DNA of 64,000 nt. Source: Erythrobacter sp. QSSC1-22B (GTDB lineage: Bacteria; Pseudomonadota; Alphaproteobacteria; Sphingomonadales; Sphingomonadaceae). The translations under genes and the position numbers were made by a program. Of the stretch, positions 1-64,000 are shown piece by piece. Every line of letters begins with the position of its first letter. Position 1 is the first letter of the stretch. The stretch covers positions 1-64,000 of the forward strand of contig NZ_LZRP01000011.1 of the NCBI RefSeq assembly GCF_001678665.1. The letters run 5' to 3'. The notes under the pieces are model-generated. The model was not told where the DNA came from and made no database searches. It worked only from the letters and a program-made list of their open reading frames with translations.

Positions 1-146
1 ACACCCGACCGCAAGAAGCTAGGCGGCGTGGACAAATTTGAGCCAGTATCTTGCGGCGACGATGTGGACCATGCTGAGGAAGCTTTCAGCGAGCTGGTCA
101 TAGCGAGGGGCGATGGCGCGGTTGATTTCCCTCTCCGCCAAAGGGT
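1..146 (-). mobile_element. IS5-family transposase C-terminal remnant
   Basis: Read on the minus strand, this stretch encodes a transposase C-terminus ending in a TAG stop at 19-21. Recognisable elements are NRAIAPRYDQLAESFL and then ARYWLKFVHAA, typical of the last ~35 residues of IS5-family (ISL2/IS427-like) DDE transposases. The N-terminal and catalytic parts should lie at higher coordinates, but an intact PLP-enzyme gene occupies that DNA and similarity stops near 140. The element is therefore a truncated scar at the island edge. Its outer inverted repeat would lie outside the window. The family call rests on motif recognition by eye. Confidence 0.65.
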
Positions 147-1235
147 CTAGAAGAACGCATGAAAGCTGGAAATGACCGGTTTTCCGTGGTCGATGCGAAA
201 GCCCTCAAATCGCAAATCGGGGGTGAGATAATTTTCCTTTACCGGTTCCTTGCGAACCAGATCGGTCGATAGATATTTCGTTTGGTTGTCGCACAAAACA
301 GTGCCGATCACCGCCGTACGACCAGGGTGTTCCCGCAATTGCAATTGTGCCGCCTTGACCGCCGCCACGATGTTGCCGCCAGACGATATGCCGACGCCGA
401 CGCCCAGTTCGCGGGCCAAGCGTTGCGCCATCAGTATGGCGTCGCCATCGTCCACCGCGATGATGGCCGACAGTTCGTCCAGCTTGACGATCGCCGGGAT
501 GAACTCATCCGATATTCCCTGCATCCGGTGCTGACCGACCTTGTGGCCAGTGGATAGAGTTGGCGACGAAGCCGGTTCGACTGGATGGACGGGCATTTCC
601 TGGCCTGCCCTAGCGAAATAGCGTGCGGCTCCCATGATCGTGCCCCCAGTCCCGACGCCGGCGACGAAGCCGGTCAGCACGCGGCCGCAGCGGGCCGCCT
701 GCGCGGACAGTTCGGGAAGCGTAGCGTCCAGGTGCACGTGGCAATTGTCCTCATTGGCAAACTGGTCCGGCAGGAAATGTCCTTGGGCCGCCGCCATATC
801 CTCCGCCATCGCGACTGCGCCGAGGAACCCGCCCTCGTCGCGCGAAACCTGGCACACGACGGCGCCATAGCTTTCGATAAGTTGGCGCCGTTCCACGCTC
901 ATCCAGTCGGGCATAAAGATTGTGACGTGATGGCCCAGCGCGGCGCCGATGGCTGCAACGGCAATCCCTGCATTGCCGCTGGTCGCCTCAGCAATGGGCT
1001 GACCCGGCACCAGGGCACCCCGCCGATAGGCACAGCGCAGGATGTTGAGCGCCATCCGGTCCTTGATGCTGCCAGACAAGTTGTACATTTCCATCTTGGC
1101 GATGATCTCGATGCGCTGTCCGCGAAGGCTGCACGCAAGGTGCAAGGCGGGGGTATGGCCGATGGAGGCGTCCACCACCGCGAAGGGGCAGTCGGGTATG
1201 AACGGGCGAAGCGGCGCGGTGTCGAGATCAAGCAT
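147..1235 (-). CDS. Cysteine synthase-like PLP-dependent beta-family enzyme
   Basis: A 362-residue fold-type II PLP enzyme (cysteine synthase / cystathionine beta-synthase family). The Schiff-base lysine lies in LSGSIKDR (about K58), followed by a TSGNAG asparagine loop, the phosphate-binding GVGTGGT loop and ISSGGN near the PLP ring nitrogen. I chose the ATG at 1235 because translation further upstream has no family similarity and would cross the divergent promoter. The substrate could be O-acetylserine, but related enzymes also do eliminations or make diaminopropionate. A divergent Lrp-type regulator lies 100 bp away and probably controls it. The stop codon directly abuts the transposase remnant, so the C-terminus may have been altered by the insertion. 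Confidence 0.85.
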   Translation of the reverse strand: MLDLDTAPLRPFIPDCPFAVVDASIGHTPALHLACSLRGQRIEIIAKMEMYNLSGSIKDRMALNILRCAYRRGALVPGQPIAEATSGNAGIAVAAIGAALGHHVTIFMPDWMSVERRQLIESYGAVVCQVSRDEGGFLGAVAMAEDMAAAQGHFLPDQFANEDNCHVHLDATLPELSAQAARCGRVLTGFVAGVGTGGTIMGAARYFARAGQEMPVHPVEPASSPTLSTGHKVGQHRMQGISDEFIPAIVKLDELSAIIAVDDGDAILMAQRLARELGVGVGISSGGNIVAAVKAAQLQLREHPGRTAVIGTVLCDNQTKYLSTDLVRKEPVKENYLTPDLRFEGFRIDHGKPVISSFHAFF

Positions 1236-1335
1236 GAACGAAGAATACCGTGCCGGATAAGTAAATGCATTGCAGAAATATTCCGTTTTTGTATGAAAAT
1301 GGCAAGACCATCCCGGAACAGCGAGGCTTTGCCGA
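1236..1335. promoter_or_regulatory. Divergent promoter region, Lrp regulator / PLP enzyme
   Basis: A 100-bp intergenic region between two divergently read genes. It has an AT-rich core around 1270-1305, containing runs such as TTCCGTTTTTGTATGAAAA, that stands out from the GC-rich surroundings. Lrp-family regulators bind such degenerate AT-rich sites. No exact operator can be defined by eye. Confidence 0.4.
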
Positions 1336-1788
1336 ATGATCGATGAAAACGATAGAGCGATCCTGCGACTGCTGCAGAACGACGTGACCCTGTCGATGGA
1401 GGCGCTGGCAGCCCGTCTAAGCATGTCCGCGAACACCGTGTGGCGACGAATCAAGCGGCTTCAGACCGACGGCGTGATCGCGCGGCGGGTGGCTCTGGTC
1501 GATCCTGCGAAAGTCGGCCTGGACCTCACCGTGTTCGTGACCGTGCGCACCACCGATCACAGCAGCGAATGGCTGGAGCAATTCGGCAGTGCCACCCAGG
1601 CGATGCCCGAAATCATGGAATTCTATAGGCTGGCGGGGGATACGGATTATCTCATCAAGCTGATGATCCGCGACGTCGCGGATTACGACCGTGTGTACAA
1701 GAAGCTGATCGCCTCCGTGCCGATCGCCGATGTGACTGCCAGTTTCGCGATGGAAACGATCAAGAACCAAACCGCGTTACCGGTCTGA
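1336..1788 (+). CDS. Lrp/AsnC-family transcriptional regulator
   Basis: A 150-residue Lrp/AsnC regulator. The N-terminal winged helix-turn-helix is about residues 2-60 (DENDRAILRLLQNDV, then SMSANTVWRRIKRLQ as recognition helix). It is followed by an alpha-beta RAM/ligand domain (GLDLTVFVTV, then AGDTDYLIKLMI). Such proteins sense amino acids and often control a divergent amino-acid gene, which fits the cysteine-synthase-like gene read the other way. The 100-bp gap between them is AT-rich by local standards (around 1270-1305) and is the likely operator. It ends 78 bp before the first catabolic operon, which has its own distinct operator, so it probably does not run that pathway. Confidence 0.9.
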   Translation: MIDENDRAILRLLQNDVTLSMEALAARLSMSANTVWRRIKRLQTDGVIARRVALVDPAKVGLDLTVFVTVRTTDHSSEWLEQFGSATQAMPEIMEFYRLAGDTDYLIKLMIRDVADYDRVYKKLIASVPIADVTASFAMETIKNQTALPV

Positions 1789-1832
1789 CGCTTGCCACTT
1801 ACCGTTTGACATGAGCCGTCGTTGCGGCAAAC

Positions 1833-1844
1833 TTGTCCGGACAA
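1833..1844. promoter_or_regulatory. Island operator 1, TTGTCCGGACAA
   Basis: A perfect 12-bp palindrome followed on the right by ATTTT (TTGTCCGGACAAATTTT). It ends 22 bp before the ATG of the methyltransferase operon at 1867. This is one of six near-identical copies in front of island transcription units. The GT...AC half-site layout suits a GntR-superfamily repressor, so the 33.6-kb HutC-type regulator is the prime candidate, by inference. Confidence 0.8.
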
Positions 1845-1866
1845 ATTTTGTCGCGAGAAGCATAAT

Positions 1867-3081
1867 ATGACAGCCGATCTTCCCCCGCCCTATACCGCGC
1901 TGACCCGGCATCCGATGATGGCGCGGACCAGCCATGACGAGGCGGCGCGGTTCAACTTCCTCACGCATTTCAACCGGTACCTTTCCGGCACCATCGGCAA
2001 GGGCAATACGCTGGCTTACGCAAAGCGCGCGATGCCTGCCTTTCGCGCCGAACATGGCCGCGAGCCGACGGACCGGCACGAGGTGCGCGATGCGATGAAC
2101 CGTGATCCATGGCACCGAACCTGGTCCGCGCTGAAGCGCAATTCGATGGAGATGCGCCAGCAGAACGGGCGGCAGACCGTGCTGCGGCAGTTGGACGATC
2201 TCGACGCCCGGGCCCAGCGATACAATGCCGCCTCGGGCCAGCTGGAGCTGGACCCGGCGGTGGACCAGCCCTGGTACCAGCGCGCCATCGACATTCACTG
2301 CCAGCCCGGCGGCTATCACTCGGTCGAGCGGGCAGGCGATGTGGTGGCCGGCGCGAATTACGACATCGGTATTTTCGCCACGACCGGCGGCGCGCTGGGC
2401 GGGCTGAACGATGGCGGGGGACAGGCGGTGGTCGAATGGGCGCAGCGCGAGCGCCCCGAGTGGCAGCCGAAACGCATTCTCGATATCGGTGCCACCGTGG
2501 GCCACAACGCCGTGCCGATCGCGCAGGCCTATCCCGACGCCGAAGTCGTTGCGATCGATACGGCGGGTGCATCGCTGCGTTACGGCGCGGCCCGGGCGGC
2601 GGCGATGGGCGTGACGAACATCCGCTTCGTCCAGGCAAGCGGCGAGGATTTGTCGCGCTGGGACGACGGGCATTTCGATTGGGTGCAGACCACCATGTTC
2701 CTGCACGAACTCAGCGCGAAGGCCCTGCCGCGGTTGCTGGCGGAGGCGAACCGGGTGCTGGCCCCTGGCGGGCTGATCCTGCATATCGAACAGCCGCAAT
2801 ATTCGGACGATATGCCGTTGTTCGAACAGTTCATGCGCGACTGGGACGCGTTCAACAACAACGAACCGTTCTGGACCGCGATGCATGCGCAGGACCTGAA
2901 GCAGGTCATGGCCGAGGCTGGTTTCCCGCGCGACAGCCAGTTCACCGTCGGGGTGCGCGCGGTGGTCGATCCGGCCATCTTTCCGCCGTCGCCCGACGAT
3001 GCGGAAGAGGATTTCGGGCGCGCGGCGGTGTGGAACGCTTATGGCGCGTGGAAGCCGGCTGTCTGGGCCATGGCGGCATGA
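1867..3081 (+). CDS. Class I SAM-dependent methyltransferase
   Basis: A 404-residue protein. Residues about 200-310 form a Rossmann methyltransferase domain: RILDIGATVGHNAVPIAQ is motif I, then AEVVAID (motif II acid) and a later hydrophobic strand followed by LAPGGLILHIEQP. The N-terminal ~190 residues, with predicted helices, are an extension without a recognised domain and may bind substrate. The ATG at 1867 has a purine-rich stretch (GCGAGAAGC) just upstream; an in-frame ATG-like start earlier would read through the operator. It is the first gene of a three-gene unit, overlapping the next gene by ATGA. The methyl acceptor is unknown; it could methylate a pathway carboxylate or hydroxyl. 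Confidence 0.85.
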   Translation: MTADLPPPYTALTRHPMMARTSHDEAARFNFLTHFNRYLSGTIGKGNTLAYAKRAMPAFRAEHGREPTDRHEVRDAMNRDPWHRTWSALKRNSMEMRQQNGRQTVLRQLDDLDARAQRYNAASGQLELDPAVDQPWYQRAIDIHCQPGGYHSVERAGDVVAGANYDIGIFATTGGALGGLNDGGGQAVVEWAQRERPEWQPKRILDIGATVGHNAVPIAQAYPDAEVVAIDTAGASLRYGAARAAAMGVTNIRFVQASGEDLSRWDDGHFDWVQTTMFLHELSAKALPRLLAEANRVLAPGGLILHIEQPQYSDDMPLFEQFMRDWDAFNNNEPFWTAMHAQDLKQVMAEAGFPRDSQFTVGVRAVVDPAIFPPSPDDAEEDFGRAAVWNAYGAWKPAVWAMAA

Positions 3082-3458
3082 GCGCGGGCGACATGGACGA
3101 GACCGAACCACTCGACTGGGTCGCGCTGTCGGGCAAACGCGCGAAGGGCCGACGGCCGGAGTTCTTCGAGGACCCGGCGCTCGACCGGTTGTATTCGGTG
3201 GTGTTCGCATTGGCGGGGGAAGTTTCCGTCCTGCGGGAGCGGCTGGATACGGTGGAGCGGTTGCTGGAGCGGAACGGATCGGTGAACCGCGCGGATATCG
3301 AAGCATACGAGCCCGATCGTCAGGCCGGGGAGGAGCGGGGCCTGGCCACCCGGGCCTATCTCGCGCGGATCATGCGCGGCTTCCAGCAGGAAGTCGAAGC
3401 GATGGAAGCGGACGACCCGCCGATCGGCGAGCTGGTCGAGAAACTGGGCAGGGAGTAG
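3078..3458 (+). CDS. Conserved hypothetical protein, coiled-coil-like
   Basis: A 126-residue soluble protein with no domain I recognise. The start ATG overlaps the methyltransferase stop (ATGA), so translation is probably coupled. Residues about 35-65 (VFALAGEVSVLRERLDTVER) have a heptad-like hydrophobic pattern suggesting a short coiled coil, and the sequence is rich in Glu and Arg. It has no signal peptide or membrane segment. The constant position between the methyltransferase and a DUF1330 gene suggests an accessory or subunit role for one of them; this is inference only. Confidence 0.7.
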   Translation: MSAGDMDETEPLDWVALSGKRAKGRRPEFFEDPALDRLYSVVFALAGEVSVLRERLDTVERLLERNGSVNRADIEAYEPDRQAGEERGLATRAYLARIMRGFQQEVEAMEADDPPIGELVEKLGRE

Positions 3459-3464
3459 CGCGCC

Positions 3465-3767
3465 ATGCCCGCTTACATGATCGTCACCGCCAAGATCGCC
3501 GACCGCGAGGCCTTCATAGCGGGATACGGCAAACAGGCCGGCGCGCTGGTCGAGCAATTCGGCGGGCGCTACGTGCTGCGGGGTCCGGGCGTGGAACTGC
3601 TCGAAGGCGAATTCGGAGACGGCGCTTCCATGGTCATGTCCGAATGGCCGGACAAGGCGGCGGCAAGGGCGTTCTGGAACAGCGCCGAATACGCGACGGT
3701 GAAAAAACTGCGCGAAGGCATCGCGGATTGCCAGGTGCTGCTGATCGAGGCGCCGAAAATCGAGTGA
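3465..3767 (+). CDS. DUF1330 family protein
   Basis: A 100-residue DUF1330 protein of the dimeric alpha-beta barrel superfamily. It opens MPAYMIVTAKIADREAFIAG, contains FGGRYVLRGPGVELLEG, then the characteristic MSEWPDKAAARAFWNS and an ending LLIEAP. Members are small cytoplasmic proteins of mostly unknown function, related in fold to EthD and monooxygenase-type proteins, and are often found in aromatic or terpenoid catabolic clusters. A spacer of 6 bp after the previous stop and a GGCAGGGAG ribosome site place it in the same operon. A second, exported DUF1330-like protein occurs at 15472-15960. Confidence 0.85.
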   Translation: MPAYMIVTAKIADREAFIAGYGKQAGALVEQFGGRYVLRGPGVELLEGEFGDGASMVMSEWPDKAAARAFWNSAEYATVKKLREGIADCQVLLIEAPKIE

Positions 3768-3768
3768 C

Positions 3769-4127
3769 TCACCCGCGCCACGCCGCCCAGGCGACAAAAC
3801 AAAGCGGCACCACCGCGACCAGATCGACGATCGCGATGGTCCGCAATGCCCCTTCCGGCATTCCGGCACGAACATAGAGGAACAGGAAGCCGAGCACGCT
3901 GACGGCGACAACGCCTGACATCGCGCGCCGGACCCCGGGATCGACGATCGCAAACAGCGTGCCGACGATGATGGCTAGAAACAGCGCACCCCGATGGATG
4001 ATCAGCAGGCCGACATCGCCCGTCGGGCTGATCCCGTAAAGCTTCTCTGTGGAGCGAACAACACGGCAGCCGGCATCGCATGGACGAGAGCCAGGCTGAA
4101 CCATGCAGCCTTCAGTATGATTTCCAT
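3769..4127 (-). pseudogene. Small integral membrane protein gene, frameshifted
   Basis: Two overlapping frames together give one plausible ~119-residue membrane protein. The ATG at 4127, with GGGA 7 nt upstream, encodes MEIILKAAWFSLALVHAMPA and then VLFAPQ, after which the frame runs into non-homologous residues and stops at 4002. The continuation EKLYGISPTGDVGLLIIHR, followed by three or four hydrophobic segments to 3769, lies one frame over. Adding one base near 4045-4053 joins them as LFAP-TEKLYG. The reading frame is therefore broken by a one-base deletion, unless this is a sequencing error. The protein family is not recognised. It lies 1 bp from the convergent DUF1330 gene. Confidence 0.6.
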
Positions 4128-4179
4128 GCTTGGTTCCCTGTTTAGAAGCAACATCAGGCGCGTTGTCGCCGCAGGGCCA

Positions 4180-4788
4180 TTAGTTGAGCAACTGGTTGAT
4201 CTCCACCGCGATGCCGTCGGGGTCGAGCACATTGCACCCCATCACTCTTATGTCCGGCCCGCCGTCGCGCGAGGGATAGGTCTGCAGGCGCGGCTCGCCC
4301 GTGACCGTCACGCCCGGAACGCGCGCTGCGGCGGCACAGCGTGCGGGCACGTCATCCGTATTGACCACGATCACCGTGCTGCCGACTCCCAGTCGCCGGG
4401 GATAGTCGGGTTCGGGGAGTTCCGGTTCGATCAGCTCCATCAGGCCTATCCAGCCGATGAAGGCGTCGTTCGCGTTGAGCAGCACCAGCCGCGCCCGCGT
4501 TCCGGGCGATCCCACGGGCAGTGCCACGCCCGATAGCTTTACCTCGGTGTCGTAATTCATCTTCATGCCGAGCACGCCCTGCCAGAAGGCGAGGCTGCGA
4601 CCCATGTCGCGCACGATCAGGGTCGTTCGGCGGATGTCGGTCGGTGCGCGGGTGCTGGTGTCGACAGACGACAGGCTGGAGCCCGGCGCCGCAGGAGCAG
4701 GCGGGGAAGGCGGGCCGGGGGTCCCGCCATCGACCACCGAGACGCATCCCGCCAGCAACGCTGCCATGGCCACAACGGAATATTTCAT
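4180..4788 (-). CDS. VOC/glyoxalase-fold lipoprotein
   Basis: A 202-residue exported protein. The signal peptide ends in the lipobox LLAGC (Cys15), followed by a Pro/Ser-rich linker to about residue 45 and then a vicinal-oxygen-chelate (glyoxalase/bleomycin resistance) domain. That domain contains RRTTLIVRDMGRSLAFWQGV, a central STVIVVNTDD strand and the C-terminal NVLDPDGIAVEINQ signature with the metal-binding Glu. It should sit in the periplasm attached to a membrane. The start overlaps the CoA-transferase stop (ATGA), making it the last gene of the long minus-strand operon that starts at 10867. Its substrate is unknown. A related two-domain exported VOC protein lies at 20599-21660. Confidence 0.85.
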   Translation of the reverse strand: MKYSVVAMAALLAGCVSVVDGGTPGPPSPPAPAAPGSSLSSVDTSTRAPTDIRRTTLIVRDMGRSLAFWQGVLGMKMNYDTEVKLSGVALPVGSPGTRARLVLLNANDAFIGWIGLMELIEPELPEPDYPRRLGVGSTVIVVNTDDVPARCAAAARVPGVTVTGEPRLQTYPSRDGGPDIRVMGCNVLDPDGIAVEINQLLN

Positions 4789-5984
4789 AGACTGCTCCCT
4801 GCCGCGCCGCTTTCGATCAGCCGCGTGATTGCCTGTTCATCATAACCCAGGTCCGCCAGAACGCGGCGGGTGTCCGCCCCCGCCTGCGGCAAGACATGAT
4901 GCGCGTTCAGGCGGTTGCCGCCCATCTCCAGCGGGATTGCCGGCAGCCGCGCAGCCCGGCCGTCCGCCAGCGTGACCTCTTCCAGCCCACCTGCCGCCAT
5001 GTGCGGATCGCCCAGCAGATCCTCCGGTCTGCCGATGGGTGCGAAGGGCAGGCCGCTGCCTTCGAGCTTCGCAAGCGCTTCCGCGCGGGTCAGCCTGCCG
5101 ATCAGGGTTCGGATAACCGGCATGATCCGGTCGCGCGCCGCCACCCGGGCGTTGTTTTCGCGCAGGGTCTCGTCCGCCCACAACTCGTCCAGCCCGAACA
5201 GGTCGCAGAACTTCGCCCACAGCGCATCCGTAACCACGCCGATGAACAGCGGCTCGTCCTGGGTCTGGAATACGTCGTAGATCGCCCAGGCCGAAACGCG
5301 CGCGGGCATCGGGGCTGCGGGTGTTCCAGTGACCGCATATTGCGCCATGTGCTGCCCGACCAGATAGGCCGTCGTTTCGAACAGGCTGGCGACCACCTTC
5401 TGCCCGCGCCCGGTCCGGTGGCGTTCCTCCAGGGCGGCCAATATGCCAATCACACCGAACATGCCGCCGGTCACGTCGATCACGCTTGCGCCCGCCCGCA
5501 GGGGCTGTCCCGGGGGCCCGGTCATGTAGGCCAGTCCGCCCATCATCTGCGCCACTTCATCCAGCGCGGTACGGTCTTCGTAAGGTCCTGGAAGGAAACC
5601 TTTTTCGCTGCAATAGACAAGGCGCGGGTTCGCCTGGGCGCAGGCGTCGTATCCCAGGCCGAGCCGGTCGAGCGCGCCGGGGCGGAAGTTCTCCACCAGG
5701 ATGTCGACGTTCGCGATCAGATCGCGTGCGACCTGCAGCCCCGCCTCGCTCTTGAGATCGAGACAGATCGACGCCTTGCCGCGGTTGTACATCGGGAAAT
5801 AGCCCGCGCCCGACCCCTTGAGGGTCCGCGTGCGGTCCCCGCCGATGGGTTCGATACGCGTGACCTCCGCGCCCAGCCCGGCCAGGATATGCCCGACGGT
5901 GGGCCCCATCACCATATGGGTGAATTCGACGAGTTTCAGCCCGGCGAGCGGGGTCGGCGCGCTGGCTTGTGCGCTCCGGATCAT
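4785..5984 (-). CDS. CaiB/BaiF class III CoA-transferase
   Basis: A 399-residue class III (formyl-CoA-transferase-type) CoA-transferase. Hallmarks are the N-terminal LAGLKLVEFTHMVMGPTVGH, then LGAEVTRIEP and NRGKASICLDLKS, with LVENFRPGALDRLGLGYD and the catalytic-aspartate strand near ALDEVAQMMGG. The enzyme moves CoA from a donor such as succinyl-CoA onto a carboxylic acid. Directly upstream and overlapping (ATGA) is the HMG-CoA-lyase-type gene, a pairing that suggests it activates a 3-hydroxy-3-alkyl dicarboxylate for cleavage. It is one of three CaiB/BaiF genes in the island. The exact acid cannot be read from sequence. Confidence 0.9.
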   Translation of the reverse strand: MIRSAQASAPTPLAGLKLVEFTHMVMGPTVGHILAGLGAEVTRIEPIGGDRTRTLKGSGAGYFPMYNRGKASICLDLKSEAGLQVARDLIANVDILVENFRPGALDRLGLGYDACAQANPRLVYCSEKGFLPGPYEDRTALDEVAQMMGGLAYMTGPPGQPLRAGASVIDVTGGMFGVIGILAALEERHRTGRGQKVVASLFETTAYLVGQHMAQYAVTGTPAAPMPARVSAWAIYDVFQTQDEPLFIGVVTDALWAKFCDLFGLDELWADETLRENNARVAARDRIMPVIRTLIGRLTRAEALAKLEGSGLPFAPIGRPEDLLGDPHMAAGGLEEVTLADGRAARLPAIPLEMGGNRLNAHHVLPQAGADTRRVLADLGYDEQAITRLIESGAAGSSL

Positions 5985-6943
5985 ACCGCGCCCCCGCGCA
6001 AGACGCGCGCCGCATAGTCGAGCATCGGCCCCGCATCGGGGGTGAAGCCGTACAGCGGTTCGTCCGGCAGCGCCTGTTCCACGATAGCGCGCACGCCCAG
6101 CAGAGCCTCCAGATCGATCCCCGTGTCGCAGCCCATCGCGTTCAGCATCAGCACCAGATCCTCGGTCACCAGATTGCCGCTGGCCCCCGGCGCCCACGGG
6201 CATCCGCCTAACCCGCCGAGCGAAGCATCGAAGGTAGTGATCCCTTCCTCCAGGCCGGCAACCACATTGGCGAGACCCAGCCCACGCGTGTTGTGCAGAT
6301 GCAGTGTGGTGAGCAGGCCGTCTCCCACTGCGCCGCGAACCTTGCGCACAAGGCGGCGCACCTGCGCGGGATCGGCATAGCCGGTGGTGTCCGACAGGCT
6401 CAGTTCCTGCGCGCCCGCCTCCACCGCTTGCGCCGCCAGCCGCACGACCTGTTCCTCGCTCACCGCGCCTTCCATGGTGCATCCGAAGGCGGTGGACAGG
6501 CCGACCGCGAAGTGGATGCCGTGTTCGCGGGCGATGGCTGAACACGCCGCAATCTCCTTCAGCATCGCCGCGTGGTCCTTGCGCAGGTTCTTGATACTGT
6601 GTGTCTCGCTCATGGAGAAAGGCAGGCTCATCGCATGCACCCGCGCCCTGGCGGCGTTGGTTGCGCCCGTGGCATTCGGCACCAACCCGACCACGGTCAG
6701 CCCGCCGATCCCGCGTGCGAAATCGACGAGCTCGGCTGTATCGGCCAGTTGGGGCAGCAGCTTTGCCGGGACGAAGCTGCCGACCTCGATTTCCCGCACC
6801 CCGGCAGCGGCTTCGGCTGCGATCCAGCGCTTCTTCGCTTCGGTCGGCATCACCGCGTCCACGGATTGCAGACCATCGCGCAGACCGACTTCGGATACGA
6901 GAATCACTGGCGCCGTCTTGTGGGATTGCAATATCGCATTCAC
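5981..6943 (-). CDS. HMG-CoA lyase family enzyme
   Basis: A 320-residue DRE-TIM metallolyase. Seen are the divalent-metal/substrate loop EVGLRDGLQ, the SLSDTTGYADP strand, the HLHNTRGLGLANV metal-binding histidines and the GGCPWAPGASGNLVTEDL loop with the catalytic cysteine of HMG-CoA lyases. It should cleave a 3-hydroxy-3-methylglutaryl-CoA-like thioester into acetyl-CoA or a homologue plus a keto acid. The start is GTG at 6943, overlapping the LeuD stop (GTGA); earlier in-frame codons lie deep in leuD. Placement after LeuC/LeuD hydro-lyase genes and before a CoA-transferase suggests a citramalyl- or alkylmalyl-type substrate rather than leucine-derived HMG-CoA. Confidence 0.9.
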   Translation of the reverse strand: MNAILQSHKTAPVILVSEVGLRDGLQSVDAVMPTEAKKRWIAAEAAAGVREIEVGSFVPAKLLPQLADTAELVDFARGIGGLTVVGLVPNATGATNAARARVHAMSLPFSMSETHSIKNLRKDHAAMLKEIAACSAIAREHGIHFAVGLSTAFGCTMEGAVSEEQVVRLAAQAVEAGAQELSLSDTTGYADPAQVRRLVRKVRGAVGDGLLTTLHLHNTRGLGLANVVAGLEEGITTFDASLGGLGGCPWAPGASGNLVTEDLVLMLNAMGCDTGIDLEALLGVRAIVEQALPDEPLYGFTPDAGPMLDYAARVLRGGAV

Positions 6944-7572
6944 AGCCCAGCTCCCCGCGGACTGATTGCCGCCACCAGGTAAATCCAAGGCCGCGCGATG
7001 CGGTCGGTTGCGAGCCAGCCTTCGATCGCCTCGGCCTGCGTCATTGTGAGATCGATCGCGTCCAGCCCATGGGTCAGCATAAGGTGCGCTTCCGTGTCGA
7101 GAGTGAAAGGCAGCACCATATCCAGCGCATTCACCTCTCGCGCTTTCAGATCGACCATGACGCGCGCATTCGCCAGGCTCTCCACATCCGCCCGCCCCAG
7201 CGCGATCGGCACGATGCCGTTGCGGATGCAATTGCCGTGGAAGATCGGAGCGAAGCTTTCCGCGATAACGCAGCGAATGCCCCATTCCCTCAGCGCCCAG
7301 ACGGCATGCTCTCGGCTCGACCCGCAACCGAAATTGGCGCCGCCCAAAAGAATGGAGGCACCGCGATGCTCGGAGCGGTTGAGCACGAAATCCGGGTTTT
7401 CGGTACGCAGATCGGCGTCGCTGTAGCGCCAGGGCGCGAACAGCCCGTCTGCAAGCCCTTCGCGGCCGGTCGAGCGTATCTCCCGGCTTGGGATAATCGT
7501 GTCGGTGTCGACATTATCCACGATCAGCGGCGCGGCGATGGAAGTGAGCGGTTGGGGGAAAGGAGCATTCAT
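6940..7572 (-). CDS. leuD: LeuD-type hydro-lyase small subunit
   Basis: A 210-residue small (swivel) subunit of the isopropylmalate isomerase family. Diagnostic are NVDTDTIIPSREI near the N-terminus and GGANFGCGSSREHAVWAL about residues 75-92, with PIFHGNCIRNGIVPI after it. It pairs with the LeuC-type large subunit encoded immediately upstream (4-bp overlap). No leuA or leuB is nearby and the neighbours are catabolic, so this pair more likely hydrates or isomerises a substituted maleate, malate or citramalate. The family includes dimethylmaleate hydratase and citraconate hydratase. The symbol reflects family, not a leucine role. Confidence 0.88.
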   Translation of the reverse strand: MNAPFPQPLTSIAAPLIVDNVDTDTIIPSREIRSTGREGLADGLFAPWRYSDADLRTENPDFVLNRSEHRGASILLGGANFGCGSSREHAVWALREWGIRCVIAESFAPIFHGNCIRNGIVPIALGRADVESLANARVMVDLKAREVNALDMVLPFTLDTEAHLMLTHGLDAIDLTMTQAEAIEGWLATDRIARPWIYLVAAISPRGAGL

Positions 7573-8933
7573 CGCGCATATTTCCGTGGGTCGGCGATGC
7601 AGCCGGCAAGCGCGCTGGCGGCCACCGTTTCGGGCGAAGCGATATGCGTGCGGATGCCCGGACCCTGCCGCCCTTCGAAATTGCGGTTGGTGCTGCTGAT
7701 CGTGCGGCTACCAGGCGCGAAGCCTTCGCCGCCGGCATAGAAGCACAGCGAACAGCCGCTCATCCGCCATTCGAACCCCGCTTGCGTGAAGATGCGGTCC
7801 AGCCCTTCGGCTTCGGCCTGACGTTTCACCGCCATGGAACCGGGGACGACCATGGCCGTCCTGATCGATGGCGCGATGCTGCGCCCTTCGAGCAACGCCG
7901 CCGCGCGGCGCAGATCCGAGATGCGCGCATTGGTGCAGCTGCCGATGAAGGCGACATCCACCGGCGTGCCGGCGATCCGCGCGCCTGGGGGCAAGGCGAT
8001 ATAGTCATGAACCTTGGCCGGTCCTTCCGGCACCACCCCGTCGATCGGGATGGCCTGTTCCGGGCTGGTCCCCCAGCTGACCATCGGGCGGATATCCGAT
8101 GCGTCGATGCGGATTTCGGCGTCGAAGCGCGCGCCTTCGTCGCTGTGCAGGGTTTGCCAATAGGGCGCGTCGAAATCTTCCGGGGCGTAGCGGCGGCCGG
8201 ACAGATAGGCGAACGCCGTGGCGTCGGGCGCGACGAAGCCCGCCATGGCGCCGAATTCGGTGGCCATGTTGCACAACGCCATGCGCGCTTCCATGTCCAG
8301 CGCAAGCACGCCGTTCCCGGCGAATTCCACCGCGTGGCCTGCACCGCCGCCCGCGCCATGCGCCGCGATCAGATGCAGCGCCATGTCCTTCGCCGTTACG
8401 CCTGCCGCCAGTACCTTGTCGAACGTGACGCGCATCGATCCGGGTCGGGCCAGGCGCAGCGTCCCTGTCGCCATGGCGTGTTCGGCTTCCGAGGATCCGA
8501 TGCCCCAGGCGAGCGCACCGAATGCGCCCTGCGTGCAAGTGTGGCTGTCGGGTGCGACCAGCGTGCAACCGGGCAGCACCACACCCAGTTCGGGCGAAAT
8601 GACATGGACGATCCCCTGATCGCGGTCGTTCACGTCAAAGAGGGTGATCCCGGCCGCTTCGCAGGCAGCGCGCGTTTCGGTGATGAATGCCTGCCCGCCC
8701 TTGACCAGGGTGCCATCGCCGCGGCCCAACCGCGTGTCCACGATATGGTCCATCACTGCGAACACCCGCGCGGGATCGCGCACCGTCCGCCCCATCTCCG
8801 CCATCCGGCCGAGCGCCGCTGCGCCGGTGCGTTCGTGCAGGAACACCCGGTCGATCGCGATCAGCGCCGCCTCTGCCGCGGTATCGGCGACATGGTGCGC
8901 GTTCCAGATCTTGTCGAACAGTGTCTGCGGCAT
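7569..8933 (-). CDS. leuC: LeuC-type hydro-lyase large subunit (Fe-S)
   Basis: A 454-residue aconitase-superfamily large subunit. Fe-S ligands are visible in FIGSCTNARISDLRRAA and the MSGCSLCFYAGGEGF loop (CxxC). Substrate-site signatures include LVAPDSHTCTQGAFGALAWG and STNRNFEGRQGPG. Length equals normal LeuC. The start ATG at 8933 lies 12 bp after the stop of the upstream DUF3598-like gene. With LeuD it should form a [4Fe-4S] hydro-lyase. In this setting I infer hydration of an alkylmaleate, citraconate or itaconate-type acid made by the hydrolases of the cluster, giving a malate analogue for CoA activation and retro-aldol-type cleavage by the two genes downstream. Confidence 0.88.
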   Translation of the reverse strand: MPQTLFDKIWNAHHVADTAAEAALIAIDRVFLHERTGAAALGRMAEMGRTVRDPARVFAVMDHIVDTRLGRGDGTLVKGGQAFITETRAACEAAGITLFDVNDRDQGIVHVISPELGVVLPGCTLVAPDSHTCTQGAFGALAWGIGSSEAEHAMATGTLRLARPGSMRVTFDKVLAAGVTAKDMALHLIAAHGAGGGAGHAVEFAGNGVLALDMEARMALCNMATEFGAMAGFVAPDATAFAYLSGRRYAPEDFDAPYWQTLHSDEGARFDAEIRIDASDIRPMVSWGTSPEQAIPIDGVVPEGPAKVHDYIALPPGARIAGTPVDVAFIGSCTNARISDLRRAAALLEGRSIAPSIRTAMVVPGSMAVKRQAEAEGLDRIFTQAGFEWRMSGCSLCFYAGGEGFAPGSRTISSTNRNFEGRQGPGIRTHIASPETVAASALAGCIADPRKYAR

Positions 8934-8945
8934 GGCTGACCCAGT

Positions 8946-9506
8946 CTAGCCCCCCAGTCCGGGCCCGCTGCCGAATTCGACCACGGTGCCGCTGTCCGCC
9001 GCTTCCTTCATCCGGGCATCCATTGCGCGCCAGTCCCTGGTCACAAACACCTCCTGGATCGCGGTGCGCGTTTCCAGGACACCGTTTCTGATCCAGTGCC
9101 AGGTGCGGCAGCGGTTCTGCCCGTCGTCGGAAATCTGGATCTGTTCGTAGAGGTAGAGGCTGGGATCCCCGGTGCGCTGCCAATAGAGCATCATCGTGCG
9201 GTTCTTGTCGTCGAGTGGAACCTCCGCCGCCCAACCCTGGATAAGGTCGTTGTCCCACCAGATGCGCCCGTCGCGAAACTCGGCGGGAAACTCACGGATT
9301 TCCGTCCTTCCGTCGGCCCAGCGATAGTGGTTCGTCTGGTGGTAGGGCGTCTTCTCGCCCCCTTCCTCGGCGCTCGGCATCCGGCACAGGAGGCGGCTGG
9401 CATGTTCGTCCACCTTTTCGTTTTCGCCGTTGAAATAGGAGTAGGTTCCGTCCCACACCCCTTCGTGCCGGGCCAGCAGCGGCATCTCCTTGGCGATATC
9501 GATCAT
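8946..9506 (-). CDS. DUF3598/lipocalin-like protein
   Basis: A 186-residue protein whose opening (MPLLARHEGVWDGTYSYF) and repeated beta-strand pattern resemble DUF3598-type lipocalin-like barrels: RWADGRTEIREFPAEF, then GRIWWDNDLIQGWA and LYEQIQISDDG. There is no signal peptide, so it is probably cytoplasmic and binds a hydrophobic ligand or acts as a cofactor-free enzyme. The start codon overlaps the alpha/beta hydrolase stop (ATGA). A clear paralogue, sharing HEGxWDGxY and a WADGRxE motif, sits in the divergent operon at 15014-15475, so each arm of the island carries one copy. Function unknown. Confidence 0.75.
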   Translation of the reverse strand: MIDIAKEMPLLARHEGVWDGTYSYFNGENEKVDEHASRLLCRMPSAEEGGEKTPYHQTNHYRWADGRTEIREFPAEFRDGRIWWDNDLIQGWAAEVPLDDKNRTMMLYWQRTGDPSLYLYEQIQISDDGQNRCRTWHWIRNGVLETRTAIQEVFVTRDWRAMDARMKEAADSGTVVEFGSGPGLGG

Positions 9507-10867
9507 GGTGCGTCTCGCTTCTGCGTCAGGACATGGTGATAGCGCGCGGCTGCGTGTCCTGCACGCAACCGCGCCCGCGCGCGTTTGGCGATGGCGGAGG
9601 GGGCGAGCGCGCAAGGGTCTACCGGCAGCGCGTGACTAGGCTCGGCGGCATACCACGGATCGAACAGCGCCTCAGCCCGCGCCGCGCCCCATGCGCGAGC
9701 GAGATGCGTTCCGAAGCGATCGGGCGCAAGGCTTGGGTAGAGCAGGGCGGGATCGCCGGCGGGGGCGGCGGGCCAGTCGATCTCTCGGGCTCCCAGAACC
9801 TGGGCTGCGCGTTCGATGCTTGCAGCGATATCGCCCGCATCGTCGCTAAGCCCATGCCCCGGCACGTCGATGGCGAGCGTTCCTGCCGACGGCGTCTCGG
9901 CTTCATGCGCAGGGGGATGCAGCACGAGCCGAGCCGAGCCGCGTTTCCCCATCCAGTGCACGAGCGTGCCGTCCAGATTCAGCCATCCTTCGTCCCCATC
10001 TTCGGCCAGGGTGGGGCTGGGCTCGTCGCCAGCAAAACTCCGCAGGAAGGCGAGCGAGCGGTCTTGGTGGGCGACGGGGGTGGCGACCTTTGCCGCTTCC
10101 CACCCCGCTGGCATATCGCCCAGCCGATCGATATGCTCCTGCAACGGGTCGCCATCATAGGCGGTGATCAGCACCGGGGGCGTGTCGGCGTTGGCGGGCG
10201 GAATATCGCGCGATGCGCGCAGCACCGCGCCATAGCCCGCACGATAGGCGTTCCCGGCGTCGAGCATCTCAGTCACCGCCTGATCCACCTTCGCCACATC
10301 GGCATGCGCGACCGACAGGCGCGCTGCGTCCCGCACGTCGAACCAGGGAAAGAACCAGCTTTGTTCCAGCATCCGGCTCCAAAGCCAAGTCAGGTGCTCG
10401 CCGTAAGCGATCGGATGCCATTCGGGCAGATAGCGCTCGCCGAACAGCGCTATCTCTTCCGGCGTCCAGATGGCGTAACCGCCCACCGCAAGGCAGCTGA
10501 ACAACTCCGGGTGCCGCTTCAGCGCGGTCACCAGAATGATGCCGCCCGAATGAAACCCGTAAGCGGCGCAGCGCGTCACGCCGAGCGCGCCGAGGAACGC
10601 TTCCAGGGCATCGGCGAAATCGTCGATATGCGGCTCCTGTCCGTCTGTCATCGACAGCGGATCGGATTGGCCGAAGCCGGGCGTATCAGGCGCGATGCAG
10701 GTAAAATGCGCGCCCCAATGCTGCATCAGCGCGGCGTATTCGGCGGAACTGCGCGGGCTCTGGTGCACCATAAGCACCGCGGGCCCTTCGCCGCAGCGCC
10801 GGTAATGCACCTTACGGGCCGGCTGCGAGCCGGTGGCGGGAAGGGTCAGGATGTGCCGTGTGATCAT
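9503..10867 (-). CDS. Alpha/beta hydrolase
   Basis: A 454-residue protein, long for the fold. Residues 1-270 carry a classical alpha/beta hydrolase core with oxyanion region VLMVHQSPRSS, DTPGFGQSD, and the nucleophile elbow AYGFHSGGI with Ser107. The remaining ~180 residues look like a degenerate second hydrolase-like module (LVLHPPAHE, IDVPGHGLSDD), so this may be a tandem protein. Family members open rings or cleave C-C, ester or amide bonds; the N-formylmaleamate deformylase of nicotinate catabolism is an example. It is the first gene of the seven-gene minus operon and starts only 10 bp from operator 2, so repressor binding should block initiation directly. Confidence 0.85.
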   Translation of the reverse strand: MITRHILTLPATGSQPARKVHYRRCGEGPAVLMVHQSPRSSAEYAALMQHWGAHFTCIAPDTPGFGQSDPLSMTDGQEPHIDDFADALEAFLGALGVTRCAAYGFHSGGIILVTALKRHPELFSCLAVGGYAIWTPEEIALFGERYLPEWHPIAYGEHLTWLWSRMLEQSWFFPWFDVRDAARLSVAHADVAKVDQAVTEMLDAGNAYRAGYGAVLRASRDIPPANADTPPVLITAYDGDPLQEHIDRLGDMPAGWEAAKVATPVAHQDRSLAFLRSFAGDEPSPTLAEDGDEGWLNLDGTLVHWMGKRGSARLVLHPPAHEAETPSAGTLAIDVPGHGLSDDAGDIAASIERAAQVLGAREIDWPAAPAGDPALLYPSLAPDRFGTHLARAWGAARAEALFDPWYAAEPSHALPVDPCALAPSAIAKRARARLRAGHAAARYHHVLTQKRDAP

Positions 10868-10877
10868 CGATGCTGAG

Positions 10878-10889
10878 TTGTCCGGACAA
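10878..10889. promoter_or_regulatory. Island operator 2, TTGTCCGGACAA
   Basis: A perfect copy of the island palindrome with AATT on the right, in the divergent gap between the alpha/beta hydrolase operon (-) and the isochorismatase operon (+). It lies 10 bp from the hydrolase start and 67 bp from the isochorismatase start, so one bound dimer could control both arms. Confidence 0.8.
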
Positions 10890-10956
10890 ATTCTGCTCGA
10901 CTTCGCTCTAGGCCTGATTAATGTCGGGAGTCAAAGCAGGATTTTGGAGCAGGGTT

Positions 10957-11676
10957 ATGGCGGGACTGGGGACGAAACTTAGTGCGGAGCCGGTCGCCGG
11001 AATGGTCGGGATACGGATGATCGAGGACGGCAAGACGGCACGCGAACTGTTTGATGCGGTAATGGCCAATCCCGCGCGCAAGAAGTTCGGATTTGGCGAA
11101 AAGCTCGCCATTGTGAATGTCGATGTGCAGCAGGCCTACACCCGGCCCGACCTGTTCCGCACCGCATACGAGACTGATCCCGCACAGATCGAGCATATCA
11201 ACCGCATCAGCCACATGGCGCGCGAACGCGGCCTGCCGGTAGTATGGAGCCGGGTTGGGTACAAGGACGATGCGGGCGATGCGGGTGTATGGGGCACCCG
11301 CACCGATTCCGAAGATAGTCTGCAGAACATCAAATACGGCAGCGAGCGCCACGCTTACGATCCGCGCTGCGACATCCAGCCGGACGATCTGCAATACACC
11401 AAACGCATGCCGAGCGCCTTTTTCGAAACGCCTCTGGCCAGCTATCTTACCTGGCACCGGGTGGATACGGTAGTAGTTACCGGGGGCAGCACGTCGGGAT
11501 GCGTGCGCGCGACGGCGGTGGATGCGTTGAGCCATGGCTACCGCACCATCGTTCCGATCGAGACAACGGCAGACAAGCACGCAAGCTACCACTTCGCCAA
11601 TCTGACCGACCTGCAGCTGAAATACGCCGATGTGGAGTCCGTGCAGGCGGTGGTGGACTGGCTGGAGGCCGGTTGA
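10957..11676 (+). CDS. Isochorismatase-type cysteine hydrolase (amidase)
   Basis: A 239-residue member of the isochorismatase/N-carbamoylsarcosine amidase superfamily. The catalytic Asp lies in LAIVNVDVQQAY (Asp56), and the nucleophile Cys182 in the GGSTSGCVRATAVDAL helix start. The family hydrolyses amides, N-carbamoyl groups or, in isochorismatase proper, vinyl ethers. Maleamate amidase NicF is a member. I chose ATG 10957 because GGAGCAGGG lies 7-8 nt upstream; the in-frame ATG at 10921 lacks a ribosome site. It leads the plus operon to 15960 and shares operator 2 with the divergent alpha/beta hydrolase. An alkylmaleamate or carbamoyl product of ring opening is a plausible substrate. Confidence 0.88.
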   Translation: MAGLGTKLSAEPVAGMVGIRMIEDGKTARELFDAVMANPARKKFGFGEKLAIVNVDVQQAYTRPDLFRTAYETDPAQIEHINRISHMARERGLPVVWSRVGYKDDAGDAGVWGTRTDSEDSLQNIKYGSERHAYDPRCDIQPDDLQYTKRMPSAFFETPLASYLTWHRVDTVVVTGGSTSGCVRATAVDALSHGYRTIVPIETTADKHASYHFANLTDLQLKYADVESVQAVVDWLEAG

Positions 11677-11682
11677 TGGGTT

Positions 11683-11770
11683 CTCGCCATTGCGAGCGTA
11701 ACGAAGCAATCCAGGGCGGCTGGGTGCAACGCCTGATTGCCGCGCCGGATTCGCCTCCTCGCAAGGATGG
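11683..11770. repeat. REP/BIME-like intergenic inverted repeat
   Basis: The gap between two operon genes holds an imperfect inverted repeat. Its left arm is CATTGCGAGCGTAACGAAGC and continues AATCCAG. The right arm, read in reverse, repeats the TTGCGAGGAG...GAA...GCAATCAG pattern. The motif CATTGCGAGC(N)AGCGAAGCAATCCAG is a familiar dispersed alphaproteobacterial intergenic repeat. It may act as an mRNA-stabilising or attenuating hairpin between the isochorismatase and the first deacetylase-like gene. Confidence 0.55.
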
Positions 11771-11779
11771 TGGAAACCT

Positions 11780-12691
11780 ATGAACGAAAACGCCCCCGAT
11801 CCCGCCCTGTACGACTATCACCCCTACAAAGACCGCCAGAAAATCGTCTGGCCCGGCGGCAAGACATGCGCCGTATGGGTCGCGCCCAATCTGGAATATT
11901 ACGAGATCGACCCACCTACAAATCCGCACCGCAAACCGTGGGCCCGCCCGCATCCCGATGTGGTCGGCTATTCTTACCGCGATCATTCCAACCGGGTCAG
12001 CCATTGGCGCATGGCCGATGTGATGGAACAGCACGGTTTCCCCGGCAGCGTCAGCCTGTCGGTCGCCTTGTGCCAGCACCATCCCGAAGTGGTGGCGGAC
12101 GGAGCCGCTCGCGGGTGGGAGTTCTTCAGCCACGGCATTTACAACACCCGCTATTCCTACGGCATGGACGTGGCCCAGGAGCGTGCCATCATTGAGGATT
12201 CCATTCGTACCGTGCGCGAAGCGACCGGCCAGACCATCCGCGGCTGGCTCGCTCCCGCGCTTACTCACACGCCGCGCACGCTCGACCTGCTGGCGGAGTA
12301 CGGCCTCGATTACACGTGCGACCTTTACCACGACGATCAGTTGCAGGAGGTGAAGGTTACCTCGGGCAAGCTGGCCTCCATCCCTTACAGCCTCGAGGTC
12401 AACGACCATTACGGCTTCAATGTCTATGGCATGAGCGGGCGCGAATACGCCGATTGCCTGATCCGGCAGTTCGAACGGCTCGCATCGGAGGGCGAATATT
12501 CCGGCACGGTCATGTGCATCCCGCTGCATGGCTATCTGATCGGCCAGCCGCACCGGATCGGCCCGTTCGCCGAGGCGCTGCGTCACATCGCCGCCGATCC
12601 CCGCTGCTGGCAGGCGAAAGCCGGCGAGATCGTCGACGCATGGAGGGATCGGGCAAACAACCCCTCTCCCCACGTGGAGGGGAAGCGATGA
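11780..12691 (+). CDS. Polysaccharide-deacetylase-fold protein, PuuE/imidase-like (copy 1)
   Basis: A 303-residue NodB-fold (CE4) protein of the PuuE/cyclic-imidase branch. It has no signal peptide, so it is cytoplasmic and not a cell-wall deacetylase. The usual first-motif Asp-Asp is replaced by WVAPNLEYYEI, and the His motif reads FFSHGIYNTR. The middle has IRGWLAPALTHTPRTLDLL and the end VMCIPLHGYLIGQP. Relatives include the allantoinase PuuE and bacterial cyclic imide hydrolases, which open hydantoin- or imide-type rings. GGTGGAA precedes the ATG. The stop overlaps the start of a second such gene (ATGA), suggesting two cooperating or heteromeric ring-opening enzymes. Confidence 0.85.
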   Translation: MNENAPDPALYDYHPYKDRQKIVWPGGKTCAVWVAPNLEYYEIDPPTNPHRKPWARPHPDVVGYSYRDHSNRVSHWRMADVMEQHGFPGSVSLSVALCQHHPEVVADGAARGWEFFSHGIYNTRYSYGMDVAQERAIIEDSIRTVREATGQTIRGWLAPALTHTPRTLDLLAEYGLDYTCDLYHDDQLQEVKVTSGKLASIPYSLEVNDHYGFNVYGMSGREYADCLIRQFERLASEGEYSGTVMCIPLHGYLIGQPHRIGPFAEALRHIAADPRCWQAKAGEIVDAWRDRANNPSPHVEGKR

Positions 12692-13605
12692 GTCTGCCTG
12701 ACAGCTATTTGGATTATTCCAGGCGCCGCAAGGGATACGACCACGATCTCTACCGGTGGTCCAATATTCACACTCGCGAACCGGTCCGCTGGCCCGGCGA
12801 CGCGTCGGTGGCGGTGTTCGTGTGCGTCAGCCTGGAATGGTTTCCAATCCTGCCGGTGGACGAACCCTTCCGAGCGCCGGGGCACATGGTCACGCCGTAT
12901 CCAGACTACCGTCACTACACCGCGCGCGATTACGGCAACCGGGTGGGGGTGTTCCGCATGCTCGAAGCCTTCGCCAGAGCTGGCGTGACCGTTAGCTTCG
13001 CGGTGAACGCGCTGGTGGCGGAACGCTATCCCGAACTGATCGACACCGTTAAGGCGGGCGGTCACGAGATCATTGCCCATTCTACTGATATGAACGGTAC
13101 AATCGATTCCAGCCTGAGCGAGAGCGACGAGCGCGCCTTGGTTGGTGATGCGCTCAATCGGCTGGAAGCGGCGACCGGGGTGAAGCCCGAAGGCTGGCTG
13201 TCCGTCGCCCGCTCGCAAAGCTGGCGAACGGCGGACCTGCTGAAGGAACACGGCCTAGCCTATTGCTGCGACTGGGTGAACGACGAACTGCCCTGGCGCT
13301 TCGCCAACGGGCTGATCAACCTGCCGCTTAGCGTCGATCTGTCGGACCGGCAGATCGTGGCGGTGCAGCAACACTCGGCCGAAGCGTGGGCGCAGATGAT
13401 GCGCGATGCCTTCGACTGGCTGGCGGCAGAATCAGTCGCGCAATCCTCCGCTCGTGTCCTGCCAATGCAGTTGACGCCCTATATTATGGGTCAGCCATTT
13501 CGGATCGACGCGCTGCAAACTCTCCTAGTCGAACTGGCCGCGCGAAAGGAAGCCTGGTTCGCCAGCGGCAACGCCATCGTCAAAAGCTGGGCGGCGCAGT
13601 CGTGA
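12688..13605 (+). CDS. Polysaccharide-deacetylase-fold protein, PuuE/imidase-like (copy 2)
   Basis: A 305-residue paralogue of the preceding gene. It keeps the family layout: AVFVCVSLEWFPI at the first metal-motif position, IIAHSTDMNG at the His motif, WLSVARSQSWRTADLL, and VLPMQLTPYIMGQPFR near the end. A YPDYRHYTARDYGNRVGVFR stretch precedes the core. There is no export signal. ATG 12688 overlaps the previous stop and has a strong GGAGGGGAAG ribosome site. The divergence between the two copies argues for different substrates or for subunits of one enzyme. It probably hydrolyses a cyclic amide; an actual polysaccharide substrate is unlikely here. Confidence 0.85.
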   Translation: MSLPDSYLDYSRRRKGYDHDLYRWSNIHTREPVRWPGDASVAVFVCVSLEWFPILPVDEPFRAPGHMVTPYPDYRHYTARDYGNRVGVFRMLEAFARAGVTVSFAVNALVAERYPELIDTVKAGGHEIIAHSTDMNGTIDSSLSESDERALVGDALNRLEAATGVKPEGWLSVARSQSWRTADLLKEHGLAYCCDWVNDELPWRFANGLINLPLSVDLSDRQIVAVQQHSAEAWAQMMRDAFDWLAAESVAQSSARVLPMQLTPYIMGQPFRIDALQTLLVELAARKEAWFASGNAIVKSWAAQS

Positions 13606-15017
13606 AAGCGGTGAACCCGCGCACCGGTGAAGCGGACTACACGTTCAGCGCGGCGTTGGCGAAGGATGTGGCGCGGGAGGCCGAACGCTTGCGCGCTCGG
13701 CAACCCGCTTGGGAGGCGTTGGGGCCGGAAGGGCGGGCAAAAGTGTTCCTGCGCCTCGCCACCCGGATCGAGCGCGGCGCACAGGGAATCATCGATGCAT
13801 TGGCGATCGACACCGGACGCCGCGCGATCGCCAGGATCGAGGTTGAGGGGCTGGCGCGGTCCCTGCACAAATGGGCACAGCGCGGGCCTGAGCTTTTCAC
13901 GGCGTTATCGTCCGGGCCTGCACCTTCGGCCACCCCCGGAATCGAAATGGTGCCCAGCTTTTCGGCTTACCCGTTGTTCGGGGCGATTTCGCCGTGGAAC
14001 TTCCCCGTGGTGCTCAGCCATATCGACGCGGTGCCGGCACTGATGGCGGGCTGCGCGGCGATGGTGAAACCATCGGAGATAACCCCCCGGTTCGTCGAAC
14101 CGATGCGCGCCATCCTGGCCAAATGTCCCGAACTGCCCTTCGCCTATGTGCTGGGCGGGGCGGAGACGGGGCAGGCTCTGACGGGTGCGGTCGACTATAT
14201 CTGCTTCACCGGATCGACTGCCACCGGACGCAAAGTGGCGGAGGCGGCAGCCCGGGCATTGATCCCCGCCAATCTGGAACTGGGTGGCAAGGATCCGCTG
14301 ATCGTGACTGCCAGCGCCAACCCAGTGGCGGCAGCGAAGGTCGCGCTCCGGGCGAGCATCGTGGCGACCGGGCAGGCATGTCAGTCGATCGAGCGGGTCT
14401 ATGTCGCGCGCGCCATCGCCGAGCCGTTCCTGGCGGAGCTTGTCCGTGGGGCCAAAGCGGTCCGCCTGACCGATCCGGACTCGGCAAGCGGTCACCTGGG
14501 ACCGTTCATCTACGCGCAGCAGGCGCAGAAGGTCGCGGCGCAGATCGCGGATGCGCGGACCAAGGGCGCGAAGATCCTGACCGGGGGATTGGTCGAGCAT
14601 CTGGGCGGAGGCGCCTGGCTCCGGCCGACAGTCCTTACAGATGTGACGCCGGACATGGCGGTAATGCGCGAAGAGACCTTCGGGCCGCTGATCCCCGTGA
14701 TCGTGTTCGACGATCTCGACAAGGCGGTGGAGTCAGCGAATGCGAGCGAATACGGGCTGAGCGCGGCGGTGTTCGCAGGCTCTCTGGACGAGGCCGAAGC
14801 GGTCGGTCGCCGACTGGATGCGGGCGCGATCAGCCTGCAGGACGCCGCTCTCACCAGCATGGTCGGCGACGCGACGAACCATTCGCGAAAAGGGAGCGGT
14901 CTGGGTCCGAGTCGCATGGGCGATGAGGGCATGCTGCGGTTCCTGCGGCGCAAGGTGCTGATCTGCCAGACCGGTGCGCCTCTGCCCATCGACGCCTATG
15001 CCGAGGGCGCCGCATGA
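13602..15017 (+). CDS. NAD(P)-dependent aldehyde dehydrogenase
   Basis: A 471-residue ALDH-superfamily enzyme. The general-base glutamate lies in LELGGKDPLIV, and the catalytic cysteine in ATGQACQSIERVYV. The NAD-fold signatures ISPWNFPVVLS and CFTGSTATGRKVAE are intact, and REETFGPLIPVIVFD completes the set. It should oxidise an aldehyde intermediate, possibly a semialdehyde, to the acid. The start is GTG at 13602 overlapping the previous stop (GTGA). The N-terminus is ~15 residues shorter than many ALDHs. It sits fourth in the divergent plus operon, between ring-opening hydrolases and a DUF3598-like protein. Confidence 0.92.
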   Translation: MKAVNPRTGEADYTFSAALAKDVAREAERLRARQPAWEALGPEGRAKVFLRLATRIERGAQGIIDALAIDTGRRAIARIEVEGLARSLHKWAQRGPELFTALSSGPAPSATPGIEMVPSFSAYPLFGAISPWNFPVVLSHIDAVPALMAGCAAMVKPSEITPRFVEPMRAILAKCPELPFAYVLGGAETGQALTGAVDYICFTGSTATGRKVAEAAARALIPANLELGGKDPLIVTASANPVAAAKVALRASIVATGQACQSIERVYVARAIAEPFLAELVRGAKAVRLTDPDSASGHLGPFIYAQQAQKVAAQIADARTKGAKILTGGLVEHLGGGAWLRPTVLTDVTPDMAVMREETFGPLIPVIVFDDLDKAVESANASEYGLSAAVFAGSLDEAEAVGRRLDAGAISLQDAALTSMVGDATNHSRKGSGLGPSRMGDEGMLRFLRRKVLICQTGAPLPIDAYAEGAA

Positions 15018-15475
15018 TGGGCAATTGTGCGCAAGTTCGAGCCGCCATGCCCGCCATGCTGCTGCACGAAGGGTGGTGGGACGGATGGTACCGCGATATC
15101 GACACCAACGGCAGCCTTATCGACGAAAAGCGGGTAAAGACGCGTTGTGAATTCCCGGACACCGGGCCCTGGCATTACGTCCAGCACAATTGGCTGGAAT
15201 GGGCCGATGGCCGCAAGGAAGCTTACGAATTCGGCGGCGCGTTGCGGGGCGACCGGCTGGTCTGGGACACGGATCGGTTTGCCGGTTCGTGCTGGCAAAC
15301 GGATGGAGACGTACTGCTGCTGCGGCTGGAACGACGCGACGTGGGCAGCGCCTATTATGTCGAGATGATCAATTTGTCCCCGGACGCCCGTACGCGCGCG
15401 CGAACCTGGCAATGGTTTCAGGACGGCACGCCCTGGAAACGCACACTATGCGACGAATGGAGAATTGACGGATGA
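15014..15475 (+). CDS. DUF3598/lipocalin-like protein, paralogue
   Basis: A 153-residue protein paralogous to the one at 8946-9506. Shared features are MLLHEGWWDGWYRDI near the N-terminus, the central LEWADGRKEAYEFGGAL, GDRLVWDTDRFAG and repeated amphipathic strands ending RTWQWFQDG. It is cytoplasmic, with no signal peptide. The start ATG overlaps the aldehyde dehydrogenase stop, and its own stop overlaps the next gene, so it belongs to a coupled operon. Presence of one copy on each arm of the island suggests a conserved accessory role, such as ligand binding or a lyase/isomerase without cofactor; this is inference. Confidence 0.75.
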   Translation: MMGNCAQVRAAMPAMLLHEGWWDGWYRDIDTNGSLIDEKRVKTRCEFPDTGPWHYVQHNWLEWADGRKEAYEFGGALRGDRLVWDTDRFAGSCWQTDGDVLLLRLERRDVGSAYYVEMINLSPDARTRARTWQWFQDGTPWKRTLCDEWRIDG

Positions 15476-15960
15476 TCTGGCTCACTGCTCTGGCCCTCAT
15501 GGCGCCTAATGGGCCGCCCGCAGACACCCCTGGTCCCTCGCACCCCGCGTGCGACAAACCCGTGCTGATGGTCATTACCGGGACCACGCACGACGGCGTT
15601 CGCATGCGCGCTTACGGCCAGGCGATCGCAGACAGCAAATTGTACGAGGAACTGGGCGGTTATTACCTCAACTTCCCTGCTCCCCTGGCGCATTTCGAAG
15701 GGGAAGCGGAGCCGGGCCATACGACGCTCATCGTGCGCTTCCCGTGCATCGAGAACGCGCGGTCCTTCTGGTATAGCCGCACATATCAGGAGGAAATCCG
15801 CCCGCTGCGCCTCGATCCAAGTGCAGGCGATTACATCGTGCGCGTCTATGCCGAAGCGCCGATGCGCGGGGATCTGGCGGGAAAGGTGGAGAGCAACGCT
15901 TATCTCGAGAAGTTCAATCCCGACGGTATCGAACAGGTGGAAACCCAAGCTGCGCCCTAG
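15472..15960 (+). CDS. Exported DUF1330-like protein
   Basis: A 162-residue protein with a short hydrophobic N-terminus (MIWLTALALMAPNG), which reads as a weak signal peptide, followed by a Pro-rich spacer. The body has the DUF1330 pattern: KPVLMVITGTTHDG, YYLNFPAPLAHFEGE, TTLIVRFPCIENARSFWYS and a closing YIVRVYAEAP. It may therefore be a periplasmic relative of the cytoplasmic DUF1330 protein at 3465-3767. The ATG overlaps the previous stop. The gene ends the plus operon, and its stop overlaps that of the convergent gene at 15957, leaving no room for a terminator. Function unknown. Confidence 0.7.
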   Translation: MIWLTALALMAPNGPPADTPGPSHPACDKPVLMVITGTTHDGVRMRAYGQAIADSKLYEELGGYYLNFPAPLAHFEGEAEPGHTTLIVRFPCIENARSFWYSRTYQEEIRPLRLDPSAGDYIVRVYAEAPMRGDLAGKVESNAYLEKFNPDGIEQVETQAAP

Positions 15961-16682
15961 CGGTCTAGCGCGACCAATTCGTAGCGGTTCATCATGTAAC
16001 CGCCCACCGCGCCATAGACGAGTACCGCGTCGTCATCCGCTGTCACCCAGATATCGTAGTCGGGATGCGATGTGCCGCCCATGCCACCCGCGCTGTCGTC
16101 CACGAAGCGGAAATGCCGGCAGGCGAAACTGCCTGCTGCCACGGTGCGCGGCTCATCTCCCACATATTCCAGCCTGATCGTCACCTCTGCGATCTGGGGC
16201 GGGGTGGCGCCGCGATGGTCGGGAGAGGGGAGGAACACGCGAAGATTTCGCGCATGCGGACCTTGCGACACATCCATCACCCGGCTCAGGAACCCGTCGC
16301 CGACCACCGGATGCGTCCCGAAGCCGTCGAACGCGCCGACATCCGCGCGCATCTCCGAATTGCGGCCGATATCCGGGCCGTAGCTTTCACATTCGAGTGT
16401 ACCAGCGCCCGCATCATGGCGCATCCAGCCGGACCCCAGGAATTCGTCGTCCAGCGTCAGATGCACTAGCAGATGACGGGGCATCATGTCCGGTCCGATA
16501 TGGTAGACTATATCGCGCAGGACGGTGGGCTCCGGCTCCTCGATTTCGCACCGGGCGCGCAGGATGACGGACCCGTCGGAATGATGGGTGAAGGCGAATT
16601 CCTCGCGTCCTCGTTCCGTTCCTTCCATGCCCGGCTTTTCGGAAGTGTAGCGGATCGTGCCCGAGACCGTGCGGTGGCGCAT
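15957..16682 (-). CDS. Conserved hypothetical protein, beta-rich
   Basis: A 241-residue protein I do not recognise. It is rich in predicted beta strands (SVILRARCEI, RHLLVHLTLDDEFLGSGW, TIRLEYVGDEPRT, DYDIWVTADDDAVLVYG) and lacks a signal peptide, a pattern compatible with a lipocalin- or DUF3108-like barrel that binds a hydrophobic ligand. It is the last gene of the minus operon beginning at the TonB receptor (23968). Its start overlaps the stop of the nitrilase-like gene (ATGA), and its end overlaps the convergent DUF1330-like gene by 4 bp. Co-regulation with transport and hydrolase genes suggests a pathway role, but no reaction can be named. Confidence 0.65.
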   Translation of the reverse strand: MRHRTVSGTIRYTSEKPGMEGTERGREEFAFTHHSDGSVILRARCEIEEPEPTVLRDIVYHIGPDMMPRHLLVHLTLDDEFLGSGWMRHDAGAGTLECESYGPDIGRNSEMRADVGAFDGFGTHPVVGDGFLSRVMDVSQGPHARNLRVFLPSPDHRGATPPQIAEVTIRLEYVGDEPRTVAAGSFACRHFRFVDDSAGGMGGTSHPDYDIWVTADDDAVLVYGAVGGYMMNRYELVALDR

Positions 16683-17743
16683 CAGATCACCCCGGCCTTG
16701 TCCAGCCGGGCAATAACGGCCTCCTGCGTCCGTTTGAAATAGTCGCGATCGGGTATGGTGGGCGCGCCGCCCTCGATCATGCCGTCTGCCCTGTGGAAAT
16801 CCTTGCCGAACTCCGCATAGGCCCGCGCGAACAACGAGGGGCGCTGGCGGGCCGGATAATTGGTCATCGCCGGAACCCGCCGCGCTTCGCGCAAGGCGGT
16901 TAGATCGATCGGGGCAAATGCGGTAAAGGTTTCTCCGTCGCCGGCTTGCGCCATGATCTTACCCCTGTAATCGGCCACCTGGCTGTTGCCGTCGGCTGAG
17001 GCGAGCGGCATTGCCGTGCCCGCGATCCCGGCGGTGTTGGCGCTGACGACATAGGCCATGTTCTCGAACGCGCGCGCCTGTTTCGCCACGTCCTTGTGCG
17101 TGGCGACAGGCGATCCGATCTCACTTGAGGAATGGCAGAACACCTCCGCCCCTCGCATCGCCAGGATGCGTGCGATTTCGGGATAGAGGATTTCTTCCGA
17201 AGCAATGCAGGCCAGCCGACCGATTTGCGTTTCCGCCACTGGAAACACACCGTCCAGACCGTATCGGTCCAGATACGCCTCCCACACATCGTGCGGGCTC
17301 GGCGCGAACATCGACAGCAGCCTGCGATAGCGTAGCACGACATCGCCCGATGGCGCGACGATGAAGCTGGTCTGGAAATAGAAGTCGGGAAACGCTGCAT
17401 CGGTTTCATAGGCGTTACCGGAGAGGAAGATACCGAGCCGCTGTGCCAGCCCGCCCAGCGCCGCATATTCCGAGCCGTCTGCCGCAAAACCTACCCGTGC
17501 GGCGAATTCGGGGATGGTGACGCGTCCCGGATAGGAGGTGAACAGATATTCCGGCAGTACCGCCAGCTTCACCGGCCGCCCCGAATATTGCTCCACGAAG
17601 ATCGCCGCAGTGCGGATTTGCGGTTCCAGTGCGGCGATATGGTCAAGCATCGCGGCGCGCGCGGCAGTCGTGTCGGCATGTTTGTCGAGCGAACGGGCCG
17701 TCAGCTGCATCGCCACAGCGGAATAGATTGGGGGCGCGCTCAC
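16682..17743 (-). CDS. Nitrilase-superfamily carbon-nitrogen hydrolase
   Basis: A 353-residue nitrilase-superfamily protein. The catalytic Glu is in LAVLPEYLF (Glu65), and the nucleophile Cys in IGRLACIASEEILYPE (Cys179). The usual lysine of the Glu-Lys-Cys triad should lie in a YRK motif, but here the segment reads VVLRYRRLLSM, with Arg141 at that place. This is either a subfamily trait or an altered enzyme. A predicted product is hydrolysis of a linear amide, nitrile or N-carbamoyl group. Its stop overlaps the downstream start, and its start overlaps the FAD oxidase end by 4 bp. It is probably cytoplasmic. Confidence 0.82.
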   Translation of the reverse strand: MSAPPIYSAVAMQLTARSLDKHADTTAARAAMLDHIAALEPQIRTAAIFVEQYSGRPVKLAVLPEYLFTSYPGRVTIPEFAARVGFAADGSEYAALGGLAQRLGIFLSGNAYETDAAFPDFYFQTSFIVAPSGDVVLRYRRLLSMFAPSPHDVWEAYLDRYGLDGVFPVAETQIGRLACIASEEILYPEIARILAMRGAEVFCHSSSEIGSPVATHKDVAKQARAFENMAYVVSANTAGIAGTAMPLASADGNSQVADYRGKIMAQAGDGETFTAFAPIDLTALREARRVPAMTNYPARQRPSLFARAYAEFGKDFHRADGMIEGGAPTIPDRDYFKRTQEAVIARLDKAGVI

Positions 17744-19290
17744 AGGCCGAGCGATCCGGGGTTCATCAATCCGCGCGGATCGACCTCGCGCTTGATCGCG
17801 AGCAGCAGCGCATCCGCCCGCGGGTCGAGCGTTTCGCGATAGGGGTAGGCGCGCCCGATCTGAAAATGGGCCGCATCATGCGCCTGGAAAATTGCGATGA
17901 TCGCGCTTTTCAATTCCTGCGCCAGCGCCCAGGCGGGGGCGTTCGTGGCCAGCTTCGGCACTTTCTTCAGATGGGCGGGTTCGATGGTCGCTTCGATCAC
18001 CGGGTTGCGCGCATCGGGCCAGTAGAGACATGGCTCAATCAATGTGCCGCCACCACCGACCGCGGCCACGAGCGTGCCGTAATGGATGCCGAGTGCCTCC
18101 ATGCGCCCGGCATGTTCAGTGAACAGCGCCAGCAGGGAGTCGAAACAGGGCTGCGCTCGGCCGTGCGAAATCAGCCCGTGAATGGGCGCCCAGCGTTCAC
18201 CATCGGGACCGAGGATGGAGTTCAGCGGTCCGAACGGGTTGGCGCGCACGATTTTGGGGATGGTGTTTTCGACCTCACGCCCGCCAAATTGCTGCGCGAC
18301 GTCGCGCGCGGCGGCGATATCCGCATCGGCGGCAGCTTGTATCCTTCCTTCCGTCAGCACGTGGAGCGAAAAGTTCGCGTTTTTCAAAAAATCCCGCCCG
18401 GCGGCGACCACCTTCGCGCCTTCCTTTAATCCCTTCAGAAACCCGCCCTGCCTGCGCATCATGCCGATTAGTTGCTTTGCGTCGGTGGCCAGGCTGTCCC
18501 GCTTCATGCGGATGGCGTTCAGATAGGGATCGAAGCCGAAACATTCGGTGGCAATACCGCGCCGCTCGATCTCGGCGGTCGCATCCAGCCATTGCGCATG
18601 AGTATCGAAAGCGAAACTGGCATAGCCATGGCACTCCGCTTCCCGGACCAGGCGCAGCGTGATTTCTGTCTTGATAGCCAGCGCGCCGGTATCGGCCAGG
18701 AACAATCCGGCAAGATCGGGCCCATAGGGGCGAGTGTGATTTTTGCCGAGAGCCATCAGCGTTCCGTCCGCCAGCGCCACCTCCAGCGCGGTGCAGCTTT
18801 GCACCGCGCTGCCGTGCCGCCCGCTGCCCCAGAACATCCCGTTCTGGCTCATCCCGCCGCCTACGGTTGCCTTCAATCCAGACAGCGTTCCCCACATGGG
18901 CGTGCGCAGGCCGAGCGGGGTGAGGGCATCGCGCAAGGCAGCCCATCTGCAACCCGGCTCCACCGTTACCGTCATCGATACGGGATCGACGGCCAGCACG
19001 CGGTCCATTCCGGCGAGATCGAACATTACGGCGCCCGCCGCGTTCGCAGTGTAACCGCCGGTATAGCTCATCCCGCCGCCACGTGGGATCACCGCGTGGC
19101 CGGCATCGGTAGCGGCGCGGATTCCCGCGGCCAACTGGTACTTGTCCGCCGGGCGCACCACGGCTTCGAGGTCGGCCCCGCGCGCGTAGATATCGTGGGC
19201 GTAGAAATCGAGACTTTCGGCGTCGTTCAGCACTTCGGCGCCGGTCCTTGCCAGTACGTCGGCCAGCCTCGGTTTGGCCATGCTCACCAT
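17740..19290 (-). CDS. FAD-linked (GlcD-like) oxidase/dehydrogenase
   Basis: A 516-residue flavoprotein of the PCMH/vanillyl-alcohol-oxidase superfamily. The N-terminal FAD-binding half shows VVRPADKYQLAAGIRAATDAG, the pyrophosphate loop VIPRGGGMSYTGGY and LSGLKATVGGGMSQNG. The C-terminal substrate half ends with the conserved VDPRGLMNPGSLG. Relatives oxidise 2-hydroxy acids, lactate or phenolic side chains and pass electrons to quinone or cytochrome c. The lipid-anchored cytochrome c at 44905 could be a partner, by inference. ATG 19290 is preferred over an upstream TTG because AGGAG lies 7 nt upstream and it overlaps the transporter stop (TGATG). Confidence 0.87.
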   Translation of the reverse strand: MVSMAKPRLADVLARTGAEVLNDAESLDFYAHDIYARGADLEAVVRPADKYQLAAGIRAATDAGHAVIPRGGGMSYTGGYTANAAGAVMFDLAGMDRVLAVDPVSMTVTVEPGCRWAALRDALTPLGLRTPMWGTLSGLKATVGGGMSQNGMFWGSGRHGSAVQSCTALEVALADGTLMALGKNHTRPYGPDLAGLFLADTGALAIKTEITLRLVREAECHGYASFAFDTHAQWLDATAEIERRGIATECFGFDPYLNAIRMKRDSLATDAKQLIGMMRRQGGFLKGLKEGAKVVAAGRDFLKNANFSLHVLTEGRIQAAADADIAAARDVAQQFGGREVENTIPKIVRANPFGPLNSILGPDGERWAPIHGLISHGRAQPCFDSLLALFTEHAGRMEALGIHYGTLVAAVGGGGTLIEPCLYWPDARNPVIEATIEPAHLKKVPKLATNAPAWALAQELKSAIIAIFQAHDAAHFQIGRAYPYRETLDPRADALLLAIKREVDPRGLMNPGSLGL

Positions 19291-20609
19291 CAAGCCGCTC
19301 CTGCTGAGGCCCGCACCGATATGGCGGCAGAGGTTTCCGTGAGGTCTTGCGGAAACGCCTGCGGATATCGGCCGAGCAGCAGCAGCAGCCCGCCGCCCAC
19401 GACATACATAAATATCGCTGCCGTCAGGATCGGATCGTAGCTGCCCGTGGTGTCTCGGACATAGGCGTAGACGATCGGCGATGCCGCGCTCGCCAAACCG
19501 AAAGGCATGTAGAGCATGCCGTAGATCTTGCCGTAATGCAGCATCCCGAAATAACGGCTAGCGAGATAGGCGATCAGGTCGCTTTCCGCGCCGGCCGCGA
19601 AGCCGAGCAGGAACCCGCCAACCGCGGCCCAAGCGAAGCCGCTGTCGGTGCCGAGCAGGACGTAGCTGGAAATGGCGGGCAGGCACAGCAGCGGAAAAGC
19701 GACGTAGCCCGCCCAGAATCGGTCGAGCAGGACGCCGGTGATGATCCGTCCGGACAGGATGCCGAGACCCAGTATGGTCATCACCGTGGCCGCGACTTTC
19801 GCCGGTAACCCATGATCGGCGAGGATCGGCACCATGTTCACGAACGCCCCGCCGAACGCGAAGGCGATCGTGAGGATCGACAGCCAGATCAGCCAGAACC
19901 GGTAATCGCGCAGCGCCTGCCCCAATGTGACGCCGGTCAGCGCGGTCCCTCCGGTGGCGTCGGTCTTCGGCCGTTCTTCGGGCGCCGGTTCGCGGAAGAA
20001 CGCGATCCCCAGCGGCAGCGCGATCAGCAGCGGGAAGGCGGCGATGATGACGAACATCATCCGCCATCCGTAATTGGCGATGGCCCATTGCGCGACCTGC
20101 GGGATGATGATCGCCGCGATGCTGGTACCCATCAGCAGGATCCCCAGTGCCAGCCCCTTGCGTTTAAAGAACCACATGTTCACCGCGCGGCTCCAGGTGA
20201 TCGGCGTTGATCCGATGCCCACCAGCCCCACCAGCACCCACAGTCCGTAATAGCTGTACAGCGCGGCCTGCGCGTCCCCGCGTGGAGTGAAGGCGATGGC
20301 GGCGAAGGCCAGCCCGAACGCAGCCAGCGAGGCGAGCGCCACGCGCCGCACGCCGTACCGGTCGGCTAGCCAGCCGAACAGGGGAGCCAGAAGCGATGCG
20401 ATGATACCAAAGATGGTGATCGGAATCACCGCCTGCGTCCGGCTCCAGCCGAATTCTGTAGCCAGCGGCTCAATCGTAAAGCTGATGATGTTGAACGGAA
20501 TCGGCGATGCGCCGAAGGCCACCCCGAACACGGACACCAGCAGCACCTTCCAGCCGAGCGAAAACTCGCCCCGTTCGCGTGTTGCATACCCCGGGTGATC
20601 AATCGCCAT
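19290..20609 (-). CDS. MFS transporter (monocarboxylate/oxalate-formate type)
   Basis: A 439-residue major facilitator with about 12 hydrophobic segments. The first pair is separated by the MFS signature GWLADRYGVRR between TM2 and TM3. WSRTQAVIPITIFGI and LGILLMGTSIAAI resemble the monocarboxylate/oxalate-formate antiporter branch. A cytoplasmic loop (PAPEERPKTDATGG) divides the two halves near residue 220. It should carry the pathway substrate, or a carboxylate derived from it, across the inner membrane after uptake by the co-operonic TonB receptor. The ATG at 20609 lies 11 bp inside the preceding gene, implying coupled translation. Confidence 0.9.
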   Translation of the reverse strand: MAIDHPGYATRERGEFSLGWKVLLVSVFGVAFGASPIPFNIISFTIEPLATEFGWSRTQAVIPITIFGIIASLLAPLFGWLADRYGVRRVALASLAAFGLAFAAIAFTPRGDAQAALYSYYGLWVLVGLVGIGSTPITWSRAVNMWFFKRKGLALGILLMGTSIAAIIIPQVAQWAIANYGWRMMFVIIAAFPLLIALPLGIAFFREPAPEERPKTDATGGTALTGVTLGQALRDYRFWLIWLSILTIAFAFGGAFVNMVPILADHGLPAKVAATVMTILGLGILSGRIITGVLLDRFWAGYVAFPLLCLPAISSYVLLGTDSGFAWAAVGGFLLGFAAGAESDLIAYLASRYFGMLHYGKIYGMLYMPFGLASAASPIVYAYVRDTTGSYDPILTAAIFMYVVGGGLLLLLGRYPQAFPQDLTETSAAISVRASAGAA

Positions 20610-21660
20610 GCTGATAGAACTCCGTCAGATTTCCGTCCGGATCGCGGACCGAGAACAGGTTCGTGGGGCCCATGCCGCCGATCATGACGTTTTCGCCCGC
20701 ATAGACAATGGCGACGCCGTTTTTCCGCAGCGCTGCGCGATACGCGGCGAGATCGCGCACCGGATACCGAACCGACAGGATACCCAGATTGGGCGGCACC
20801 GCCCGCGCCGAATGGTCGCGCCCCGTCAACCCTTCGATCTGCATCAACTCGACCCGCCCCGTTTCTCCCGCACGCGGATAGAGTGCGGTGGCGGCCCGCG
20901 TGGCTTGCGGCGTCAGATTGTAGGGTATACCAAAATTAGAGAAGGCAGGCTCCGCCGGTTCGCGGTCGAAATCGAACAGCACTCCGAAGCCGAGCCGACC
21001 ATAGTAGAAATCGCGCGCGGCGGGGCGGTCTTTCACCATGCGCATGGAATTGAAACTCTGGCTGATCCGGCCTAGCGGGAAGGCGGTGAAGGCGGGCGAC
21101 ACGCGCTCGTAGACCGCAATGTTGATACCGTGCGGCCCTTGCAGAACCACATTGCGCAGGTCCGAACCGCCGAAGGCGAACCGGATCGGCGGGCTTTCCG
21201 CCCACCAGCCGAGAGCCTGCGCCTGGTCGTACAGGGCCGACACGTCATCGCTGCGGGCCATGAGCGAATAGATGCCGCCCGTATCCCACGCGCGCGCGGC
21301 CGGGCGGATCGGCTGCTGCGCCACTCCGGTGAAGCGCACGAAGCGAATGCAGCCGGTGTCGGCTGCGGCCGCGCACCATTTTTCGAAAGTGGCTTCCGCA
21401 GAGGCGGGCAAAGTCCAGTAAGCGAGCTCGCCGCGCGACACGGCTCCCGACGCCACCAGACGCCACCCGCCAGCATGGCGGAACAGAGCCGTGACCGGTT
21501 CGAACGCCGCCACGGACAACACCGCCTCGCTCCACGGTTCCACCCCGTGTTCCGCGGCGATCGCAGGTGTATCCTGCGCGGCGGCGGACCCGCCCAGGAC
21601 GAGTCCCGCCGCTGTCGCAAGTGTCTGCACCCATCTATGAAACTGTGCCAGGTTCGTCAT
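20599..21660 (-). CDS. Exported VOC-fold protein (two-domain)
   Basis: A 353-residue protein with a signal peptide (TLATAAGLVLGGSAAAQ) and two vicinal-oxygen-chelate halves. The first runs through GGIYSLMARSDDVSALYDQ and the second begins with SFNSMRMVKDRPAARDFY and ends LFSVRDPDGNLTEFYQ, with the metal-binding His/Glu pattern of glyoxalase/dioxygenase enzymes. The start is ATG 21660, one base after the receptor stop; a longer in-frame start would bury the signal peptide. It is periplasmic. It could be an extradiol-type dioxygenase or isomerase acting before inner-membrane import, consistent with its place between the TonB receptor and the MFS carrier. Confidence 0.8.
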   Translation of the reverse strand: MTNLAQFHRWVQTLATAAGLVLGGSAAAQDTPAIAAEHGVEPWSEAVLSVAAFEPVTALFRHAGGWRLVASGAVSRGELAYWTLPASAEATFEKWCAAAADTGCIRFVRFTGVAQQPIRPAARAWDTGGIYSLMARSDDVSALYDQAQALGWWAESPPIRFAFGGSDLRNVVLQGPHGINIAVYERVSPAFTAFPLGRISQSFNSMRMVKDRPAARDFYYGRLGFGVLFDFDREPAEPAFSNFGIPYNLTPQATRAATALYPRAGETGRVELMQIEGLTGRDHSARAVPPNLGILSVRYPVRDLAAYRAALRKNGVAIVYAGENVMIGGMGPTNLFSVRDPDGNLTEFYQHGD

Positions 21661-21661
21661 C

Positions 21662-23968
21662 TCAATCAAACTTGAAGCCGACATCCACGCCGAAGGTCAA
21701 CGGCGCGGCAGAATAGACCTGGTTTGGTCCGGTACTGGCGCGGAAATATTCGCGATCAGTCAGGTTCTTGCCCCACAGGGTGATGCGCAGCCCGCTATCG
21801 AGCGATCGGTAACCGATCCGCGCATCCAGTCTCGTGCCCGGTTCCACCAGCGATCCCGGCGTGTTGGACACGAGCGCGAAGCTGTCGTCCTCGTATGAAA
21901 CATCGCCGCCGAAGAACACCTCCCCTGAACCGAACGGGCCCGATGCCACGGGAATGGTATAGGTGAAACCGGCGGTCGCCTTCCATTCGGGTGCGTTCTT
22001 CAACTCAATGCCCAGCGCGCAGGCGACCACCTGATCGCTGAATTGCTGGGACGGGCCGGTTGCCGTCACGCCGGTACAGGCGGGGCCGATGGCGCCGGTG
22101 TTGATGTTGGAATTGGTCAGCGTCCCCGCTTGCAGCGGCGTCAGGTCTTCATACTTCGCATCCAGCCAGCTGCCATTGCCGTAGAACACCAGGCCGTCCA
22201 CCGGCTCCAGGCTGAATTCCACCTCGACTCCCTGGATCGCGGCGTTGGCCGCATTGGTCCGCGTGAACACCCCGCCGCCCGTCGTCGCGCTGATCTGGAG
22301 ATCGGAGTAATCATTGTTGAAATAGGTCGCGTTGAAGGTGGCGCGGCCGTTCAGGAATTGCGTGCGGAGACCCCCTTCGATGCTCTTCAGTTCTTCCTTG
22401 TCGACTGGCAGGAAGCATGCGGTCGGGGCGAAGCAGTCGGCGGAAAAGCCGGGCGATTTAAACCCTGTCGCGTAACTGCCATAGACCAGGATATCGGGCG
22501 TGATTTCGTAGCTTGCTTTGCCGGTATAGGTGATGTCGCTCACCCCAACATTGCCAGTGACGCGCGGAACCACCGGCGATGTGCCCGTGAAATCGCGATC
22601 CTCGTCGGTGTATCGCAACCCTCCCGTCAGCGTCAGCGCATCGGTAAGGTTGAGACCGACCTGCCCGAAGACGGATGCGCTCTCGGTCCGGATGCGGTTG
22701 GTTATGGGCAGGATGAAGGTGAAATCGAGAACCGCGTCCTCGCTGTAGTAGAACGCGCCCGCCGTCAGATCGATCAGTTCGCCGATGCTGGTGTTGACCA
22801 GGAATTCCTGGCTGAACTGATTTTGGTCGGTCGTCTGGAAATAGGGGAAGGTGATGCTGGTCGAAAGATCGTCATTCAATGTGCGGTACGCGGTGACGGA
22901 CGAGACCGAGAACCCGTCATATTCACCGCTCAACTGGTAAGAAACGCCGAACGCATCAACCTCGCTGTTGAAATCGGTGAAGCAGCCGACCGGCCGGAAG
23001 GTCGGCGGGGTACGGGCGCTGCATGTCACCCTGGGTGCGGGTTCAATGGTGAAGATGTCTTGGTCGCGATCGGTCACGACGGTGGGATTGTCGCTGAATG
23101 CGATGACCGAACTTGGCACCGGATCGGATTTGTCCTTCGTGTAATCGACGATCGCCAAAAACGACCATACGTCCGACAATTCGCCGTAGAAGCTGCCGCG
23201 CACGGCATAAACTTGCTCCCCGCCCGGTTCGGACCCGGCCTGATTCGCGAAATCGCCATTGGGGTTCAATGTGAAATAACTGTCGCGTTCCCGGTAGAGG
23301 CCAGAAATGCGCAGCGCGCCGCTATCCCATAGGTCCAGATTGGCACTCGCCTTGCCCTGAATGCGATTATAATTGCCATAGCTCGCTTCGGCGGTCAGGC
23401 TGGTTTCGTCCAGTTGCGGGCGGACCGAACTGATCTTGATCGCGCCGCCATTGGTGTTGCGGCCGTACAATGTCCCCTGCGGCCCGCGCAACACCTCCAC
23501 CTGTTCGATGTCCACCAGATCCACCAGGCTCCCAACAGTGCGCCCGAGATAGACGTTGTCGATATAGATCCCGACCGCGGGATCGATCGCGCCGCGCGAT
23601 TCGTCTTCCCCCACGCCGCGAAAATAGATGCGCGCACTGCTGGCGGTTCCGGTGCCGGTAGAAATCACCACGTTCGGGATCTGGTTGGCGAGGTCGTTTG
23701 TGTCGGCAATCTGCCGGTTCTCGAGCATTTCGGCCGAGAGGGCGGTCACCGCGGCGGGAACGTCCTGCAAATCCTGCGCCCGGCGCTGGGCGGTCACGAT
23801 GATCACGCCGTCGCCCGCCATGGGCGCGACGACCGGTTCGTCGGTGGCAGACTGATCCGCCTCTTGCGCGGAAACCGCAACTGGAACCAGCAACCCCGTC
23901 ACCAGCACGGTAGCGATCGCAGTGTGACAGGCACGTTTCGACATACGCGTGAATTGACGATTGTTCAT
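21662..23968 (-). CDS. TonB-dependent outer membrane receptor
   Basis: A 768-residue receptor with a signal peptide (LVTGLLVPVAVSAQ), TonB box VIIVTAQRR and plug domain. Plug hallmarks are IYFRGVGEDESRG, VYIDNVYLGR and GPQGTLYGRNTNGGAIK. The C-terminal 22-strand barrel ends in an aromatic residue (FGVDVGFKFD). It belongs to the large Sphingomonadales group of catabolic TonB receptors and should import the pathway substrate across the outer membrane. It heads the minus operon with the VOC protein, MFS carrier, FAD oxidase, nitrilase-like protein and a hypothetical protein. Operator 3 lies 97 bp upstream. A second receptor, at 24984, is regulated in parallel. Confidence 0.93.
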   Translation of the reverse strand: MNNRQFTRMSKRACHTAIATVLVTGLLVPVAVSAQEADQSATDEPVVAPMAGDGVIIVTAQRRAQDLQDVPAAVTALSAEMLENRQIADTNDLANQIPNVVISTGTGTASSARIYFRGVGEDESRGAIDPAVGIYIDNVYLGRTVGSLVDLVDIEQVEVLRGPQGTLYGRNTNGGAIKISSVRPQLDETSLTAEASYGNYNRIQGKASANLDLWDSGALRISGLYRERDSYFTLNPNGDFANQAGSEPGGEQVYAVRGSFYGELSDVWSFLAIVDYTKDKSDPVPSSVIAFSDNPTVVTDRDQDIFTIEPAPRVTCSARTPPTFRPVGCFTDFNSEVDAFGVSYQLSGEYDGFSVSSVTAYRTLNDDLSTSITFPYFQTTDQNQFSQEFLVNTSIGELIDLTAGAFYYSEDAVLDFTFILPITNRIRTESASVFGQVGLNLTDALTLTGGLRYTDEDRDFTGTSPVVPRVTGNVGVSDITYTGKASYEITPDILVYGSYATGFKSPGFSADCFAPTACFLPVDKEELKSIEGGLRTQFLNGRATFNATYFNNDYSDLQISATTGGGVFTRTNAANAAIQGVEVEFSLEPVDGLVFYGNGSWLDAKYEDLTPLQAGTLTNSNINTGAIGPACTGVTATGPSQQFSDQVVACALGIELKNAPEWKATAGFTYTIPVASGPFGSGEVFFGGDVSYEDDSFALVSNTPGSLVEPGTRLDARIGYRSLDSGLRITLWGKNLTDREYFRASTGPNQVYSAAPLTFGVDVGFKFD

Positions 23969-24064
23969 GGCATTGGTCCCTCAAACAAGCATCCGGCGCG
24001 GGGGCGCACTGGATTGGCCGACGCAAGGACACCGTGGAAATCGGACGTCCTGCTCAACCCCAAG

Positions 24065-24076
24065 TTGTCCGGACAA
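24065..24076. promoter_or_regulatory. Island operator 3, TTGTCCGGACAA
   Basis: A perfect copy with ATTT on the right, in the divergent gap between the TonB receptor operon (-) and the small membrane protein gene (+). The distances are 96 bp to the receptor ATG and 99 bp to the 24176 ATG. Confidence 0.8.
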
Positions 24077-24175
24077 ATTTGCTTTTGTCAAGTTATCCGC
24101 TATCGCGAGCTCGCTGTTGAACGATTATGGCTGCCCGATGCGGCCTTCGCGTAACAATCTGAGGAGCCGTGCTCG

Positions 24176-24847
24176 ATGATCACCCTCTACAGCCTGCTGG
24201 TGTTCGCCCATCTGATTGCCTTCGTCCTCTGGCTGGGCGCGGATGTGGGCGTGTATTGCCTGGGACAGCATTTTCGCAAGCGCACCGTCTACACGCTCGA
24301 CCAGCGGATCGCGTTGCTCAAGCTGCTGGTGCTCGTGGATTTGACGCCGCGCAGCGCTTGGGCGCTGATGGTGCCGTTGTCGCTGAGCGTTGTGGCGGCG
24401 GGCGGTTATTGGGATGTGCCGGTACCACTGTTGTGGGGCAGCTGGATCGTGGGCGCATTCTGGTTGTTTCTTGTCTGGGATACGCATGCCCACGACCAGA
24501 CTGCGCGAGCCGCGCGAAATCGGCGCATCGAAGGGGTGCTGAGCTGGATCATCGGCGGGTTCTATATATGGCTCGGCCTGCAGAGCATTCTGACAGGCGC
24601 GCCGCTCACGATGAGCTGGCTGGCGTGGAAGGCACTGCTGTTCGGGCTGATCTTCGTGGCGGCTATCATGATTGACCGCACGTTCAAGCCGGTCGGCCCG
24701 CAACTGACTGCCGTGCTTGAACAGGGGTCGAGCGATGCGACCGAGCTCCCGCTGCTCGGGACTATGAACGCCACACGCAAATGGGTTTGGACGATCTATC
24801 TGCTGCTGCTCATCACCGCATTTCTGGGCAATGTGAAGCCGTTCTGA
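24176..24847 (+). CDS. Multi-pass membrane protein (CopD/DUF2269-like)
   Basis: A 223-residue inner-membrane protein with about five or six hydrophobic helices (LLVFAHLIAFVLWLG, WALMVPLSLSVVAAGGYW, LWGSWIVGAFWLFLVWD, VLSWIIGGFYIWLGLQSIL, the lysine-flanked ALLFGLIFVAAIMID, and a C-terminal IYLLLLITAFLG). Conserved His and Arg residues in the first helix and WDTHAH resemble CopD/DUF2269-type proteins, some of which bind heme or copper. GAGGAG sits 9 nt before the ATG. It is a single gene ahead of the second TonB receptor, under operators 3 and 4. Its role may be in electron transfer or transport; the family call is tentative. Confidence 0.6.
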   Translation: MITLYSLLVFAHLIAFVLWLGADVGVYCLGQHFRKRTVYTLDQRIALLKLLVLVDLTPRSAWALMVPLSLSVVAAGGYWDVPVPLLWGSWIVGAFWLFLVWDTHAHDQTARAARNRRIEGVLSWIIGGFYIWLGLQSILTGAPLTMSWLAWKALLFGLIFVAAIMIDRTFKPVGPQLTAVLEQGSSDATELPLLGTMNATRKWVWTIYLLLLITAFLGNVKPF

Positions 24848-24904
24848 CCGTAACTGCGACCCAAACGCCATAAGCCTGAAGAGAGAATTGGAGCGACCGA
24901 AAAT

Positions 24905-24916
24905 TTGTCTGGACAA
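24905..24916. promoter_or_regulatory. Island operator 4, TTGTCTGGACAA
   Basis: An 11-of-12 palindrome inside a longer inverted repeat AATTTGTCTGGACAAATT (24902-24919). It lies 67 bp upstream of the second TonB receptor ATG. It differs from the other copies by one central base (T for C). Confidence 0.75.
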
Positions 24917-24983
24917 ATTCTACTGATGCAGTGATTTCTGGTCTTATCGGGAGGCGGCATGGTCCGCCATGGGGAGATTGATG

Positions 24984-27512
24984 ATGAGGGCACTATTACG
25001 CGCCGGTCTGCTGGCGGCTTCGATCCTGACACCGCTGGCCGTGCCTTCGATTGCCAGTGCACAAGTCCGCGACACCGACGGCAATCCCGAAGCGGAGCAG
25101 GCGGGAGCGGAACCCAGCGGCAACATGATTATCGTCACCGCGCGAAAACGGGAAGAAACGCTGCAGAACGTGCCGACATCCGTGTCTGTCGCGACAGCGG
25201 AAACCATCGCCCGGCTCGGTCTCGACAGCGTGGCGGACATCGCCAAGACCACGCCGGGTCTGGTTTTCGACGACAGCTTCGGCCGGTCGAGCAATTCTCC
25301 CGTCATTCGCGGGCAGGCCAACCTGCTCGGTGATAGCGGCGTCGCTTTCTTCATCGACGGCATCTACTACACCGGCAGTATCGCGGATTACGATGTCGAC
25401 ACGATCGAACGGATCGAGGTGGTCAAGGGGCCACAGAGCGCGTTGTACGGGCGCAACACCTATTCCGGCGCGATCAACATCATCTCCAAAATGCCGGGCG
25501 ACAACTGGGAAGGGCGTATAACCGCCGACATTTCAGAATTCGACCGGTACGAAGTGACCGCCGGCATCCGCGGCCCCATTTCCGACGGGCTGGGTGTGGG
25601 CATCAACGGGCGCTATTACGATTTCGGGGGCGAGTTCATCAACCAGTTCGACGGGAAGCCGGTAGGGGACCAGATGTCTTATTCCGTGTCCGGCGTTCTC
25701 AACTGGGACGATGGCGGCCCGTTCACCGCCGCGTTACGCGGCTATTTCAACCGCACCGACGACGGCCAACCCGCGATCTTTGCACAAGGCACCCAGTTCA
25801 ACAACGTCCTGCCCGATGACAGCGCCTTGTATGGCGGGGGCGGGCGCTATTTTTCCGGGCCGATCCGGCCACGCCCGATCAATACCGATTACCGCCGCCA
25901 ATTCCGCGATCCGGACGATGTCGGAATCGAGGGCGACACCTACAATGTCAGCCTGCGGATGGAATATGAACTGACCGACCAGTTCACGCTGACTTCGCTT
26001 TCGGGCTTCAACGATCGAACGCTGACCCAGCTGACCGACGGCGATTATGGCCCGAACAGCTTTCAGACTGCGCGATTTTCTCGTTTCCCGATCGGCGCGC
26101 CGGTCGGCTTCGGTCCCCGCGGCCCGCGCTTCCCCTTCGGGTTCGTCGGCAGCACGGTCGATTTCAGCTTCGCCAACCGTCAGGAAACCCGGGACTATTC
26201 GCAGGAACTGCGGCTGAGCTATCTGAGCGACAGGTTCGACGTGATCGTGGGCGGTTACTATTTCAATCAGGACGATGACAGTTTCTCCATCCGCGAGGTG
26301 CCGGACGACGCGGCGGCGCGCGCCGCAGCCAGCTTCGGCCAGGCGATCGCAATCGAACGCGCGATCTGCACTGCCAATCCGAACTGCGCCAGCGTGGTGC
26401 CGCTGTTCGGCCCGTCAGTGCCCAATTCGCGCAATGAAAGCCTGCTGGACATCCGCAACATTGCGGCTTTCGGCGCGGTCGAGCTGCATGTGACACCCAC
26501 CATCAACATCGGGTTCGAGGGCCGTTACGCCGAAGAGCGCATCCGGCAATCGGCCTTTATCTTCAACCAAGGTAGTCCCCGCCCGGCATCGATCGATGCG
26601 GAAGCCACCTTCAGGGAGTTTACCCCGCGCGTGACGGTGGATTGGCAGCCCAATCCCGACACGCTGATCTACGGTATCTATGCCGAGGGGCAAAAACCCG
26701 GCGGTTTCAATGGCTCGCTGGCCGTACGCGCCGTGCAGAACGATCCCACGCTCGACATCGACGTGTTCGATGCGGAGGACAACACGTCTTACGAGCTGGG
26801 AATCAAGAACCGGTTCCTGGACGATGCGCTGGTCGTCAATCTGGCGCTGTTTCACAACGAAATCGAGGGGTACCAGCTGACCCAGAACGTCTCCGTTCCG
26901 CCGAACCAGGTCAGCGTGGTGCGCAACGCGGGTAATGCGCGGATCAACGGCGCGGAGCTGGAAATCCTGGCGCGGCCGAGTCGGAATTTCGCCGTCACCG
27001 CGAACTACGCGCTTGCCGATACCAAATTCACCTCCGGCTTCGACGAGAACCAGGGTGTGCTGAACGACGTGGCCGACGACCGGCTGGTGAATTGTTCCAC
27101 GGGCGACCAGTTCCCCGAGATCAGAGGGTGCCAGAGCCTGTTCGGTTCGATCAGGGGGCAGCGTATCCCGCGTGCGCCGGTTCATCGGGTGTTCGTGGAC
27201 GTCGATTACCGACAGCCGCTGGGTGATGGCGACTGGGAGTTCTTCGCCGGCGGCAATGTCACCTTTACCTCCGAAGCGTTCGTTCAGGTGAGCAATCTGG
27301 CGAGCTACGGCGATAGCACGGTCGTCGATCTGCGCGTCGGGCTCGGCAACGGTTTCTACAAAATCCAGGGCTATGTCGACAACGCGACCGACGAGGATGC
27401 GACGGCCCAGGGGCTGCGCTTCGCTGATGGCGATGCCAGCTTCCGCCGCAGCTTCATCGGCGGCCTGCGCCCCGGACGGCGCTTTGGTGTGATCGTGTCC
27501 GCCGGTTTTTGA
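24984..27512 (+). CDS. TonB-dependent outer membrane receptor
   Basis: An 842-residue TonB receptor. The signal peptide LAASILTPLAVPSIASAQ is followed by the TonB box MIIVTARKREETLQNVP and the plug signatures SPVIRGQANLLGD, FFIDGIYYTGS and GPQSALYGRNTYSGAIN. The beta barrel ends RRFGVIVSAGF, with a terminal aromatic residue. GGGGAG at 24971 is 7 nt from ATG 24984 (other in-frame ATGs lie at 24969 and 24981). Operator 4 precedes it and a strong terminator follows. Two receptors under the same operator type suggest uptake of related substrates or of different conformers, as seen in sphingomonad lignin-, terpene- and steroid-type pathways. Confidence 0.93.
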   Translation: MRALLRAGLLAASILTPLAVPSIASAQVRDTDGNPEAEQAGAEPSGNMIIVTARKREETLQNVPTSVSVATAETIARLGLDSVADIAKTTPGLVFDDSFGRSSNSPVIRGQANLLGDSGVAFFIDGIYYTGSIADYDVDTIERIEVVKGPQSALYGRNTYSGAINIISKMPGDNWEGRITADISEFDRYEVTAGIRGPISDGLGVGINGRYYDFGGEFINQFDGKPVGDQMSYSVSGVLNWDDGGPFTAALRGYFNRTDDGQPAIFAQGTQFNNVLPDDSALYGGGGRYFSGPIRPRPINTDYRRQFRDPDDVGIEGDTYNVSLRMEYELTDQFTLTSLSGFNDRTLTQLTDGDYGPNSFQTARFSRFPIGAPVGFGPRGPRFPFGFVGSTVDFSFANRQETRDYSQELRLSYLSDRFDVIVGGYYFNQDDDSFSIREVPDDAAARAAASFGQAIAIERAICTANPNCASVVPLFGPSVPNSRNESLLDIRNIAAFGAVELHVTPTINIGFEGRYAEERIRQSAFIFNQGSPRPASIDAEATFREFTPRVTVDWQPNPDTLIYGIYAEGQKPGGFNGSLAVRAVQNDPTLDIDVFDAEDNTSYELGIKNRFLDDALVVNLALFHNEIEGYQLTQNVSVPPNQVSVVRNAGNARINGAELEILARPSRNFAVTANYALADTKFTSGFDENQGVLNDVADDRLVNCSTGDQFPEIRGCQSLFGSIRGQRIPRAPVHRVFVDVDYRQPLGDGDWEFFAGGNVTFTSEAFVQVSNLASYGDSTVVDLRVGLGNGFYKIQGYVDNATDEDATAQGLRFADGDASFRRSFIGGLRPGRRFGVIVSAGF

Positions 27513-27531
27513 TATGCTGACGACGCGCACG

Positions 27532-27572
27532 AAAAAAGGGGCCGCCGGAGAACATCCGGCGGCCCCTTTCTT
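27532..27572. terminator. Bidirectional rho-independent terminator
   Basis: The stem GGGGCCGCCGGA / TCCGGCGGCCCC (27538-27549 and 27555-27566) has a 5-nt loop (GAACA). It is flanked by an A-run on the left and TTTCTT on the right, so it can terminate both the TonB receptor (+) and the DUF1838 gene (-). Confidence 0.92.
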
Positions 27573-27594
27573 ATCTCTGGCCTGTCTCCGGAAC

Positions 27595-28521
27595 CTACTC
27601 GCCGCGTGTCGAAGCGGGTCCCGCCTTGGTCCGCGCTTCATCGGTCAGCAACTTGAACTTGGTCCAGGTGGTTTCGTTGGGCCGCATATCGTCCTTCGGC
27701 GGCGCGCTTTCGTAGATCGGGTAATTGGTCCGGATTTCCTTCTTCAGGACGTCCGGCAGATCCTCGAACCCGCCGGGCAGCTTGCGGCCCATGGCGTTGA
27801 ACACCATCTGCCCCGGCCTCGATCCCATCTCCATCCACGGCGCCCAAGGCGATATCCGCACCCAGCTGATGATCGGATAGGCGGTCGGCCGCGTACTGTC
27901 GTACAATTCGTCCTTAAGTGCGGCAAAATCGAATATTTCCATCGCGTGGTATTCGTTGCCGACAAATTGTTGGTAATCGCCGGCCAAAGGATTGGGATAG
28001 AACAGCGGTGCTTCGAAGGGCATGAACACGAACGGGCCTTCTTCGCGCAGACTGTCCAACGTATAGAGCGATCCGTCGGCTCCACGCGGGAAATTCGGAC
28101 GACCGTTCACCGGATCGTTGTGGATCTGCATCACGTCCACGGTTTCCCCGGTATAGGGGTTGTCCCAGCGATCGATCACCTCGCCCGTTTCGGGGTCCAG
28201 CATCAGCATCACTTCGCGACTGATCATGCGCCAGCCGCTGCCGCGATCCGCGTCGGTCACTTCCACGCAGCGGCGGATGTTCATGCCTTCGCCTTTGAAC
28301 AACAGCTTGTCGCGGATGCCCGGGCTGCGGCCATAGATATTGCCCGACCAGTGATAGACTGCCGGTTCGTCCGCTGACACGCCGCATTGCAGGCGCTTGG
28401 CGATCTCGATCGCGTCTTCCGGTACATCGGGGTCCAGCGTTCGCGCCTGCGCCGGACCGGCGGCCAGCGTGAAAGCGGACGCGATCCCCGCCGCCGCGAT
28501 TAGTTTGTTAAGGATTGCCAT
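27595..28521 (-). CDS. DUF1838 family exported protein
   Basis: A 308-residue protein with an Ala-rich signal peptide (AAAGIASAFTLAAGPAQA) and the DUF1838 pattern: AIEIAKRLQCG, VYHWSGNIYGR, MLDPETGEVIDRWDNPYTGE and ISWVRISPWAPWMEMG. The periplasmic domain has unknown function, but it recurs beside acyl-CoA dehydrogenases and TonB receptors in sphingomonad catabolic clusters. GGGAG lies about 8 nt before the ATG. Operator 5 lies 81 bp upstream and is shared with the divergent CitE-type operon, so expression should follow the pathway. It could be a binding or enzymatic component for a hydrophobic substrate. Confidence 0.85.
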   Translation of the reverse strand: MAILNKLIAAAGIASAFTLAAGPAQARTLDPDVPEDAIEIAKRLQCGVSADEPAVYHWSGNIYGRSPGIRDKLLFKGEGMNIRRCVEVTDADRGSGWRMISREVMLMLDPETGEVIDRWDNPYTGETVDVMQIHNDPVNGRPNFPRGADGSLYTLDSLREEGPFVFMPFEAPLFYPNPLAGDYQQFVGNEYHAMEIFDFAALKDELYDSTRPTAYPIISWVRISPWAPWMEMGSRPGQMVFNAMGRKLPGGFEDLPDVLKKEIRTNYPIYESAPPKDDMRPNETTWTKFKLLTDEARTKAGPASTRGE

Positions 28522-28602
28522 AAACGTTTCTCCCTCGGTTTTCCGGTCCTGCGTCCCGCATACAATCTGGTGTGAACCTGCACTTACGGGTTGACTTTAG
28601 AT

Positions 28603-28614
28603 TTGTCCGGACAA
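28603..28614. promoter_or_regulatory. Island operator 5, TTGTCCGGACAA
   Basis: A perfect palindrome extended to 16 bp (ATTTGTCCGGACAAAT, 28601-28616). It lies between the DUF1838 gene (-) and the CitE-type lyase operon (+), 81 bp and 102 bp from the respective starts. Confidence 0.82.
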
Positions 28615-28716
28615 ATTGTGAAGCGCCATTTGCAAAGGTGCTCGTTCGGTCCCCATACGGACCCCCTACCGACCGACCCGGATTGGGTCTTCGACTGTCT
28701 AAGGAACTGTCCCTAC

Positions 28717-29565
28717 GTGTTTGCGAGCAACAGCCTCCTGTTCGTACCCGGATCGCGCGGCGACCGTTTCCAGAAGGCGGCGGCGGCGGGCGCGGGCGTG
28801 ACGGTCATCGATCTGGAGGATGCGGTCCCGGCGAAGAACAAGCTTGCAGCGCGAACGGCCGCGCTGGCCCATGTCGCCGACCGGGGCGGGTCGGGGTGGG
28901 CGATCCGGATCAATCCGGTGGCGACGGCCGCCGGCATTGCGGACTTGGCGGCGTTGGAGCATGTTTCCGCGCCAGAAATGCCGCAATTCCTGATGCTGCC
29001 GATGGTGGATAGCCCACGCGACTGCGCAATCGTGGCGCAGGTGCTCGGCGATCGCTGCCCGGAATTGATTCCCCTGATTGAAAGCCCATGCGCGCTGCGC
29101 CGTGCGCTGGACATCGCGAAGAGCGGCAATGTCGGGGCGGTGATGTTCGGCGGCGGAGATTTCGCAGCGGAGCTGGGAGTGAAGCTGGCGTGGACACCGC
29201 TGCTGGCCGCACGGCAGCAATTGATCCTCGCCTGCGCGGAAGCGACCGTACCCGCCATCGACGTGCCGTTCATCCACCTGGACGATGCGGACGCGCTGGG
29301 ACGGGAATGCGCTGCCTCGCGCGCGCTGGGTTTCAGAGCCAAGGCTGCGATCCACCCGCGCCAGATAGCTGCCATCGAAGCCGCCTTCGCACCTGGCCAG
29401 GACGAGGTGAACGAAGCCGCGGAGGCCCTGCGCGCCTATAATGATGCAGGCGGCGCAGCCATTGTCTACAAGGGCCGGATGCTCGACGCGCCCATCGTGA
29501 AGCAATACCGTGCCGTGATCGAGCGGAGCCGGACCAACCAGACCGAAAGACTAACCCATGCGTGA
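28717..29565 (+). CDS. HpcH/HpaI-CitE family CoA-thioester lyase
   Basis: A 282-residue CitE-like TIM-barrel lyase: SLLFVPGSRGDRF, VTVIDLEDAVP, IRINP, PLIESPCALRRALDIA and MFGGGDFAAELG, which carry the Mg-binding Glu/Asp and the CoA-phosphate Arg. Relatives cleave citramalyl-CoA, beta-methylmalyl-CoA or malyl-CoA to an acyl-CoA plus pyruvate or glyoxylate. I prefer GTG 28717, which matches the family N-terminus and has AAGGA at 28701. A longer frame would run through operator 5. With the following MaoC hydratase, acyl-CoA dehydrogenase and two CoA-transferases it forms a complete module for an alkylsuccinate-type acid. Confidence 0.88.
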   Translation: MFASNSLLFVPGSRGDRFQKAAAAGAGVTVIDLEDAVPAKNKLAARTAALAHVADRGGSGWAIRINPVATAAGIADLAALEHVSAPEMPQFLMLPMVDSPRDCAIVAQVLGDRCPELIPLIESPCALRRALDIAKSGNVGAVMFGGGDFAAELGVKLAWTPLLAARQQLILACAEATVPAIDVPFIHLDDADALGRECAASRALGFRAKAAIHPRQIAAIEAAFAPGQDEVNEAAEALRAYNDAGGAAIVYKGRMLDAPIVKQYRAVIERSRTNQTERLTHA

Positions 29566-30067
29566 TGGCGTCGTCGAAGTTTCCCCCGGTCGGTTCCGCG
29601 AGGTCCAGGGCCGCTATTTCGACGATTTCGTCGTCGGGCACGTCTATGAACACCGCCCCGGCCGCACCATCACCGATGCGGACAATGTGTGGTTCACCCT
29701 GCTGACCATGAACACCCACCCCGCCCATTTCGATTACGAGTTGTCAAAAAAAACCGAGTTCGGCAGACCGCTGGTGGTAAGCCCGCTCACCATCGCGCTG
29801 ATGACCGGAATGAGTGTGAGCGACACCAGCGGCAAGGCGATTGCCAATCTGGGATGGGACGAGGTGCGCATGGTGCATCCGCTGTTCGTGGGCGATACGA
29901 TCTATTGCGAAAGCGAGATTCTGGACAAGCGCGAAAGCAAAAGCCGCGAAGGGCAGGGCATCGTGACCTTCAAGACGACCGCTAAGAACCAGGACGGTGT
30001 GGTCGTCAGCCATTTCAAGCGATCGGTCCTGGTATGGAAACGCGGGCACGGCAATCTGGACGATTGA
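29558..30067 (+). CDS. MaoC-like (R)-specific enoyl-CoA hydratase
   Basis: A 169-residue hot-dog-fold hydratase. The start RYFDDFVVGHVYEHRPGRTI matches MaoC/mesaconyl-CoA or itaconyl-CoA hydratases, with the catalytic Asp/His region in DADNVWFTLLTMNTHPAHFD and the LVVSPLTIALMTGMS helix. GDTIYCESEILDKRESKS completes the domain. It should add water to a 2-methyl- or alkyl-branched enoyl-CoA, producing the 3-hydroxyacyl-CoA cleaved by the CitE-type enzyme. ATG 29558 overlaps the previous stop by 8 bp. A run of AAAAAAA at about 29748 is in frame and apparently harmless. Confidence 0.88.
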   Translation: MRDGVVEVSPGRFREVQGRYFDDFVVGHVYEHRPGRTITDADNVWFTLLTMNTHPAHFDYELSKKTEFGRPLVVSPLTIALMTGMSVSDTSGKAIANLGWDEVRMVHPLFVGDTIYCESEILDKRESKSREGQGIVTFKTTAKNQDGVVVSHFKRSVLVWKRGHGNLDD

Positions 30068-30135
30068 ACGCCCCTACATTCCCTCCAAACACGACTCGCA
30101 CGCAAAGCAGCCCGGACGCAAACCAGGAATGATAC

Positions 30136-31335
30136 ATGGCCACCGCAGCATCACTCGAAAGCCAGATCCGCACCATCGATCCAGACGAGGAACGCGCCTT
30201 GATGAACTCCATCGATCGCTGGCTGGAACGCGAGGTGATCCCAGTGGTGAAGCATCACGACCATGGTGATATCTGGCCTGAAGAGCTGGTCGGGCAGATG
30301 GCGGAGATGGGTCTGTTCGGCGCCACAATCGGGCAGGAATATGGCGGGCTGGGCCTACCGGCTACAACCTATGCCAATATCGTGGCGCAGATTTCCAGCC
30401 ACTGGATGGCGATTACTGGCATCTTCAATTCGCATCTGATCATGGCTGCGGCCGTCGAACGGTTCGGCACCGCGCAGCAGAAGGCGAAATGGCTGCCCAA
30501 GCTGGCCACGGGCGAACTGCGCGGCGGGCTGGCGCTGACCGAACCCAATGCCGGCACCGACCTGCAGGCAATCCGCACCGTCGCGCACCGGAACGATAAT
30601 GGCGATTATGTGCTGAACGGCACCAAGACCTGGATTTCCAACGCGGTCAACGGGCATGTCTTTGCCCTGATCGCAAAGACCGATCCCCATGCCGACCCGC
30701 GCTACAAGGGGATGAGTCTGTTCATCGCGGACAAGCGCGAGGGCGAGACATCGGGCCTCACCGTGGGCAAGCAGTTCGAGAAGCTGGGGTACAAGGCGAT
30801 CGACAGCGCGGAGCTGGTGATGGAGGATTACGTCTTGCCTGCCGACCAGCTGATCGGCGGCACGGAAGGGCAGGGTTTCTTTCAGGCCACCGGCGGATTG
30901 GAACTGGGCCGGATCAATGTCGCCGCTCGCGGGGTCGGCCTTGCCGAAGGGTCGTTGCGCCTCGCCACGCAATATGCGCAGCAACGCGAGACGATGGGCA
31001 AGCCGATCGCGCAGCACCAGGCAATCCAGCTGAAGATCGGCGAGATGGCCACACGCGCGCGCGCCGCCCGCCTGCTGACGATGGATGCGGCCATGGCTTA
31101 CGACAAGGGCGAGCGTTGCGACAAGGAAGCGGGAATGGCGAAATATTTCGCTTCCGAAGCGGCGGTGTCTAACAGCCAAGAGGCAATGCGCGTCTATGGC
31201 GGCTATTCCTATTCCAAGGAATACGACATCGAACGGTATTACCGCGATTCCATGCTGATGTGCATCGGCGAAGGGACCAACGAAATGCAGCGGATGATCA
31301 TCGCGCGCCAGCATTTCAAGGAGAATCCCGCCTGA
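30136..31335 (+). CDS. Acyl-CoA dehydrogenase
   Basis: A 399-residue acyl-CoA dehydrogenase with all three domains. The N-terminal helical part holds FGATIGQEYGGLGL, the middle strands LALTEPNAGTDLQAI and NGTKTWISNA bind FAD, and the C-terminal helices carry the catalytic-base loop MCIGEGTNEMQRMI. It should introduce a 2,3-double bond into an acyl-CoA. Located after the hydratase and before two CoA-transferases, a branched succinyl-CoA thioester (methylsuccinyl- or benzylsuccinyl-CoA-like) is the likely substrate, by analogy with BbsG and Mcd. AGGA precedes the ATG after a 68-bp spacer. Confidence 0.93.
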   Translation: MATAASLESQIRTIDPDEERALMNSIDRWLEREVIPVVKHHDHGDIWPEELVGQMAEMGLFGATIGQEYGGLGLPATTYANIVAQISSHWMAITGIFNSHLIMAAAVERFGTAQQKAKWLPKLATGELRGGLALTEPNAGTDLQAIRTVAHRNDNGDYVLNGTKTWISNAVNGHVFALIAKTDPHADPRYKGMSLFIADKREGETSGLTVGKQFEKLGYKAIDSAELVMEDYVLPADQLIGGTEGQGFFQATGGLELGRINVAARGVGLAEGSLRLATQYAQQRETMGKPIAQHQAIQLKIGEMATRARAARLLTMDAAMAYDKGERCDKEAGMAKYFASEAAVSNSQEAMRVYGGYSYSKEYDIERYYRDSMLMCIGEGTNEMQRMIIARQHFKENPA

Positions 31336-32540
31336 GCCTGCACCTGCCCCTCACCGGCTTCCGGATCCTGAGCGCGGAACAATACGGCGCCGGCCCTTAT
31401 GGCACGATGCACCTGGCGCAACTTGGCGCGGAGGTGATCAAGATCGAACCGCCGCGCGTGGATGGGAGAGGCGGGGGAGATACCGCGCGTGCCGTCGGTC
31501 CACACTTTCTGAGAGATCATGAAAGCCTTTATTTTCAGGCTTTCAATCTCAACAAGAAGTCCCTGACGCTGGATTTGCGCGAGCCGGCCGGCGCGGAGGT
31601 GTTCCGCAAACTCGTCGCCACCAGCCATGCCGTCGCCAACAACATGCGCGGCGATCTGCCGGAAAAACTGGGGCTGACCTATGCTGCGCTGAAAGACGTC
31701 AATCCGGCCATCGTCTGCGCGCATTTGTCCGCTTATGGCCGCGACAACGCCCGCGCGACATGGCCGGGCTATGATTACCTGATGCAGGCCGAGGCCGGCT
31801 ATTGCCAGATGACCGGCGAACCCGGCGGGGAACCGCAGCGCATGGGTCTGAGCATGGTGGATTTCATGACCGGGACGCTGATGTCGATCGGGCTTCTGGC
31901 CGCGTTGATGGATGCGCAGCGGACCGGCACAGGGCGCGATGTGGATACCGATCTGTTATCCGCGGCCGTGCACCAGACCAGCTATCCCGCGTTGTGGTAT
32001 CTCAACGAAGGCGATGAGACCCAGCGAACTGCGCGCAGCGCTCATCCCACCGCCACCCCCAGCCAGATGTTCCGCGCCGCCGATGGCTGGATATTCATGA
32101 TGTGCCAACTGCCCAAATTCTGGAACGTTCTGGTGGAACGGCTCGGGCGCGAGGATCTGCGGGATGATCCGCGGTTCGCCGACAACCCCGCCCGGCTGCG
32201 CCACCGTGCGGAACTGACCGGACTGCTCGATGCGCAATTCGTGCAACAGCCGATAGCGCACTGGCAAGAACTGCTGGCCGGGCACGTACCAGTAGCGCCG
32301 GTTTACGAGCTCGCGGACGCGATGGACAATCCATGGCTGGTGGAAACGGGGATGCTCGACAGCGTCGACCATCCGGATCGGGAGGACATGCAGGTTCTGG
32401 CCAGCCCCATCCGGCTGGACGGAAACCGTTTGCCGAACCGCGCGGCGCCACTGTTGGGGATCGACAGCGACCAATTGCTGCGCGAAATCGGGTACGATAC
32501 CGAAGCGATCGATACGCTGCGCGCAAAAGGCGTGGTCTGA
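31332..32540 (+). CDS. CaiB/BaiF CoA-transferase, probable CTG start
   Basis: A 402-residue class III CoA-transferase (LTGFRILSAEQYGAGPYGT, LGAEVIKIEPPRVDG, LNKKSLTLDLREPAG, MRGDLPEKLGLTY). The usual N-terminus lies only a few residues before LTGF. No ATG, GTG or TTG exists there, but a CTG at 31332 sits 8 nt after a strong AAGGAG and overlaps the preceding stop as CTGA. The next ATG (MHLAQLGAE) would delete the conserved first strand. The adjacent CaiB gene may encode a second subunit, as in the two-subunit benzylsuccinate CoA-transferase, or act on a different acid. Confidence 0.85.
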   Translation: MSLHLPLTGFRILSAEQYGAGPYGTMHLAQLGAEVIKIEPPRVDGRGGGDTARAVGPHFLRDHESLYFQAFNLNKKSLTLDLREPAGAEVFRKLVATSHAVANNMRGDLPEKLGLTYAALKDVNPAIVCAHLSAYGRDNARATWPGYDYLMQAEAGYCQMTGEPGGEPQRMGLSMVDFMTGTLMSIGLLAALMDAQRTGTGRDVDTDLLSAAVHQTSYPALWYLNEGDETQRTARSAHPTATPSQMFRAADGWIFMMCQLPKFWNVLVERLGREDLRDDPRFADNPARLRHRAELTGLLDAQFVQQPIAHWQELLAGHVPVAPVYELADAMDNPWLVETGMLDSVDHPDREDMQVLASPIRLDGNRLPNRAAPLLGIDSDQLLREIGYDTEAIDTLRAKGVV

Positions 32541-32543
32541 CCG

Positions 32544-33626
32544 ATGGGCAGACTGTCAGGCATCACGGTCATCGATCTGACGCAGTTCCTGCCCGGCCCG
32601 ATGATGACCGTAATGATGGCCGATCATGGTGCGCAGATCATCAAGATCGAGCCGCCGTCGGGCGACCCGGCACGCCGGCAGGCTCCTTTCGAAGGCGGTC
32701 ATTCGGTGTGGTTCGCCAACCTCAACCGCGGCAAGCAAAGCCGGGTCCTGGATCTGAAAACTGCCGACGGGCAGGCGGGTTTGCGCGGGCTTTGCCAGAA
32801 GGCGGATGTGTTCGTCGAGGGGTTCCGCCCCGGCGTGATGCAGCGTCTGGGGTTCGACTATGCTGCGGTGAAGGCGATCAATCCCGCGATCGTGTATTGC
32901 TCGATCTCCGCGTTCGGGCAGGATGGCATACTGGCTGATCATCCGGCACACGATATGGCGGTGCAAGCCCTGACGGGCTTTCTGGCTGTGAACGACGATC
33001 CGGCCGGCAACCCGGTGGTGCCCGGCGCTCCGTCTGCTGATATGGCCGCTGGGCTCACGGCCCTGTCGGCGGTGCTGATGGCACTGCTCGGGCGAGAGCG
33101 GTATGGGGAGGGTGCCTATATCGACTGCGCGATGTTCGACAGCCTGCTTCCATGGAGCGCCCATATCGCCGGGGCCGCCATCGCGGGGGGGGACGCTCCG
33201 CGCTCGTCTGAACAGCGGTCGTTGGGCGGGGCCGCGCTTTATCAGGTTTATCAGACCAGCGATGGCAAACACATTGCGCTGGGCGGCCGCGAAACCAAAT
33301 TTGCGCAAGCGCTGTTGACGGCCCTGGATCGCCCGGACCTGATGCCTCAGGCGGAAAATGAGGCAGGACAGCAGAACGAACTGATCGAATTTCTGCGCAC
33401 GACGTTTGTTCGGCGCAGCCGCGCCCGATGGATTGCGTGGTTCGCCGACAAGGATATCGCTTTCGCGCCGGTCCTGGATTTTCGCGAGGCGCTCGATTCA
33501 GCGCATATAGCCGAGCGCGGCCTGCTCGTCGAAGATGAATGGGGCGCACACCATATCGCCTCGCCGATCCGTTTCGCCGGGGAGTCTTGGCAGCCTGGGC
33601 CAGTTCCGGAGCTGGGGCAAGAATGA
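32544..33626 (+). CDS. CaiB/BaiF CoA-transferase or 2-methylacyl-CoA racemase-like
   Basis: A 360-residue class III CoA-transferase with MGRLSGITVIDLTQFLPGP, HGAQIIKIEPPSGDPARR, NLNRGKQSRVLDLK and VEGFRPGVMQRLGFDYA. It is somewhat shorter than its neighbour and closer to the alpha-methylacyl-CoA racemase branch, so it may epimerise a 2-alkyl-acyl-CoA rather than transfer CoA. It begins 3 bp after the previous gene and ends the plus operon, 20 bp from the convergent GntR gene. A heterodimer of the two CaiB proteins is also possible. Both options fit activation of an alkylsuccinate before dehydrogenation. Confidence 0.87.
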   Translation: MGRLSGITVIDLTQFLPGPMMTVMMADHGAQIIKIEPPSGDPARRQAPFEGGHSVWFANLNRGKQSRVLDLKTADGQAGLRGLCQKADVFVEGFRPGVMQRLGFDYAAVKAINPAIVYCSISAFGQDGILADHPAHDMAVQALTGFLAVNDDPAGNPVVPGAPSADMAAGLTALSAVLMALLGRERYGEGAYIDCAMFDSLLPWSAHIAGAAIAGGDAPRSSEQRSLGGAALYQVYQTSDGKHIALGGRETKFAQALLTALDRPDLMPQAENEAGQQNELIEFLRTTFVRRSRARWIAWFADKDIAFAPVLDFREALDSAHIAERGLLVEDEWGAHHIASPIRFAGESWQPGPVPELGQE

Positions 33627-33646
33627 CGAAGGCTTGCTGCCTGCTC

Positions 33647-34402
33647 TCAGATATCGAGATCGATATGCATCGCGTAGGCAAAGCGGTTGCCGGGGTGATG
33701 GCTGACCGAAATTTCGTACAAACGACCCTTGGGGTCAAGATAGCATCGGATGATCCGCAGGACCGGCGTGTCTTCCTCCACTTCCAGCGCGACCGCGGTT
33801 CCGGTATCCGCAGCGACAGCCTGGATATCCTGCGTCACCCGGCCGATGCTGACCCCGGCAAGGCGTTCGATCTGACTGAACAGCGTCCCCGCGGAAAGAT
33901 CGAGCTGATCGATCGCATGGCCCAGCCGTTCATGAAAATAGGCGCGGGTGGTGGCGATGGGCAATGCGTCCGACGGTCTGCGCCGGATACCGTAGAAACA
34001 GCGCCATTGCCCGCTCGCTTCGCCTTCGATCTGATCGCCCACGATGGCCGGCAATGGTCCGCATTCGTGTTCTGCATACACTACCGTACTGTCGCGCGCA
34101 TATTGCAGCAATTCGCCAACATTGCCCATCGGCTGATGCAGCGCACCGCCCCGCGCTGCGGCCGGCTGCACGGTGGTGCCGGAACCGCGCTTGCGGGCGA
34201 TCAGCCCCTCGGCCTGCAGCCGTTTCAACGCTTCGCGAATGGTGAATCGGCTAGCGTGGTAGGTTTCGCACAAGAGGGTTTCGGTGGGAAACTGCCTGCC
34301 GTCGGCATAATCGCCAGCCCCGATCGCATCGCGCAAATCCGCAGCTACCTGAAGATAACGGGGCATCTTGTCGGTCGCAGGAGGCAGGGCGGCATCAGCC
34401 AA
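33647..34402 (-). CDS. GntR-family regulator, HutC subfamily (UTRA domain)
   Basis: A 251-residue GntR regulator. The winged helix-turn-helix (PRYLQVAADLRDAIGAGDY, FPTETLLCETYHASRFTIRE, ALKRLQAEGLIARKRGSGT) spans about residues 14-80. The C-terminal UTRA effector domain contains LFSQIERLAGVSIGRVTQD and ends DPKGRLYEISVSHHPGNRF. UTRA domains bind small acids, amino acids or sugars, often pathway intermediates. It is the only substrate-type repressor inside the island and thus the best candidate for the TTGTCCGGACAA sites, though no copy lies in its own 41-bp upstream gap. The start could be TTG 34402 or ATG 34366. Confidence 0.88.
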   Translation of the reverse strand: MADAALPPATDKMPRYLQVAADLRDAIGAGDYADGRQFPTETLLCETYHASRFTIREALKRLQAEGLIARKRGSGTTVQPAAARGGALHQPMGNVGELLQYARDSTVVYAEHECGPLPAIVGDQIEGEASGQWRCFYGIRRRPSDALPIATTRAYFHERLGHAIDQLDLSAGTLFSQIERLAGVSIGRVTQDIQAVAADTGTAVALEVEEDTPVLRIIRCYLDPKGRLYEISVSHHPGNRFAYAMHIDLDI

Positions 34403-34443
34403 AACAGGGTTCCGATTGCAGTGTGCGGGGGTGTTGCGAGGAT

Positions 34444-35667
34444 ATGAGCGATACCCTGCTTACGCAACTGGCAAACCGGCTTGCCCGGCCGGTGGAACCC
34501 GGCGTCCGGGACCGGGCGCGCCTGCATCTGCTGGATTGGCTTGCGTGCATTGCCGGTGCTCTGCGTACGGAGGCGGGGGCGCTCGGGCGTGCCATCTCGC
34601 CCACCGCGTGGGAAAAATCGACCTATCTGGGCAACGCGCTGGAAATGGACGATGTGCATCGCACGGCATTGCTCCACCCCGGTCCGGTCGTGTGGCCCAC
34701 GGCCCTGTCCTACCCATCCGCATCTTTGGCGGAGCGGCTGAACGCAGGCATTCGCGGATACGAGGCGATGATCGCGATCGGCGGCATGCTGGACGCGCAT
34801 CATTACGCGCATTGGCACCCTACTGGGACGATGGGCGGGTTCGGCGCTGCAGCCGCATTCGGTTCTCTGATCGGGTTCGGTCCGGTGCAATATGCGAATG
34901 CCCTGGCCAACGCCGGTTCGGTTGCCGGCGGTGTCTGGCATATGCGGCACGACGATGTGCTGACCAAGCAATGGCACGTTTATCACGCCGTTCGAACGGG
35001 ACGGGACGCAGTTTTGCATGTGCATTACGGCGCGACCGGACCCGCGGCCTTGTTGGAAGGCCCGCAAGGCGTGTTCGCGGCAATGGCGCGCCAACCGGGG
35101 CCGATGCCCCACGGGAAGGGCTGGTTGATACGCGAAGTCAGCCTGAAACCTTATGCCGCCTGCCGCCATACCCATCCCGCAATCGATGCCGCGATGGAAC
35201 TTCGTGCGGTGGGCAGATTGCAGGCTCCTTTCGAAGTGCAAACCTATGCGGACGCATTGGCGTTTTGCGACCGCCCCGATCCGGTCACGGAACTGGATGC
35301 GAAATTTTCGCTGCAGCACGCGGTGGCAATTGTGTCGGCTGGCAGACATGCAGAACCGTCCGATTTCAGCCTCGGTGCGATCGCCGAACTCGGCTCGCTG
35401 CGCTCACAGGTCACGGTATGCGAAGACCCCGCAATCACGGCGCGCTACCCCGCCCATTTCGGCGCTACGGTCAACGGGTTCGAACTGGTCGATGCGCGCG
35501 GCGATCCGGAACGGCCGATGTCGCGCGAGGACGTGATTACCAAGCTCCGATCGCTTTGCACATGGGGCGGTTTGTCGCCGGAGGAGCCGGACCGGGCGAT
35601 CGCATGCGTGCTCGAAGGCGACGACGCCGAAGCGATCGACCGGATGCTGCAGGATTGGCTGACATGA
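34444..35667 (+). CDS. MmgE/PrpD family protein (copy 1)
   Basis: A 407-residue MmgE/PrpD-family protein. It starts with a helical segment (LARPVEPGVRDRARLHLLDW), includes LGNALEMDDVHRTALLHPG and PTALSYPSASLAERL, and ends in the characteristic MmgE/PrpD C-terminal subdomain with GFELVDARGDPERPMSR. The family contains 2-methylcitrate dehydratase, cis-aconitate decarboxylase and iminodisuccinate epimerase, so tri- or dicarboxylic substrates are likely. The gene starts 41 bp from the divergent GntR start. The immediately following gene is a second member, suggesting a heteromer or successive steps. The active-site chemistry is not readable here. Confidence 0.85.
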   Translation: MSDTLLTQLANRLARPVEPGVRDRARLHLLDWLACIAGALRTEAGALGRAISPTAWEKSTYLGNALEMDDVHRTALLHPGPVVWPTALSYPSASLAERLNAGIRGYEAMIAIGGMLDAHHYAHWHPTGTMGGFGAAAAFGSLIGFGPVQYANALANAGSVAGGVWHMRHDDVLTKQWHVYHAVRTGRDAVLHVHYGATGPAALLEGPQGVFAAMARQPGPMPHGKGWLIREVSLKPYAACRHTHPAIDAAMELRAVGRLQAPFEVQTYADALAFCDRPDPVTELDAKFSLQHAVAIVSAGRHAEPSDFSLGAIAELGSLRSQVTVCEDPAITARYPAHFGATVNGFELVDARGDPERPMSREDVITKLRSLCTWGGLSPEEPDRAIACVLEGDDAEAIDRMLQDWLT

Positions 35668-36971
35668 GCGCGACGGCCGATCTCCTGCGCTTCGCAGCGT
35701 CCGATCATGCGCTGCCCGCCGATGTTCGTAGCGATGCGATCCGCCTGCTAGGCGACACGCTGGCCGTGGGCGCAGCGGCAGTCGGCGCGCCGGGGGAACG
35801 GGCTATCCTGGAAACAGCGCGCGGGTTCGGAAAGGGGGCCGATGCCCGCCTGATCGGGACGGCGGAACGCCTGCCCGCGCCGGGCGCAGCCTTCGTCAAC
35901 GGCTATCGCATCCATTGCCTCGAATGGGATGCTGTGCACGAACCCGCGGTGGTTCATGGGATGAGCGTGGTGACCGCTGCCCTGGCTGCAGCGATCGACC
36001 GGCGTATCGCCGCGGGGGGCGAATGCGATGCCGAAAAAGCGCTGGTAGCGCTGTCAATCGGGGTCGACATCGCGTCCGGCCTGGGTCTGTGCGCCGACAG
36101 CGCGATGCGGTTCTTCCGGCCTGCCGTTACCGGCGTGATGGGGGCGGCGGTGGCGGTCGCCCGGTTCGATGGCTTTTCCATCCCCGATGCGCTCGGGCTG
36201 GCCTATTCCTCCGCAGCCGGAACGATGCAGGCCCATGTGGAAGGCAGCGAAACCCTGCCGTTCCAGATTGCCAACGCCGCGCGAGCGGCGATCACGGCCA
36301 GCGATCTGGCCAGCGCCGGCTTCGGCGGACCGAGGGACGCCCTGGAGGGCCCGTTCGGATATCTGCAACTATTCGAAAGCGGCGATCTGCGGCGCTACAC
36401 CGAAAATTTAGGGAAGGTGTGGCGAATATCCGAAATCAGCGTGAAGCCGTTTCCTTCCGGTCGTGCCAGCCATGCCGCTCTCGGATTGCTGCAGCAGCTA
36501 TCGCTCACCCGCAAACAGGTCCGCGATCTGACGGACATCGAACTTGCTTGTCCACCGCTTATCCGCCGCCTAGTCGATCGGCGCTGGTCGCCGGAAATGA
36601 CGCCCGCCTGGGCCAGGCTGTGTATGCCCTATCTCGTCGCCTTGTTGCTGACGGATGGCCGGATCGATCCACGGCGCTTCACCGCGCAAGACTTCATCGA
36701 TCCCGCGCTGGCGCATATCGCGGCAAAAGTGCGCCTGACCGATGACGGCACTACCGACGGTAACGCCCTATTCCCTCAGGAGCTTACGCTGACAGTCGCG
36801 GATGGGCGGAGACAGAGCCGCGTCATAGCGCACACCTTGGGCAGCCCGGACAACCCACTCGACGCATCGCAGGCAGAAGCGAAACGCGTGCTCGCCAGAG
36901 ACTTGGCGCCCGCCGATGCCGACCCGCGCATATTCGACAACCCCTTGGCCTATTTCGTGGAGCCGCGATGA
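35664..36971 (+). CDS. MmgE/PrpD family protein (copy 2)
   Basis: A 435-residue paralogue. Recognisable are DAIRLLGDTLAVGAAAVGAP, FVNGYRIHCLEWDAVHEPAV (the family's asparagine/aspartate-His region), VHGMSVVTAALAAA and the later VEGSETLPFQIANAARAAI helix. The C-terminal domain has KPFPSGRASHAALGLL. It overlaps the previous gene by ATGA and the next gene (AMP-dependent ligase) by 4 bp. Sequence similarity to copy 1 is limited, so the two probably have distinct roles. The presence of methylcitrate-type enzymes suggests a branched dicarboxylate or tricarboxylate intermediate in this arm. Confidence 0.88.
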   Translation: MSATADLLRFAASDHALPADVRSDAIRLLGDTLAVGAAAVGAPGERAILETARGFGKGADARLIGTAERLPAPGAAFVNGYRIHCLEWDAVHEPAVVHGMSVVTAALAAAIDRRIAAGGECDAEKALVALSIGVDIASGLGLCADSAMRFFRPAVTGVMGAAVAVARFDGFSIPDALGLAYSSAAGTMQAHVEGSETLPFQIANAARAAITASDLASAGFGGPRDALEGPFGYLQLFESGDLRRYTENLGKVWRISEISVKPFPSGRASHAALGLLQQLSLTRKQVRDLTDIELACPPLIRRLVDRRWSPEMTPAWARLCMPYLVALLLTDGRIDPRRFTAQDFIDPALAHIAAKVRLTDDGTTDGNALFPQELTLTVADGRRQSRVIAHTLGSPDNPLDASQAEAKRVLARDLAPADADPRIFDNPLAYFVEPR

Positions 36972-38335
36972 CCTATCCGTCCTATTTCGAAGCCTTCGAT
37001 CCGGCGCAGATGCTCCAGGATTATCCGGTCGGCGCAAAGTTTCTGGATCGGTATCGCACCATGAGCCGGGATGAATTGTTCGGCTTGCAGGATCGGCAGT
37101 TTCGCAAGCTCATGCAGCGCGGTTGGCAATTGCCGTTCTATCGGCGCCTGTGGGGCGCTCAGGGGATCGAACCGGGCGATATTCAAGGCCTTGCCGATAT
37201 CGTCAAACTGCCGGTCTACGACAAAAGCGACCTGATGGCGTCGATTGCCGAACATCCGCCGTTCGGGGATTTTCACGGAATGGGGCCGGCGGCATCGCGA
37301 TCACCGATCGTGTTCCACACCACCAGCGGGACCACCGGGAAACCGCAGGTGCTGATGTTCGGACCCAAGGGCAGGGAAGTCGGCAATCTCCTGGTCGGCC
37401 GGATGTATCGCTGGATGGGCCTGCAATCCGATGACGTGGTGCAATCGGTCTATGGTCACGGTATGATCAACGGCGGCCATTATATCCGCGAGGCGGTGAC
37501 CAAGTTCACCAATTCGATATTCCTTTCCGCCGGAACCGGGATCGAAACCCGCAGCATCAGTCAGGTGCAGCTGATGGCGGACTTCGGCGTGACCTGCCTT
37601 GTCGGCTTCGTGGATTACGTGCGCAAGCTGGCCGCTACGGCAGAGACGGAGAAGCTGTTCGACCAGATAAATATTCGGATGATCATCGGCCACCTGGGAA
37701 CGGAGGATCGCGCCGGTACCGAAGCTGCCTGGCACGGCGCGAAGGCGTTTGACTGGTACGGCGTCGGCGACACCGGGTGCATTGCGGGTGAGGGGCCTGA
37801 ACGCGACGGGCTGTATGTCTGGGAGGATGCCCAATATCTGGAAATTCTTGGCGTCGATGACAGGGCGCCGGTCGAGTCGGGCGACACAGGCGATATGGTG
37901 GTCACATGCCTGTACAAGGACGATATCGCGCCCTGCATCCGTTTCAACACGCACGACATTACGCAGGAGATGGCGGGACGCGGCGACATCGCGTTCAAGC
38001 GGATCACCGGCTTCAAGGGCCGCAGCGACAATATGGTGAAGCTGCGCGGCATCAATGTGTTTCCCCATGCGATCGGCGCGATCATTGAAAACCGTGGCGA
38101 TCTAACCGGCGAATATGTCTGCCATCTAACACGCGATGCGGACCGGAAGGACACCATGCGGGTGACGCTCGAAAGCCGGGGCGGAACCGACGCGGCGGCG
38201 CTTGCCGATCTGTTGAGACGGGGGCTGGGCGTCGAAGTGGATGTGGAACTGGTCGAACCGGGCGGAACCGCTGCCGCGACGGAGATCGACCAGCGCCAGA
38301 AGCCGCTGCGCCTGATCGACGCCCGCAATGCGTGA
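36968..38335 (+). CDS. Phenylacetate-CoA-ligase-like AMP-forming enzyme
   Basis: A 455-residue adenylate-forming enzyme of the PaaK/phenylacetate-CoA ligase type. The P-loop-like motif HTTSGTTGKPQVLMF is at about residues 117-131, and the hinge/adenylation motifs YGVGDTGCIAGEGPE and ITGFKGRSDNMVKLRGINVF are intact. A small C-terminal domain follows. It should activate an aromatic or short-chain acid to its CoA thioester using ATP. The ATG overlaps the MmgE/PrpD stop, and its own stop overlaps the amidase start by 8 bp, showing a coupled operon. It is the only ATP-dependent ligase in the island, complementing three CoA-transferases. Confidence 0.88.
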   Translation: MTYPSYFEAFDPAQMLQDYPVGAKFLDRYRTMSRDELFGLQDRQFRKLMQRGWQLPFYRRLWGAQGIEPGDIQGLADIVKLPVYDKSDLMASIAEHPPFGDFHGMGPAASRSPIVFHTTSGTTGKPQVLMFGPKGREVGNLLVGRMYRWMGLQSDDVVQSVYGHGMINGGHYIREAVTKFTNSIFLSAGTGIETRSISQVQLMADFGVTCLVGFVDYVRKLAATAETEKLFDQINIRMIIGHLGTEDRAGTEAAWHGAKAFDWYGVGDTGCIAGEGPERDGLYVWEDAQYLEILGVDDRAPVESGDTGDMVVTCLYKDDIAPCIRFNTHDITQEMAGRGDIAFKRITGFKGRSDNMVKLRGINVFPHAIGAIIENRGDLTGEYVCHLTRDADRKDTMRVTLESRGGTDAAALADLLRRGLGVEVDVELVEPGGTAAATEIDQRQKPLRLIDARNA

Positions 38336-39503
38336 CATGGTGGACTTGGCCGATCTGAAACGGCGCAATACGCCGTTCAATGCGTTCGTCGATTTCGACG
38401 AACGGGCGCAGGGCGGCAAAGGTTCGCTGTCGGACCTGACCATGGGCGTGAAAGCAAATATCATGGTGCGGGGGCTTCCCTGGACCAGCGGGTTGGCCGC
38501 TTACCGCGATCGGGTGGCGGACCGCGATGCCCATGTAGTGACGTCGCTGCGCCGGGACGGTGCGGCGATCCTGGGCGCCCTCAACATGGAAGAGGCTGCC
38601 TTGGGGGCCAAGACCGACAATCCACATTACGGAGCGACGCAGAATCCGCATCGGATCGGACATTCTCCGGGTGGTTCGTCCGGCGGCAGCGGTGCTTCGG
38701 TGGCGGCGGGACTTTGCGATGCGGCCCTGGGAACGGACACGATGGGTTCGGTGCGCATTCCGGCGGCGCATTGCGGGGTGTACGGGTTCAAACCCGGCAC
38801 CGTCCGTGTCAGCCAGGACGGGCTGGACCCGGCGGATCCCTCGCTTGATGCGATCGGGGTGTTGGCACGGGACATCCTTACGCTGCAGCGAGTAACGCGC
38901 GTGATTTCGGATATCAGCAGCATGCCGGGCAGCGCCGAAACAGCGATCCTCGCGGATCATGGGGTGCCTCTCGATCCGGCGGTTGAGCGTGCCTTCGCCA
39001 GGGTGGTGGACATGCTGCCCGAGCAATGCGCGACCGTCCGGCTCTATCTTCCGCTTTCCCGCATTCGTTTCGCGGGGTTCCGGCAGGTGTCCCAATCGCT
39101 CTACACCCATTTACAAGACGTCGGCGAATTGAGCAAAAGACTGCGCCGATTGCTGACCTTCGGCCCCGATCGGTCCGTCCAGGAGGTTGGCGCCGATCGC
39201 GCCATACTCGGCGCGACACGCGATCGCGTGTCGAGCATTGTCGATAGGCACGGATTCCTGATCATGCCCACCGTTCCCAATCCGCCATTCGCGCACGATA
39301 CCCGCGAACCGGTCGAACAGGCTGATTTCACCTGCCTTGCCAATATCGCCGGACTGCCGGCGATCAGCGTGCCGATGGGCTGGACCGACGGTGGTCTGCC
39401 GCTTGGTGTTCAAGTCGTCGGGCGGATAGGGGCCGAAGCAGAGCTGTTCGCGTTCGCTCGCGATCTCGATGCGAAACTCGGCGCATATCGCGCACCATAC
39501 TGA
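38328..39503 (+). CDS. Amidase-signature enzyme
   Basis: A 391-residue amidase-signature hydrolase. The catalytic Lys is in LTMGVKANI. The cis-Ser lies in SPGGSSGGSGASVAAGL, and the nucleophile Ser is in ALGTDTMGSVRIPA, where a Gly usually precedes the GS pair and a Met occurs instead. The family hydrolyses linear or cyclic amides. It may deaminate an amide released by ring opening, overlapping in role with the isochorismatase and nitrilase-like enzymes. ATG 38328 lies 8 bp inside the ligase gene; a second in-frame ATG is at 38337. It is shorter than most amidases (about 450 residues), with a compact middle. Confidence 0.87.
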   Translation: MRDMVDLADLKRRNTPFNAFVDFDERAQGGKGSLSDLTMGVKANIMVRGLPWTSGLAAYRDRVADRDAHVVTSLRRDGAAILGALNMEEAALGAKTDNPHYGATQNPHRIGHSPGGSSGGSGASVAAGLCDAALGTDTMGSVRIPAAHCGVYGFKPGTVRVSQDGLDPADPSLDAIGVLARDILTLQRVTRVISDISSMPGSAETAILADHGVPLDPAVERAFARVVDMLPEQCATVRLYLPLSRIRFAGFRQVSQSLYTHLQDVGELSKRLRRLLTFGPDRSVQEVGADRAILGATRDRVSSIVDRHGFLIMPTVPNPPFAHDTREPVEQADFTCLANIAGLPAISVPMGWTDGGLPLGVQVVGRIGAEAELFAFARDLDAKLGAYRAPY

Positions 39504-39515
39504 AGGAGAGGAAGC

Positions 39516-39824
39516 ATGCGTATCATCGTCCTGTTTGACCTGAAAGACGGCGTCAGCATTTCCGAATATGAAGACTGGGCCAGAACCCGCGACATTCCGG
39601 GCGTCAACGCTCTGGGCTCGGTTGCGAACTTCTCGATACACAAAGCGGTGGGCGTGTTCGGCGACGACGCCGCGAGCCCGCCCTATCAGTATTTCGAGAT
39701 CATCGACATCGATGCGATGGACGGGTTCGTCGCGGATATCTCGACCGAGGAATTTCAAGCTGCCGCCGCACCGTTTCAGGAATATGCCGCGGACCCCGTG
39801 TTCGTTCTGACGGAAGACCTCTGA
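39516..39824 (+). CDS. RedY/HapK-like alpha-beta barrel protein
   Basis: A 102-residue protein resembling the REDY-like HapK family: MRIIVLFDLKDGVSISEYED, a WARTRDIPGVNALGSVANFS region and YFEIIDIDAMDGFVADI, ending in a helix (EEFQAAAAPFQ) and a short strand. Members are dimeric ferredoxin-like barrels known from prodigiosin-type pathways, where they are thought to bind or condense pyrrole intermediates. AAGGAGAGG precedes the ATG. The role here is unknown, but it may be a stabilising, isomerising or decarboxylating partner of the following dehydrogenase. Confidence 0.75.
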   Translation: MRIIVLFDLKDGVSISEYEDWARTRDIPGVNALGSVANFSIHKAVGVFGDDAASPPYQYFEIIDIDAMDGFVADISTEEFQAAAAPFQEYAADPVFVLTEDL

Positions 39825-40639
39825 TGGCCGGAACGGCGCAAGGGCGGTTCGCCGGCAAGACGGTGGTCGTCACCGGTTCGGGTAAGGACCGGGGGCTGGG
39901 CCAGGGCATTTTGCAGGCGTTTGCCGATGAGGGCGCCCATTGCGTCGTGTCCGACGTGACCATCGATGCGGCGGCCGAGGCGGTCGCCGCGGAACTGCGC
40001 GAACGCGGCGCCGAGGTGGCAACCATAGCGTGCGACGTGTCAGATGCCGGAGATTGCCGCGCGCTGGTCGCCCAGGCGGCCGAGCGGTTCGGCGGCGTGG
40101 ACGTGTTCGTCAACAATGCCGGTATCGGCTTCAAGATGAAGCCTTTGCTCGAAGTCGATACGGTCGACGAATGGGACCAGGTGCTGGCGGTCAATCTGTC
40201 GGGCGCATTCTATTGCACGCAGGCGGCGGCACGGCAGATGGTGGAACAAAAGCGGGGCGGAAGGATCATCAATATCGCGAGCCAGGCCGCCAAGACCGGG
40301 TTTCCGCATCTGCCGGCCTATGTTTCGTCCAAGCATGGCATGATTGGGCTCACCCGGGCCAGTGCGGTTGAGCTGGGCACGCATGGCATAACCGTGAACG
40401 CGATCTGCCCCAACCACGTCACCACCGGGCTGGGCGCGCAGCAGAATGCGTATTTTTCCAAGCTGCTCGGTTTCGATAATGTGGACGCATACCTGGCAAG
40501 CATGAGCGCGAAGAACCCGATGGGCCGACCGGGCCTGCCGGCCGATACGGCTGCGGCCTGCCTCTGGCTGGCAAGCGCGGATGCGTTCTATGTGACGGGC
40601 GAGGCGCTGAACGTGAGCGGCGGGGAGGAAATGCACTGA
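39824..40639 (+). CDS. Short-chain dehydrogenase/reductase (SDR)
   Basis: A 271-residue classical SDR. NAD(P) binding is shown by VVVTGSGKDRGLGQGI, DVSDAGDCRALVA and FVNNAGIGF. The catalytic Ser is in INIASQAAKTG and the Tyr/Lys in YVSSKHG. The end is LNVSGGEEM. It should oxidise a hydroxyl or reduce a ketone of a pathway intermediate. The ATG overlaps the RedY-like stop, and its own stop overlaps the next gene start. Substrate cannot be assigned from motifs alone. Confidence 0.92.
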   Translation: MAGTAQGRFAGKTVVVTGSGKDRGLGQGILQAFADEGAHCVVSDVTIDAAAEAVAAELRERGAEVATIACDVSDAGDCRALVAQAAERFGGVDVFVNNAGIGFKMKPLLEVDTVDEWDQVLAVNLSGAFYCTQAAARQMVEQKRGGRIINIASQAAKTGFPHLPAYVSSKHGMIGLTRASAVELGTHGITVNAICPNHVTTGLGAQQNAYFSKLLGFDNVDAYLASMSAKNPMGRPGLPADTAAACLWLASADAFYVTGEALNVSGGEEMH

Positions 40640-41523
40640 TGACCCCCGGACCCATCCTGCCCGAGGAACGCATCGATTGGCCCGGCGGCGCGAAGCTGGC
40701 GCTGAGCGTGGTGGTCAATGTCGAGGAAGGCAGCGAGATGACCATCGCCCGGGGCGACCGGGGGATGGAGCCGGTGGACGAGCTGGGCGTGTTCGTAAAA
40801 TCGAACATTCGCAACTATTCCAACGAATCCAATTACCTCTATGGCATCAAGGCCGGCGCGCCGCGGATCGTGAAGCTGCTGCAACGCTACGATATGATGG
40901 CGAGCTGGACCGTGGCGGCGCTGGCGCTGGAAAACCATCCGGACATCGCCCGCGCTATCGTGGAGCTGCGCCACGAACCGGTCAGCCATGGCTGGCGTTG
41001 GGTCCACCAGTTCAAGATGGACGAGGACGCCGAGCGCGCATTCATCCGCAGGGCGGTCGCCAGTATCGAGAAAACCTGCGGGATGCGTCCCTATGGTTGG
41101 CTCAGCCGTTACCTGCTGACCGACAACACCCGGCGCCTGCTGTCGGAAGAGGGCTTCCTCTATCACATGGACGATTATTCGGGCGACATTCCGTTTTGGG
41201 ATCGGGAGACGATACCGGGAAAGCCGATGTGCATCGTGCCCTACCAGCTCGACAACAACGACATGAAGATGTGGACCGATCCCGCGCTGACGCCCGATCA
41301 ATGGCTCGGCTATGCCAAGGCGAATTTCGATCAGCTTTACCGGGAGGGGGAAGAGGGCAACCCCAAGATGATGAGCGTGGGCCTCCACCTGCGCATCGTC
41401 GGGCGTCCGGGACGAATCTGGGCGCTGGAGGAGTTCTTTCGGCATGTTCGGGCTCACGATGAAGTCTGGATCGCCACGCGCAGGCAGATTGCCGACCACT
41501 TCATGACGCAGCAGGCCGCGTGA
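40639..41523 (+). CDS. Polysaccharide-deacetylase-fold protein, allantoinase PuuE-like (copy 3)
   Basis: A 294-residue NodB-fold protein, the closest of the three island copies to allantoinase PuuE. Its His motif is PVSHGWRWVHQF, nearly the PuuE signature, with LSVVVNVEEGSE at the first motif and RPYGWLSRYLLTDNTRRLL in the middle. PuuE-type allantoinases are metal-independent cyclic amidohydrolases that open the hydantoin ring of allantoin. The gene is flanked by an SDR and an enoyl-CoA-hydratase-like gene, not purine genes, so another cyclic amide is expected. There is no signal peptide. Copies 1 and 2 lie in the operon at 11.8-13.6 kb. Confidence 0.87.
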   Translation: MTPGPILPEERIDWPGGAKLALSVVVNVEEGSEMTIARGDRGMEPVDELGVFVKSNIRNYSNESNYLYGIKAGAPRIVKLLQRYDMMASWTVAALALENHPDIARAIVELRHEPVSHGWRWVHQFKMDEDAERAFIRRAVASIEKTCGMRPYGWLSRYLLTDNTRRLLSEEGFLYHMDDYSGDIPFWDRETIPGKPMCIVPYQLDNNDMKMWTDPALTPDQWLGYAKANFDQLYREGEEGNPKMMSVGLHLRIVGRPGRIWALEEFFRHVRAHDEVWIATRRQIADHFMTQQAA

Positions 41524-42275
41524 TGCTGCGCCTGGAACATATCGGGCCCATCGCGCATCTGGTGATCGACCGGGCGGATCGCCGGAACGCGTTCGACATG
41601 GAAATGTGGCGGGCCTTTCCAAGCCTGTTGGACGCGGTAATGGCTAGGCCCGGCGTTCGATTGATGATCGTGCGCGCCGCGCGAGCCGGGGTGTTCTGCG
41701 CCGGCGCAGACATTCACGAATTGCTGGCAAACAAGGACGACGCGCGTTGGCGCGCGGCCAACCAGGCGGCGATCAACCAGGTTCAGCATGACTTGGCGCG
41801 GTTCGCTCTGCCGACTGTCGCTTTTGTAGAAGGGGACTGCATCGGCGGGGGGTGCGGGATCGCGATGGCATGCGATATCCGGATCGCCACTGCGGACGCC
41901 CGGTTCGGAATCACGCCTGCAAAGCTGGGTCTGGTATATCCACTGCATGATGTGAAGCTGCTGATCGATCTTGTTGGACCCGGTCAGGCAAAGCGCCTGC
42001 TGTACACCGGCGCGCTGATTTCTGCCGATGAAGCGTGCGCGATCGGTCTGGTCGAGGAAGTCGCCGACAGTCCGGCCGCGCTGGCAGCGCAGATAGCGGC
42101 GGCAAGCCCCGATTCGGTGCGCGAGATAAAGCGGCTGGTCCGCCGCGTTCTGGACGGGCAGGTCGCGGACGACGACGCGACGCGGCGCATCTTCGGCGAA
42201 GCTTTTTCCGGTCCCGATTTCCGGGAAGGAACGACCGCTTTCGTCGAAAAACGCACACCCGAGTTCGGCGCATGA
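41523..42275 (+). CDS. Enoyl-CoA hydratase/isomerase (crotonase) family protein
   Basis: A 250-residue crotonase-fold enzyme. The oxyanion-hole strands VFCAGADIHELL and DCIGGGCGIAMACDIRIA are clear. The two classic glutamates of enoyl-CoA hydratase are not visible: the first region reads GGCGIAMACD, and the second FGITPAKLGLVYPLHD. It is therefore probably not a simple hydratase but another member, such as an isomerase, hydrolase or lyase. The ATG at 41523 overlaps the previous stop (TGATG); a GTG at 41520 is an alternative. It precedes the VOC gene with a 4-bp overlap. Confidence 0.85.
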   Translation: MLRLEHIGPIAHLVIDRADRRNAFDMEMWRAFPSLLDAVMARPGVRLMIVRAARAGVFCAGADIHELLANKDDARWRAANQAAINQVQHDLARFALPTVAFVEGDCIGGGCGIAMACDIRIATADARFGITPAKLGLVYPLHDVKLLIDLVGPGQAKRLLYTGALISADEACAIGLVEEVADSPAALAAQIAAASPDSVREIKRLVRRVLDGQVADDDATRRIFGEAFSGPDFREGTTAFVEKRTPEFGA

Positions 42276-43171
42276 ACACCGGGCACGGCTTGATCCTTGG
42301 CGGTCTGTCGACCGTGGCGGATCTCGATCTGGGCATTGCTGCCTATCGCGATACGCTGGGGCTTGAGCTGGTCGAGCTGGGCGAAGTGTCTGGCGAACTG
42401 AGCCGGGCGTGGAACTGCCCGACAAACGCGGGATCGCGCTATGCCGTCTTTCGTCCCGCCAGCGGCGCGCCCTGCTGGCTTCGCCTGGTCGAACAGCCCC
42501 ATCATCCGGACTTTCGGCCGACCCGCAGTTACGGATGGGCGGCCTTCGAATGCACGGTGAAGGACGTCTGGCACTGGCCGGACAGACTGCCGAAAGCGCA
42601 TTTCACGATCGTCGGACCGCCCAAGGAGCTGAGCGGTATCGAACCGGCCTTCATTCCGATGCAGGTCCTGGGTCCGGGCCGCGAGATGCTTTATCTCAAC
42701 CAGGTTCTGCGGGATATGCCGGGCAGCGATTTGCCCCGGGCGCAGGCGCCGATCGACCGCATCTTCATCTGCGTCCTGGCCGCACCCGACCGGGAGCGGG
42801 CTGTGGCTTGGTATACTCAACGGCTGCAGCTCGATCGGGGTGCGGATTTCACCATTCCCTATTCGATGATCAACCGTGCGTTCGACCTGTCGGCGGAAAC
42901 CCTGACCACGCTGACCATGATATCGGCGGGACGAATGCCGGTGGTGGAGGTCGATGACTATCCCGCGCAGGCTGACACGCGTTCGCGTCATGCCGATATG
43001 CTTCCGCCGGGCAACGCGGTAGTCACACTGGCCGTGCGCGATCTGGCATCCTGCGCTTGCACCTGGCTGGCCCCACCGGCGCGGCGTACGGGGGAACTCT
43101 ACGAAGGCAGGCTGTCCGCGGTCACCAAGGGCCCGGCGGGCGAGCTGCTCGAACTTATCGAGATCGGCTGA
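42272..43171 (+). CDS. VOC-family protein (dioxygenase/isomerase-like)
   Basis: A 299-residue cytoplasmic vicinal-oxygen-chelate protein with two halves. The first has LILGGLSTVADLDLGIAAYR (typical of the first VOC strand and helix), and the second IDRIFICVLAAPDRERAVAW followed by TLTTLTMISAGRMP. Family members are extradiol dioxygenases, glyoxalases or epimerases. Some act on methylmalonyl-CoA-like thioesters, which would fit an acyl-CoA pathway. The start overlaps the crotonase stop (ATGA), and the operon ends here, 10 bp from the convergent quinone oxidoreductase gene. The substrate is unknown. Confidence 0.8.
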   Translation: MNTGHGLILGGLSTVADLDLGIAAYRDTLGLELVELGEVSGELSRAWNCPTNAGSRYAVFRPASGAPCWLRLVEQPHHPDFRPTRSYGWAAFECTVKDVWHWPDRLPKAHFTIVGPPKELSGIEPAFIPMQVLGPGREMLYLNQVLRDMPGSDLPRAQAPIDRIFICVLAAPDRERAVAWYTQRLQLDRGADFTIPYSMINRAFDLSAETLTTLTMISAGRMPVVEVDDYPAQADTRSRHADMLPPGNAVVTLAVRDLASCACTWLAPPARRTGELYEGRLSAVTKGPAGELLELIEIG

Positions 43172-43181
43172 AGCTTAGCGC

Positions 43182-44159
43182 CTACGGCAGGAGTATGGTC
43201 GATCCCGTAGTCCCGCCGCTTTCCAGATCGCGATGCGCCTGGGCCGTGTCGAGCAGCGGGTAGGTCTGCCCGATGTTTATCGACAGGACGCCGCTTTCGA
43301 CCAGATCCCAGACCTTCTGCGAACCTTCTGCGCGTTCGCCGGGGTCGTCGTAATAATGGAACAGCATCGGGCGGGTGTTGTAGAGCGAACCTTTCATCGC
43401 GAGCACGCTGACATCGACCTCACCGACCGGCGCGTCAGCATTGCCATAATTGATGATCAGTCCGCGTTTGCCGGTCGCATCGAGGGAGGTCTCCCACGTC
43501 GATCGCCCGATCCCGTCGAATGTCACCCGAACGCCGGCACCGCCGGTAATTTCGCGCACCCTTTGGGCTGTGTGCTCCTGCTGGTAGAAGACGATGTGGT
43601 CCGCCCCGGCCGCGCGTGCGGCATCGGCCTTGGCTTCGGTGGAGACGGTGCCGATCACTTCGGCACCGATGTGCTTGAGCCACTGGACCAGCATCAGCCC
43701 GGTCCCGCCCGCCGCGGCATGCACCAGGACAGGCCAGCCTGCTTCGACCTTGCCACATCGGTCGGCAAGAAACTCTGCGGTGAAGGCCTTGATGGCCGCG
43801 GCGGCGGCGGTCCGGTCGTCGATCAAGTCCGGCAGGCGGAAGAGCTGCGCCGCGGCGATATTGCGGATGGTCGCGTAGGCGCCGTTCTGGGGTCCGATCG
43901 TAACGACCCGGTCGCCTTCGCGGTAGCCGGAGACATCCGGCCCCACCGCGACGATCCGGCCCGCCCCTTCTAGACCAAGCCCGCTCGGCAGTTCGGCAGG
44001 ATAGATCCCGCGACGGTAATAGGTGTCGATGTAGTTGAGCCCCACGGCGCCGTGTTCTAAAGTGACTTCGCCGGGGGCCGGGGGCGGCAATTCCTCCGTT
44101 ACCCATTCGATGACTTCGGGTCCACCAAGCTGGCGGATGACGGCGCGCGTGGTTTTCAT
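43182..44159 (-). CDS. NADPH:quinone oxidoreductase (zinc-free MDR family)
   Basis: A 325-residue MDR-superfamily enzyme of the quinone oxidoreductase branch (Qor-like). It shows LNYIDTYYRRGIYP near the N-terminus, GLEGAGRIVAVG, the Rossmann VLVHAAAGGTGLMLVQWL motif and GVRVTFDGIGRSTW. No structural-zinc cysteine cluster is present. It reduces quinones or the double bond of enones using NADPH, perhaps protecting against reactive intermediates. The ATG at 44159 overlaps the stop of the exported protein gene upstream (ATGA), so the two form one minus-strand unit controlled from operator 6. Confidence 0.92.
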   Translation of the reverse strand: MKTTRAVIRQLGGPEVIEWVTEELPPPAPGEVTLEHGAVGLNYIDTYYRRGIYPAELPSGLGLEGAGRIVAVGPDVSGYREGDRVVTIGPQNGAYATIRNIAAAQLFRLPDLIDDRTAAAAAIKAFTAEFLADRCGKVEAGWPVLVHAAAGGTGLMLVQWLKHIGAEVIGTVSTEAKADAARAAGADHIVFYQQEHTAQRVREITGGAGVRVTFDGIGRSTWETSLDATGKRGLIINYGNADAPVGEVDVSVLAMKGSLYNTRPMLFHYYDDPGERAEGSQKVWDLVESGVLSINIGQTYPLLDTAQAHRDLESGGTTGSTILLP

Positions 44160-44779
44160 GTCTGCTCCTCTACAGGACTGCAGCTGGCCTGGACCCATCG
44201 CAGGTTTATCCCGATCAGCGTCGCGTCCGGCGATGCCCAGCTATAGGCTTCCGCCCGTTCGGGATCGTCCTTGTGCATGTAGATGACCAGCGACGGCTTG
44301 TTCCGGCTGCCCTTGGACCAGGTCACGTTCCGCATGCGAAGGGTGACGTCAGGCGCGAGCCCGCTGCCTGGAAAAGCAATGCGCCCACCCTGATCGAACA
44401 CCGGAAGGTTGCCAGTAAAGCTCCAGTCAGGATTGCCATCGGCCTTATCGGTAAATTTGCGCACCGACACCCAGCAGGCGAAGGGCCGCGCCCGTCGTAG
44501 TTTAGTCGCACCGATCGCCCATCCGCTTTTGTCGAGAAGTTTGAGATCGGCAGGCGGATCGCTGCGCCATTCGCCTTCGATGCCACCATATGCGTCGAGC
44601 GGACGCCAGAATCCATCATCGCGAAATTGGAGAAACATGTCGGCAGATTTGATCCGGCCTTCTTCCTCGGCAAAATACGCATCCTCGACATTGGTCCAGA
44701 TACCTTCAGGGGGCAGCGCGTGTCCGCTCAACGCGGAAGCGAGCATGGCCAGCAGCACCAGGATTGGAAAGCCTTTCAT
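44156..44779 (-). CDS. Exported hypothetical protein
   Basis: A 207-residue protein with a signal peptide (LVLLAMLASALSGHA). The mature domain begins PPEGIWTNVEDAYF and contains WRPLDAYGGIEGEW, FACWVSVRKF, and a predicted beta-rich body ending INLRWVQASCSP. No family was recognised. The paired cysteines (FACWV and QASCS) may form a disulphide in the periplasm. Its ATG is 38 bp from operator 6 and its stop overlaps the quinone oxidoreductase start, so it belongs to the catabolic regulon. Function unknown. Confidence 0.7.
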   Translation of the reverse strand: MKGFPILVLLAMLASALSGHALPPEGIWTNVEDAYFAEEEGRIKSADMFLQFRDDGFWRPLDAYGGIEGEWRSDPPADLKLLDKSGWAIGATKLRRARPFACWVSVRKFTDKADGNPDWSFTGNLPVFDQGGRIAFPGSGLAPDVTLRMRNVTWSKGSRNKPSLVIYMHKDDPERAEAYSWASPDATLIGINLRWVQASCSPVEEQT

Positions 44780-44817
44780 CCCACGCGATGTAGCATACTG
44801 AAACGCGCAGGGAAGAG

Positions 44818-44829
44818 TTGTCCGGACAT
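44818..44829. promoter_or_regulatory. Island operator 6, TTGTCCGGACAT
   Basis: An 11-of-12 copy (last base T for A), followed by ATTT. It lies between the exported protein/quinone oxidoreductase unit (-) and the cytochrome c gene (+). It marks the right border of the island. Confidence 0.7.
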
Positions 44830-44904
44830 ATTTCGCTTGACGTGCAGCCGGGTATTTTCGACGGCTACGGGCACGGGCATTCGATCGGCGATGAGGATCC
44901 AGCG

Positions 44905-45372
44905 ATGATGGTACACGGCCAGACGGCGAGGGCACTTGTCATCCTACTTGCGGCTATCGCCGGCGGGTGCGGACCTCAGCAAACCGCAAACGGTCCGGAC
45001 AATGCCGCGCAGGAGACGCCGCCAAACAATTCGCGGACTGCGACGCTCTGGAACGATCTCAGCCCGTTGGCGGAACAGGGCCGCGACGTGTATGCTCGGT
45101 GCAGTTCCTGCCATGCGATTGCGCCTGGCGGCGCGCACGGGATCGGACCGAACCTCCACGGTATCATGGGCGCAAGGATCGGCGCGCAAGACGGATATGT
45201 CTACTCGTCCGCTCTCGCACGAGCCGACGGTGTCTGGACGGAAGAGCTGCTCGATTCCTGGCTGGAGAAACCCCGCGACAGTTTCCCCGGCCATAAGATG
45301 GCGTTCGGCGGATTGCCGAACCCTGACGATCGGGCCGCCGTCATCGCCTACATCGAAGCGGCGGGACGATAA
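44905..45372 (+). CDS. Lipid-anchored class I cytochrome c
   Basis: A 155-residue c-type cytochrome. The lipoprotein signal ends IAGGC (Cys22), then a Gln/Asn/Pro-rich linker, and the heme site CSSCH (66-70). The axial Met is in GHKMAFGGLPNP (Met131), and IGPNLHGIMG matches the class I c2/c550 pattern. It should sit on the periplasmic face of a membrane as an electron acceptor, possibly for the GlcD-like flavoprotein or a periplasmic oxidase. The ATG at 44905 has GAGG 8 nt upstream (the second ATG, 44908, is also possible); a longer frame upstream would cross operator 6. Confidence 0.9.
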   Translation: MMVHGQTARALVILLAAIAGGCGPQQTANGPDNAAQETPPNNSRTATLWNDLSPLAEQGRDVYARCSSCHAIAPGGAHGIGPNLHGIMGARIGAQDGYVYSSALARADGVWTEELLDSWLEKPRDSFPGHKMAFGGLPNPDDRAAVIAYIEAAGR

Positions 45373-45587
45373 GCGAAAGCGGGTAGAGTTGCCGATTTGC
45401 GAGCCGCATAGTCACAGGTGTCCTGTCCAAATGCCGCGGTCGTCGGAGAGGTCCGCTTTGCGCCCAAATACAAGCATTCCGATGAGCCTGGGTCGATCCT
45501 GTAAGCTGCCGATCGTTCAGCAACGGATCGGAGTTTCTCGGGTCCGCATTTTGACCCTGAATGCCAATTTGACGCGAGGTGACAACA
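45373..45587. other. Noncoding border region between island and region 2
   Basis: A 215-bp gap between the cytochrome c gene and the stop of the histidine phosphatase. No ORF with similarity was seen. A bulged hairpin (CCGATCGTT / AACGGATCGG, 45509-45531) followed by AGTTTCT could terminate the cytochrome gene. GC content and gene style change across this gap, consistent with an island border. Confidence 0.4.
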
Positions 45588-46259
45588 TCAATCGGGTTCG
45601 TAAGCGGCGCGGTCTACGTCACGAGCGATTTCATCCCAACGCGCAGCCGGAATGTGCGCAAGGATGTTTATGGTGCCATCATCCTCGCGATGCAGCACCA
45701 ACGCGTCACCTTCGTCGAGTAACCGCGTCGTAACGGCGTCGATCGTGCCGTGGTGGCCCAAAAGGACGAGCAACCCTTCCTTCGGTCGTTCATTCTCGAT
45801 CAGTCCCGTAACCTCGGCCAGCACGTCGTCGTAATCGCGCATTTTGCCGTCGGGTCCAATCAGTTCCGGAGTAATTTTATGGACTCCTCCGAACATCAAG
45901 CGCGCGCTTTCAACAGCGCGGCAATAAGTTGACGAGATTACGCGCCGAACTGGTAGGTTGAGCTTCTCAACTGCCATTCCAATTGCTCGAGCGCTTGCGC
46001 GTCCTGCTTCCGATAAACCTCGCTGCTGCTCGCAGGAACCAGCGACATACGGCTCAAAGTCCCAGCGCCCAGTGGTCTCGGTGCGGTCATGACGAAACAA
46101 TAGGATGAGGCGTTCACTGCGTAACCGCTCGATCAGCGGAGCATAGGCGGGGCCTAATCTCCCGCCCTCAATCACCGGCTCCGGTATTTCTGCACTCGGT
46201 GTTTGCGCCATGATGGGTGAGGCAATCGCGATCAACATCGCGGCAAAGAAGGGTCGCAT
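45588..46259 (-). CDS. Exported histidine phosphatase family protein
   Basis: A 223-residue protein with a signal peptide (AMLIAIASPIMAQ) and a histidine phosphatase domain. The phosphohistidine motif is LILLFRHDRTET (RHD in place of RHG). Then RVISSTYCRAVESARLMF and the second catalytic His in LLVLLGHHGTIDAV follow. It likely hydrolyses a phosphate ester or phosphoanhydride in the periplasm. The start lies 1 bp beyond the TonB receptor stop (TGA-G-ATG), so it is co-transcribed with that receptor. The pairing suggests the receptor imports a phosphorylated or phosphate-bearing compound; this is inference. Confidence 0.85.
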   Translation of the reverse strand: MRPFFAAMLIAIASPIMAQTPSAEIPEPVIEGGRLGPAYAPLIERLRSERLILLFRHDRTETTGRWDFEPYVAGSCEQQRGLSEAGRASARAIGMAVEKLNLPVRRVISSTYCRAVESARLMFGGVHKITPELIGPDGKMRDYDDVLAEVTGLIENERPKEGLLVLLGHHGTIDAVTTRLLDEGDALVLHREDDGTINILAHIPAARWDEIARDVDRAAYEPD

Positions 46260-46260
46260 C

Positions 46261-48411
46261 TCAGAAACTCGCCGCTAAGCCAACACCGGCGACACGCCCA
46301 CGCGCAACTGATGCACCCTCGACACCAGGGCCATAAAGCACCCCATTGAGCTCCTGCCGCGCATCCAACAAATTTCGTGCGAACAGATAAGCCTCGGTAT
46401 CGCCGAATCGCAGGCCCAGCCGTGCATCGACATTGTGATAGGCAGGCATATCAAAACTGTTCGCCACATCGGCGGCGCGCTTGCCGGCATATTGGTGGGT
46501 CAGCGCGAAAAGCGGTGTGAATGCGCGCCCGCCAAGCGAGGCCGGCTTGCCTGCATAGCTGAGCGTGACTGTGCTGCTAAACTCTGCGACATTGGGTATG
46601 CGGTTGCCGGGCACCGCGCCAGATTTGGCATCAGCGCTGCGGATCTCTCCCTCTGTCCATTGCGCTCCGCCCGCCAGCGACCAGCCTTCGGCGAGAGCAA
46701 CTTCAGCCTCCGCCTCGAGGCCATAGCTGCGCGTATCGAGATTGACCGGCACGAAAGTGAAGGTGATGAAGTCAAGCACGAACAACTGTTCATCGGTCAC
46801 GTCATTGTAAAAACCGGCAAGGTTGAAGCGGGCACGCCCGTCGAGCAACCGTGCCTTGAGGCCGGTCTCATAGGTCCAAGACGTGGAAGCCGCATAGGAT
46901 GCGCTGGCGATTCCAAAAGCCCCGTTCAACGTAAAGCGGGGAAAACCTCCGCTCTTCGCGCCGCGCCCGACGGTGGCATAGAGGTTGACGTCATCACTAG
47001 CTTCCCAGTTCAGCGCTGCGCGACCAGTCCACAGGTCGAAATCGGCACGCGAATTTTCGCTAAAGCTGGCTACGCTGCCGGGGAAGCCGACTCCGGTAAA
47101 TGACGCATCGAGCGTCTTCTCATCGCGGGTATAACGGCCGCCCAATGTCGCCTTAAGGCGTGGGCTGCCCAGCGGCGCTGTCACCTCGCCATAAATGGCA
47201 TAGGAATTGATGATCTGCTGCGCATCGCGGTCGCCGTTGAGGACCGGCGAGAAGCTCGAGCGGTTGTCGAGTTCGACATCGAAATCGGAGCCGAAATATA
47301 CCGCACCTGCTGCCCAAGCGACGGCCTGTTCAGCGGGACTGGAGAACCGCAACTCTTGGTAGAGGCGGCGCTCGCGCTCGCGCCAGTCGGAAAAGTCGAG
47401 CGGCGACAGGAAAGCCGACGACGGCAGACCGCCGAACAGCGGACCATAGATCAAGCCATCTGTGTCATCTGTGAGCTGCTCATTGTCGAAGCCGTTGATC
47501 GCGGTGATCGATGTGAAATCGACTCCGCCTAACGGTGCTTCTGCCTTCAGGCTCAACCCCCAGCCGGTGCGCTCGACCCGGTTTTCGGGATCGAGCTCGA
47601 CGACATCGCGGGGTTGGCCGCGCAGCACATAATAAAAGGGGTCACTATCCTGCCGGTCGATATTGGCGGTCAGAGTAAAGCGCGCTCCGCTCTGTCCGCC
47701 AGGTGTGAACACCAGCGTGCCGCGCGCAGCATAGCTGTCGCGGTCGCCGAGGCCTCCACCACCCGGCGCTATGTTGCGGATAAAACCGTCCATCGTTGAT
47801 TTGCGTGCGGTCAACCCTGCCGCGAGCCGGTCGGTGACCAGCGGTCCTGACAGCGATGCCTGAGCAAGACCAAAATCATTCTCGCCGCCTTCGAGCCGGA
47901 CGTCCGCCGCGAATACTTCCCCCGGCTGCCGTGTAGTAATGTTAAGCGCGCCGCCCTGACTGTTCCGGCCGAACAGGGTGCCCTGTGGTCCTCGCAGGAC
48001 CTCGATCCGCTCCAAATCGAGATAAGCAAATTCTGAAGCATAAACTGGTTGTGGCACGCCATCGACGTAGGTGACCACCGACCCGTCATCTGGACTAATC
48101 GCTTGGCTGAGCGGTCCGATACCACGCAACTGGAAGTAAGCGAACCGGCCATCATCGAAGCTTGTCAGCGAGAGGCCCGGCACTTGTCGAAAGAGTGAGA
48201 GAGTATCGTCAATACGTCGCGTAGCAAGCGTATCAGCGTCGAGCACAGTGAGCGTAAATGGAACGTCGCGCGCTCGCTCTTCGCGCAAGCGTGCGGTCAC
48301 AACGATTTCGTCGTCCTGCACTGAGGGTTCTGCTGAATTTTGGGCGGACGTCGATGCTGGCATGGCAGCCATGGCGGCCGACGTGAACAAAATGATGGAT
48401 TTAAAGCGCAT
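46261..48411 (-). CDS. TonB-dependent outer membrane receptor
   Basis: A 716-residue receptor. Signal peptide [19 protein letters not shown], TonB box [18 protein letters not shown], plug motifs [31 protein letters not shown] and [17 protein letters not shown]. The barrel ends [11 protein letters not shown]. No ligand can be assigned. AGGGG lies about 7 nt upstream of the ATG. It forms a two-gene unit with the histidine phosphatase and is separated by 95 bp from the AraC-type regulator gene, whose stop faces its promoter. It lacks the TTGTCCGGACAA operator of the island. Confidence 0.92.
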
Positions 48412-48506
48412 ACTGACCCCTAATCGAGGGACGCACTTATCCTAGCGGGACAGACCTCCGTCCGTGCCGCGCGGGAGTTTCAACCGTTGGATCCGGGAGC
48501 ATTTGC

Positions 48507-49487
48507 TTAGAAAGCGCGGGTCACCTCGCTCGGAAGTTTTCCGAAATGCCGACGGAATGCATCGGCGAAGCAACGGGGGCAGACATAACCTGCAGCGGCG
48601 GCGGCATCGCCGACCGACAGTCCGTCATACAGACTGTCGGCAGCCCGCTCCATGCGCCGCTGGCGAACATAACCGAAAATGGTGGTGCCGAAAGTCGCTT
48701 TGAAACTGCGCTTGAGCTTGAAGTCATTGATTCCAAGGAGCCGCGCAAGCTCAATGATCGAAGGCGGATCGTCGAGGTGCTCGTCGAGCCAGGCACGCGC
48801 ATCATGCATGTGCCTATCATTGGCTAAATCACGCATAGCTCGTTCATTCCGAGTTACAGCGTTGATTTGTGCTGCAAGTAGTCCGAGCGCGCAGGATTCA
48901 AGAAACATTGTTCGTGCCGCTCCCGTATATGGGGTGGCAAACATTTTCTCGGCTATTAGCGCTGATGAGGCGTCGAGAGGGGCGAGGCGTGAAACACTAA
49001 CTTGAGATGACGCATGACGCGCCATCTCGTCGAGCAAATCACCACTTTGGTGATGCCTTCCGAGAAGCTCGCGAAAAGCATCAGGCTCGAAACGTAGGGA
49101 TACGGTTCGAAAACCACTCTCTGGTAGGCAAAAAATTGACGATGTGCCACGGGACGCAGCCCCGGCCCACACGTCGAGTGGGCACGTCCTAAATTCCTCT
49201 CCTTCCATATCGAATGCTGCGCCGCCTTCCAGATGAAAGCCGATTCCGAAAACGTCAGCAGGTTCTTGGAAATGGAATAAGCAGCCGTCTCCTGCCGTCT
49301 GGCTGAGAACCAGATCGAACCCTTCTTGGAGGGACAAGGTTTCGACTGATGAAGACGCCCAGCGGGCCATAGGCGACCATGGCTCACTTTCGATTTCAAC
49401 ATCGCTACGCGCCGCTGTGTCGCTACGTCCCATATGATACAGTGTATCAATGTTACCTTCGGCGGTCGACGCTTTTGTCTGCTTCAC
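48507..49487 (-). CDS. AraC-family transcriptional regulator
   Basis: A 326-residue regulator. The C-terminal ~100 residues contain two HTH units of the AraC type (PPSIIELARLLGINDFKLKR and SVGDAAAAAGYVCPRCFADA, then FRRHFGKLPSEV). The N-terminal ~200 residues form an effector domain with a cupin-like pattern (FHFQEPADVFGIGFHLEGGA), resembling PchR/siderophore-responsive activators that control TonB receptors. The start is GTG 49487, with GAAGG 6 nt upstream; an in-frame ATG at 49433 is an alternative. It probably controls the receptor downstream or the ZnuD-like gene divergent from it. Confidence 0.85.
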   Translation of the reverse strand: MKQTKASTAEGNIDTLYHMGRSDTAARSDVEIESEPWSPMARWASSSVETLSLQEGFDLVLSQTAGDGCLFHFQEPADVFGIGFHLEGGAAFDMEGEEFRTCPLDVWAGAASRGTSSIFCLPESGFRTVSLRFEPDAFRELLGRHHQSGDLLDEMARHASSQVSVSRLAPLDASSALIAEKMFATPYTGAARTMFLESCALGLLAAQINAVTRNERAMRDLANDRHMHDARAWLDEHLDDPPSIIELARLLGINDFKLKRSFKATFGTTIFGYVRQRRMERAADSLYDGLSVGDAAAAAGYVCPRCFADAFRRHFGKLPSEVTRAF

Positions 49488-49572
49488 ACAGAGCCTTCAA
49501 AACCTTCGCGCCGCTTACGGGATCGCACGTCTCTCTTGCAGTCTAGCGGAAAGCTGCCTAACCGCCCTAGAG

Positions 49573-49584
49573 ATGTTGTAACAT
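49573..49584. promoter_or_regulatory. Zur-box-like palindrome ATGTTGTAACAT
   Basis: The sequence ATGTT-GT-AACAT lies 19 bp upstream of the ZnuD-like receptor start. It matches the alphaproteobacterial Zur-type palindrome (ATGTTATAACAT-like) at 11 of 12 positions. A similar site lies in front of the second Zur-like gene (63472). Confidence 0.65.
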
Positions 49585-49603
49585 ATTGCCTTGGAGAATC
49601 CCC

Positions 49604-51754
49604 TTGAAGAAGTTTGCGCTGCTGGCGACCACCGTCCTCGCCAGTCCGGCTTTGGCCCAATCCGCCCCCGAAACGAATCGCGACCCCGTCCACGGCGACG
49701 AATCCCGGGTGATCATCGTCACTGCCGACTTTGTTGACGAACTCGATATCCTCGCCGGCACCTCGATCGTGACTGGCGATGAACTGCTGCGCCAGCTGGA
49801 ACCGCAGATCGGCGACGTGCTCGCCCGTCAGCCCGGCGTTTCCGCCACCTCCTTCAGTCCCGGCGCCTCGCGGCCCGTGTTGCGCGGCCTTCAGGGTGAG
49901 CGCGTCCGGGTGCTGACCGACGGGATCGGCACGCTCGACGTGTCGAACACCTCGGTCGATCACGCGGTCACCATTGATCCGCTTGTGACCGAGCGGATCG
50001 AGATTTTCCGCGGCCCTGCTGCCCTGTTGTTCGGCAGCCAGGCGATCGGCGGCGCGGTCAACGCGCTCGACCGCCGCATTCCGCGCGCGATCCCCGAGAA
50101 TGGCTACCACCTCGATGCGATCGGCTCTTATTCTTCGGCCTATGACGGCTACAGCGGCAGCGCGGCAGCCGATATCGCGCTGGGCGAGCAGTTCGTCGTC
50201 CATATCGATGGTAGCTATCGCAAGACTGAGGATGTCGAAGTCGGCGGCTTCGTGCTCACGCCGGCGCTGCGTGCCCAGCAACTCGCGATCGCCGAAGAAG
50301 AATTCGAAGAGGGCAATTTTGGCGAGGCCGAGGAAGCGCTCGAATTTGCGGAATTGCGCGGCGTGCTGCCCAATAGCGCGACCGAGACCTACACTCTGGG
50401 TGGCGGCTTCGCGTTCATCAACGAGGGCGGCAGCCTCGGTGCATCAGTCAGTTATTTTGACAGCCGCTACGGCGTCCCCGCGCGACCGGGCGCCGAACAT
50501 GCTCATGGTGAAGAGGGTGAAGAGGGCGAGGAAGAAGGCGAAGAGGAAGAAGGCCCCGTCACGATCGATCTCAAGCAATATCGCGCCGATCTGCGCGGCG
50601 AGGTATTTACCGGAGGGGGCTTCCTCGAAAAGATCAAGTTCCGCTCCGGGTTCTCCGATTACCAGCACATCGAGTTCGAAGGCGATGAGGTCGGCACCGT
50701 GTTCGACACCCAGGGGTTCGAGACCCGGCTCGAGCTGGTGCAGAACGATCGCAACGGCTGGCGCGGTGTGACCGGTTTCCAGGGCTCGACCCGCAAGTTC
50801 TCCGCGGTCGGCGCCGAAGCGTTCGTTCCGCCCAACGATACCGATCAATACGGCATCTTCACGCTCCAGGAATTCGAGTTCGGCCCGATCGGTGTCGAAT
50901 TGTCCGGGCGTTACGAGCGGACCGACGTGCGCTCGGACAGCGTCGCGATCGGGCTCGAGGAGGATGCGATCATCACCGCCGTCGATCGCGACTTCAATGC
51001 GTTCTCCATCGCCGGCGGCGTGAATTACGCGATCGCGCCCGATGTGAAGCTGGGGCTCAATCTCAGCCGCGTCGAACGCGCTCCCTCGGCCGAGGAGCTG
51101 TTCTCCAACGGACCGCATATCGCGACCCAGGCCTTTGAAGTCGGTGATCCCTTCCTAGAGAAGGAACGCAGCCTTGGCGCCGAGGCTTATCTGCGCGGCG
51201 AGGCAGGAGCCGCACGCTTCCAACTGGCTGCATATTACAGCCGCTTCGACAACTTCATTTACGAAACCGACACCGGGCTCGAAGCCGATGGCCTACCGCT
51301 ATTCCAATTCCTGCAATCGGATGCCGACTATTACGGCTTCGAGGCCCAGGCCTCCTACGATCTGATCGATCGCGAAGGTCTGAGAGTGACCATCGACGGT
51401 GTCGCCGACTACACTCGTGCAAAAATCGACGGCGACGGGCCCGCACCGCGAATCCCGCCGCTGCGGATCTTGGGCGGGGTCGAGGCGGAAACCGGCAGCC
51501 TGGGCGCTCGGGTCGAAGCCGAGTGGGTCGACGACCAGAACCGGACCGCCTCGTTCGAACTGCCGACAGAAGGCTACACCATGGTCAACGCCTCGGTGTC
51601 GTGGCGGCCATTCGGCGCGCGCAACGAAACGCTGCTGATTCTCTCGGGCGACAATCTGTTCGATGTCGATGCCCGCCGCCATGCCAGCTTTACCAAGGAC
51701 TTCGTGCCTCTGGCTGGGCGCAACATCAAATTGTCGGCTCGTTTGAGTTTCTAA
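49604..51754 (+). CDS. znuD: ZnuD-like TonB-dependent zinc receptor
   Basis: A 716-residue receptor of the ZnuD type. Signal peptide KKFALLATTVLASPALAQ, then GDVLARQPGVSATSFSPGAS, RPVLRGLQGERVRVLTDGIG, VSNTSVDHAVTIDPL and FRGPAALLFGSQAIGGAVN, matching zinc/heme-uptake receptors of this group. An acidic, His-containing insert begins at about residue 297 (AEHAHGEEGEEGEEE) and could capture metal. TTG 49604 is preferred (GGAG 7 nt upstream). The Zur-like box just upstream and the zinc gene neighbourhood support Zn2+ import across the outer membrane. The substrate assignment is inference from family and context. Confidence 0.88.
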   Translation: MKKFALLATTVLASPALAQSAPETNRDPVHGDESRVIIVTADFVDELDILAGTSIVTGDELLRQLEPQIGDVLARQPGVSATSFSPGASRPVLRGLQGERVRVLTDGIGTLDVSNTSVDHAVTIDPLVTERIEIFRGPAALLFGSQAIGGAVNALDRRIPRAIPENGYHLDAIGSYSSAYDGYSGSAAADIALGEQFVVHIDGSYRKTEDVEVGGFVLTPALRAQQLAIAEEEFEEGNFGEAEEALEFAELRGVLPNSATETYTLGGGFAFINEGGSLGASVSYFDSRYGVPARPGAEHAHGEEGEEGEEEGEEEEGPVTIDLKQYRADLRGEVFTGGGFLEKIKFRSGFSDYQHIEFEGDEVGTVFDTQGFETRLELVQNDRNGWRGVTGFQGSTRKFSAVGAEAFVPPNDTDQYGIFTLQEFEFGPIGVELSGRYERTDVRSDSVAIGLEEDAIITAVDRDFNAFSIAGGVNYAIAPDVKLGLNLSRVERAPSAEELFSNGPHIATQAFEVGDPFLEKERSLGAEAYLRGEAGAARFQLAAYYSRFDNFIYETDTGLEADGLPLFQFLQSDADYYGFEAQASYDLIDREGLRVTIDGVADYTRAKIDGDGPAPRIPPLRILGGVEAETGSLGARVEAEWVDDQNRTASFELPTEGYTMVNASVSWRPFGARNETLLILSGDNLFDVDARRHASFTKDFVPLAGRNIKLSARLSF

Positions 51755-51760
51755 GGTGCA

Positions 51761-51795
51761 TCGCCGGCTGTGTGCTGCAAAGCCGCAGCCGGCGA
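51761..51795. terminator. Putative terminator hairpin after znuD-like gene
   Basis: A 10-bp perfect stem TCGCCGGCTG / CAGCCGGCGA (51761-51770 and 51786-51795) with a 15-nt loop, followed by CAGCTTTTCG. It is placed 7 bp after the receptor stop and before the convergent zur-like gene. The T-tract is short, so efficiency is uncertain. Confidence 0.55.
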
Positions 51796-51931
51796 CAGCT
51801 TTTCGTGGCCAGCTCCTTTGAGCCACTAACAGGCTAAAGCAAAACTGTGGTTCCCCGGAGAGAGAGTTGTAATTTTGGCAAATATTGACAGCGCTGCAAG
51901 AGCCCTGTGACGCCGCGAATATTGTTAGCTT

Positions 51932-52375
51932 TTAATCGCAATCGTGGCAGCGTCCGGCAATCTCTGTCGGACGGGCTGACAGTTGAAAGCCGATCGTGTC
52001 GCTGCATTGATCGAGAAGGTTGCGCACGCCCTTGGCGCTAACCTCGATTACATGACCGCAGCCGTCACACGTTATCAGGATGTCGGCAACGCCATCAGGC
52101 ATGCCAGATAGGCAATATGTTTTCTTACTTTCAACACGCCGAACTAACCCCGCGGCCGAAAGCAGCTTGAGTATGCGATAGGCGCTGTTCGGGCCGATCC
52201 TGCGCCCTTGTGCTTCACTAAGCTCTGAGATCAGTTCGTAGGCACTTCGAGGTGATCTGGCTTTCCACAAACCATGCAGCACCGCTTCGCGAAGTGGCGT
52301 CAATGCGATGCCCGCTTGATCGCAAGCGATCAATGCGCGGTGCCGAAGGGATTTCCACTCATAGCCTTCATGCAT
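51932..52375 (-). CDS. zur: Zur-like Fur-family regulator (copy A)
   Basis: A 147-residue Fur-superfamily protein. The winged-helix part holds LTPLREAVLHGLWKARSPRS and AYRILKLLSAAGLVRRVES. The dimerisation domain keeps both structural zinc pairs, CDGC (ITCDGCGHVIEV) and CHDC (AGRCHDCD). The usual regulatory-site histidines around TYCLSGMPDG are not visible. GAGGAGGG lies ~8 nt before ATG 52375. It is the last gene of the DUF1826-to-Zur operon, with a 100-bp gap before it. A Zur role is inferred from neighbours and from a paralogue at 62950. A partially overlapping half-site palindrome GAATGA...TCATTC (52426-52443) in the gap is unexplained. Confidence 0.83.
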   Translation of the reverse strand: MHEGYEWKSLRHRALIACDQAGIALTPLREAVLHGLWKARSPRSAYELISELSEAQGRRIGPNSAYRILKLLSAAGLVRRVESKKTYCLSGMPDGVADILITCDGCGHVIEVSAKGVRNLLDQCSDTIGFQLSARPTEIAGRCHDCD

Positions 52376-52475
52376 AATGGCAACCCTCCTCAGGCTATGG
52401 CAAAAACTAGCCGCTCGCCCAATCAGAATGATCCTTGTCATTCGACTGGGTCTGGAATGAAATCTGCATTTGTTC

Positions 52476-52970
52476 TCAACCGGGGCGAGCATCCTTGAGC
52501 ACATAGAAGATGCCACTCTCATCGTATCCAGTAAGCTCGAGCACTCCGGTGACCACGATCGCTTTGTCCCCGCTGAGCGGGAAAGCGCTGCTGGCCTTGA
52601 CCTCAATGTATTGATTGGGTGCCGCGTGAAAATGGAACGGGCAGCCAGGCGGATAAGCCATCAACAGAAAGTGGGTCTGGCGGCGCCCCGGTTCGAAGGC
52701 ATCCATCCACCCGGCGACCTTGACGCGTTTGCCATCCAGCCTCTTCACCTGCGCTGTAAAGCTGGGTTTCGAACGCAGGTAGCCATCCGGACCCTTGCGG
52801 GCGATTTCCTTCGTCGACTCCAGCACCGCCCACGACACGCCGCCCTTTGGGGTCGCCGCCGGGCGCCAGACATCCTGCTGCACATTAGCACGCTGCATAG
52901 CTGCTGCACCCGACGCTGCGATCGGAACAAGCAGCAACGCGGCGATAATCGTGAGGGCGCGATACGTCAT
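52476..52970 (-). CDS. DUF3299 exported protein
   Basis: A 164-residue protein with a signal peptide (LLLVPIAASGAAA) and a DUF3299 domain: VSWAVLESTKEIARKG, VKVAGWMDAFEPGRRQTHF, LLMAYPPGCPFHFHAAPNQY and KAIVVTGVLELTGYDESG. The PPGCPFHFHAAPNQ segment offers Cys and His ligands, so a metal-related function is plausible. It is a periplasmic protein that often sits next to ABC transporters related to the LolCDE/FtsX type. It lies 15 bp downstream of the permease gene in one operon. Confidence 0.85.
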   Translation of the reverse strand: MTYRALTIIAALLLVPIAASGAAAMQRANVQQDVWRPAATPKGGVSWAVLESTKEIARKGPDGYLRSKPSFTAQVKRLDGKRVKVAGWMDAFEPGRRQTHFLLMAYPPGCPFHFHAAPNQYIEVKASSAFPLSGDKAIVVTGVLELTGYDESGIFYVLKDARPG

Positions 52971-52985
52971 GGCAGGACCTTTGTG

Positions 52986-54239
52986 TCAGTTGCGATCTAG
53001 GATGGGGGCGAGGTTGTTGCGAGTGACGTGCCAGGCAGGAAGCAGAGCGGCGACCATTCCGACCATCACTGCGCCTGCCACGATCCAGACTTCCTCTGGA
53101 TAGAACCGAAAGGGGGAGATTCCTGCTTCGGCGACGCTGCGATAGCTCTGCGAAGCGAACCAAAGTAATCCATGCGCGAAGAGCAATCCGGCCAGCGCTG
53201 AAAGAAGCGCAATGATGACGCCCTCGAGGAGGACTGTGCCGAATATCGAGGCTCGGTTCGCTCCCATCACACGCAGCAACGCCAGATCACCCTCTCGGGC
53301 GCGCACTGCATTCCACAACGTGACGAAGATTGCGAAAGCACCGGCGCCCCCCAATAACAGACCCAGCAGGCTCAGAGCCTCGATGGCAGGTTCGAACAGG
53401 GTCAGCAGGCGCGTGCTCTCGCGAGCCGGCGAGGCGGCCTGCAAGGCAGTGTCGCGGTTGATGCTGGCAGGCAGGCGGACAGCGGCAGCAGGGCTTCGGT
53501 AGCTGACCAAGATGGCGGTGATATCGGCATCGCTGCTGTGATGCTCCATATCGTCGGCAGCTTGACTTTGACCTGCCTCGCTGTGGCCATGCTGGCTTCC
53601 AGAACCTTCGGTGTCGGAATGTTCGATACCGTGCACGTCCCAAACGCTTTCCATGCTGGTCAGTATCAGCCTGTCGACTGGCTTGCCGGTTGGAGCCAGG
53701 ATTCCGACTACGACGAACGGTGTCGCGTCGTGCCCCTGTTCGCCGCCGTCTTCGGCAAACCCGTGGCTACCTATGAACAGCTGGCCAAGTGCTGCCCCGG
53801 TTGCAGCGGCTACCTCCGCACCGATTACCACTTCGGCGGACTGCGCGAAGCCCCTGCCTGCGGCCAGTTCTGCTGCGTAGAGGTCGACAAGTGCAGGCTC
53901 GGTCCCGACGATCCGGAAGCCACGAAAATTATCCCCGAGAGCGAGGGGAATGGCCGATGAAACCATCGGGTTCCCCCGCAGCTCTGCAAGCGCTGTGCGG
54001 GGGATATTCCCGGTCGGCTGATCGAGATGATAAACAGAGGAGAGGACAAGTTGAAGTGGCGAGCCCTTGGCTCCCACCACCAGGTCGATGTTCTCCGCAC
54101 CGTCGAGAAAGCGTTCCTCCAATTGCCGGGTCGACTGCAACAGCAGGATCAACATGCCCACCGAGATCGCGAGCAGAAGGATGTTGAGCGCTGTAGTGAG
54201 CTTGCGCTCTGCCAGATAGGCAAGGACCAGCCGGATCAC
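52986..54239 (-). CDS. FtsX-type ABC transporter permease with His-rich loop
   Basis: A 417-residue permease of the MacB/LolC-FtsX type: one N-terminal helix (LNILLLAISVGMLILLL), a ~240-residue periplasmic domain and three C-terminal helices (LLGLLLGGAGAFAIFV, GVIIALLSALAGLLFAHGL, IVAGAVMVGMVAALLPAW). The periplasmic loop has a cluster of histidines (GSHGFAEDGGEQGHD, DVHGIEHSD, SQHGHSEA, DMEHHSSDAD), a likely metal-binding patch. GTG start at 54239 overlaps the ATPase stop (GTGA). With the ATPase it should form an exporter-like or mechanotransmission complex for metal or metalloprotein handling, as in Zur-regulated znuGHI-type systems of Caulobacter. Confidence 0.87.
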   Translation of the reverse strand: MIRLVLAYLAERKLTTALNILLLAISVGMLILLLQSTRQLEERFLDGAENIDLVVGAKGSPLQLVLSSVYHLDQPTGNIPRTALAELRGNPMVSSAIPLALGDNFRGFRIVGTEPALVDLYAAELAAGRGFAQSAEVVIGAEVAAATGAALGQLFIGSHGFAEDGGEQGHDATPFVVVGILAPTGKPVDRLILTSMESVWDVHGIEHSDTEGSGSQHGHSEAGQSQAADDMEHHSSDADITAILVSYRSPAAAVRLPASINRDTALQAASPARESTRLLTLFEPAIEALSLLGLLLGGAGAFAIFVTLWNAVRAREGDLALLRVMGANRASIFGTVLLEGVIIALLSALAGLLFAHGLLWFASQSYRSVAEAGISPFRFYPEEVWIVAGAVMVGMVAALLPAWHVTRNNLAPILDRN

Positions 54240-54934
54240 TGTGCTGACCCTTCGACGGTTGACTTCAGTTCCGTAACCGCCGGGAAAAAGGGCCGCAGAC
54301 GGTCGTCGTGGGTGGCAATCAGTAGGCTGGTTCCGTGAGCTTCGGCCAGACGCAGCAGCATTGCACCGACATTCTCCGCATTGGTCTGGTCAAGGGCTGA
54401 GGTCGGCTCATCGGCGATGAGCAAGGCGGGCTGTGCGATCAGAGCCCGGGCGATGGCTGCGCGCTGCGCCTCGCCATGGCTGAGCTGATGCGGGCGGGCA
54501 TGGGCCTTGTCGGCAATCCCCAGCTCGGTGAGCAGCCCGAGCGCCTCCTGCCGAGAAGATCGAAGCCCCGCCAGACGGGCTGCGAGCAAGAGGTTAGCGC
54601 TGATATCGATTGCGGACACGAGACGCAGCGCCTGGAAGACCACAGCGATATGCGCCTTGCGCACTGCGTCGCGTGTAGCCTCGCTCCCCTCGGAGATGAG
54701 CTTCCCCGCAACACGAATGGTCCCACGGTCGGGCCGGAGAAATCCGCAAATCAGATTGATCAACGTCGACTTCCCCGAGCCGGAGGGCCCGATCAGCAGG
54801 CGTTGCTGGCCCGGCGCCATAGACAGGTTGAAGTCGCGAAGGATCGAAACCTCGCCGTAACCATGGTGAATATTTGCAAGGTTCAGCGCGGGGACGACGT
54901 CGGGGATATCGGTGGCATCAGTCAGACGCGGCAA
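54236..54934 (-). CDS. ABC transporter ATP-binding protein (LolD/MacB type)
   Basis: A 232-residue ATPase: Walker A LLIGPSGSGKSTLINLICGF, signature LSHGEAQRAAIARAL (normally LSGGE), Walker B LLIADEPTSALDQ and switch-His IATHDDRL. The first strand is PALNLANIHHGYGEVSIL. A TTG start at 54934, overlapping the MerC gene by 13 bp, gives the usual LolD length. Its partner is the FtsX-type permease downstream. The LSHGE signature is an unusual substitution but occurs in this family. The transporter is likely needed for zinc acquisition or outer-membrane metal protein assembly. Confidence 0.88.
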   Translation of the reverse strand: MPRLTDATDIPDVVPALNLANIHHGYGEVSILRDFNLSMAPGQQRLLIGPSGSGKSTLINLICGFLRPDRGTIRVAGKLISEGSEATRDAVRKAHIAVVFQALRLVSAIDISANLLLAARLAGLRSSRQEALGLLTELGIADKAHARPHQLSHGEAQRAAIARALIAQPALLIADEPTSALDQTNAENVGAMLLRLAEAHGTSLLIATHDDRLRPFFPAVTELKSTVEGSAQ

Positions 54935-55308
54935 TGCACCCTCCGTCGCCAGTTGATGATATGCGCGCTGGCAAGCAGCACAGCGCCGATACTGGTCACT
55001 ATGGTTTCGAGCGATTCGCCCTCGACCAAGAGACCAGCGGTCATTGCGGAAAGGCCGGCTATTCCAAGCCAGAACGGCTGCCAGGCGCGTGCAGACTGGC
55101 GTGCCGCTCGCCACAAAACCAGCGAACTAAGCGGCAGTGCTGCAAGCAACAGCGAAAGATGCACCGTCTCGGGCAGGTCCAGCCAACGCGACCACGCCGG
55201 CAAAAGGGCGATAAGCGCGGGCAAGGCAAGGCAATGGATCAAGCATGCCGTTGACACGGAGACTGCCAGCCCATCGAGCCAGTTTGCAAAATTTCGACGG
55301 GCGATCAT
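54922..55308 (-). CDS. MerC-domain membrane protein
   Basis: A 128-residue protein of the MerC family, with about four transmembrane segments (LAVSVSTACLIHCLALPALIAL, VHLSLLLAALPLSSLVLW, IAGLSAMTAGLLVEG, VTSIGAVLLASAHIINW). The CLIHC motif in the first segment is the family's metal-thiol signature. MerC itself moves Hg(II); DUF/MerC relatives in zinc operons are thought to assist metal transport. It begins with ATG 55308 (overlap TGATG with DUF1826; a GTG at 55311 is alternative) and ends inside the ATPase start. Its role in Zn2+ passage across the inner membrane is inference. Confidence 0.82.
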   Translation of the reverse strand: MIARRNFANWLDGLAVSVSTACLIHCLALPALIALLPAWSRWLDLPETVHLSLLLAALPLSSLVLWRAARQSARAWQPFWLGIAGLSAMTAGLLVEGESLETIVTSIGAVLLASAHIINWRRRVHCRV

Positions 55309-56078
55309 CACACCGAAGAGTTTTCGTTGGCCAGAGATGGCGTATCGATGACCAGCACAAGGCGTCTCACCCGAAGATCGGCGGCCGGGGGCGAGCGGTG
55401 CAGGCAGGCAGAATGGCCCTCACCAAAGAGTCGGCCCTTGAACAGCCCGACCCAACCGGCCGGGACCGACCAGAGGTTAGACTCGAGCTTCTCTGCGCCC
55501 ATCGGAAGCACCTGCGTGCCGGGTCCCGCATAGGTCGTGATCAGCCGAAGGTCAGTGTAATCCGAATGGATTTTCCGGCAGGAATTGGTCACGACGAGTT
55601 CGAGCCGGATGCGAACCGCGCCCGCATGCATAATCGCGTCGAAACGCGTGGCCAGATCCAGAATGTCGGCAGCGAGCGGGGGTGGAAGAACTCCTAGCGC
55701 TGAGACCGCCTCTTCAGGTATCCCTGTTCCGATGCTCTCAAATGGATCCTGGTTCACCAACCAGTCGATGGCACTAGAGAGGTGTGCAACATCGCGAGCT
55801 TCGAGAACAAGCGACCGTTCGAAGTCCTCGAGATCACGCCATTGAGCCCCGACTGCGTCCGCTACGAGAGGGGTCACGTTTAAGGACGATGACGGAGCGA
55901 GACTGTCGAAGCTGAGCCTGGAAACAGATCGAAATGGGCCGGAAGCCAAAGCTGCCTTAGCGAAATCGGGTGATGCTGATGGCATTTGGGTGGTGCTCGG
56001 TGGCTGTGGATCTAAATCGACTGGGACGGGGCTAGACAGTCTCGCCAACTGGGTCAATGATATGTTATTGCATACCAT
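55308..56078 (-). CDS. DUF1826 protein (zinc-operon associated)
   Basis: A 256-residue DUF1826 protein. Core motifs are DLEDFERSLVLEARDV, AADILDLATRFDAIMHAG, VRIRLELVVTNSCRKIHSDY, LRLITTYAGPGTQ and HRSPPAADLRVRRLVLVID. The HSDY and CLHRSPP histidines recall an iron/2-oxoglutarate-like fold, and the family commonly occurs beside COG0523 and Zur genes. The first ~31 residues are low complexity; a later ATG at 55985 may be the true start. A Zur-box-like sequence lies at 56062-56073, inside the annotated N-terminus, supporting a shorter protein. It leads the operon to zur. Confidence 0.83.
   Translation of the reverse strand: MVCNNISLTQLARLSSPVPVDLDPQPPSTTQMPSASPDFAKAALASGPFRSVSRLSFDSLAPSSSLNVTPLVADAVGAQWRDLEDFERSLVLEARDVAHLSSAIDWLVNQDPFESIGTGIPEEAVSALGVLPPPLAADILDLATRFDAIMHAGAVRIRLELVVTNSCRKIHSDYTDLRLITTYAGPGTQVLPMGAEKLESNLWSVPAGWVGLFKGRLFGEGHSACLHRSPPAADLRVRRLVLVIDTPSLANENSSV
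56062..56073. promoter_or_regulatory. Degenerate Zur-box-like site ATGTTATTGCAT
   Basis: ATGTTATTGCAT matches the ATGTTATAACAT model at 10 of 12 positions, lying between the DUF1826 operon (-) and phoX (+). If DUF1826 starts at 55985, the site is in its promoter; otherwise it overlaps codons 2-6. Weak call. Confidence 0.4.
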
Positions 56079-56184
56079 CTCACCCGAGGGTAATTCCGGC
56101 GGCCGATGTAGCTAAAGGAACTGTAACTAGAACGTAGGCTCGGTCCCCCACCTCGTGATTGACCACCGCTTCAGGAAAGATTCC

Positions 56185-58122
56185 ATGCCATCCAGTCTCG
56201 AGCAGCTCGACTTCGTCCCCAGCAATCCCACCCTCGGCCAGACGGCGACGATCGGCGAGCTTATCGACCAGCGCTATTCGCGGCGCGGAGCGATGAAAGG
56301 AATGTTGGGTGCGGCGACGATAGCCGGTATTTCTACCGGGCTGGGGGGCTGCGTAACCGCTGGGACGCAGGCGATTGGTCAATCGACCTTTGTCGAACTC
56401 AAGCGCGGCGTCGACACCATGCATCATGTCGCTCCCGGACATGACGCGAATATTTTGATCCGCTGGGGCGATCCGCTGATGGAGGGAGACGGCGATTTTA
56501 ATCCATTGCGGCAGAGCGCGGAGGATCAGGAACGGCGGTTCGGCTACAACAACGACTACATCGGCTTCCTGCCTCTTCCCTCCGAAAGCCGCGGTGAGCA
56601 GCGCGGGTTGCTATGCGTCAACCACGAATACAGCATCGCACCGCTGATGCTGCCCGGAGCAGCAGGGCGCGAGCTCACCGCTGCGGAATGCGAGATCGAG
56701 AAGGCAGCGCATGGCGGCACGATCGTCGAAGTCGTCAAATGTGGGCGGAACTGGCGCTATGTCCAAGGGTCGGGCTACAACCGCCGGATCACAGGTCGCA
56801 CTCCAGGCATAAACATGACCGGCCCCGCAGCTAGCAGTCCGCGACTTGTCACGAGCGCTGACCCCACCGGGCGTTCGGTCGTCGGCACGCTCAATAATTG
56901 TGCCGGTGGCATCACCCCTTGGGGGAGCTATCTGCTCGCCGAGGAGAACTTCAACGGCTATTTCAGCGGCACTGCCGTCGGGCCCGAAGCCGCCAATCAC
57001 AAACGCTACGGCGTCCCCGGTGGATGGTATGAATGGGCCAAGCATGATTCACGCTTCGACGTCGGTCAGGAGCCCAACGAGCCCAATCGCTTCGGCTGGA
57101 TCGTCGAAATCGATCCGATGGATCCGACTTCGACGCCGAAAAAGCGCACCGCGCTCGGCAGGTTCAAGCACGAGGGCGCGGAAAGCGTCCACAATCGCGA
57201 TGGCCGGGTCGTGGTCTACTCCGGAGACGATCAGGTGTTCGACTATGTCTACAAATTCGTCACCGCAGAGAGGTTCGATCCGGCGCGCCCCGAAACCGGG
57301 CGCGATCTGCTTGATGCGGGAACCCTTTATGTCGCCCGCTTCGACGCCGATGGAACCGTCGAATGGATGCCCCTGATCCATGGCGCTGGGCCGCTGACTG
57401 CAGCCAACGGCTTTGCCGATCAAGCCGATGTGCTGATTGAGACGCGCCGCGCGGCCGATTTGCTCGGCGCGACGCCGATGGACCGGCCCGAGGATGTCGA
57501 ACCCGACCCCCGGAGCGGCAGGGTCTATGTCATGTTGACCAACAACACCCGACGCGACGCGGACAATGTAGACCCCGCCAATCCGCGCGCCGGCAATGCC
57601 TTTGGTCACATCATCGAGATCGTCGAGACCGATGGTGATTTTACCGCCACCCGTTCGACCTGGAACATGCTGGTGCGCTGCGGAGATCCCGCCGTCGCGG
57701 AAGTCGGCGCGCTGTGGGGCCCGGGAACCAGCGAGAACGGCTGGTTCGGCTCGCCCGACAACGTCGCGATCGACTCCGATGGAAGGCTGTGGGTCTCGAC
57801 CGACGGCAAGGAAGTGCTGAACCAATGCGCCAATGGCGTCTGGAGAGTGGATACCGAAGGCCCGACGCGAGGCCGGTCGCAGCTGTTTTTCCGCACTCCA
57901 ACAGGTGCTGAACTGTGCGGGCCTCGTTTTATCCGCGACGAAGAAACTCTCTTCGTCGCGGTGCAGCATCCCGCCGATGATGGTGAAGCCTATCCGCCGC
58001 ACGCACGTCCCTCGACTTTTGCCGACCCATCGACACGCTGGCCCGATTTCGATCCCCTGATGCCGCCACGCCCTTCGGTGCTGACGATCACCAGAAGCGG
58101 TGGCGGTAAGATAGGCACATGA
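56185..58122 (+). CDS. phoX: PhoX-family (DUF839) phosphatase, Tat-exported
   Basis: A 645-residue DUF839/PhoX-like protein. The Tat signal is DQRYSRRGAMKGMLGAATIA followed by a hydrophobic stretch. Family motifs include FGYNNDYIGFLPLPS, LCVNHEYS, TLNNCAGGITPWGSYLLAEE, RFGWIVEIDPMDPTSTPKKR, ESVHNRDGRVVVYSGDD and GCGAL-like metal loops later (WFGSPDNVAIDSDGRLWVST). PhoX enzymes use Ca2+ and Fe3+ rather than Zn2+. AGGAAAG precedes ATG 56185. It is followed directly by phoD. Presence in a Zur-type neighbourhood suggests replacement of zinc-dependent alkaline phosphatase under zinc limitation. Confidence 0.88.
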   Translation: MPSSLEQLDFVPSNPTLGQTATIGELIDQRYSRRGAMKGMLGAATIAGISTGLGGCVTAGTQAIGQSTFVELKRGVDTMHHVAPGHDANILIRWGDPLMEGDGDFNPLRQSAEDQERRFGYNNDYIGFLPLPSESRGEQRGLLCVNHEYSIAPLMLPGAAGRELTAAECEIEKAAHGGTIVEVVKCGRNWRYVQGSGYNRRITGRTPGINMTGPAASSPRLVTSADPTGRSVVGTLNNCAGGITPWGSYLLAEENFNGYFSGTAVGPEAANHKRYGVPGGWYEWAKHDSRFDVGQEPNEPNRFGWIVEIDPMDPTSTPKKRTALGRFKHEGAESVHNRDGRVVVYSGDDQVFDYVYKFVTAERFDPARPETGRDLLDAGTLYVARFDADGTVEWMPLIHGAGPLTAANGFADQADVLIETRRAADLLGATPMDRPEDVEPDPRSGRVYVMLTNNTRRDADNVDPANPRAGNAFGHIIEIVETDGDFTATRSTWNMLVRCGDPAVAEVGALWGPGTSENGWFGSPDNVAIDSDGRLWVSTDGKEVLNQCANGVWRVDTEGPTRGRSQLFFRTPTGAELCGPRFIRDEETLFVAVQHPADDGEAYPPHARPSTFADPSTRWPDFDPLMPPRPSVLTITRSGGGKIGT

Positions 58123-58169
58123 GCCCGCGACCGAAGCGGACCTGAGGGCAAAGTTGAAGGACGACCAAC

Positions 58170-59762
58170 GTGAATAACAAGATGCACTTACAGCGCTTTG
58201 CTCTTTCGCGCCGCCACCTTCTGAGGAACTTCGGCGCAGGAGCAGTCGCGGCATTCGGTCTGTCGTTTACCGCCCCGTTGCGCGCGAACCCGATATTCGC
58301 ATCTTACCCTTTCCAGCTTGGTGTCGCATCGGGTGAGCCGAGCGCGGACGGCTTCGTTATCTGGACGCGACTGGCGCCTGACCCCTTGGCGATCGGTCAT
58401 GGCATGCCTGCGGCCTCGGTTGAAATTGGCTGGGAAGTGGGAGCGGATGACCGTTTCGCCCAGATCGTGCAGAGCGGGACAGCGATTGCGCGGCCAGAGC
58501 TTGGCCATGCTGTCCACGTAGAGGTATCGGGCCTGCAGCCTAGCCGGCCGTATTGGTATCGCTTCACCGCGGGACGCGAACGCAGCGCCTGGGGTCGTGC
58601 AGTAACGACGCCTGCCGCAGGACAACCTCTCGCCAACCTCCGCTTTGCCGTTGCCGGGTGCCAGAACTATGAGCAGGGCTATTACACCGCCTACCGCGAC
58701 CTAGCCCGGCGGGAACCTGATTTCGTCTTTTGCTACGGCGACTACATCTACGAGGGGCGTGGTGACCGAGTGCGAAACGGTCCCGACGGACCGGTTGAAA
58801 CGGTGCGCAGACATTTTGGCGACGAGATTTACTCCATCGACGATTATCGCCGACGCTACGCGCAATACAAGATGGATGTCGACCTTCAGGCCGCCCACGC
58901 TGCCGCACCTTGGTTCGTCACCTTGGACGATCACGAAGTCGACAACAATTGGGTCGATAATCTCGACCAGGACGGGACCCCGCCTCCTGTCTTCGCGCTT
59001 CGGCGCCAGATGGCCTTGCAGGCCTATTACGAACACATGCCCCTGCGTGCCAGTTCGCTCCCGGCAGGCCCGTCTATGCAACTCTATCGTCGGGCGGTGT
59101 TCGGCGACCTCCTCGATTTCAACTTGCTTGATACCCGGCAGTATCGTTCCGACCAGCCGTGCGGTGATAGGTGGGGTGTCGAATGCGCCGATACGCGACG
59201 AGCAGCCGAAGTTCTTGGCGTTCGCCAGCATGATTGGCTCGCCAATAACCTTCGGCGTTCCGAAGCGACCTGGTCCACACTGGCGCAGCAGGTGATGGTA
59301 ATGGATCTCGACCGCGATCCGGGTCCTGGGGTGACGGAAAATCTCGACAGCTGGGCAGGCTATCGTCAGCCGCGCGAACGACTGCTCCAAGCAATACGAG
59401 ATACCGGAAAACGAAACACGGTTGTTCTGACGGGGGACGAGCATCAAAATTATGCTGGCGAGCTTCATCTCGATGGCAAGAATCCAGATCGCGAGGCAAT
59501 CGCGACCGAGTTCGTCGCCACTTCAATTAGTTCGGGTGGAGATGGCGAAGATCAGCGTTCCGCCACGAAGGAAATACAGGCTGTGAACCCCCAGCTAAAA
59601 TTTCACAACTCGCAGCGGGGTTATCTGCTGTGTGACCTGACGCACGAACGTTGGCAGACCGAATTCATCACTGTAGACAAGGTTAGCGTGCGCAGTGGCA
59701 CCGTTTCTTCGCGAAAAAAACTGGTGGTCGAACCCGGACGCGCTGCGATTACCGAGGCGTGA
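58170..59762 (+). CDS. phoD: PhoD-family alkaline phosphatase, Tat-exported
   Basis: A 530-residue PhoD-type phosphatase/phosphodiesterase. Tat signal ALSRRHLLRNFGAGAVAAFG, then an N-terminal beta domain (FQLGVASGEPSADGFVIWTR), and the metallophosphatase core: AVAGCQNYEQGYYTAYRDL, FCYGDYIYEG, TLDDHEVDNNWVDN, LDTRQYRSD, QQVMVMDLD and LTGDEHQNYAGELH. PhoD enzymes use Fe3+/Ca2+. It starts with GTG 58170 (AAGGA about 9 nt upstream), 47 bp after phoX. The two enzymes should hydrolyse phosphate esters in the periplasm without zinc, consistent with zinc-sparing. Confidence 0.92.
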   Translation: MNNKMHLQRFALSRRHLLRNFGAGAVAAFGLSFTAPLRANPIFASYPFQLGVASGEPSADGFVIWTRLAPDPLAIGHGMPAASVEIGWEVGADDRFAQIVQSGTAIARPELGHAVHVEVSGLQPSRPYWYRFTAGRERSAWGRAVTTPAAGQPLANLRFAVAGCQNYEQGYYTAYRDLARREPDFVFCYGDYIYEGRGDRVRNGPDGPVETVRRHFGDEIYSIDDYRRRYAQYKMDVDLQAAHAAAPWFVTLDDHEVDNNWVDNLDQDGTPPPVFALRRQMALQAYYEHMPLRASSLPAGPSMQLYRRAVFGDLLDFNLLDTRQYRSDQPCGDRWGVECADTRRAAEVLGVRQHDWLANNLRRSEATWSTLAQQVMVMDLDRDPGPGVTENLDSWAGYRQPRERLLQAIRDTGKRNTVVLTGDEHQNYAGELHLDGKNPDREAIATEFVATSISSGGDGEDQRSATKEIQAVNPQLKFHNSQRGYLLCDLTHERWQTEFITVDKVSVRSGTVSSRKKLVVEPGRAAITEA

Positions 59763-59857
59763 ATTGAGATTAGACTAACTGGAATACCATCTGATTGGAC
59801 GAATACCGGCGATGATCCTGCTCAGAAGATAAAACCCCGCTCGCCTAATATCGACAT

Positions 59858-60661
59858 TCAGCTTGGCATTTGCCGTCTCCGTAGTCTGTTCATCCAGAGC
59901 AATGCAATGACTGTAGTTGCCATCGCTACCCCCATCGCTGTGAACGCACCGTCCGCCAATTCAGTGCTGGGCGCGAGCAAAGTAACAAGCGCGTATCCGG
60001 CCATGCCATATGACATTCCGACGATGGTCCAACCTACCGCACGACGATAGCCACGCACCTTTGCAGGGTCACCGCCGACGCGAAGCAGGCGTGCGACAAT
60101 CTGGCTGTCGATCGTGTCTGTTACGATCATCCCAATCGCGAAGGTTCCGGCGATTATCGCAGCGGTTGTTGCGCCTCCGCCTGTTGCTGCAATCGTTCCC
60201 CAGGCAGCAGCCTGAGTAGCTGTGTCAAAGACCAAACCGAAGATCATCCCGATCGCGATCACGGCGGCTGGGTGCGATGAAGCGACGAGGTTGCGTGGAA
60301 GAAACTTATGCCGCCACCCTACCGGGGTGTAGTCGGTTTTCCCGAGAAGCGCGCGCAAGTTGAGAGTGCCTACGAGAACCAGCAGCGCAAAGATCAGAAT
60401 ATCCACGCCTGCCCCGATCCATTCGGGCCATGCAAACCGCCCGGCAAGCCAAGAGACAGCGAGAGCAACGATCGCTACAGAGATCGAATGTCCGACGGCG
60501 AAAAACGTCCCAGTCCATGGCGCGAGGAGAGGTCGTTCTTCGGCAGCGCGAAAGGTAAGGTTGTCGATCACCGCGATGTGGTCTGGGTCGAGCCCGTGGC
60601 GCAGGCCGAGCAAGAAGATAAGGCCCAGCGCAGAGCTGGTAACGCTAGTTGGGTCGATCAT
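59858..60661 (-). CDS. NiCoT-type (HoxN/HupN/NixA) metal transporter
   Basis: A 267-residue membrane protein with about six or seven helices. The signature RHGLDPDHIAVID in the first helix matches the HX4DH motif of the nickel/cobalt transporter family. Further conserved segments are FFAVGHSISVAIVALAV, MIFGLVFDTATQAAAWG and GMIVTDTIDSQIVARLL. It imports Ni2+ or Co2+ in known members; in this zinc island a zinc or cobalt role is possible. ATG 60661 overlaps the DUF1289 stop. It ends the operon that begins with the second zur-like gene and is convergent with phoD. Confidence 0.85.
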   Translation of the reverse strand: MIDPTSVTSSALGLIFLLGLRHGLDPDHIAVIDNLTFRAAEERPLLAPWTGTFFAVGHSISVAIVALAVSWLAGRFAWPEWIGAGVDILIFALLVLVGTLNLRALLGKTDYTPVGWRHKFLPRNLVASSHPAAVIAIGMIFGLVFDTATQAAAWGTIAATGGGATTAAIIAGTFAIGMIVTDTIDSQIVARLLRVGGDPAKVRGYRRAVGWTIVGMSYGMAGYALVTLLAPSTELADGAFTAMGVAMATTVIALLWMNRLRRRQMPS

Positions 60662-60867
60662 GGTTGCGTCCACAATTGTGAGGTCTGAAGGGTTCGCATG
60701 CGCTTGACGAGTTGCGCCTGAAGCGCGCGGAGCTCCTTACGCGGGGCACTGCGCCATTGCCGGCACTCGGCGCGGGTTCGGCCACAGCCGATGCACCAGC
60801 TTGTCGCGGGGTCGAAGATACAGACATCCACGCACGGACTTGGGACGGACAGTTTAGAGCGGCTCAT
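60658..60867 (-). CDS. DUF1289 small cysteine-rich protein
   Basis: A 69-residue DUF1289 protein with the four-Cys pattern VPSPCVDVCIFDPATSWCIG and CGRTRAECRQW. Such small proteins may bind a metal ion or Fe-S cluster; function is unknown. Both ends overlap neighbouring genes by 4 bp (ATGA), showing operon membership between the WD40 gene and the NiCoT transporter. It is cytoplasmic. Confidence 0.88.
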   Translation of the reverse strand: MSRSKLSVPSPCVDVCIFDPATSWCIGCGRTRAECRQWRSAPRKELRALQAQLVKRMRTLQTSQLWTQP

Positions 60868-61928
60868 CCAGGTTGCTGCCGGTAAGGGGCAAGAGCCATC
60901 CTCGTGACAGGGTCCACTTCTAGAAGGCCCGCACTACCCTGTTCGCTGCCCCAAGCTAGCATCGCGCCATCTGCCCGCCACGAAAGAGCAGAAATTGCCC
61001 GGCTGACCGGCTTTTCGACGTTAATGGAAATATCGTCCGCGGTCGACAAAAGGGCAACTGAACCATCAGCATAGCCGGCGGCAAGAAAGTCGAGACGAGG
61101 GTGAAACGCGACCTTTGTGACCAGTGATTCAGACGCGCCGAGCAGAAGAGGCCGCTTACCTACAGGCCCAGTCTTTCCTTCGAATGGCCATAGTATGGCG
61201 CTGCTATCCCCCCCGGTGGCCAGCCATTTATTGCGGTGGCTCCAGGAAAACGAACGCGTTTTTGCTTTGTATCCGCGCATTGCGATATCGGTCTTCTGTG
61301 GCAGCTTCCAACCATGAAGCCCGGTTTCCTGCATGGCGCTGACAAGATAGCTGCCATCGGCTGACAAGGTGCAGCCGAGATGTGATCCAGCCCATTTCAG
61401 CGCAATATTTCCGCTACTGGCTGAGGCGGCAAACAGAAGGGAGGCGCCGCCGTAGTGGGTGGCTGCCAGCCGCTTGCCCTTGCCATCGAGAGCGAGCCCA
61501 CCAATGGTCGAGGCGAACTGGAACCGATGTGCAGCATCGCGCTGTCCACGCAGCCACACCACCGCTTCCTTTCCAACCCCTGCCACGATGATGCCCGATT
61601 TCGGACTGGCCACCAGGTGCTCGATCCAATAGCGCCCGAAATGCCCTACCTCCTCTGCACTGCCGTCCCGCGCCAGCCGTAAAACCCTCCCGTCATCGCC
61701 TCCGGTCAGGAGAGCCCCGCCATCCGGGTCGGCCGCCGCTGACAAGATCGCGCCCTGATGTGCCGCAAGTGGCTTGTAGTCACCCTCAACGCTTATCCGC
61801 CGCACGATGCCGTCACCGCAGGCGAGCCATGCAGTATCGTCGACCCAATGGATGGAGGTGACGCTCGCATCGAGGTCGAATCTGCGGCCTTGGCGTTCGA
61901 CCAACGGGTCCTGCTCGAGCGCAATCAT
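60864..61928 (-). CDS. WD40-repeat protein of the CobW operon
   Basis: A 354-residue beta-propeller protein. Repeat units are visible as LACGDGIVRRISV, LLTGGDDGRVLRLA, RLAATHYGGASLLFA, LVSAMQETGLHGWKL, LATGGDSSAILWPF, FLAAGYADGSVALL and LAWGSEQGSAGLLEV, six to seven blades. It is cytoplasmic. WD40 proteins directly after COG0523 GTPases are common in alphaproteobacteria and probably scaffold the GTPase with its client. The start overlaps the cobW stop (ATGA), and its stop overlaps the DUF1289 start. Confidence 0.87.
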   Translation of the reverse strand: MIALEQDPLVERQGRRFDLDASVTSIHWVDDTAWLACGDGIVRRISVEGDYKPLAAHQGAILSAAADPDGGALLTGGDDGRVLRLARDGSAEEVGHFGRYWIEHLVASPKSGIIVAGVGKEAVVWLRGQRDAAHRFQFASTIGGLALDGKGKRLAATHYGGASLLFAASASSGNIALKWAGSHLGCTLSADGSYLVSAMQETGLHGWKLPQKTDIAMRGYKAKTRSFSWSHRNKWLATGGDSSAILWPFEGKTGPVGKRPLLLGASESLVTKVAFHPRLDFLAAGYADGSVALLSTADDISINVEKPVSRAISALSWRADGAMLAWGSEQGSAGLLEVDPVTRMALAPYRQQPG

Positions 61929-62886
61929 GCGGCCAGAGCAGCGAACTCGCGAGCGAGTTCATCACCATCCAGATTGCGACCGATAAACACTAGCCGGCTG
62001 ATGCGCGGCTCTCCTTCGTTCCATGTGCGATCCTGCAGATCGCCCGACAGCAACATGTGCACTCCCTGCACTACGAACCGCTTAGGCTCGTTGGGAAAAG
62101 CGATTATGCCCTTTGTGCGCAATAGATCCTGTCCACGCGTGGATGTGATTTCGCTGATCCAATTGTGAAAATTCTCAGGGTCGAGCGGCCGTTCGCTGTG
62201 CAATGATACCGATGTAATTTGGTCATCGTGTTCGTGCTCATCCTCACCCAGAAAATCCGGCTCGATCTGAAGAATGCGATCAAGATCGAAAGCCCCCAGG
62301 CCAAGCACCTGATCGAGGGGAATTTGCGCATTGATGGTCTCGAAAAGCCGCGCTTGATTATTGATGGCTCGGATGCGCTGCTTGACCTCTTCAAGGCCCT
62401 GCGGCGTCACTAGATCAGTCTTGTTGAGCAGAATGATGTCGGCAAACGCAATCTGCTCTTCGGCTTCGTGGCTATCGTCAAGACGGAGCAGGATGTGCTT
62501 GGCATCGACAACGGTGACGATAGCGTCGAGGCTCGCGCGGGCCTGCACGTCCTCGTCGACGAAGAAGGTCTGCGCCACTGGTGCCGGATCGGCGAGACCG
62601 GTGGTCTCGATGATTATGGCGTCGAATTGTCCATTGCGCTTCATCAAACCCTCGATGATACGAATAAGGTCGCCCCGCACGGTGCAGCAGATGCACCCGT
62701 TGTTCATTTCGAACACCTCCTCATCGGCATCGACGATCAGGTCATTGTCGATTCCGATTTCACCGAATTCATTGACGATCACAGCATATTTTTTCCATGA
62801 TCTTCGGAAAGAATGCGATTGAGCAGGGTGGTTTTACCAGCGCCAAGGTAGCCGGTAAGCACTGTAACTGGGATTTTAGACGGCAT
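61925..62886 (-). pseudogene. CobW/COG0523 metal-chaperone GTPase, -1 frameshift in A6 tract
   Basis: A zinc-metallochaperone GTPase (ZigA/ZNG1-like). The first 32 codons from ATG 62886 (GGAG 8 nt upstream) encode [20 protein letters not shown] (Walker A). The frame then hits a TGA at 62779-62781. The remainder, VNEFGEIGIDNDLIVDADEE, the metal motif NNGCICCTVRGDL, IIETTGLADP, LLNKTDLV and a C-terminal domain, lies in the adjacent frame. The switch occurs at A6 (minus strand, 62789-62794); one extra A, or -1 slippage, restores [15 protein letters not shown]. It could be a sequencing error, a true mutation, or slippage-based expression. Confidence 0.85.
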
Positions 62887-62949
62887 TTCTGGAACTCCGG
62901 ATGAAAAATTGGAGATAGCTTCCGGCGACCGCAGACAACCGGACTGATA

Positions 62950-63453
62950 TTATTTGTCGCGCACGTATACTTGAGTGCAGTCCAAGCAGCGCCCTGCGAC
63001 TTCAACTGGTTGGGAAGAGGGACGAAAACCAACCGAGCCACTGCAATCGCTCAGCAAGTTGCGCACCTTATCGGCGCTGATTTCGGCCACTCGACCGCAA
63101 TCGTCGCACATCATCAGGACGTCGGTTTGAGCGGTGACCAAGCCAATTAGGCAATAGGAGTGCTTGCTATCGACGCGCCGCACTAGGCCGGCAGCTGAAA
63201 ACAGCTTGAGTATGCGATAAACGCTGGGACCAGCGATGCCGCGCCCCTGGTCGTCCCTCAAGCTTGACGCAGGGGTGTAGGCACCGATCGGCGCTCCGGC
63301 CTTCCACAGGTTGTGAAGCACGTCTTTGCGCAGGGGTGTCATGGTTGTGCCGCTTCGTTCGCAGGCAAACAACGCACGTCCAAGGAATCTCTCCCAGTCC
63401 CTACATTGCCTGCCAACTCGAGTGCTCTTCTGGTGGATCTTCGAAACTGTCAC
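62950..63453 (-). CDS. Zur-like Fur-family regulator (copy B)
   Basis: A 167-residue Fur-superfamily protein resembling copy A: MTPLRKDVLHNLWKAGAPIG, YRILKLFSAAGLVRRVDSK and the Cys pairs CDDC (MMCDDCGRVAEI) and CLDC (AGRCLDCTQ). Regulatory-site histidines around SYCLIGLVTAQ are not evident. The start is GTG 63453, 18 bp from a Zur-like box, so autoregulation is likely. It leads the operon cobW-WD40-DUF1289-NiCoT. Having two zur-like genes, each with zinc-related neighbours, suggests duplication or a zinc plus another metal division of labour. Confidence 0.8.
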   Translation of the reverse strand: MTVSKIHQKSTRVGRQCRDWERFLGRALFACERSGTTMTPLRKDVLHNLWKAGAPIGAYTPASSLRDDQGRGIAGPSVYRILKLFSAAGLVRRVDSKHSYCLIGLVTAQTDVLMMCDDCGRVAEISADKVRNLLSDCSGSVGFRPSSQPVEVAGRCLDCTQVYVRDK

Positions 63454-63471
63454 GATCCGGCTTTCTAAGAT

Positions 63472-63483
63472 ATGTTGTCACAT
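63472..63483. promoter_or_regulatory. Zur-box-like palindrome ATGTTGTCACAT
   Basis: ATGTTGTCACAT differs from the box at 49573 in a single base (C for A). It lies 18 bp upstream of the GTG start of the second Zur-like gene, in position to control the cobW operon. Confidence 0.6.
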
Positions 63484-63641
63484 CTCATTGAACGATGCGT
63501 TCCAGCATTTCAAGCGGCTATGCGACCAGTCCGTCCCTTAATGCATCGCGAAGCACTCTGTGGTCTGGTCCGGTTATTCCTCTGACGCGCACCTTTCGGG
63601 TGCAAAAGTGAACCTGATGCTTGGGAATGCGGGCGGTCCCG

Positions 63642-63659
63642 CAATCGGGATCCCGATTG
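63642..63659. repeat. 18-bp perfect palindrome
   Basis: CAATCGGGATCCCGATTG, with an extra C:G pair outside a G:G mismatch. It could be an operator for the divergent genes or the stem of a cruciform. No matching copy was noticed elsewhere in the window. Confidence 0.5.
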
Positions 63660-63738
63660 GGCCAGGAATGTCGGCTCAACTCTTACATCTGAAGTCGGGA
63701 TAGCCTTTCTATCTTCGCCGAGCATCGAAGACCACTCC

Positions 63739-63793
63739 TTGCGATTGATTTGCATTTGCAACAGCTCTAGAGCGTTTTGCAAATGAATCGCAA
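63739..63793. promoter_or_regulatory. Paired Fur-like sites in inverted repeat
   Basis: TTGCGATTGATTTGCA (63739-63754) and its near inverse TGCAAATGAATCGCAA (63778-63793) match 15 of 16 positions in opposite orientation. Each resembles the TGC(A/G)AAT-N-ATT(T/C)GCA Fur box. They lie 12-67 bp upstream of the final TonB receptor start, suggesting iron control of that gene. Confidence 0.6.
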
Positions 63794-63805
63794 TGAAGGT
63801 GTCAT

Positions 63806-64000
63806 GTGTCTGTTTCCGTCTTTTCTCGTCTGAAGTTCGTCCTGCTCGCCGGTAGCCTTCTGCCCATGCCGCTACTGGCTCAAGAGGCCGGACAGGCCGA
63901 AGCAGAGACGCCTGACGGGACCTCTCCCGGCGAGGTGGCGACCGAGGCCGAGCGGGACGGCACCATCATCGTTAGCGGACGCGCGCAGAAGCTCTACCGC
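63806..64000 (+). CDS. TonB-dependent receptor, N-terminal fragment
   Basis: Sixty-five codons run off the window edge. GTG 63806 has GAAGG 6 nt upstream. A signal peptide (FVLLAGSLLPMPLLAQ) is followed by a Glu-rich spacer (EAGQAEAETPDG) and the TonB-box-like GTIIVSGRAQKLYR. Together with the Fur-like sites upstream, an iron-siderophore receptor is likely, but the plug and barrel are outside the window. Confidence 0.8.
   Translation, partial: MSVSVFSRLKFVLLAGSLLPMPLLAQEAGQAEAETPDGTSPGEVATEAERDGTIIVSGRAQKLYR

What the first reader, a model, noticed from the sequence alone, without database searches (positions are those of the whole stretch)
28717..33626. Five-gene alkylsuccinate beta-oxidation-like module
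CitE-type lyase, MaoC hydratase, acyl-CoA dehydrogenase and two adjacent CaiB/BaiF proteins mirror the logic of bbsEFGH (benzylsuccinate) and of methylsuccinate/itaconate routes: CoA transfer, dehydrogenation, hydration, retro-aldol cleavage. The two CaiB genes may be a heterodimer, as in BbsEF, or a transferase plus racemase. This would be the saturated branch complementing the LeuCD branch of the same regulon.
Basis: partly seen in the sequence, partly recalled or inferred. Interest (0 to 1): 0.58.

Follow-up and report, generated by a model that had tools for sequence, protein, structure and literature searches.

The report
Branched dicarboxylic acid breakdown gene set
Five adjacent bacterial genes most likely break down a branched succinate-like acid through coenzyme-A chemistry, as one arm of a large, shared-switch gene island that also carries ring-amide-opening enzymes; the recipe is a variant of known itaconate and methylsuccinate pathways, and the natural food molecule is unknown.

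Summary
The five genes are real and exactly where stated: a RipC/CitE-type C-C lyase, a RipB/Ich-type MaoC hydratase, a short-chain acyl-CoA dehydrogenase and two CaiB/BaiF proteins. The closest described system is the pseudomonad itaconate/methylsuccinate cluster (PMC12290011), but this is a variant. Its two PrpD proteins are not of the methylsuccinate-isomerase clade, and its dehydrogenase lies outside the main clade from isomerase-bearing clusters (6 of 10 such rows). The second CaiB carries the His/Asp/Glu set of alpha-methylacyl-CoA racemases in 79 of 80 sequences (one gap), the first the transferase Tyr in 81 of 82. So the pair is probably transferase plus alpha-epimerase, not a BbsEF heterodimer, which points to an alpha-branched succinyl-CoA. 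The module is often linked to a PuuE-like ring amidohydrolase and an amidase. It shares a palindrome, TTGTCCGGACAA, with the LeuCD/HMGL operon; all 4 exact copies in the 3.34-Mb genome lie in this island. Most likely: the saturated branch of a cyclic-imide (or related ring-amide) catabolic island. The substrate is not shown.

The parts
28717..29565 (+). CCL: HpcH/HpaI (CitE/RipC-like) C-C lyase, proposed alkyl-citramalyl-CoA lyase
   Evidence: RipC_Ccl 211 bits (cut-off 375); structure 3qll (titled Citrate lyase; Y. pestis RipC, recalled) 1e-43 against malyl-CoA lyase 6e-22; AID.PF motif shared with 3qll
29558..30067 (+). ICH: RipB/Ich-like MaoC hydratase
   Evidence: RipB_Ich 223 bits (cut-off 340), MaoC and MC_hydratase Pfam
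30136..31335 (+). ACD: acyl-CoA dehydrogenase, proposed alpha-branched succinyl-CoA dehydrogenase
   Evidence: Acyl-CoA_dh domains; Glu379 in IGEGTNE (catalytic position, recalled) invariant in 13 of 13; tree
31335..32540 (+). CaiB1: family III CoA-transferase, proposed succinyl-CoA:branched-succinate CoA-transferase
   Evidence: CoA_transf_3 4e-110; nearest curated model succinyl-CoA:mesaconate CoA-transferase, below cut-off; transferase Tyr 81 of 82, Asp 82 of 82
32544..33626 (+). CaiB2: family III protein with racemase residue set, proposed alpha-epimerase
   Evidence: H136/D166/E250 line up with H126/D156/E241 of alpha-methylacyl-CoA racemase; 80, 80 and 79 of 80; model pLDDT 94.8
28601..28616 (.). 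palindromic operator ATTTGTCCGGACAAAT, with TTGACT at 28591-28596 in front
10876..10891 (.). operator copy between the LeuCD operon (abH) and the ISO-PDA1-PDA2 operon
   Evidence: present in 7 of 7 relatives where that gap was fetched
24063..24078 (.). operator copy between TBDR1 (TonB-receptor-like, labelled by eye) and orf24
24902..24919 (.). operator variant (one change) before TonB receptor 2
   Evidence: receptor by Pfam
1831..1846 (.). operator copy before the methyltransferase gene
   Evidence: methyltransferase by Pfam
33647..34402 (-). GntR (HutC/PhnF type) regulator, candidate repressor
   Evidence: NCBIfam, below cut-offs; linkage in relatives
34444..35667 (+). PrpD1, MmgE/PrpD family (not in the methylsuccinate-isomerase clade)
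35664..36971 (+). PrpD2, MmgE/PrpD family (second clade)
36968..38335 (+). PaaK-like CoA ligase
   Evidence: PaaK NCBIfam 159 bits, below cut-off; PDB 4r1l 3e-40
38337..39503 (+). amidase, proposed half-amidase
   Evidence: Amidase 4e-73
39516..40639 (+). HapK-like small protein and SDR dehydrogenase
   Evidence: next to PDA3 in many relatives
40639..41523 (+). PDA3: PuuE-like ring amidohydrolase, proposed cyclic imidase
   Evidence: PuuE allantoinase structure 4e-66, PuuE model 257 bits below cut-off 425
4785..8933 (-). parallel branch: CaiB0 (4785-5984), HMG-CoA-lyase-like (5981-6907), LeuD (6940-7572), LeuC (7569-8933)
   Evidence: one of three aconitase-family genes in the genome, below the leuC equivalog cut-off
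10957..13605 (+). isochorismatase-type amidohydrolase (ISO) and two PuuE-like proteins (PDA1, PDA2)

Best explanation
The five genes encode the CoA-dependent cleavage arm for an alpha-branched (2,3-disubstituted) succinate. CaiB1 moves CoA from succinyl-CoA to the diacid, on the carboxyl away from the carbon that will carry the hydroxyl. CaiB2 inverts the alpha carbon so that the usable stereoisomer is formed. ACD makes the alpha,beta-unsaturated (mesaconyl-type) thioester. ICH adds water to give an alkyl-citramalyl-CoA. CCL cleaves it to pyruvate (or another 2-oxo acid) and an acyl-CoA. It works inside a roughly 42-kb island, held under one palindromic operator and probably the GntR protein, in which PuuE-like hydrolases and amidases open a ring amide, most likely a cyclic imide. 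LeuCD-CaiB0-HMGL handles the unsaturated (dialkylmaleate-type) acid and this module the saturated one. Shown: families, residue sets, conserved linkage, shared operator. Inferred: every substrate, the order of steps, the imide, the repressor.
For: Families. Racemase residue set in CaiB2 only; a racemase is of no use on methylsuccinyl-C4-CoA, whose alpha carbon is bare (inference). CCL is nearer 3qll (RipC, recalled) than malyl-CoA lyases. Of 48 ACD loci with at least 6 kb on both sides (of 80 kept by a capped scan), 25 carry PDA3; island-type PrpD is present in 23 of 25 against 1 of 23 without PDA3, PaaK in 22 of 25 against 1 of 23, amidase in 21 of 25 against 1 of 23 (identity thresholds set by me). 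Converse test: 12 of 21 PDA3 orthologues have this ACD nearby against 0 of 12 more distant PuuE-like genes. Parts of both branches lie together in L213 and L241. One operator for both branches: 4 of 4 exact genome copies lie in the island; 51 copies in 760 kb from 16 relatives against at most 1 for each of 59 permuted palindromes.
Against: No substrate or activity was tested. CaiB2 is closer overall to CoA-transferases (287 bits; Z 37.5, rmsd 1.8 over 356) than to racemases (228 bits; Z 34.8, rmsd 2.2 over 344). CaiB2 occurs in 19 of 23 loci without PDA3 and in 2 of 7 loci with an isomerase-type PrpD, so it does not by itself imply an imide. One isomerase-type ACD (L209) falls in the same 45-row group as the window ACD. 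One genome has only CCL-ICH-CaiB2, with neither ACD nor CaiB1 nearby. 9 of the 21 PDA3 orthologues lack this ACD nearby. That PuuE-like proteins open imides here is inference; none scores as PuuE itself. The loci are not independent: near-copies, and at least two places lie on contigs already seen. With one mismatch allowed, the palindrome has 9 sites in the genome against 5 for its reversed control; the case rests on exact copies and their position.
Confidence: 0.48

Rival explanations
1. It is simply the known itaconate/methylsuccinate degradation cluster with methylsuccinate or itaconate as substrate; the second CaiB is an accessory transferase.
For: Same lyase, hydratase, dehydrogenase and CaiB families as ccl, ich, mcd and ict. 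CaiB1 is 52% and ACD 59% identical to the proteins of a cluster in Caballeronia with ICH, PrpD, ACD, CaiB1 and CCL homologues. A minimal CCL-ICH-CaiB2 operon exists. Two loci with an isomerase-type PrpD also hold CaiB2 (L183, L188), and the isomerase-type L209 ACD falls in the 45-row group of the window ACD.
Against: Island PrpD1 and PrpD2 are 27% and 25% identical to the isomerase-type PrpD of that cluster and lie in separate groups of an unsupported quick tree. 6 of 10 ACD rows from isomerase-type clusters form a group (99/89, with 1 other row) without the window ACD. CCL and ICH score 211 and 223 bits against cut-offs of 375 and 340. Linkage to a ring amidohydrolase and amidase.
Confidence: 0.24
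2. CoA is placed on the carboxyl next to the methyl branch; CaiB2 racemises methylsuccinyl-C1-CoA, ACD and ICH give beta-methylmalyl-CoA, and CCL releases glyoxylate and propionyl-CoA, as at the end of the ethylmalonyl-CoA pathway.
For: The alpha carbon would then be branched without a second substituent, which explains the racemase residue set.
Against: CCL is closer to 3qll (RipC, recalled; 1e-43) than to malyl/beta-methylmalyl-CoA lyases (6e-22 and 9e-20), and ICH is closer to the RipB model (223 bits) than to 2-methylfumaryl-CoA hydratase (72 bits).
Confidence: 0.12
3. CaiB1 and CaiB2 form one BbsEF-like heterodimeric CoA-transferase for a bulky succinate.
For: Adjacent genes; BbsEF subunits are among the matches of both; a shared family III fold with BbsEF (Z 34.7).
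Against: Both keep the catalytic-position Asp (82 of 82 and 80 of 80), and CaiB2 differs from CaiB1 at the racemase positions. CaiB2 occurs without CaiB1 nearby, and a 78% identical paralogue sits beside ACD-, crotonase- and (by eye) thiolase-like genes without a CaiB1. CoA-transferases other than BbsEF score far higher for both.
Confidence: 0.07
4. The operon serves ordinary short-chain acyl-CoA oxidation and its place in the island is incidental.
For: The ACD matches many short-chain dehydrogenases.
Against: Conserved order, shared operator and recurrent co-occurrence.
Confidence: 0.04

Closest known systems
Itaconate/methylsuccinate cluster of Cupriavidus necator and Pseudomonas aeruginosa PA0878-PA0883 (PMC12290011, parts 1-3 of 9 read; PMC9875883, outline and abstract seen)
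   Same: Lyase, MaoC hydratase, acyl-CoA dehydrogenase, CaiB CoA-transferase and an MmgE/PrpD gene close together; same chemistry in outline.
   Different: Second CaiB with racemase residues; two PrpD proteins of other groups; ACD outside the main clade; AID.P motif in CCL where three isomerase-type clusters (L118, L130, L131) have P.DGV (L128 and L129, which have CaiB2, share P.DGV too); linked to ring amidohydrolases and amidases.
Yersinia/Salmonella RipABC itaconate pathway
   Same: CCL and ICH have RipC and RipB as nearest curated models.
   Different: Scores below the equivalog cut-offs; in the genes scanned no RipA-type (acetyl-CoA hydrolase/transferase) gene, CaiB proteins instead.
Benzylsuccinate beta-oxidation bbsEFGH
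   Same: Two adjacent CaiB genes and an acyl-CoA dehydrogenase; dicarboxylate CoA-transfer logic.
   Different: Bbs uses a crotonase hydratase and thiolysis (recalled); here MaoC hydratase and a retro-aldol lyase; CaiB2 is racemase-like.
Alpha-methylacyl-CoA racemase (AMACR/MCR)
   Same: CaiB2 has the H126/D156/E241 counterparts and similar length (360 aa).
   Different: Overall sequence and model are somewhat nearer CoA-transferases.
Dimethylmaleate hydratase plus 2,3-dimethylmalate lyase (recalled)
   Same: The parallel LeuCD branch; two plasmid clusters add an isocitrate-lyase-family protein nearest methylisocitrate lyase, below its cut-off.
   Different: Here the cleavage enzyme next to LeuCD is HMG-CoA-lyase-like with a CaiB protein.

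Membership tests
Methylsuccinate/itaconate cluster (ich-mcd-mmgE-ict-ccl) | Homologues of lyase, hydratase, dehydrogenase and CaiB side by side | tested here: met
Methylsuccinate/itaconate cluster (ich-mcd-mmgE-ict-ccl) | MmgE/PrpD gene of the (S)-(R)-methylsuccinate isomerase clade | tested here: not met
   PrpD1 24-29% and PrpD2 25-29% to 8 isomerase-type PrpDs, separate groups in a quick tree printed without support values. The references are clusters by gene content, not the assayed proteins.
Methylsuccinate/itaconate cluster (ich-mcd-mmgE-ict-ccl) | Dehydrogenase in the clade of dehydrogenases from isomerase-bearing clusters | tested here: not met
   Group of 7 rows (6 from such clusters), support 99/89, excludes the window ACD; 4 other such rows lie elsewhere, one (L209) in the 45-row group that holds the window ACD; same caveat on references.
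Methylsuccinate/itaconate cluster (ich-mcd-mmgE-ict-ccl) | Activity on methylsuccinate or itaconate | not testable with these tools
   needs assay
RipC/Ccl and RipB/Ich equivalogs (NCBIfam) | Score above the curated cut-off | tested here: not met
   211.1 < 375 and 223 < 340. The RipC cut-off is narrow: 0 of 398 phylum genomes reach it.
BbsEF heterodimer | Both subunits closest to BbsE and BbsF | tested here: not met
   CaiB1 profile: 10uh 1e-93, BbsEF chain 7e-53; CaiB2 profile: 10uh 2e-84, BbsEF chains 1e-44 and 4e-35
BbsEF heterodimer | Heteromeric assembly | not tested
   no complex was predicted
Alpha-methylacyl-CoA racemase (CaiB2) | His/Asp/Glu residue set | tested here: met
   80, 80 and 79 of 80 (one gap) against 0 of 82 with His or Glu in CaiB1; reference racemase checked
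Alpha-methylacyl-CoA racemase (CaiB2) | Closer overall to racemases than to transferases | tested here: not met
   profile 287 against 228 bits; Z 37.5 against 34.8; Foldseek top ranks are SUGCT and YfdE, racemase from rank 8
Family III CoA-transferase (CaiB1) | CoA_transf_3 domain with the acyl-accepting Asp | tested here: met
   Asp 82 of 82
PuuE allantoinase (PDA3) | Score above the PuuE equivalog cut-off | tested here: not met
   257.2 < 424.6; a relative, not an allantoinase by this test
Leucine-pathway LeuC | Score above the leuC equivalog cut-off | tested here: not met
   498.4 < 560.25; two broader subfamily models (619 > 531, 534 > 510) are exceeded; genome has two other aconitase-family genes

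The most novel reading that the evidence does not exclude
The island is a bacterial end-route for tetrapyrroles (chlorophyll, bilins). Pyrrole rings arrive as dialkylmaleimides and dihydro rings as dialkylsuccinimides; PuuE-like imidases and amidases open them. LeuCD-CaiB0-HMGL (unsaturated) and CaiB1-CaiB2-ACD-ICH-CCL (saturated) then both lead to alkyl-citramalyl-CoA, cleaved to pyruvate plus butyryl-CoA- or glutaryl-CoA-like acids.
Probability: 0.12. Interest if true: 0.88.

Novelty: new variant of a known kind. Interest (0 to 1): 0.58.

Why it matters
The isomerase and dehydrogenase of methylsuccinate breakdown were assayed as purified enzymes in a 2025 paper (PMC12290011). This module suggests a wider class: dialkyl-succinate breakdown with a CaiB-type epimerase, recurring across several proteobacterial families and tied by one operator to a parallel unsaturated branch. 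If right, it names the enzymes by which bacteria finish off ring amides or imides with two side chains, and it gives a compact set of proteins whose substrate can be found by assay. If the tetrapyrrole reading holds, it would address how the carbon of chlorophyll-type rings is returned to central metabolism.

Tried and rejected
BbsEF heterodimer: rejected on residue pattern and similarity. Fold comparison of the CaiB2 model to separate racemase from transferase: not decisive, both share the fold. RipC cut-off as a filter for true itaconate clusters: useless here, 0 of 398 genomes pass. PF00296 in the own genome led nowhere. Literature (open-licence PMC only, listings seen): no paper on bacterial imide-to-alkylsuccinate gene clusters, tetrapyrrole-catabolic clusters or this palindrome in bacteria was recognised (4 of 4 papers listed; 1 of 1; 15 of 25; 3 of 3; 1 of 1; 15 of 22; 0 found). 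pJE1 (8 of 8) gave nothing relevant; of the DUF1838 search only 12 of 5,631 papers were listed, none with that word. The riboflavin pathway (PMC12746152, outline and abstract) was considered and set aside: its P450, Rieske and xanthine-oxidase types are not among the domains found in the window proteins scanned. A promoter/terminator scan was of no help: 3 promoter-like sites against 1.6 in shuffles, 0 terminators against 4.7. Rows dropped: 32 of 80 ACD loci with under 6 kb on a side were left out of the counts quoted (counts on all 80 are printed there); 9 of the 80 loci gave no complete ACD ORF and are not in the tree (71 of 80); the isomerase-type PrpDs of L188 and L191 did not enter, which compared 8. 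After checking, I lowered the best explanation from 0.50 to 0.48 and raised the first rival from 0.22 to 0.24, because L209, L183 and L188 blur the line between isomerase-type clusters and this module.

Full report
WHAT IS THERE. The five ORFs are confirmed at the stated coordinates, head to tail on the + strand: CCL 28717-29565, ICH 29558-30067, ACD 30136-31335, CaiB1 31335-32540, CaiB2 32544-33626. Pfam and NCBIfam place them as HpcH/HpaI lyase (nearest curated model RipC_Ccl), MaoC hydratase (RipB_Ich), acyl-CoA dehydrogenase and two CoA_transf_3 proteins. None of the five reaches an NCBIfam cut-off. The genome is 3.34 Mb and belongs to a sphingomonad-like lineage: the nearest named relatives by ACD are Erythrobacter (87% and 85%).

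NEIGHBOURHOOD. Upstream on the minus strand lies abH-NTF2a-LeuC-LeuD-HMGL-CaiB0, divergent from ISO-PDA1-PDA2-ALDH; then come a nitrilase-family protein, an FAD oxidase, an MFS transporter, a TonB receptor (24981-27512 by Pfam; others labelled by eye) and DUF1838. Downstream are GntR (minus strand) and PrpD1-PrpD2-PaaK-amidase-HapK-SDR-PDA3-ECH-VOC. Names such as NTF2a are working labels. Of 16 relatives fetched (chosen from the 30 best ICH matches), 14 keep the five-gene module with neighbours and 2 do not (G100: CCL-ICH-CaiB2 only; G048: a remnant). The LeuCD-HMGL-CaiB0 block was seen in 6 of the 14 in the stretches fetched.

ONE REGULON. A perfect palindrome, TTGTCCGGACAA, lies before CCL (28603), between abH and ISO (10878), before orf24 (24065) and before the methyltransferase (1833), with a one-change copy before TonB receptor 2 (24905). 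The window has 6 sites at up to one mismatch; shuffles gave a mean of 0.13 and a largest count of 2. In the whole genome the exact palindrome occurs 4 times, all in this island. At up to one mismatch there are 9 sites, 6 of them in the window, against 5 for the reversed control pattern, so the loose count alone is no strong excess. In 760 kb from 16 relatives the exact palindrome occurs 51 times, against at most 1 for each of 59 permuted palindromes. It lies before CCL in 14 of 14 module-bearing genomes, at abH|ISO in 7 of 7 where that gap was fetched, and nowhere in the stretches of G100 and G048. Before CCL it follows a TTGACT hexamer (28591-28596), as in many orthologues, which suits repression. 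That GntR is the repressor is inference.

THE TWO CaiB PROTEINS. CaiB1 has Tyr (81 of 82; Phe once) and Asp (82 of 82) at the columns where E. coli FRC, YfdE and CaiB have Tyr and Asp, and never Glu at the third column. CaiB2 has His (80 of 80), Asp (80 of 80) and Glu (79 of 80, one gap) (homologues at 43% identity or more). The same three columns hold H, D and E in this genome's own racemase (L218; 351 bits to M. tuberculosis MCR; alignments). PDB titles list H126A, D156A and E241A mutants of that racemase. Against this, overall similarity favours transferases: profile 287 bits for 10uh against 228 and 212 for racemases, and model Z 37.5 (rmsd 1.8, 356 residues) for SUGCT against 34.8 (2.2, 344) for the racemase. 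The CaiB1 profile finds no racemase at 1e-50. Sequences in these counts are not independent; some genomes were fetched twice. I read CaiB2 as an epimerase, which requires a substituted carbon next to the thioester.

NOT SIMPLY METHYLSUCCINATE. In the assayed clusters the C4-CoA ester is used, with an MmgE/PrpD (S)-(R)-methylsuccinate isomerase and one itaconate CoA transferase (PMC12290011, parts 1-3 of 9 read). Here PrpD1 and PrpD2 are 24-29% and 25-29% identical to 8 isomerase-type PrpDs and group apart from them (quick tree, no support printed). In an ACD tree of 81 rows, 6 of the 10 dehydrogenases of isomerase-type clusters form, with 1 other row, a group with support 99/89 that excludes the window ACD. 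The other 4 (L183, L188, L191, L209) fall elsewhere, and L209 lies in the same 45-row group (99/98) as the window ACD, paired with L210. Two of the 4 (L183, L188) also have CaiB2. So the separation is real for the main group but not clean. The references are proxies by gene content, because the assayed sequences were not obtained.

LINK TO RING AMIDOHYDROLASES. The scan was capped (80 of 584 relatives kept). Of the 80 ACD loci, 48 have at least 6 kb on both sides. PDA3 is present in 25. With against without PDA3: island PrpD 23 of 25 against 1 of 23; PaaK 22 of 25 against 1 of 23; amidase 21 of 25 against 1 of 23; SDR and HapK each 19 of 25 against 0 of 23; CaiB2 24 of 25 against 19 of 23. The association is spread over the ACD tree (at least 8 changes forced by starred branches), though near-copies inflate the counts. 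Converse test: in 385 genomes of the class, 21 further places encode a PDA3 orthologue at about 56% identity or more, and 12 of the 21 have this ACD within the fetched stretch; of 12 more distant PuuE-like genes (43-49%), 0 do. Nine orthologues lack it; 5 of these 9 have PaaK and the amidase nearby. At least two of the 21 places lie on contigs that one search had already returned, so the two tests overlap. Plasmids carry ISO-PDA1-PDA2-LeuC-LeuD with CaiB0 and HMGL (Acidiphilium JZ-6 and Sphingomonas JE1), or ISO-PDA1-PDA2 with LeuCD; in JE1 and B. plantarii an isocitrate-lyase-family protein is added.

HOW IT PROBABLY WORKS. Ring hydrolysis (PDA proteins) and amide hydrolysis (amidase, ISO) release a substituted maleate or succinate. 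Maleates: LeuCD hydrates, CaiB0 activates, HMGL cleaves. Succinates: PrpD isomerisation, CaiB1 CoA transfer, CaiB2 alpha-epimerisation, ACD oxidation, ICH hydration, CCL cleavage to a 2-oxo acid and an acyl-CoA. On paper both branches meet at an alkyl-citramalyl-CoA. Families, residues, linkage and operator are shown; substrates and step order are inferred. The dialkyl imides known from chlorophyll breakdown (methyl ethyl maleimide, methyl vinyl maleimide, hematinic acid; PMC7318184, outline and passages seen) would fit but nothing here tests them.

VERDICT. Observation confirmed; interpretation partly supported; a new variant of the itaconate/methylsuccinate kind, embedded in a conserved single-operator island.

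Noticed in passing
window 1833, 10878, 24065, 28603 (exact); 24905 and 44818 (one mismatch): Perfect palindrome TTGTCCGGACAA marks island operons and has no exact copy elsewhere in the genome.
   Followed up: yes
L219 (G000:C1:788001-808000), 10635-11729: A second CaiB2 gene, 78% identical to CaiB2, stands near ACD- and crotonase-like genes and one that looks like a thiolase by its first residues, with no ICH or CCL match in the 20 kb.
   Followed up: partly
window 8946-9506 and 15047-15475: Two small proteins with similar HEG.WDG.Y starts and no Pfam family at 1e-5; both found in several relatives.
   Followed up: no
L121 (Acidiphilium multivorum plasmid, NZ_CP041720) 29939-36868: Beside the PDA-LeuCD module lies a second set: HMGL, CoA transferase, hydantoinase/oxoprolinase A and B, isochorismatase, possibly an ATP-driven lactam opener.
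   Followed up: no
L131 (Pseudosulfitobacter plasmid, NZ_CP022419) 8634-19824: A methylsuccinate-type gene set (by content) sits beside a cobalamin-dependent acyl-CoA mutase and MeaB.
   Followed up: no
window 7569-8933: LeuC here is one of three aconitase-family genes in the genome and scores below the leuC equivalog cut-off.
   Followed up: partly
window 27595-28521: DUF1838 protein, divergent from CCL across the shared operator; also near the module in Brevundimonas and Burkholderiales loci (L211, L212, L202).
   Followed up: no
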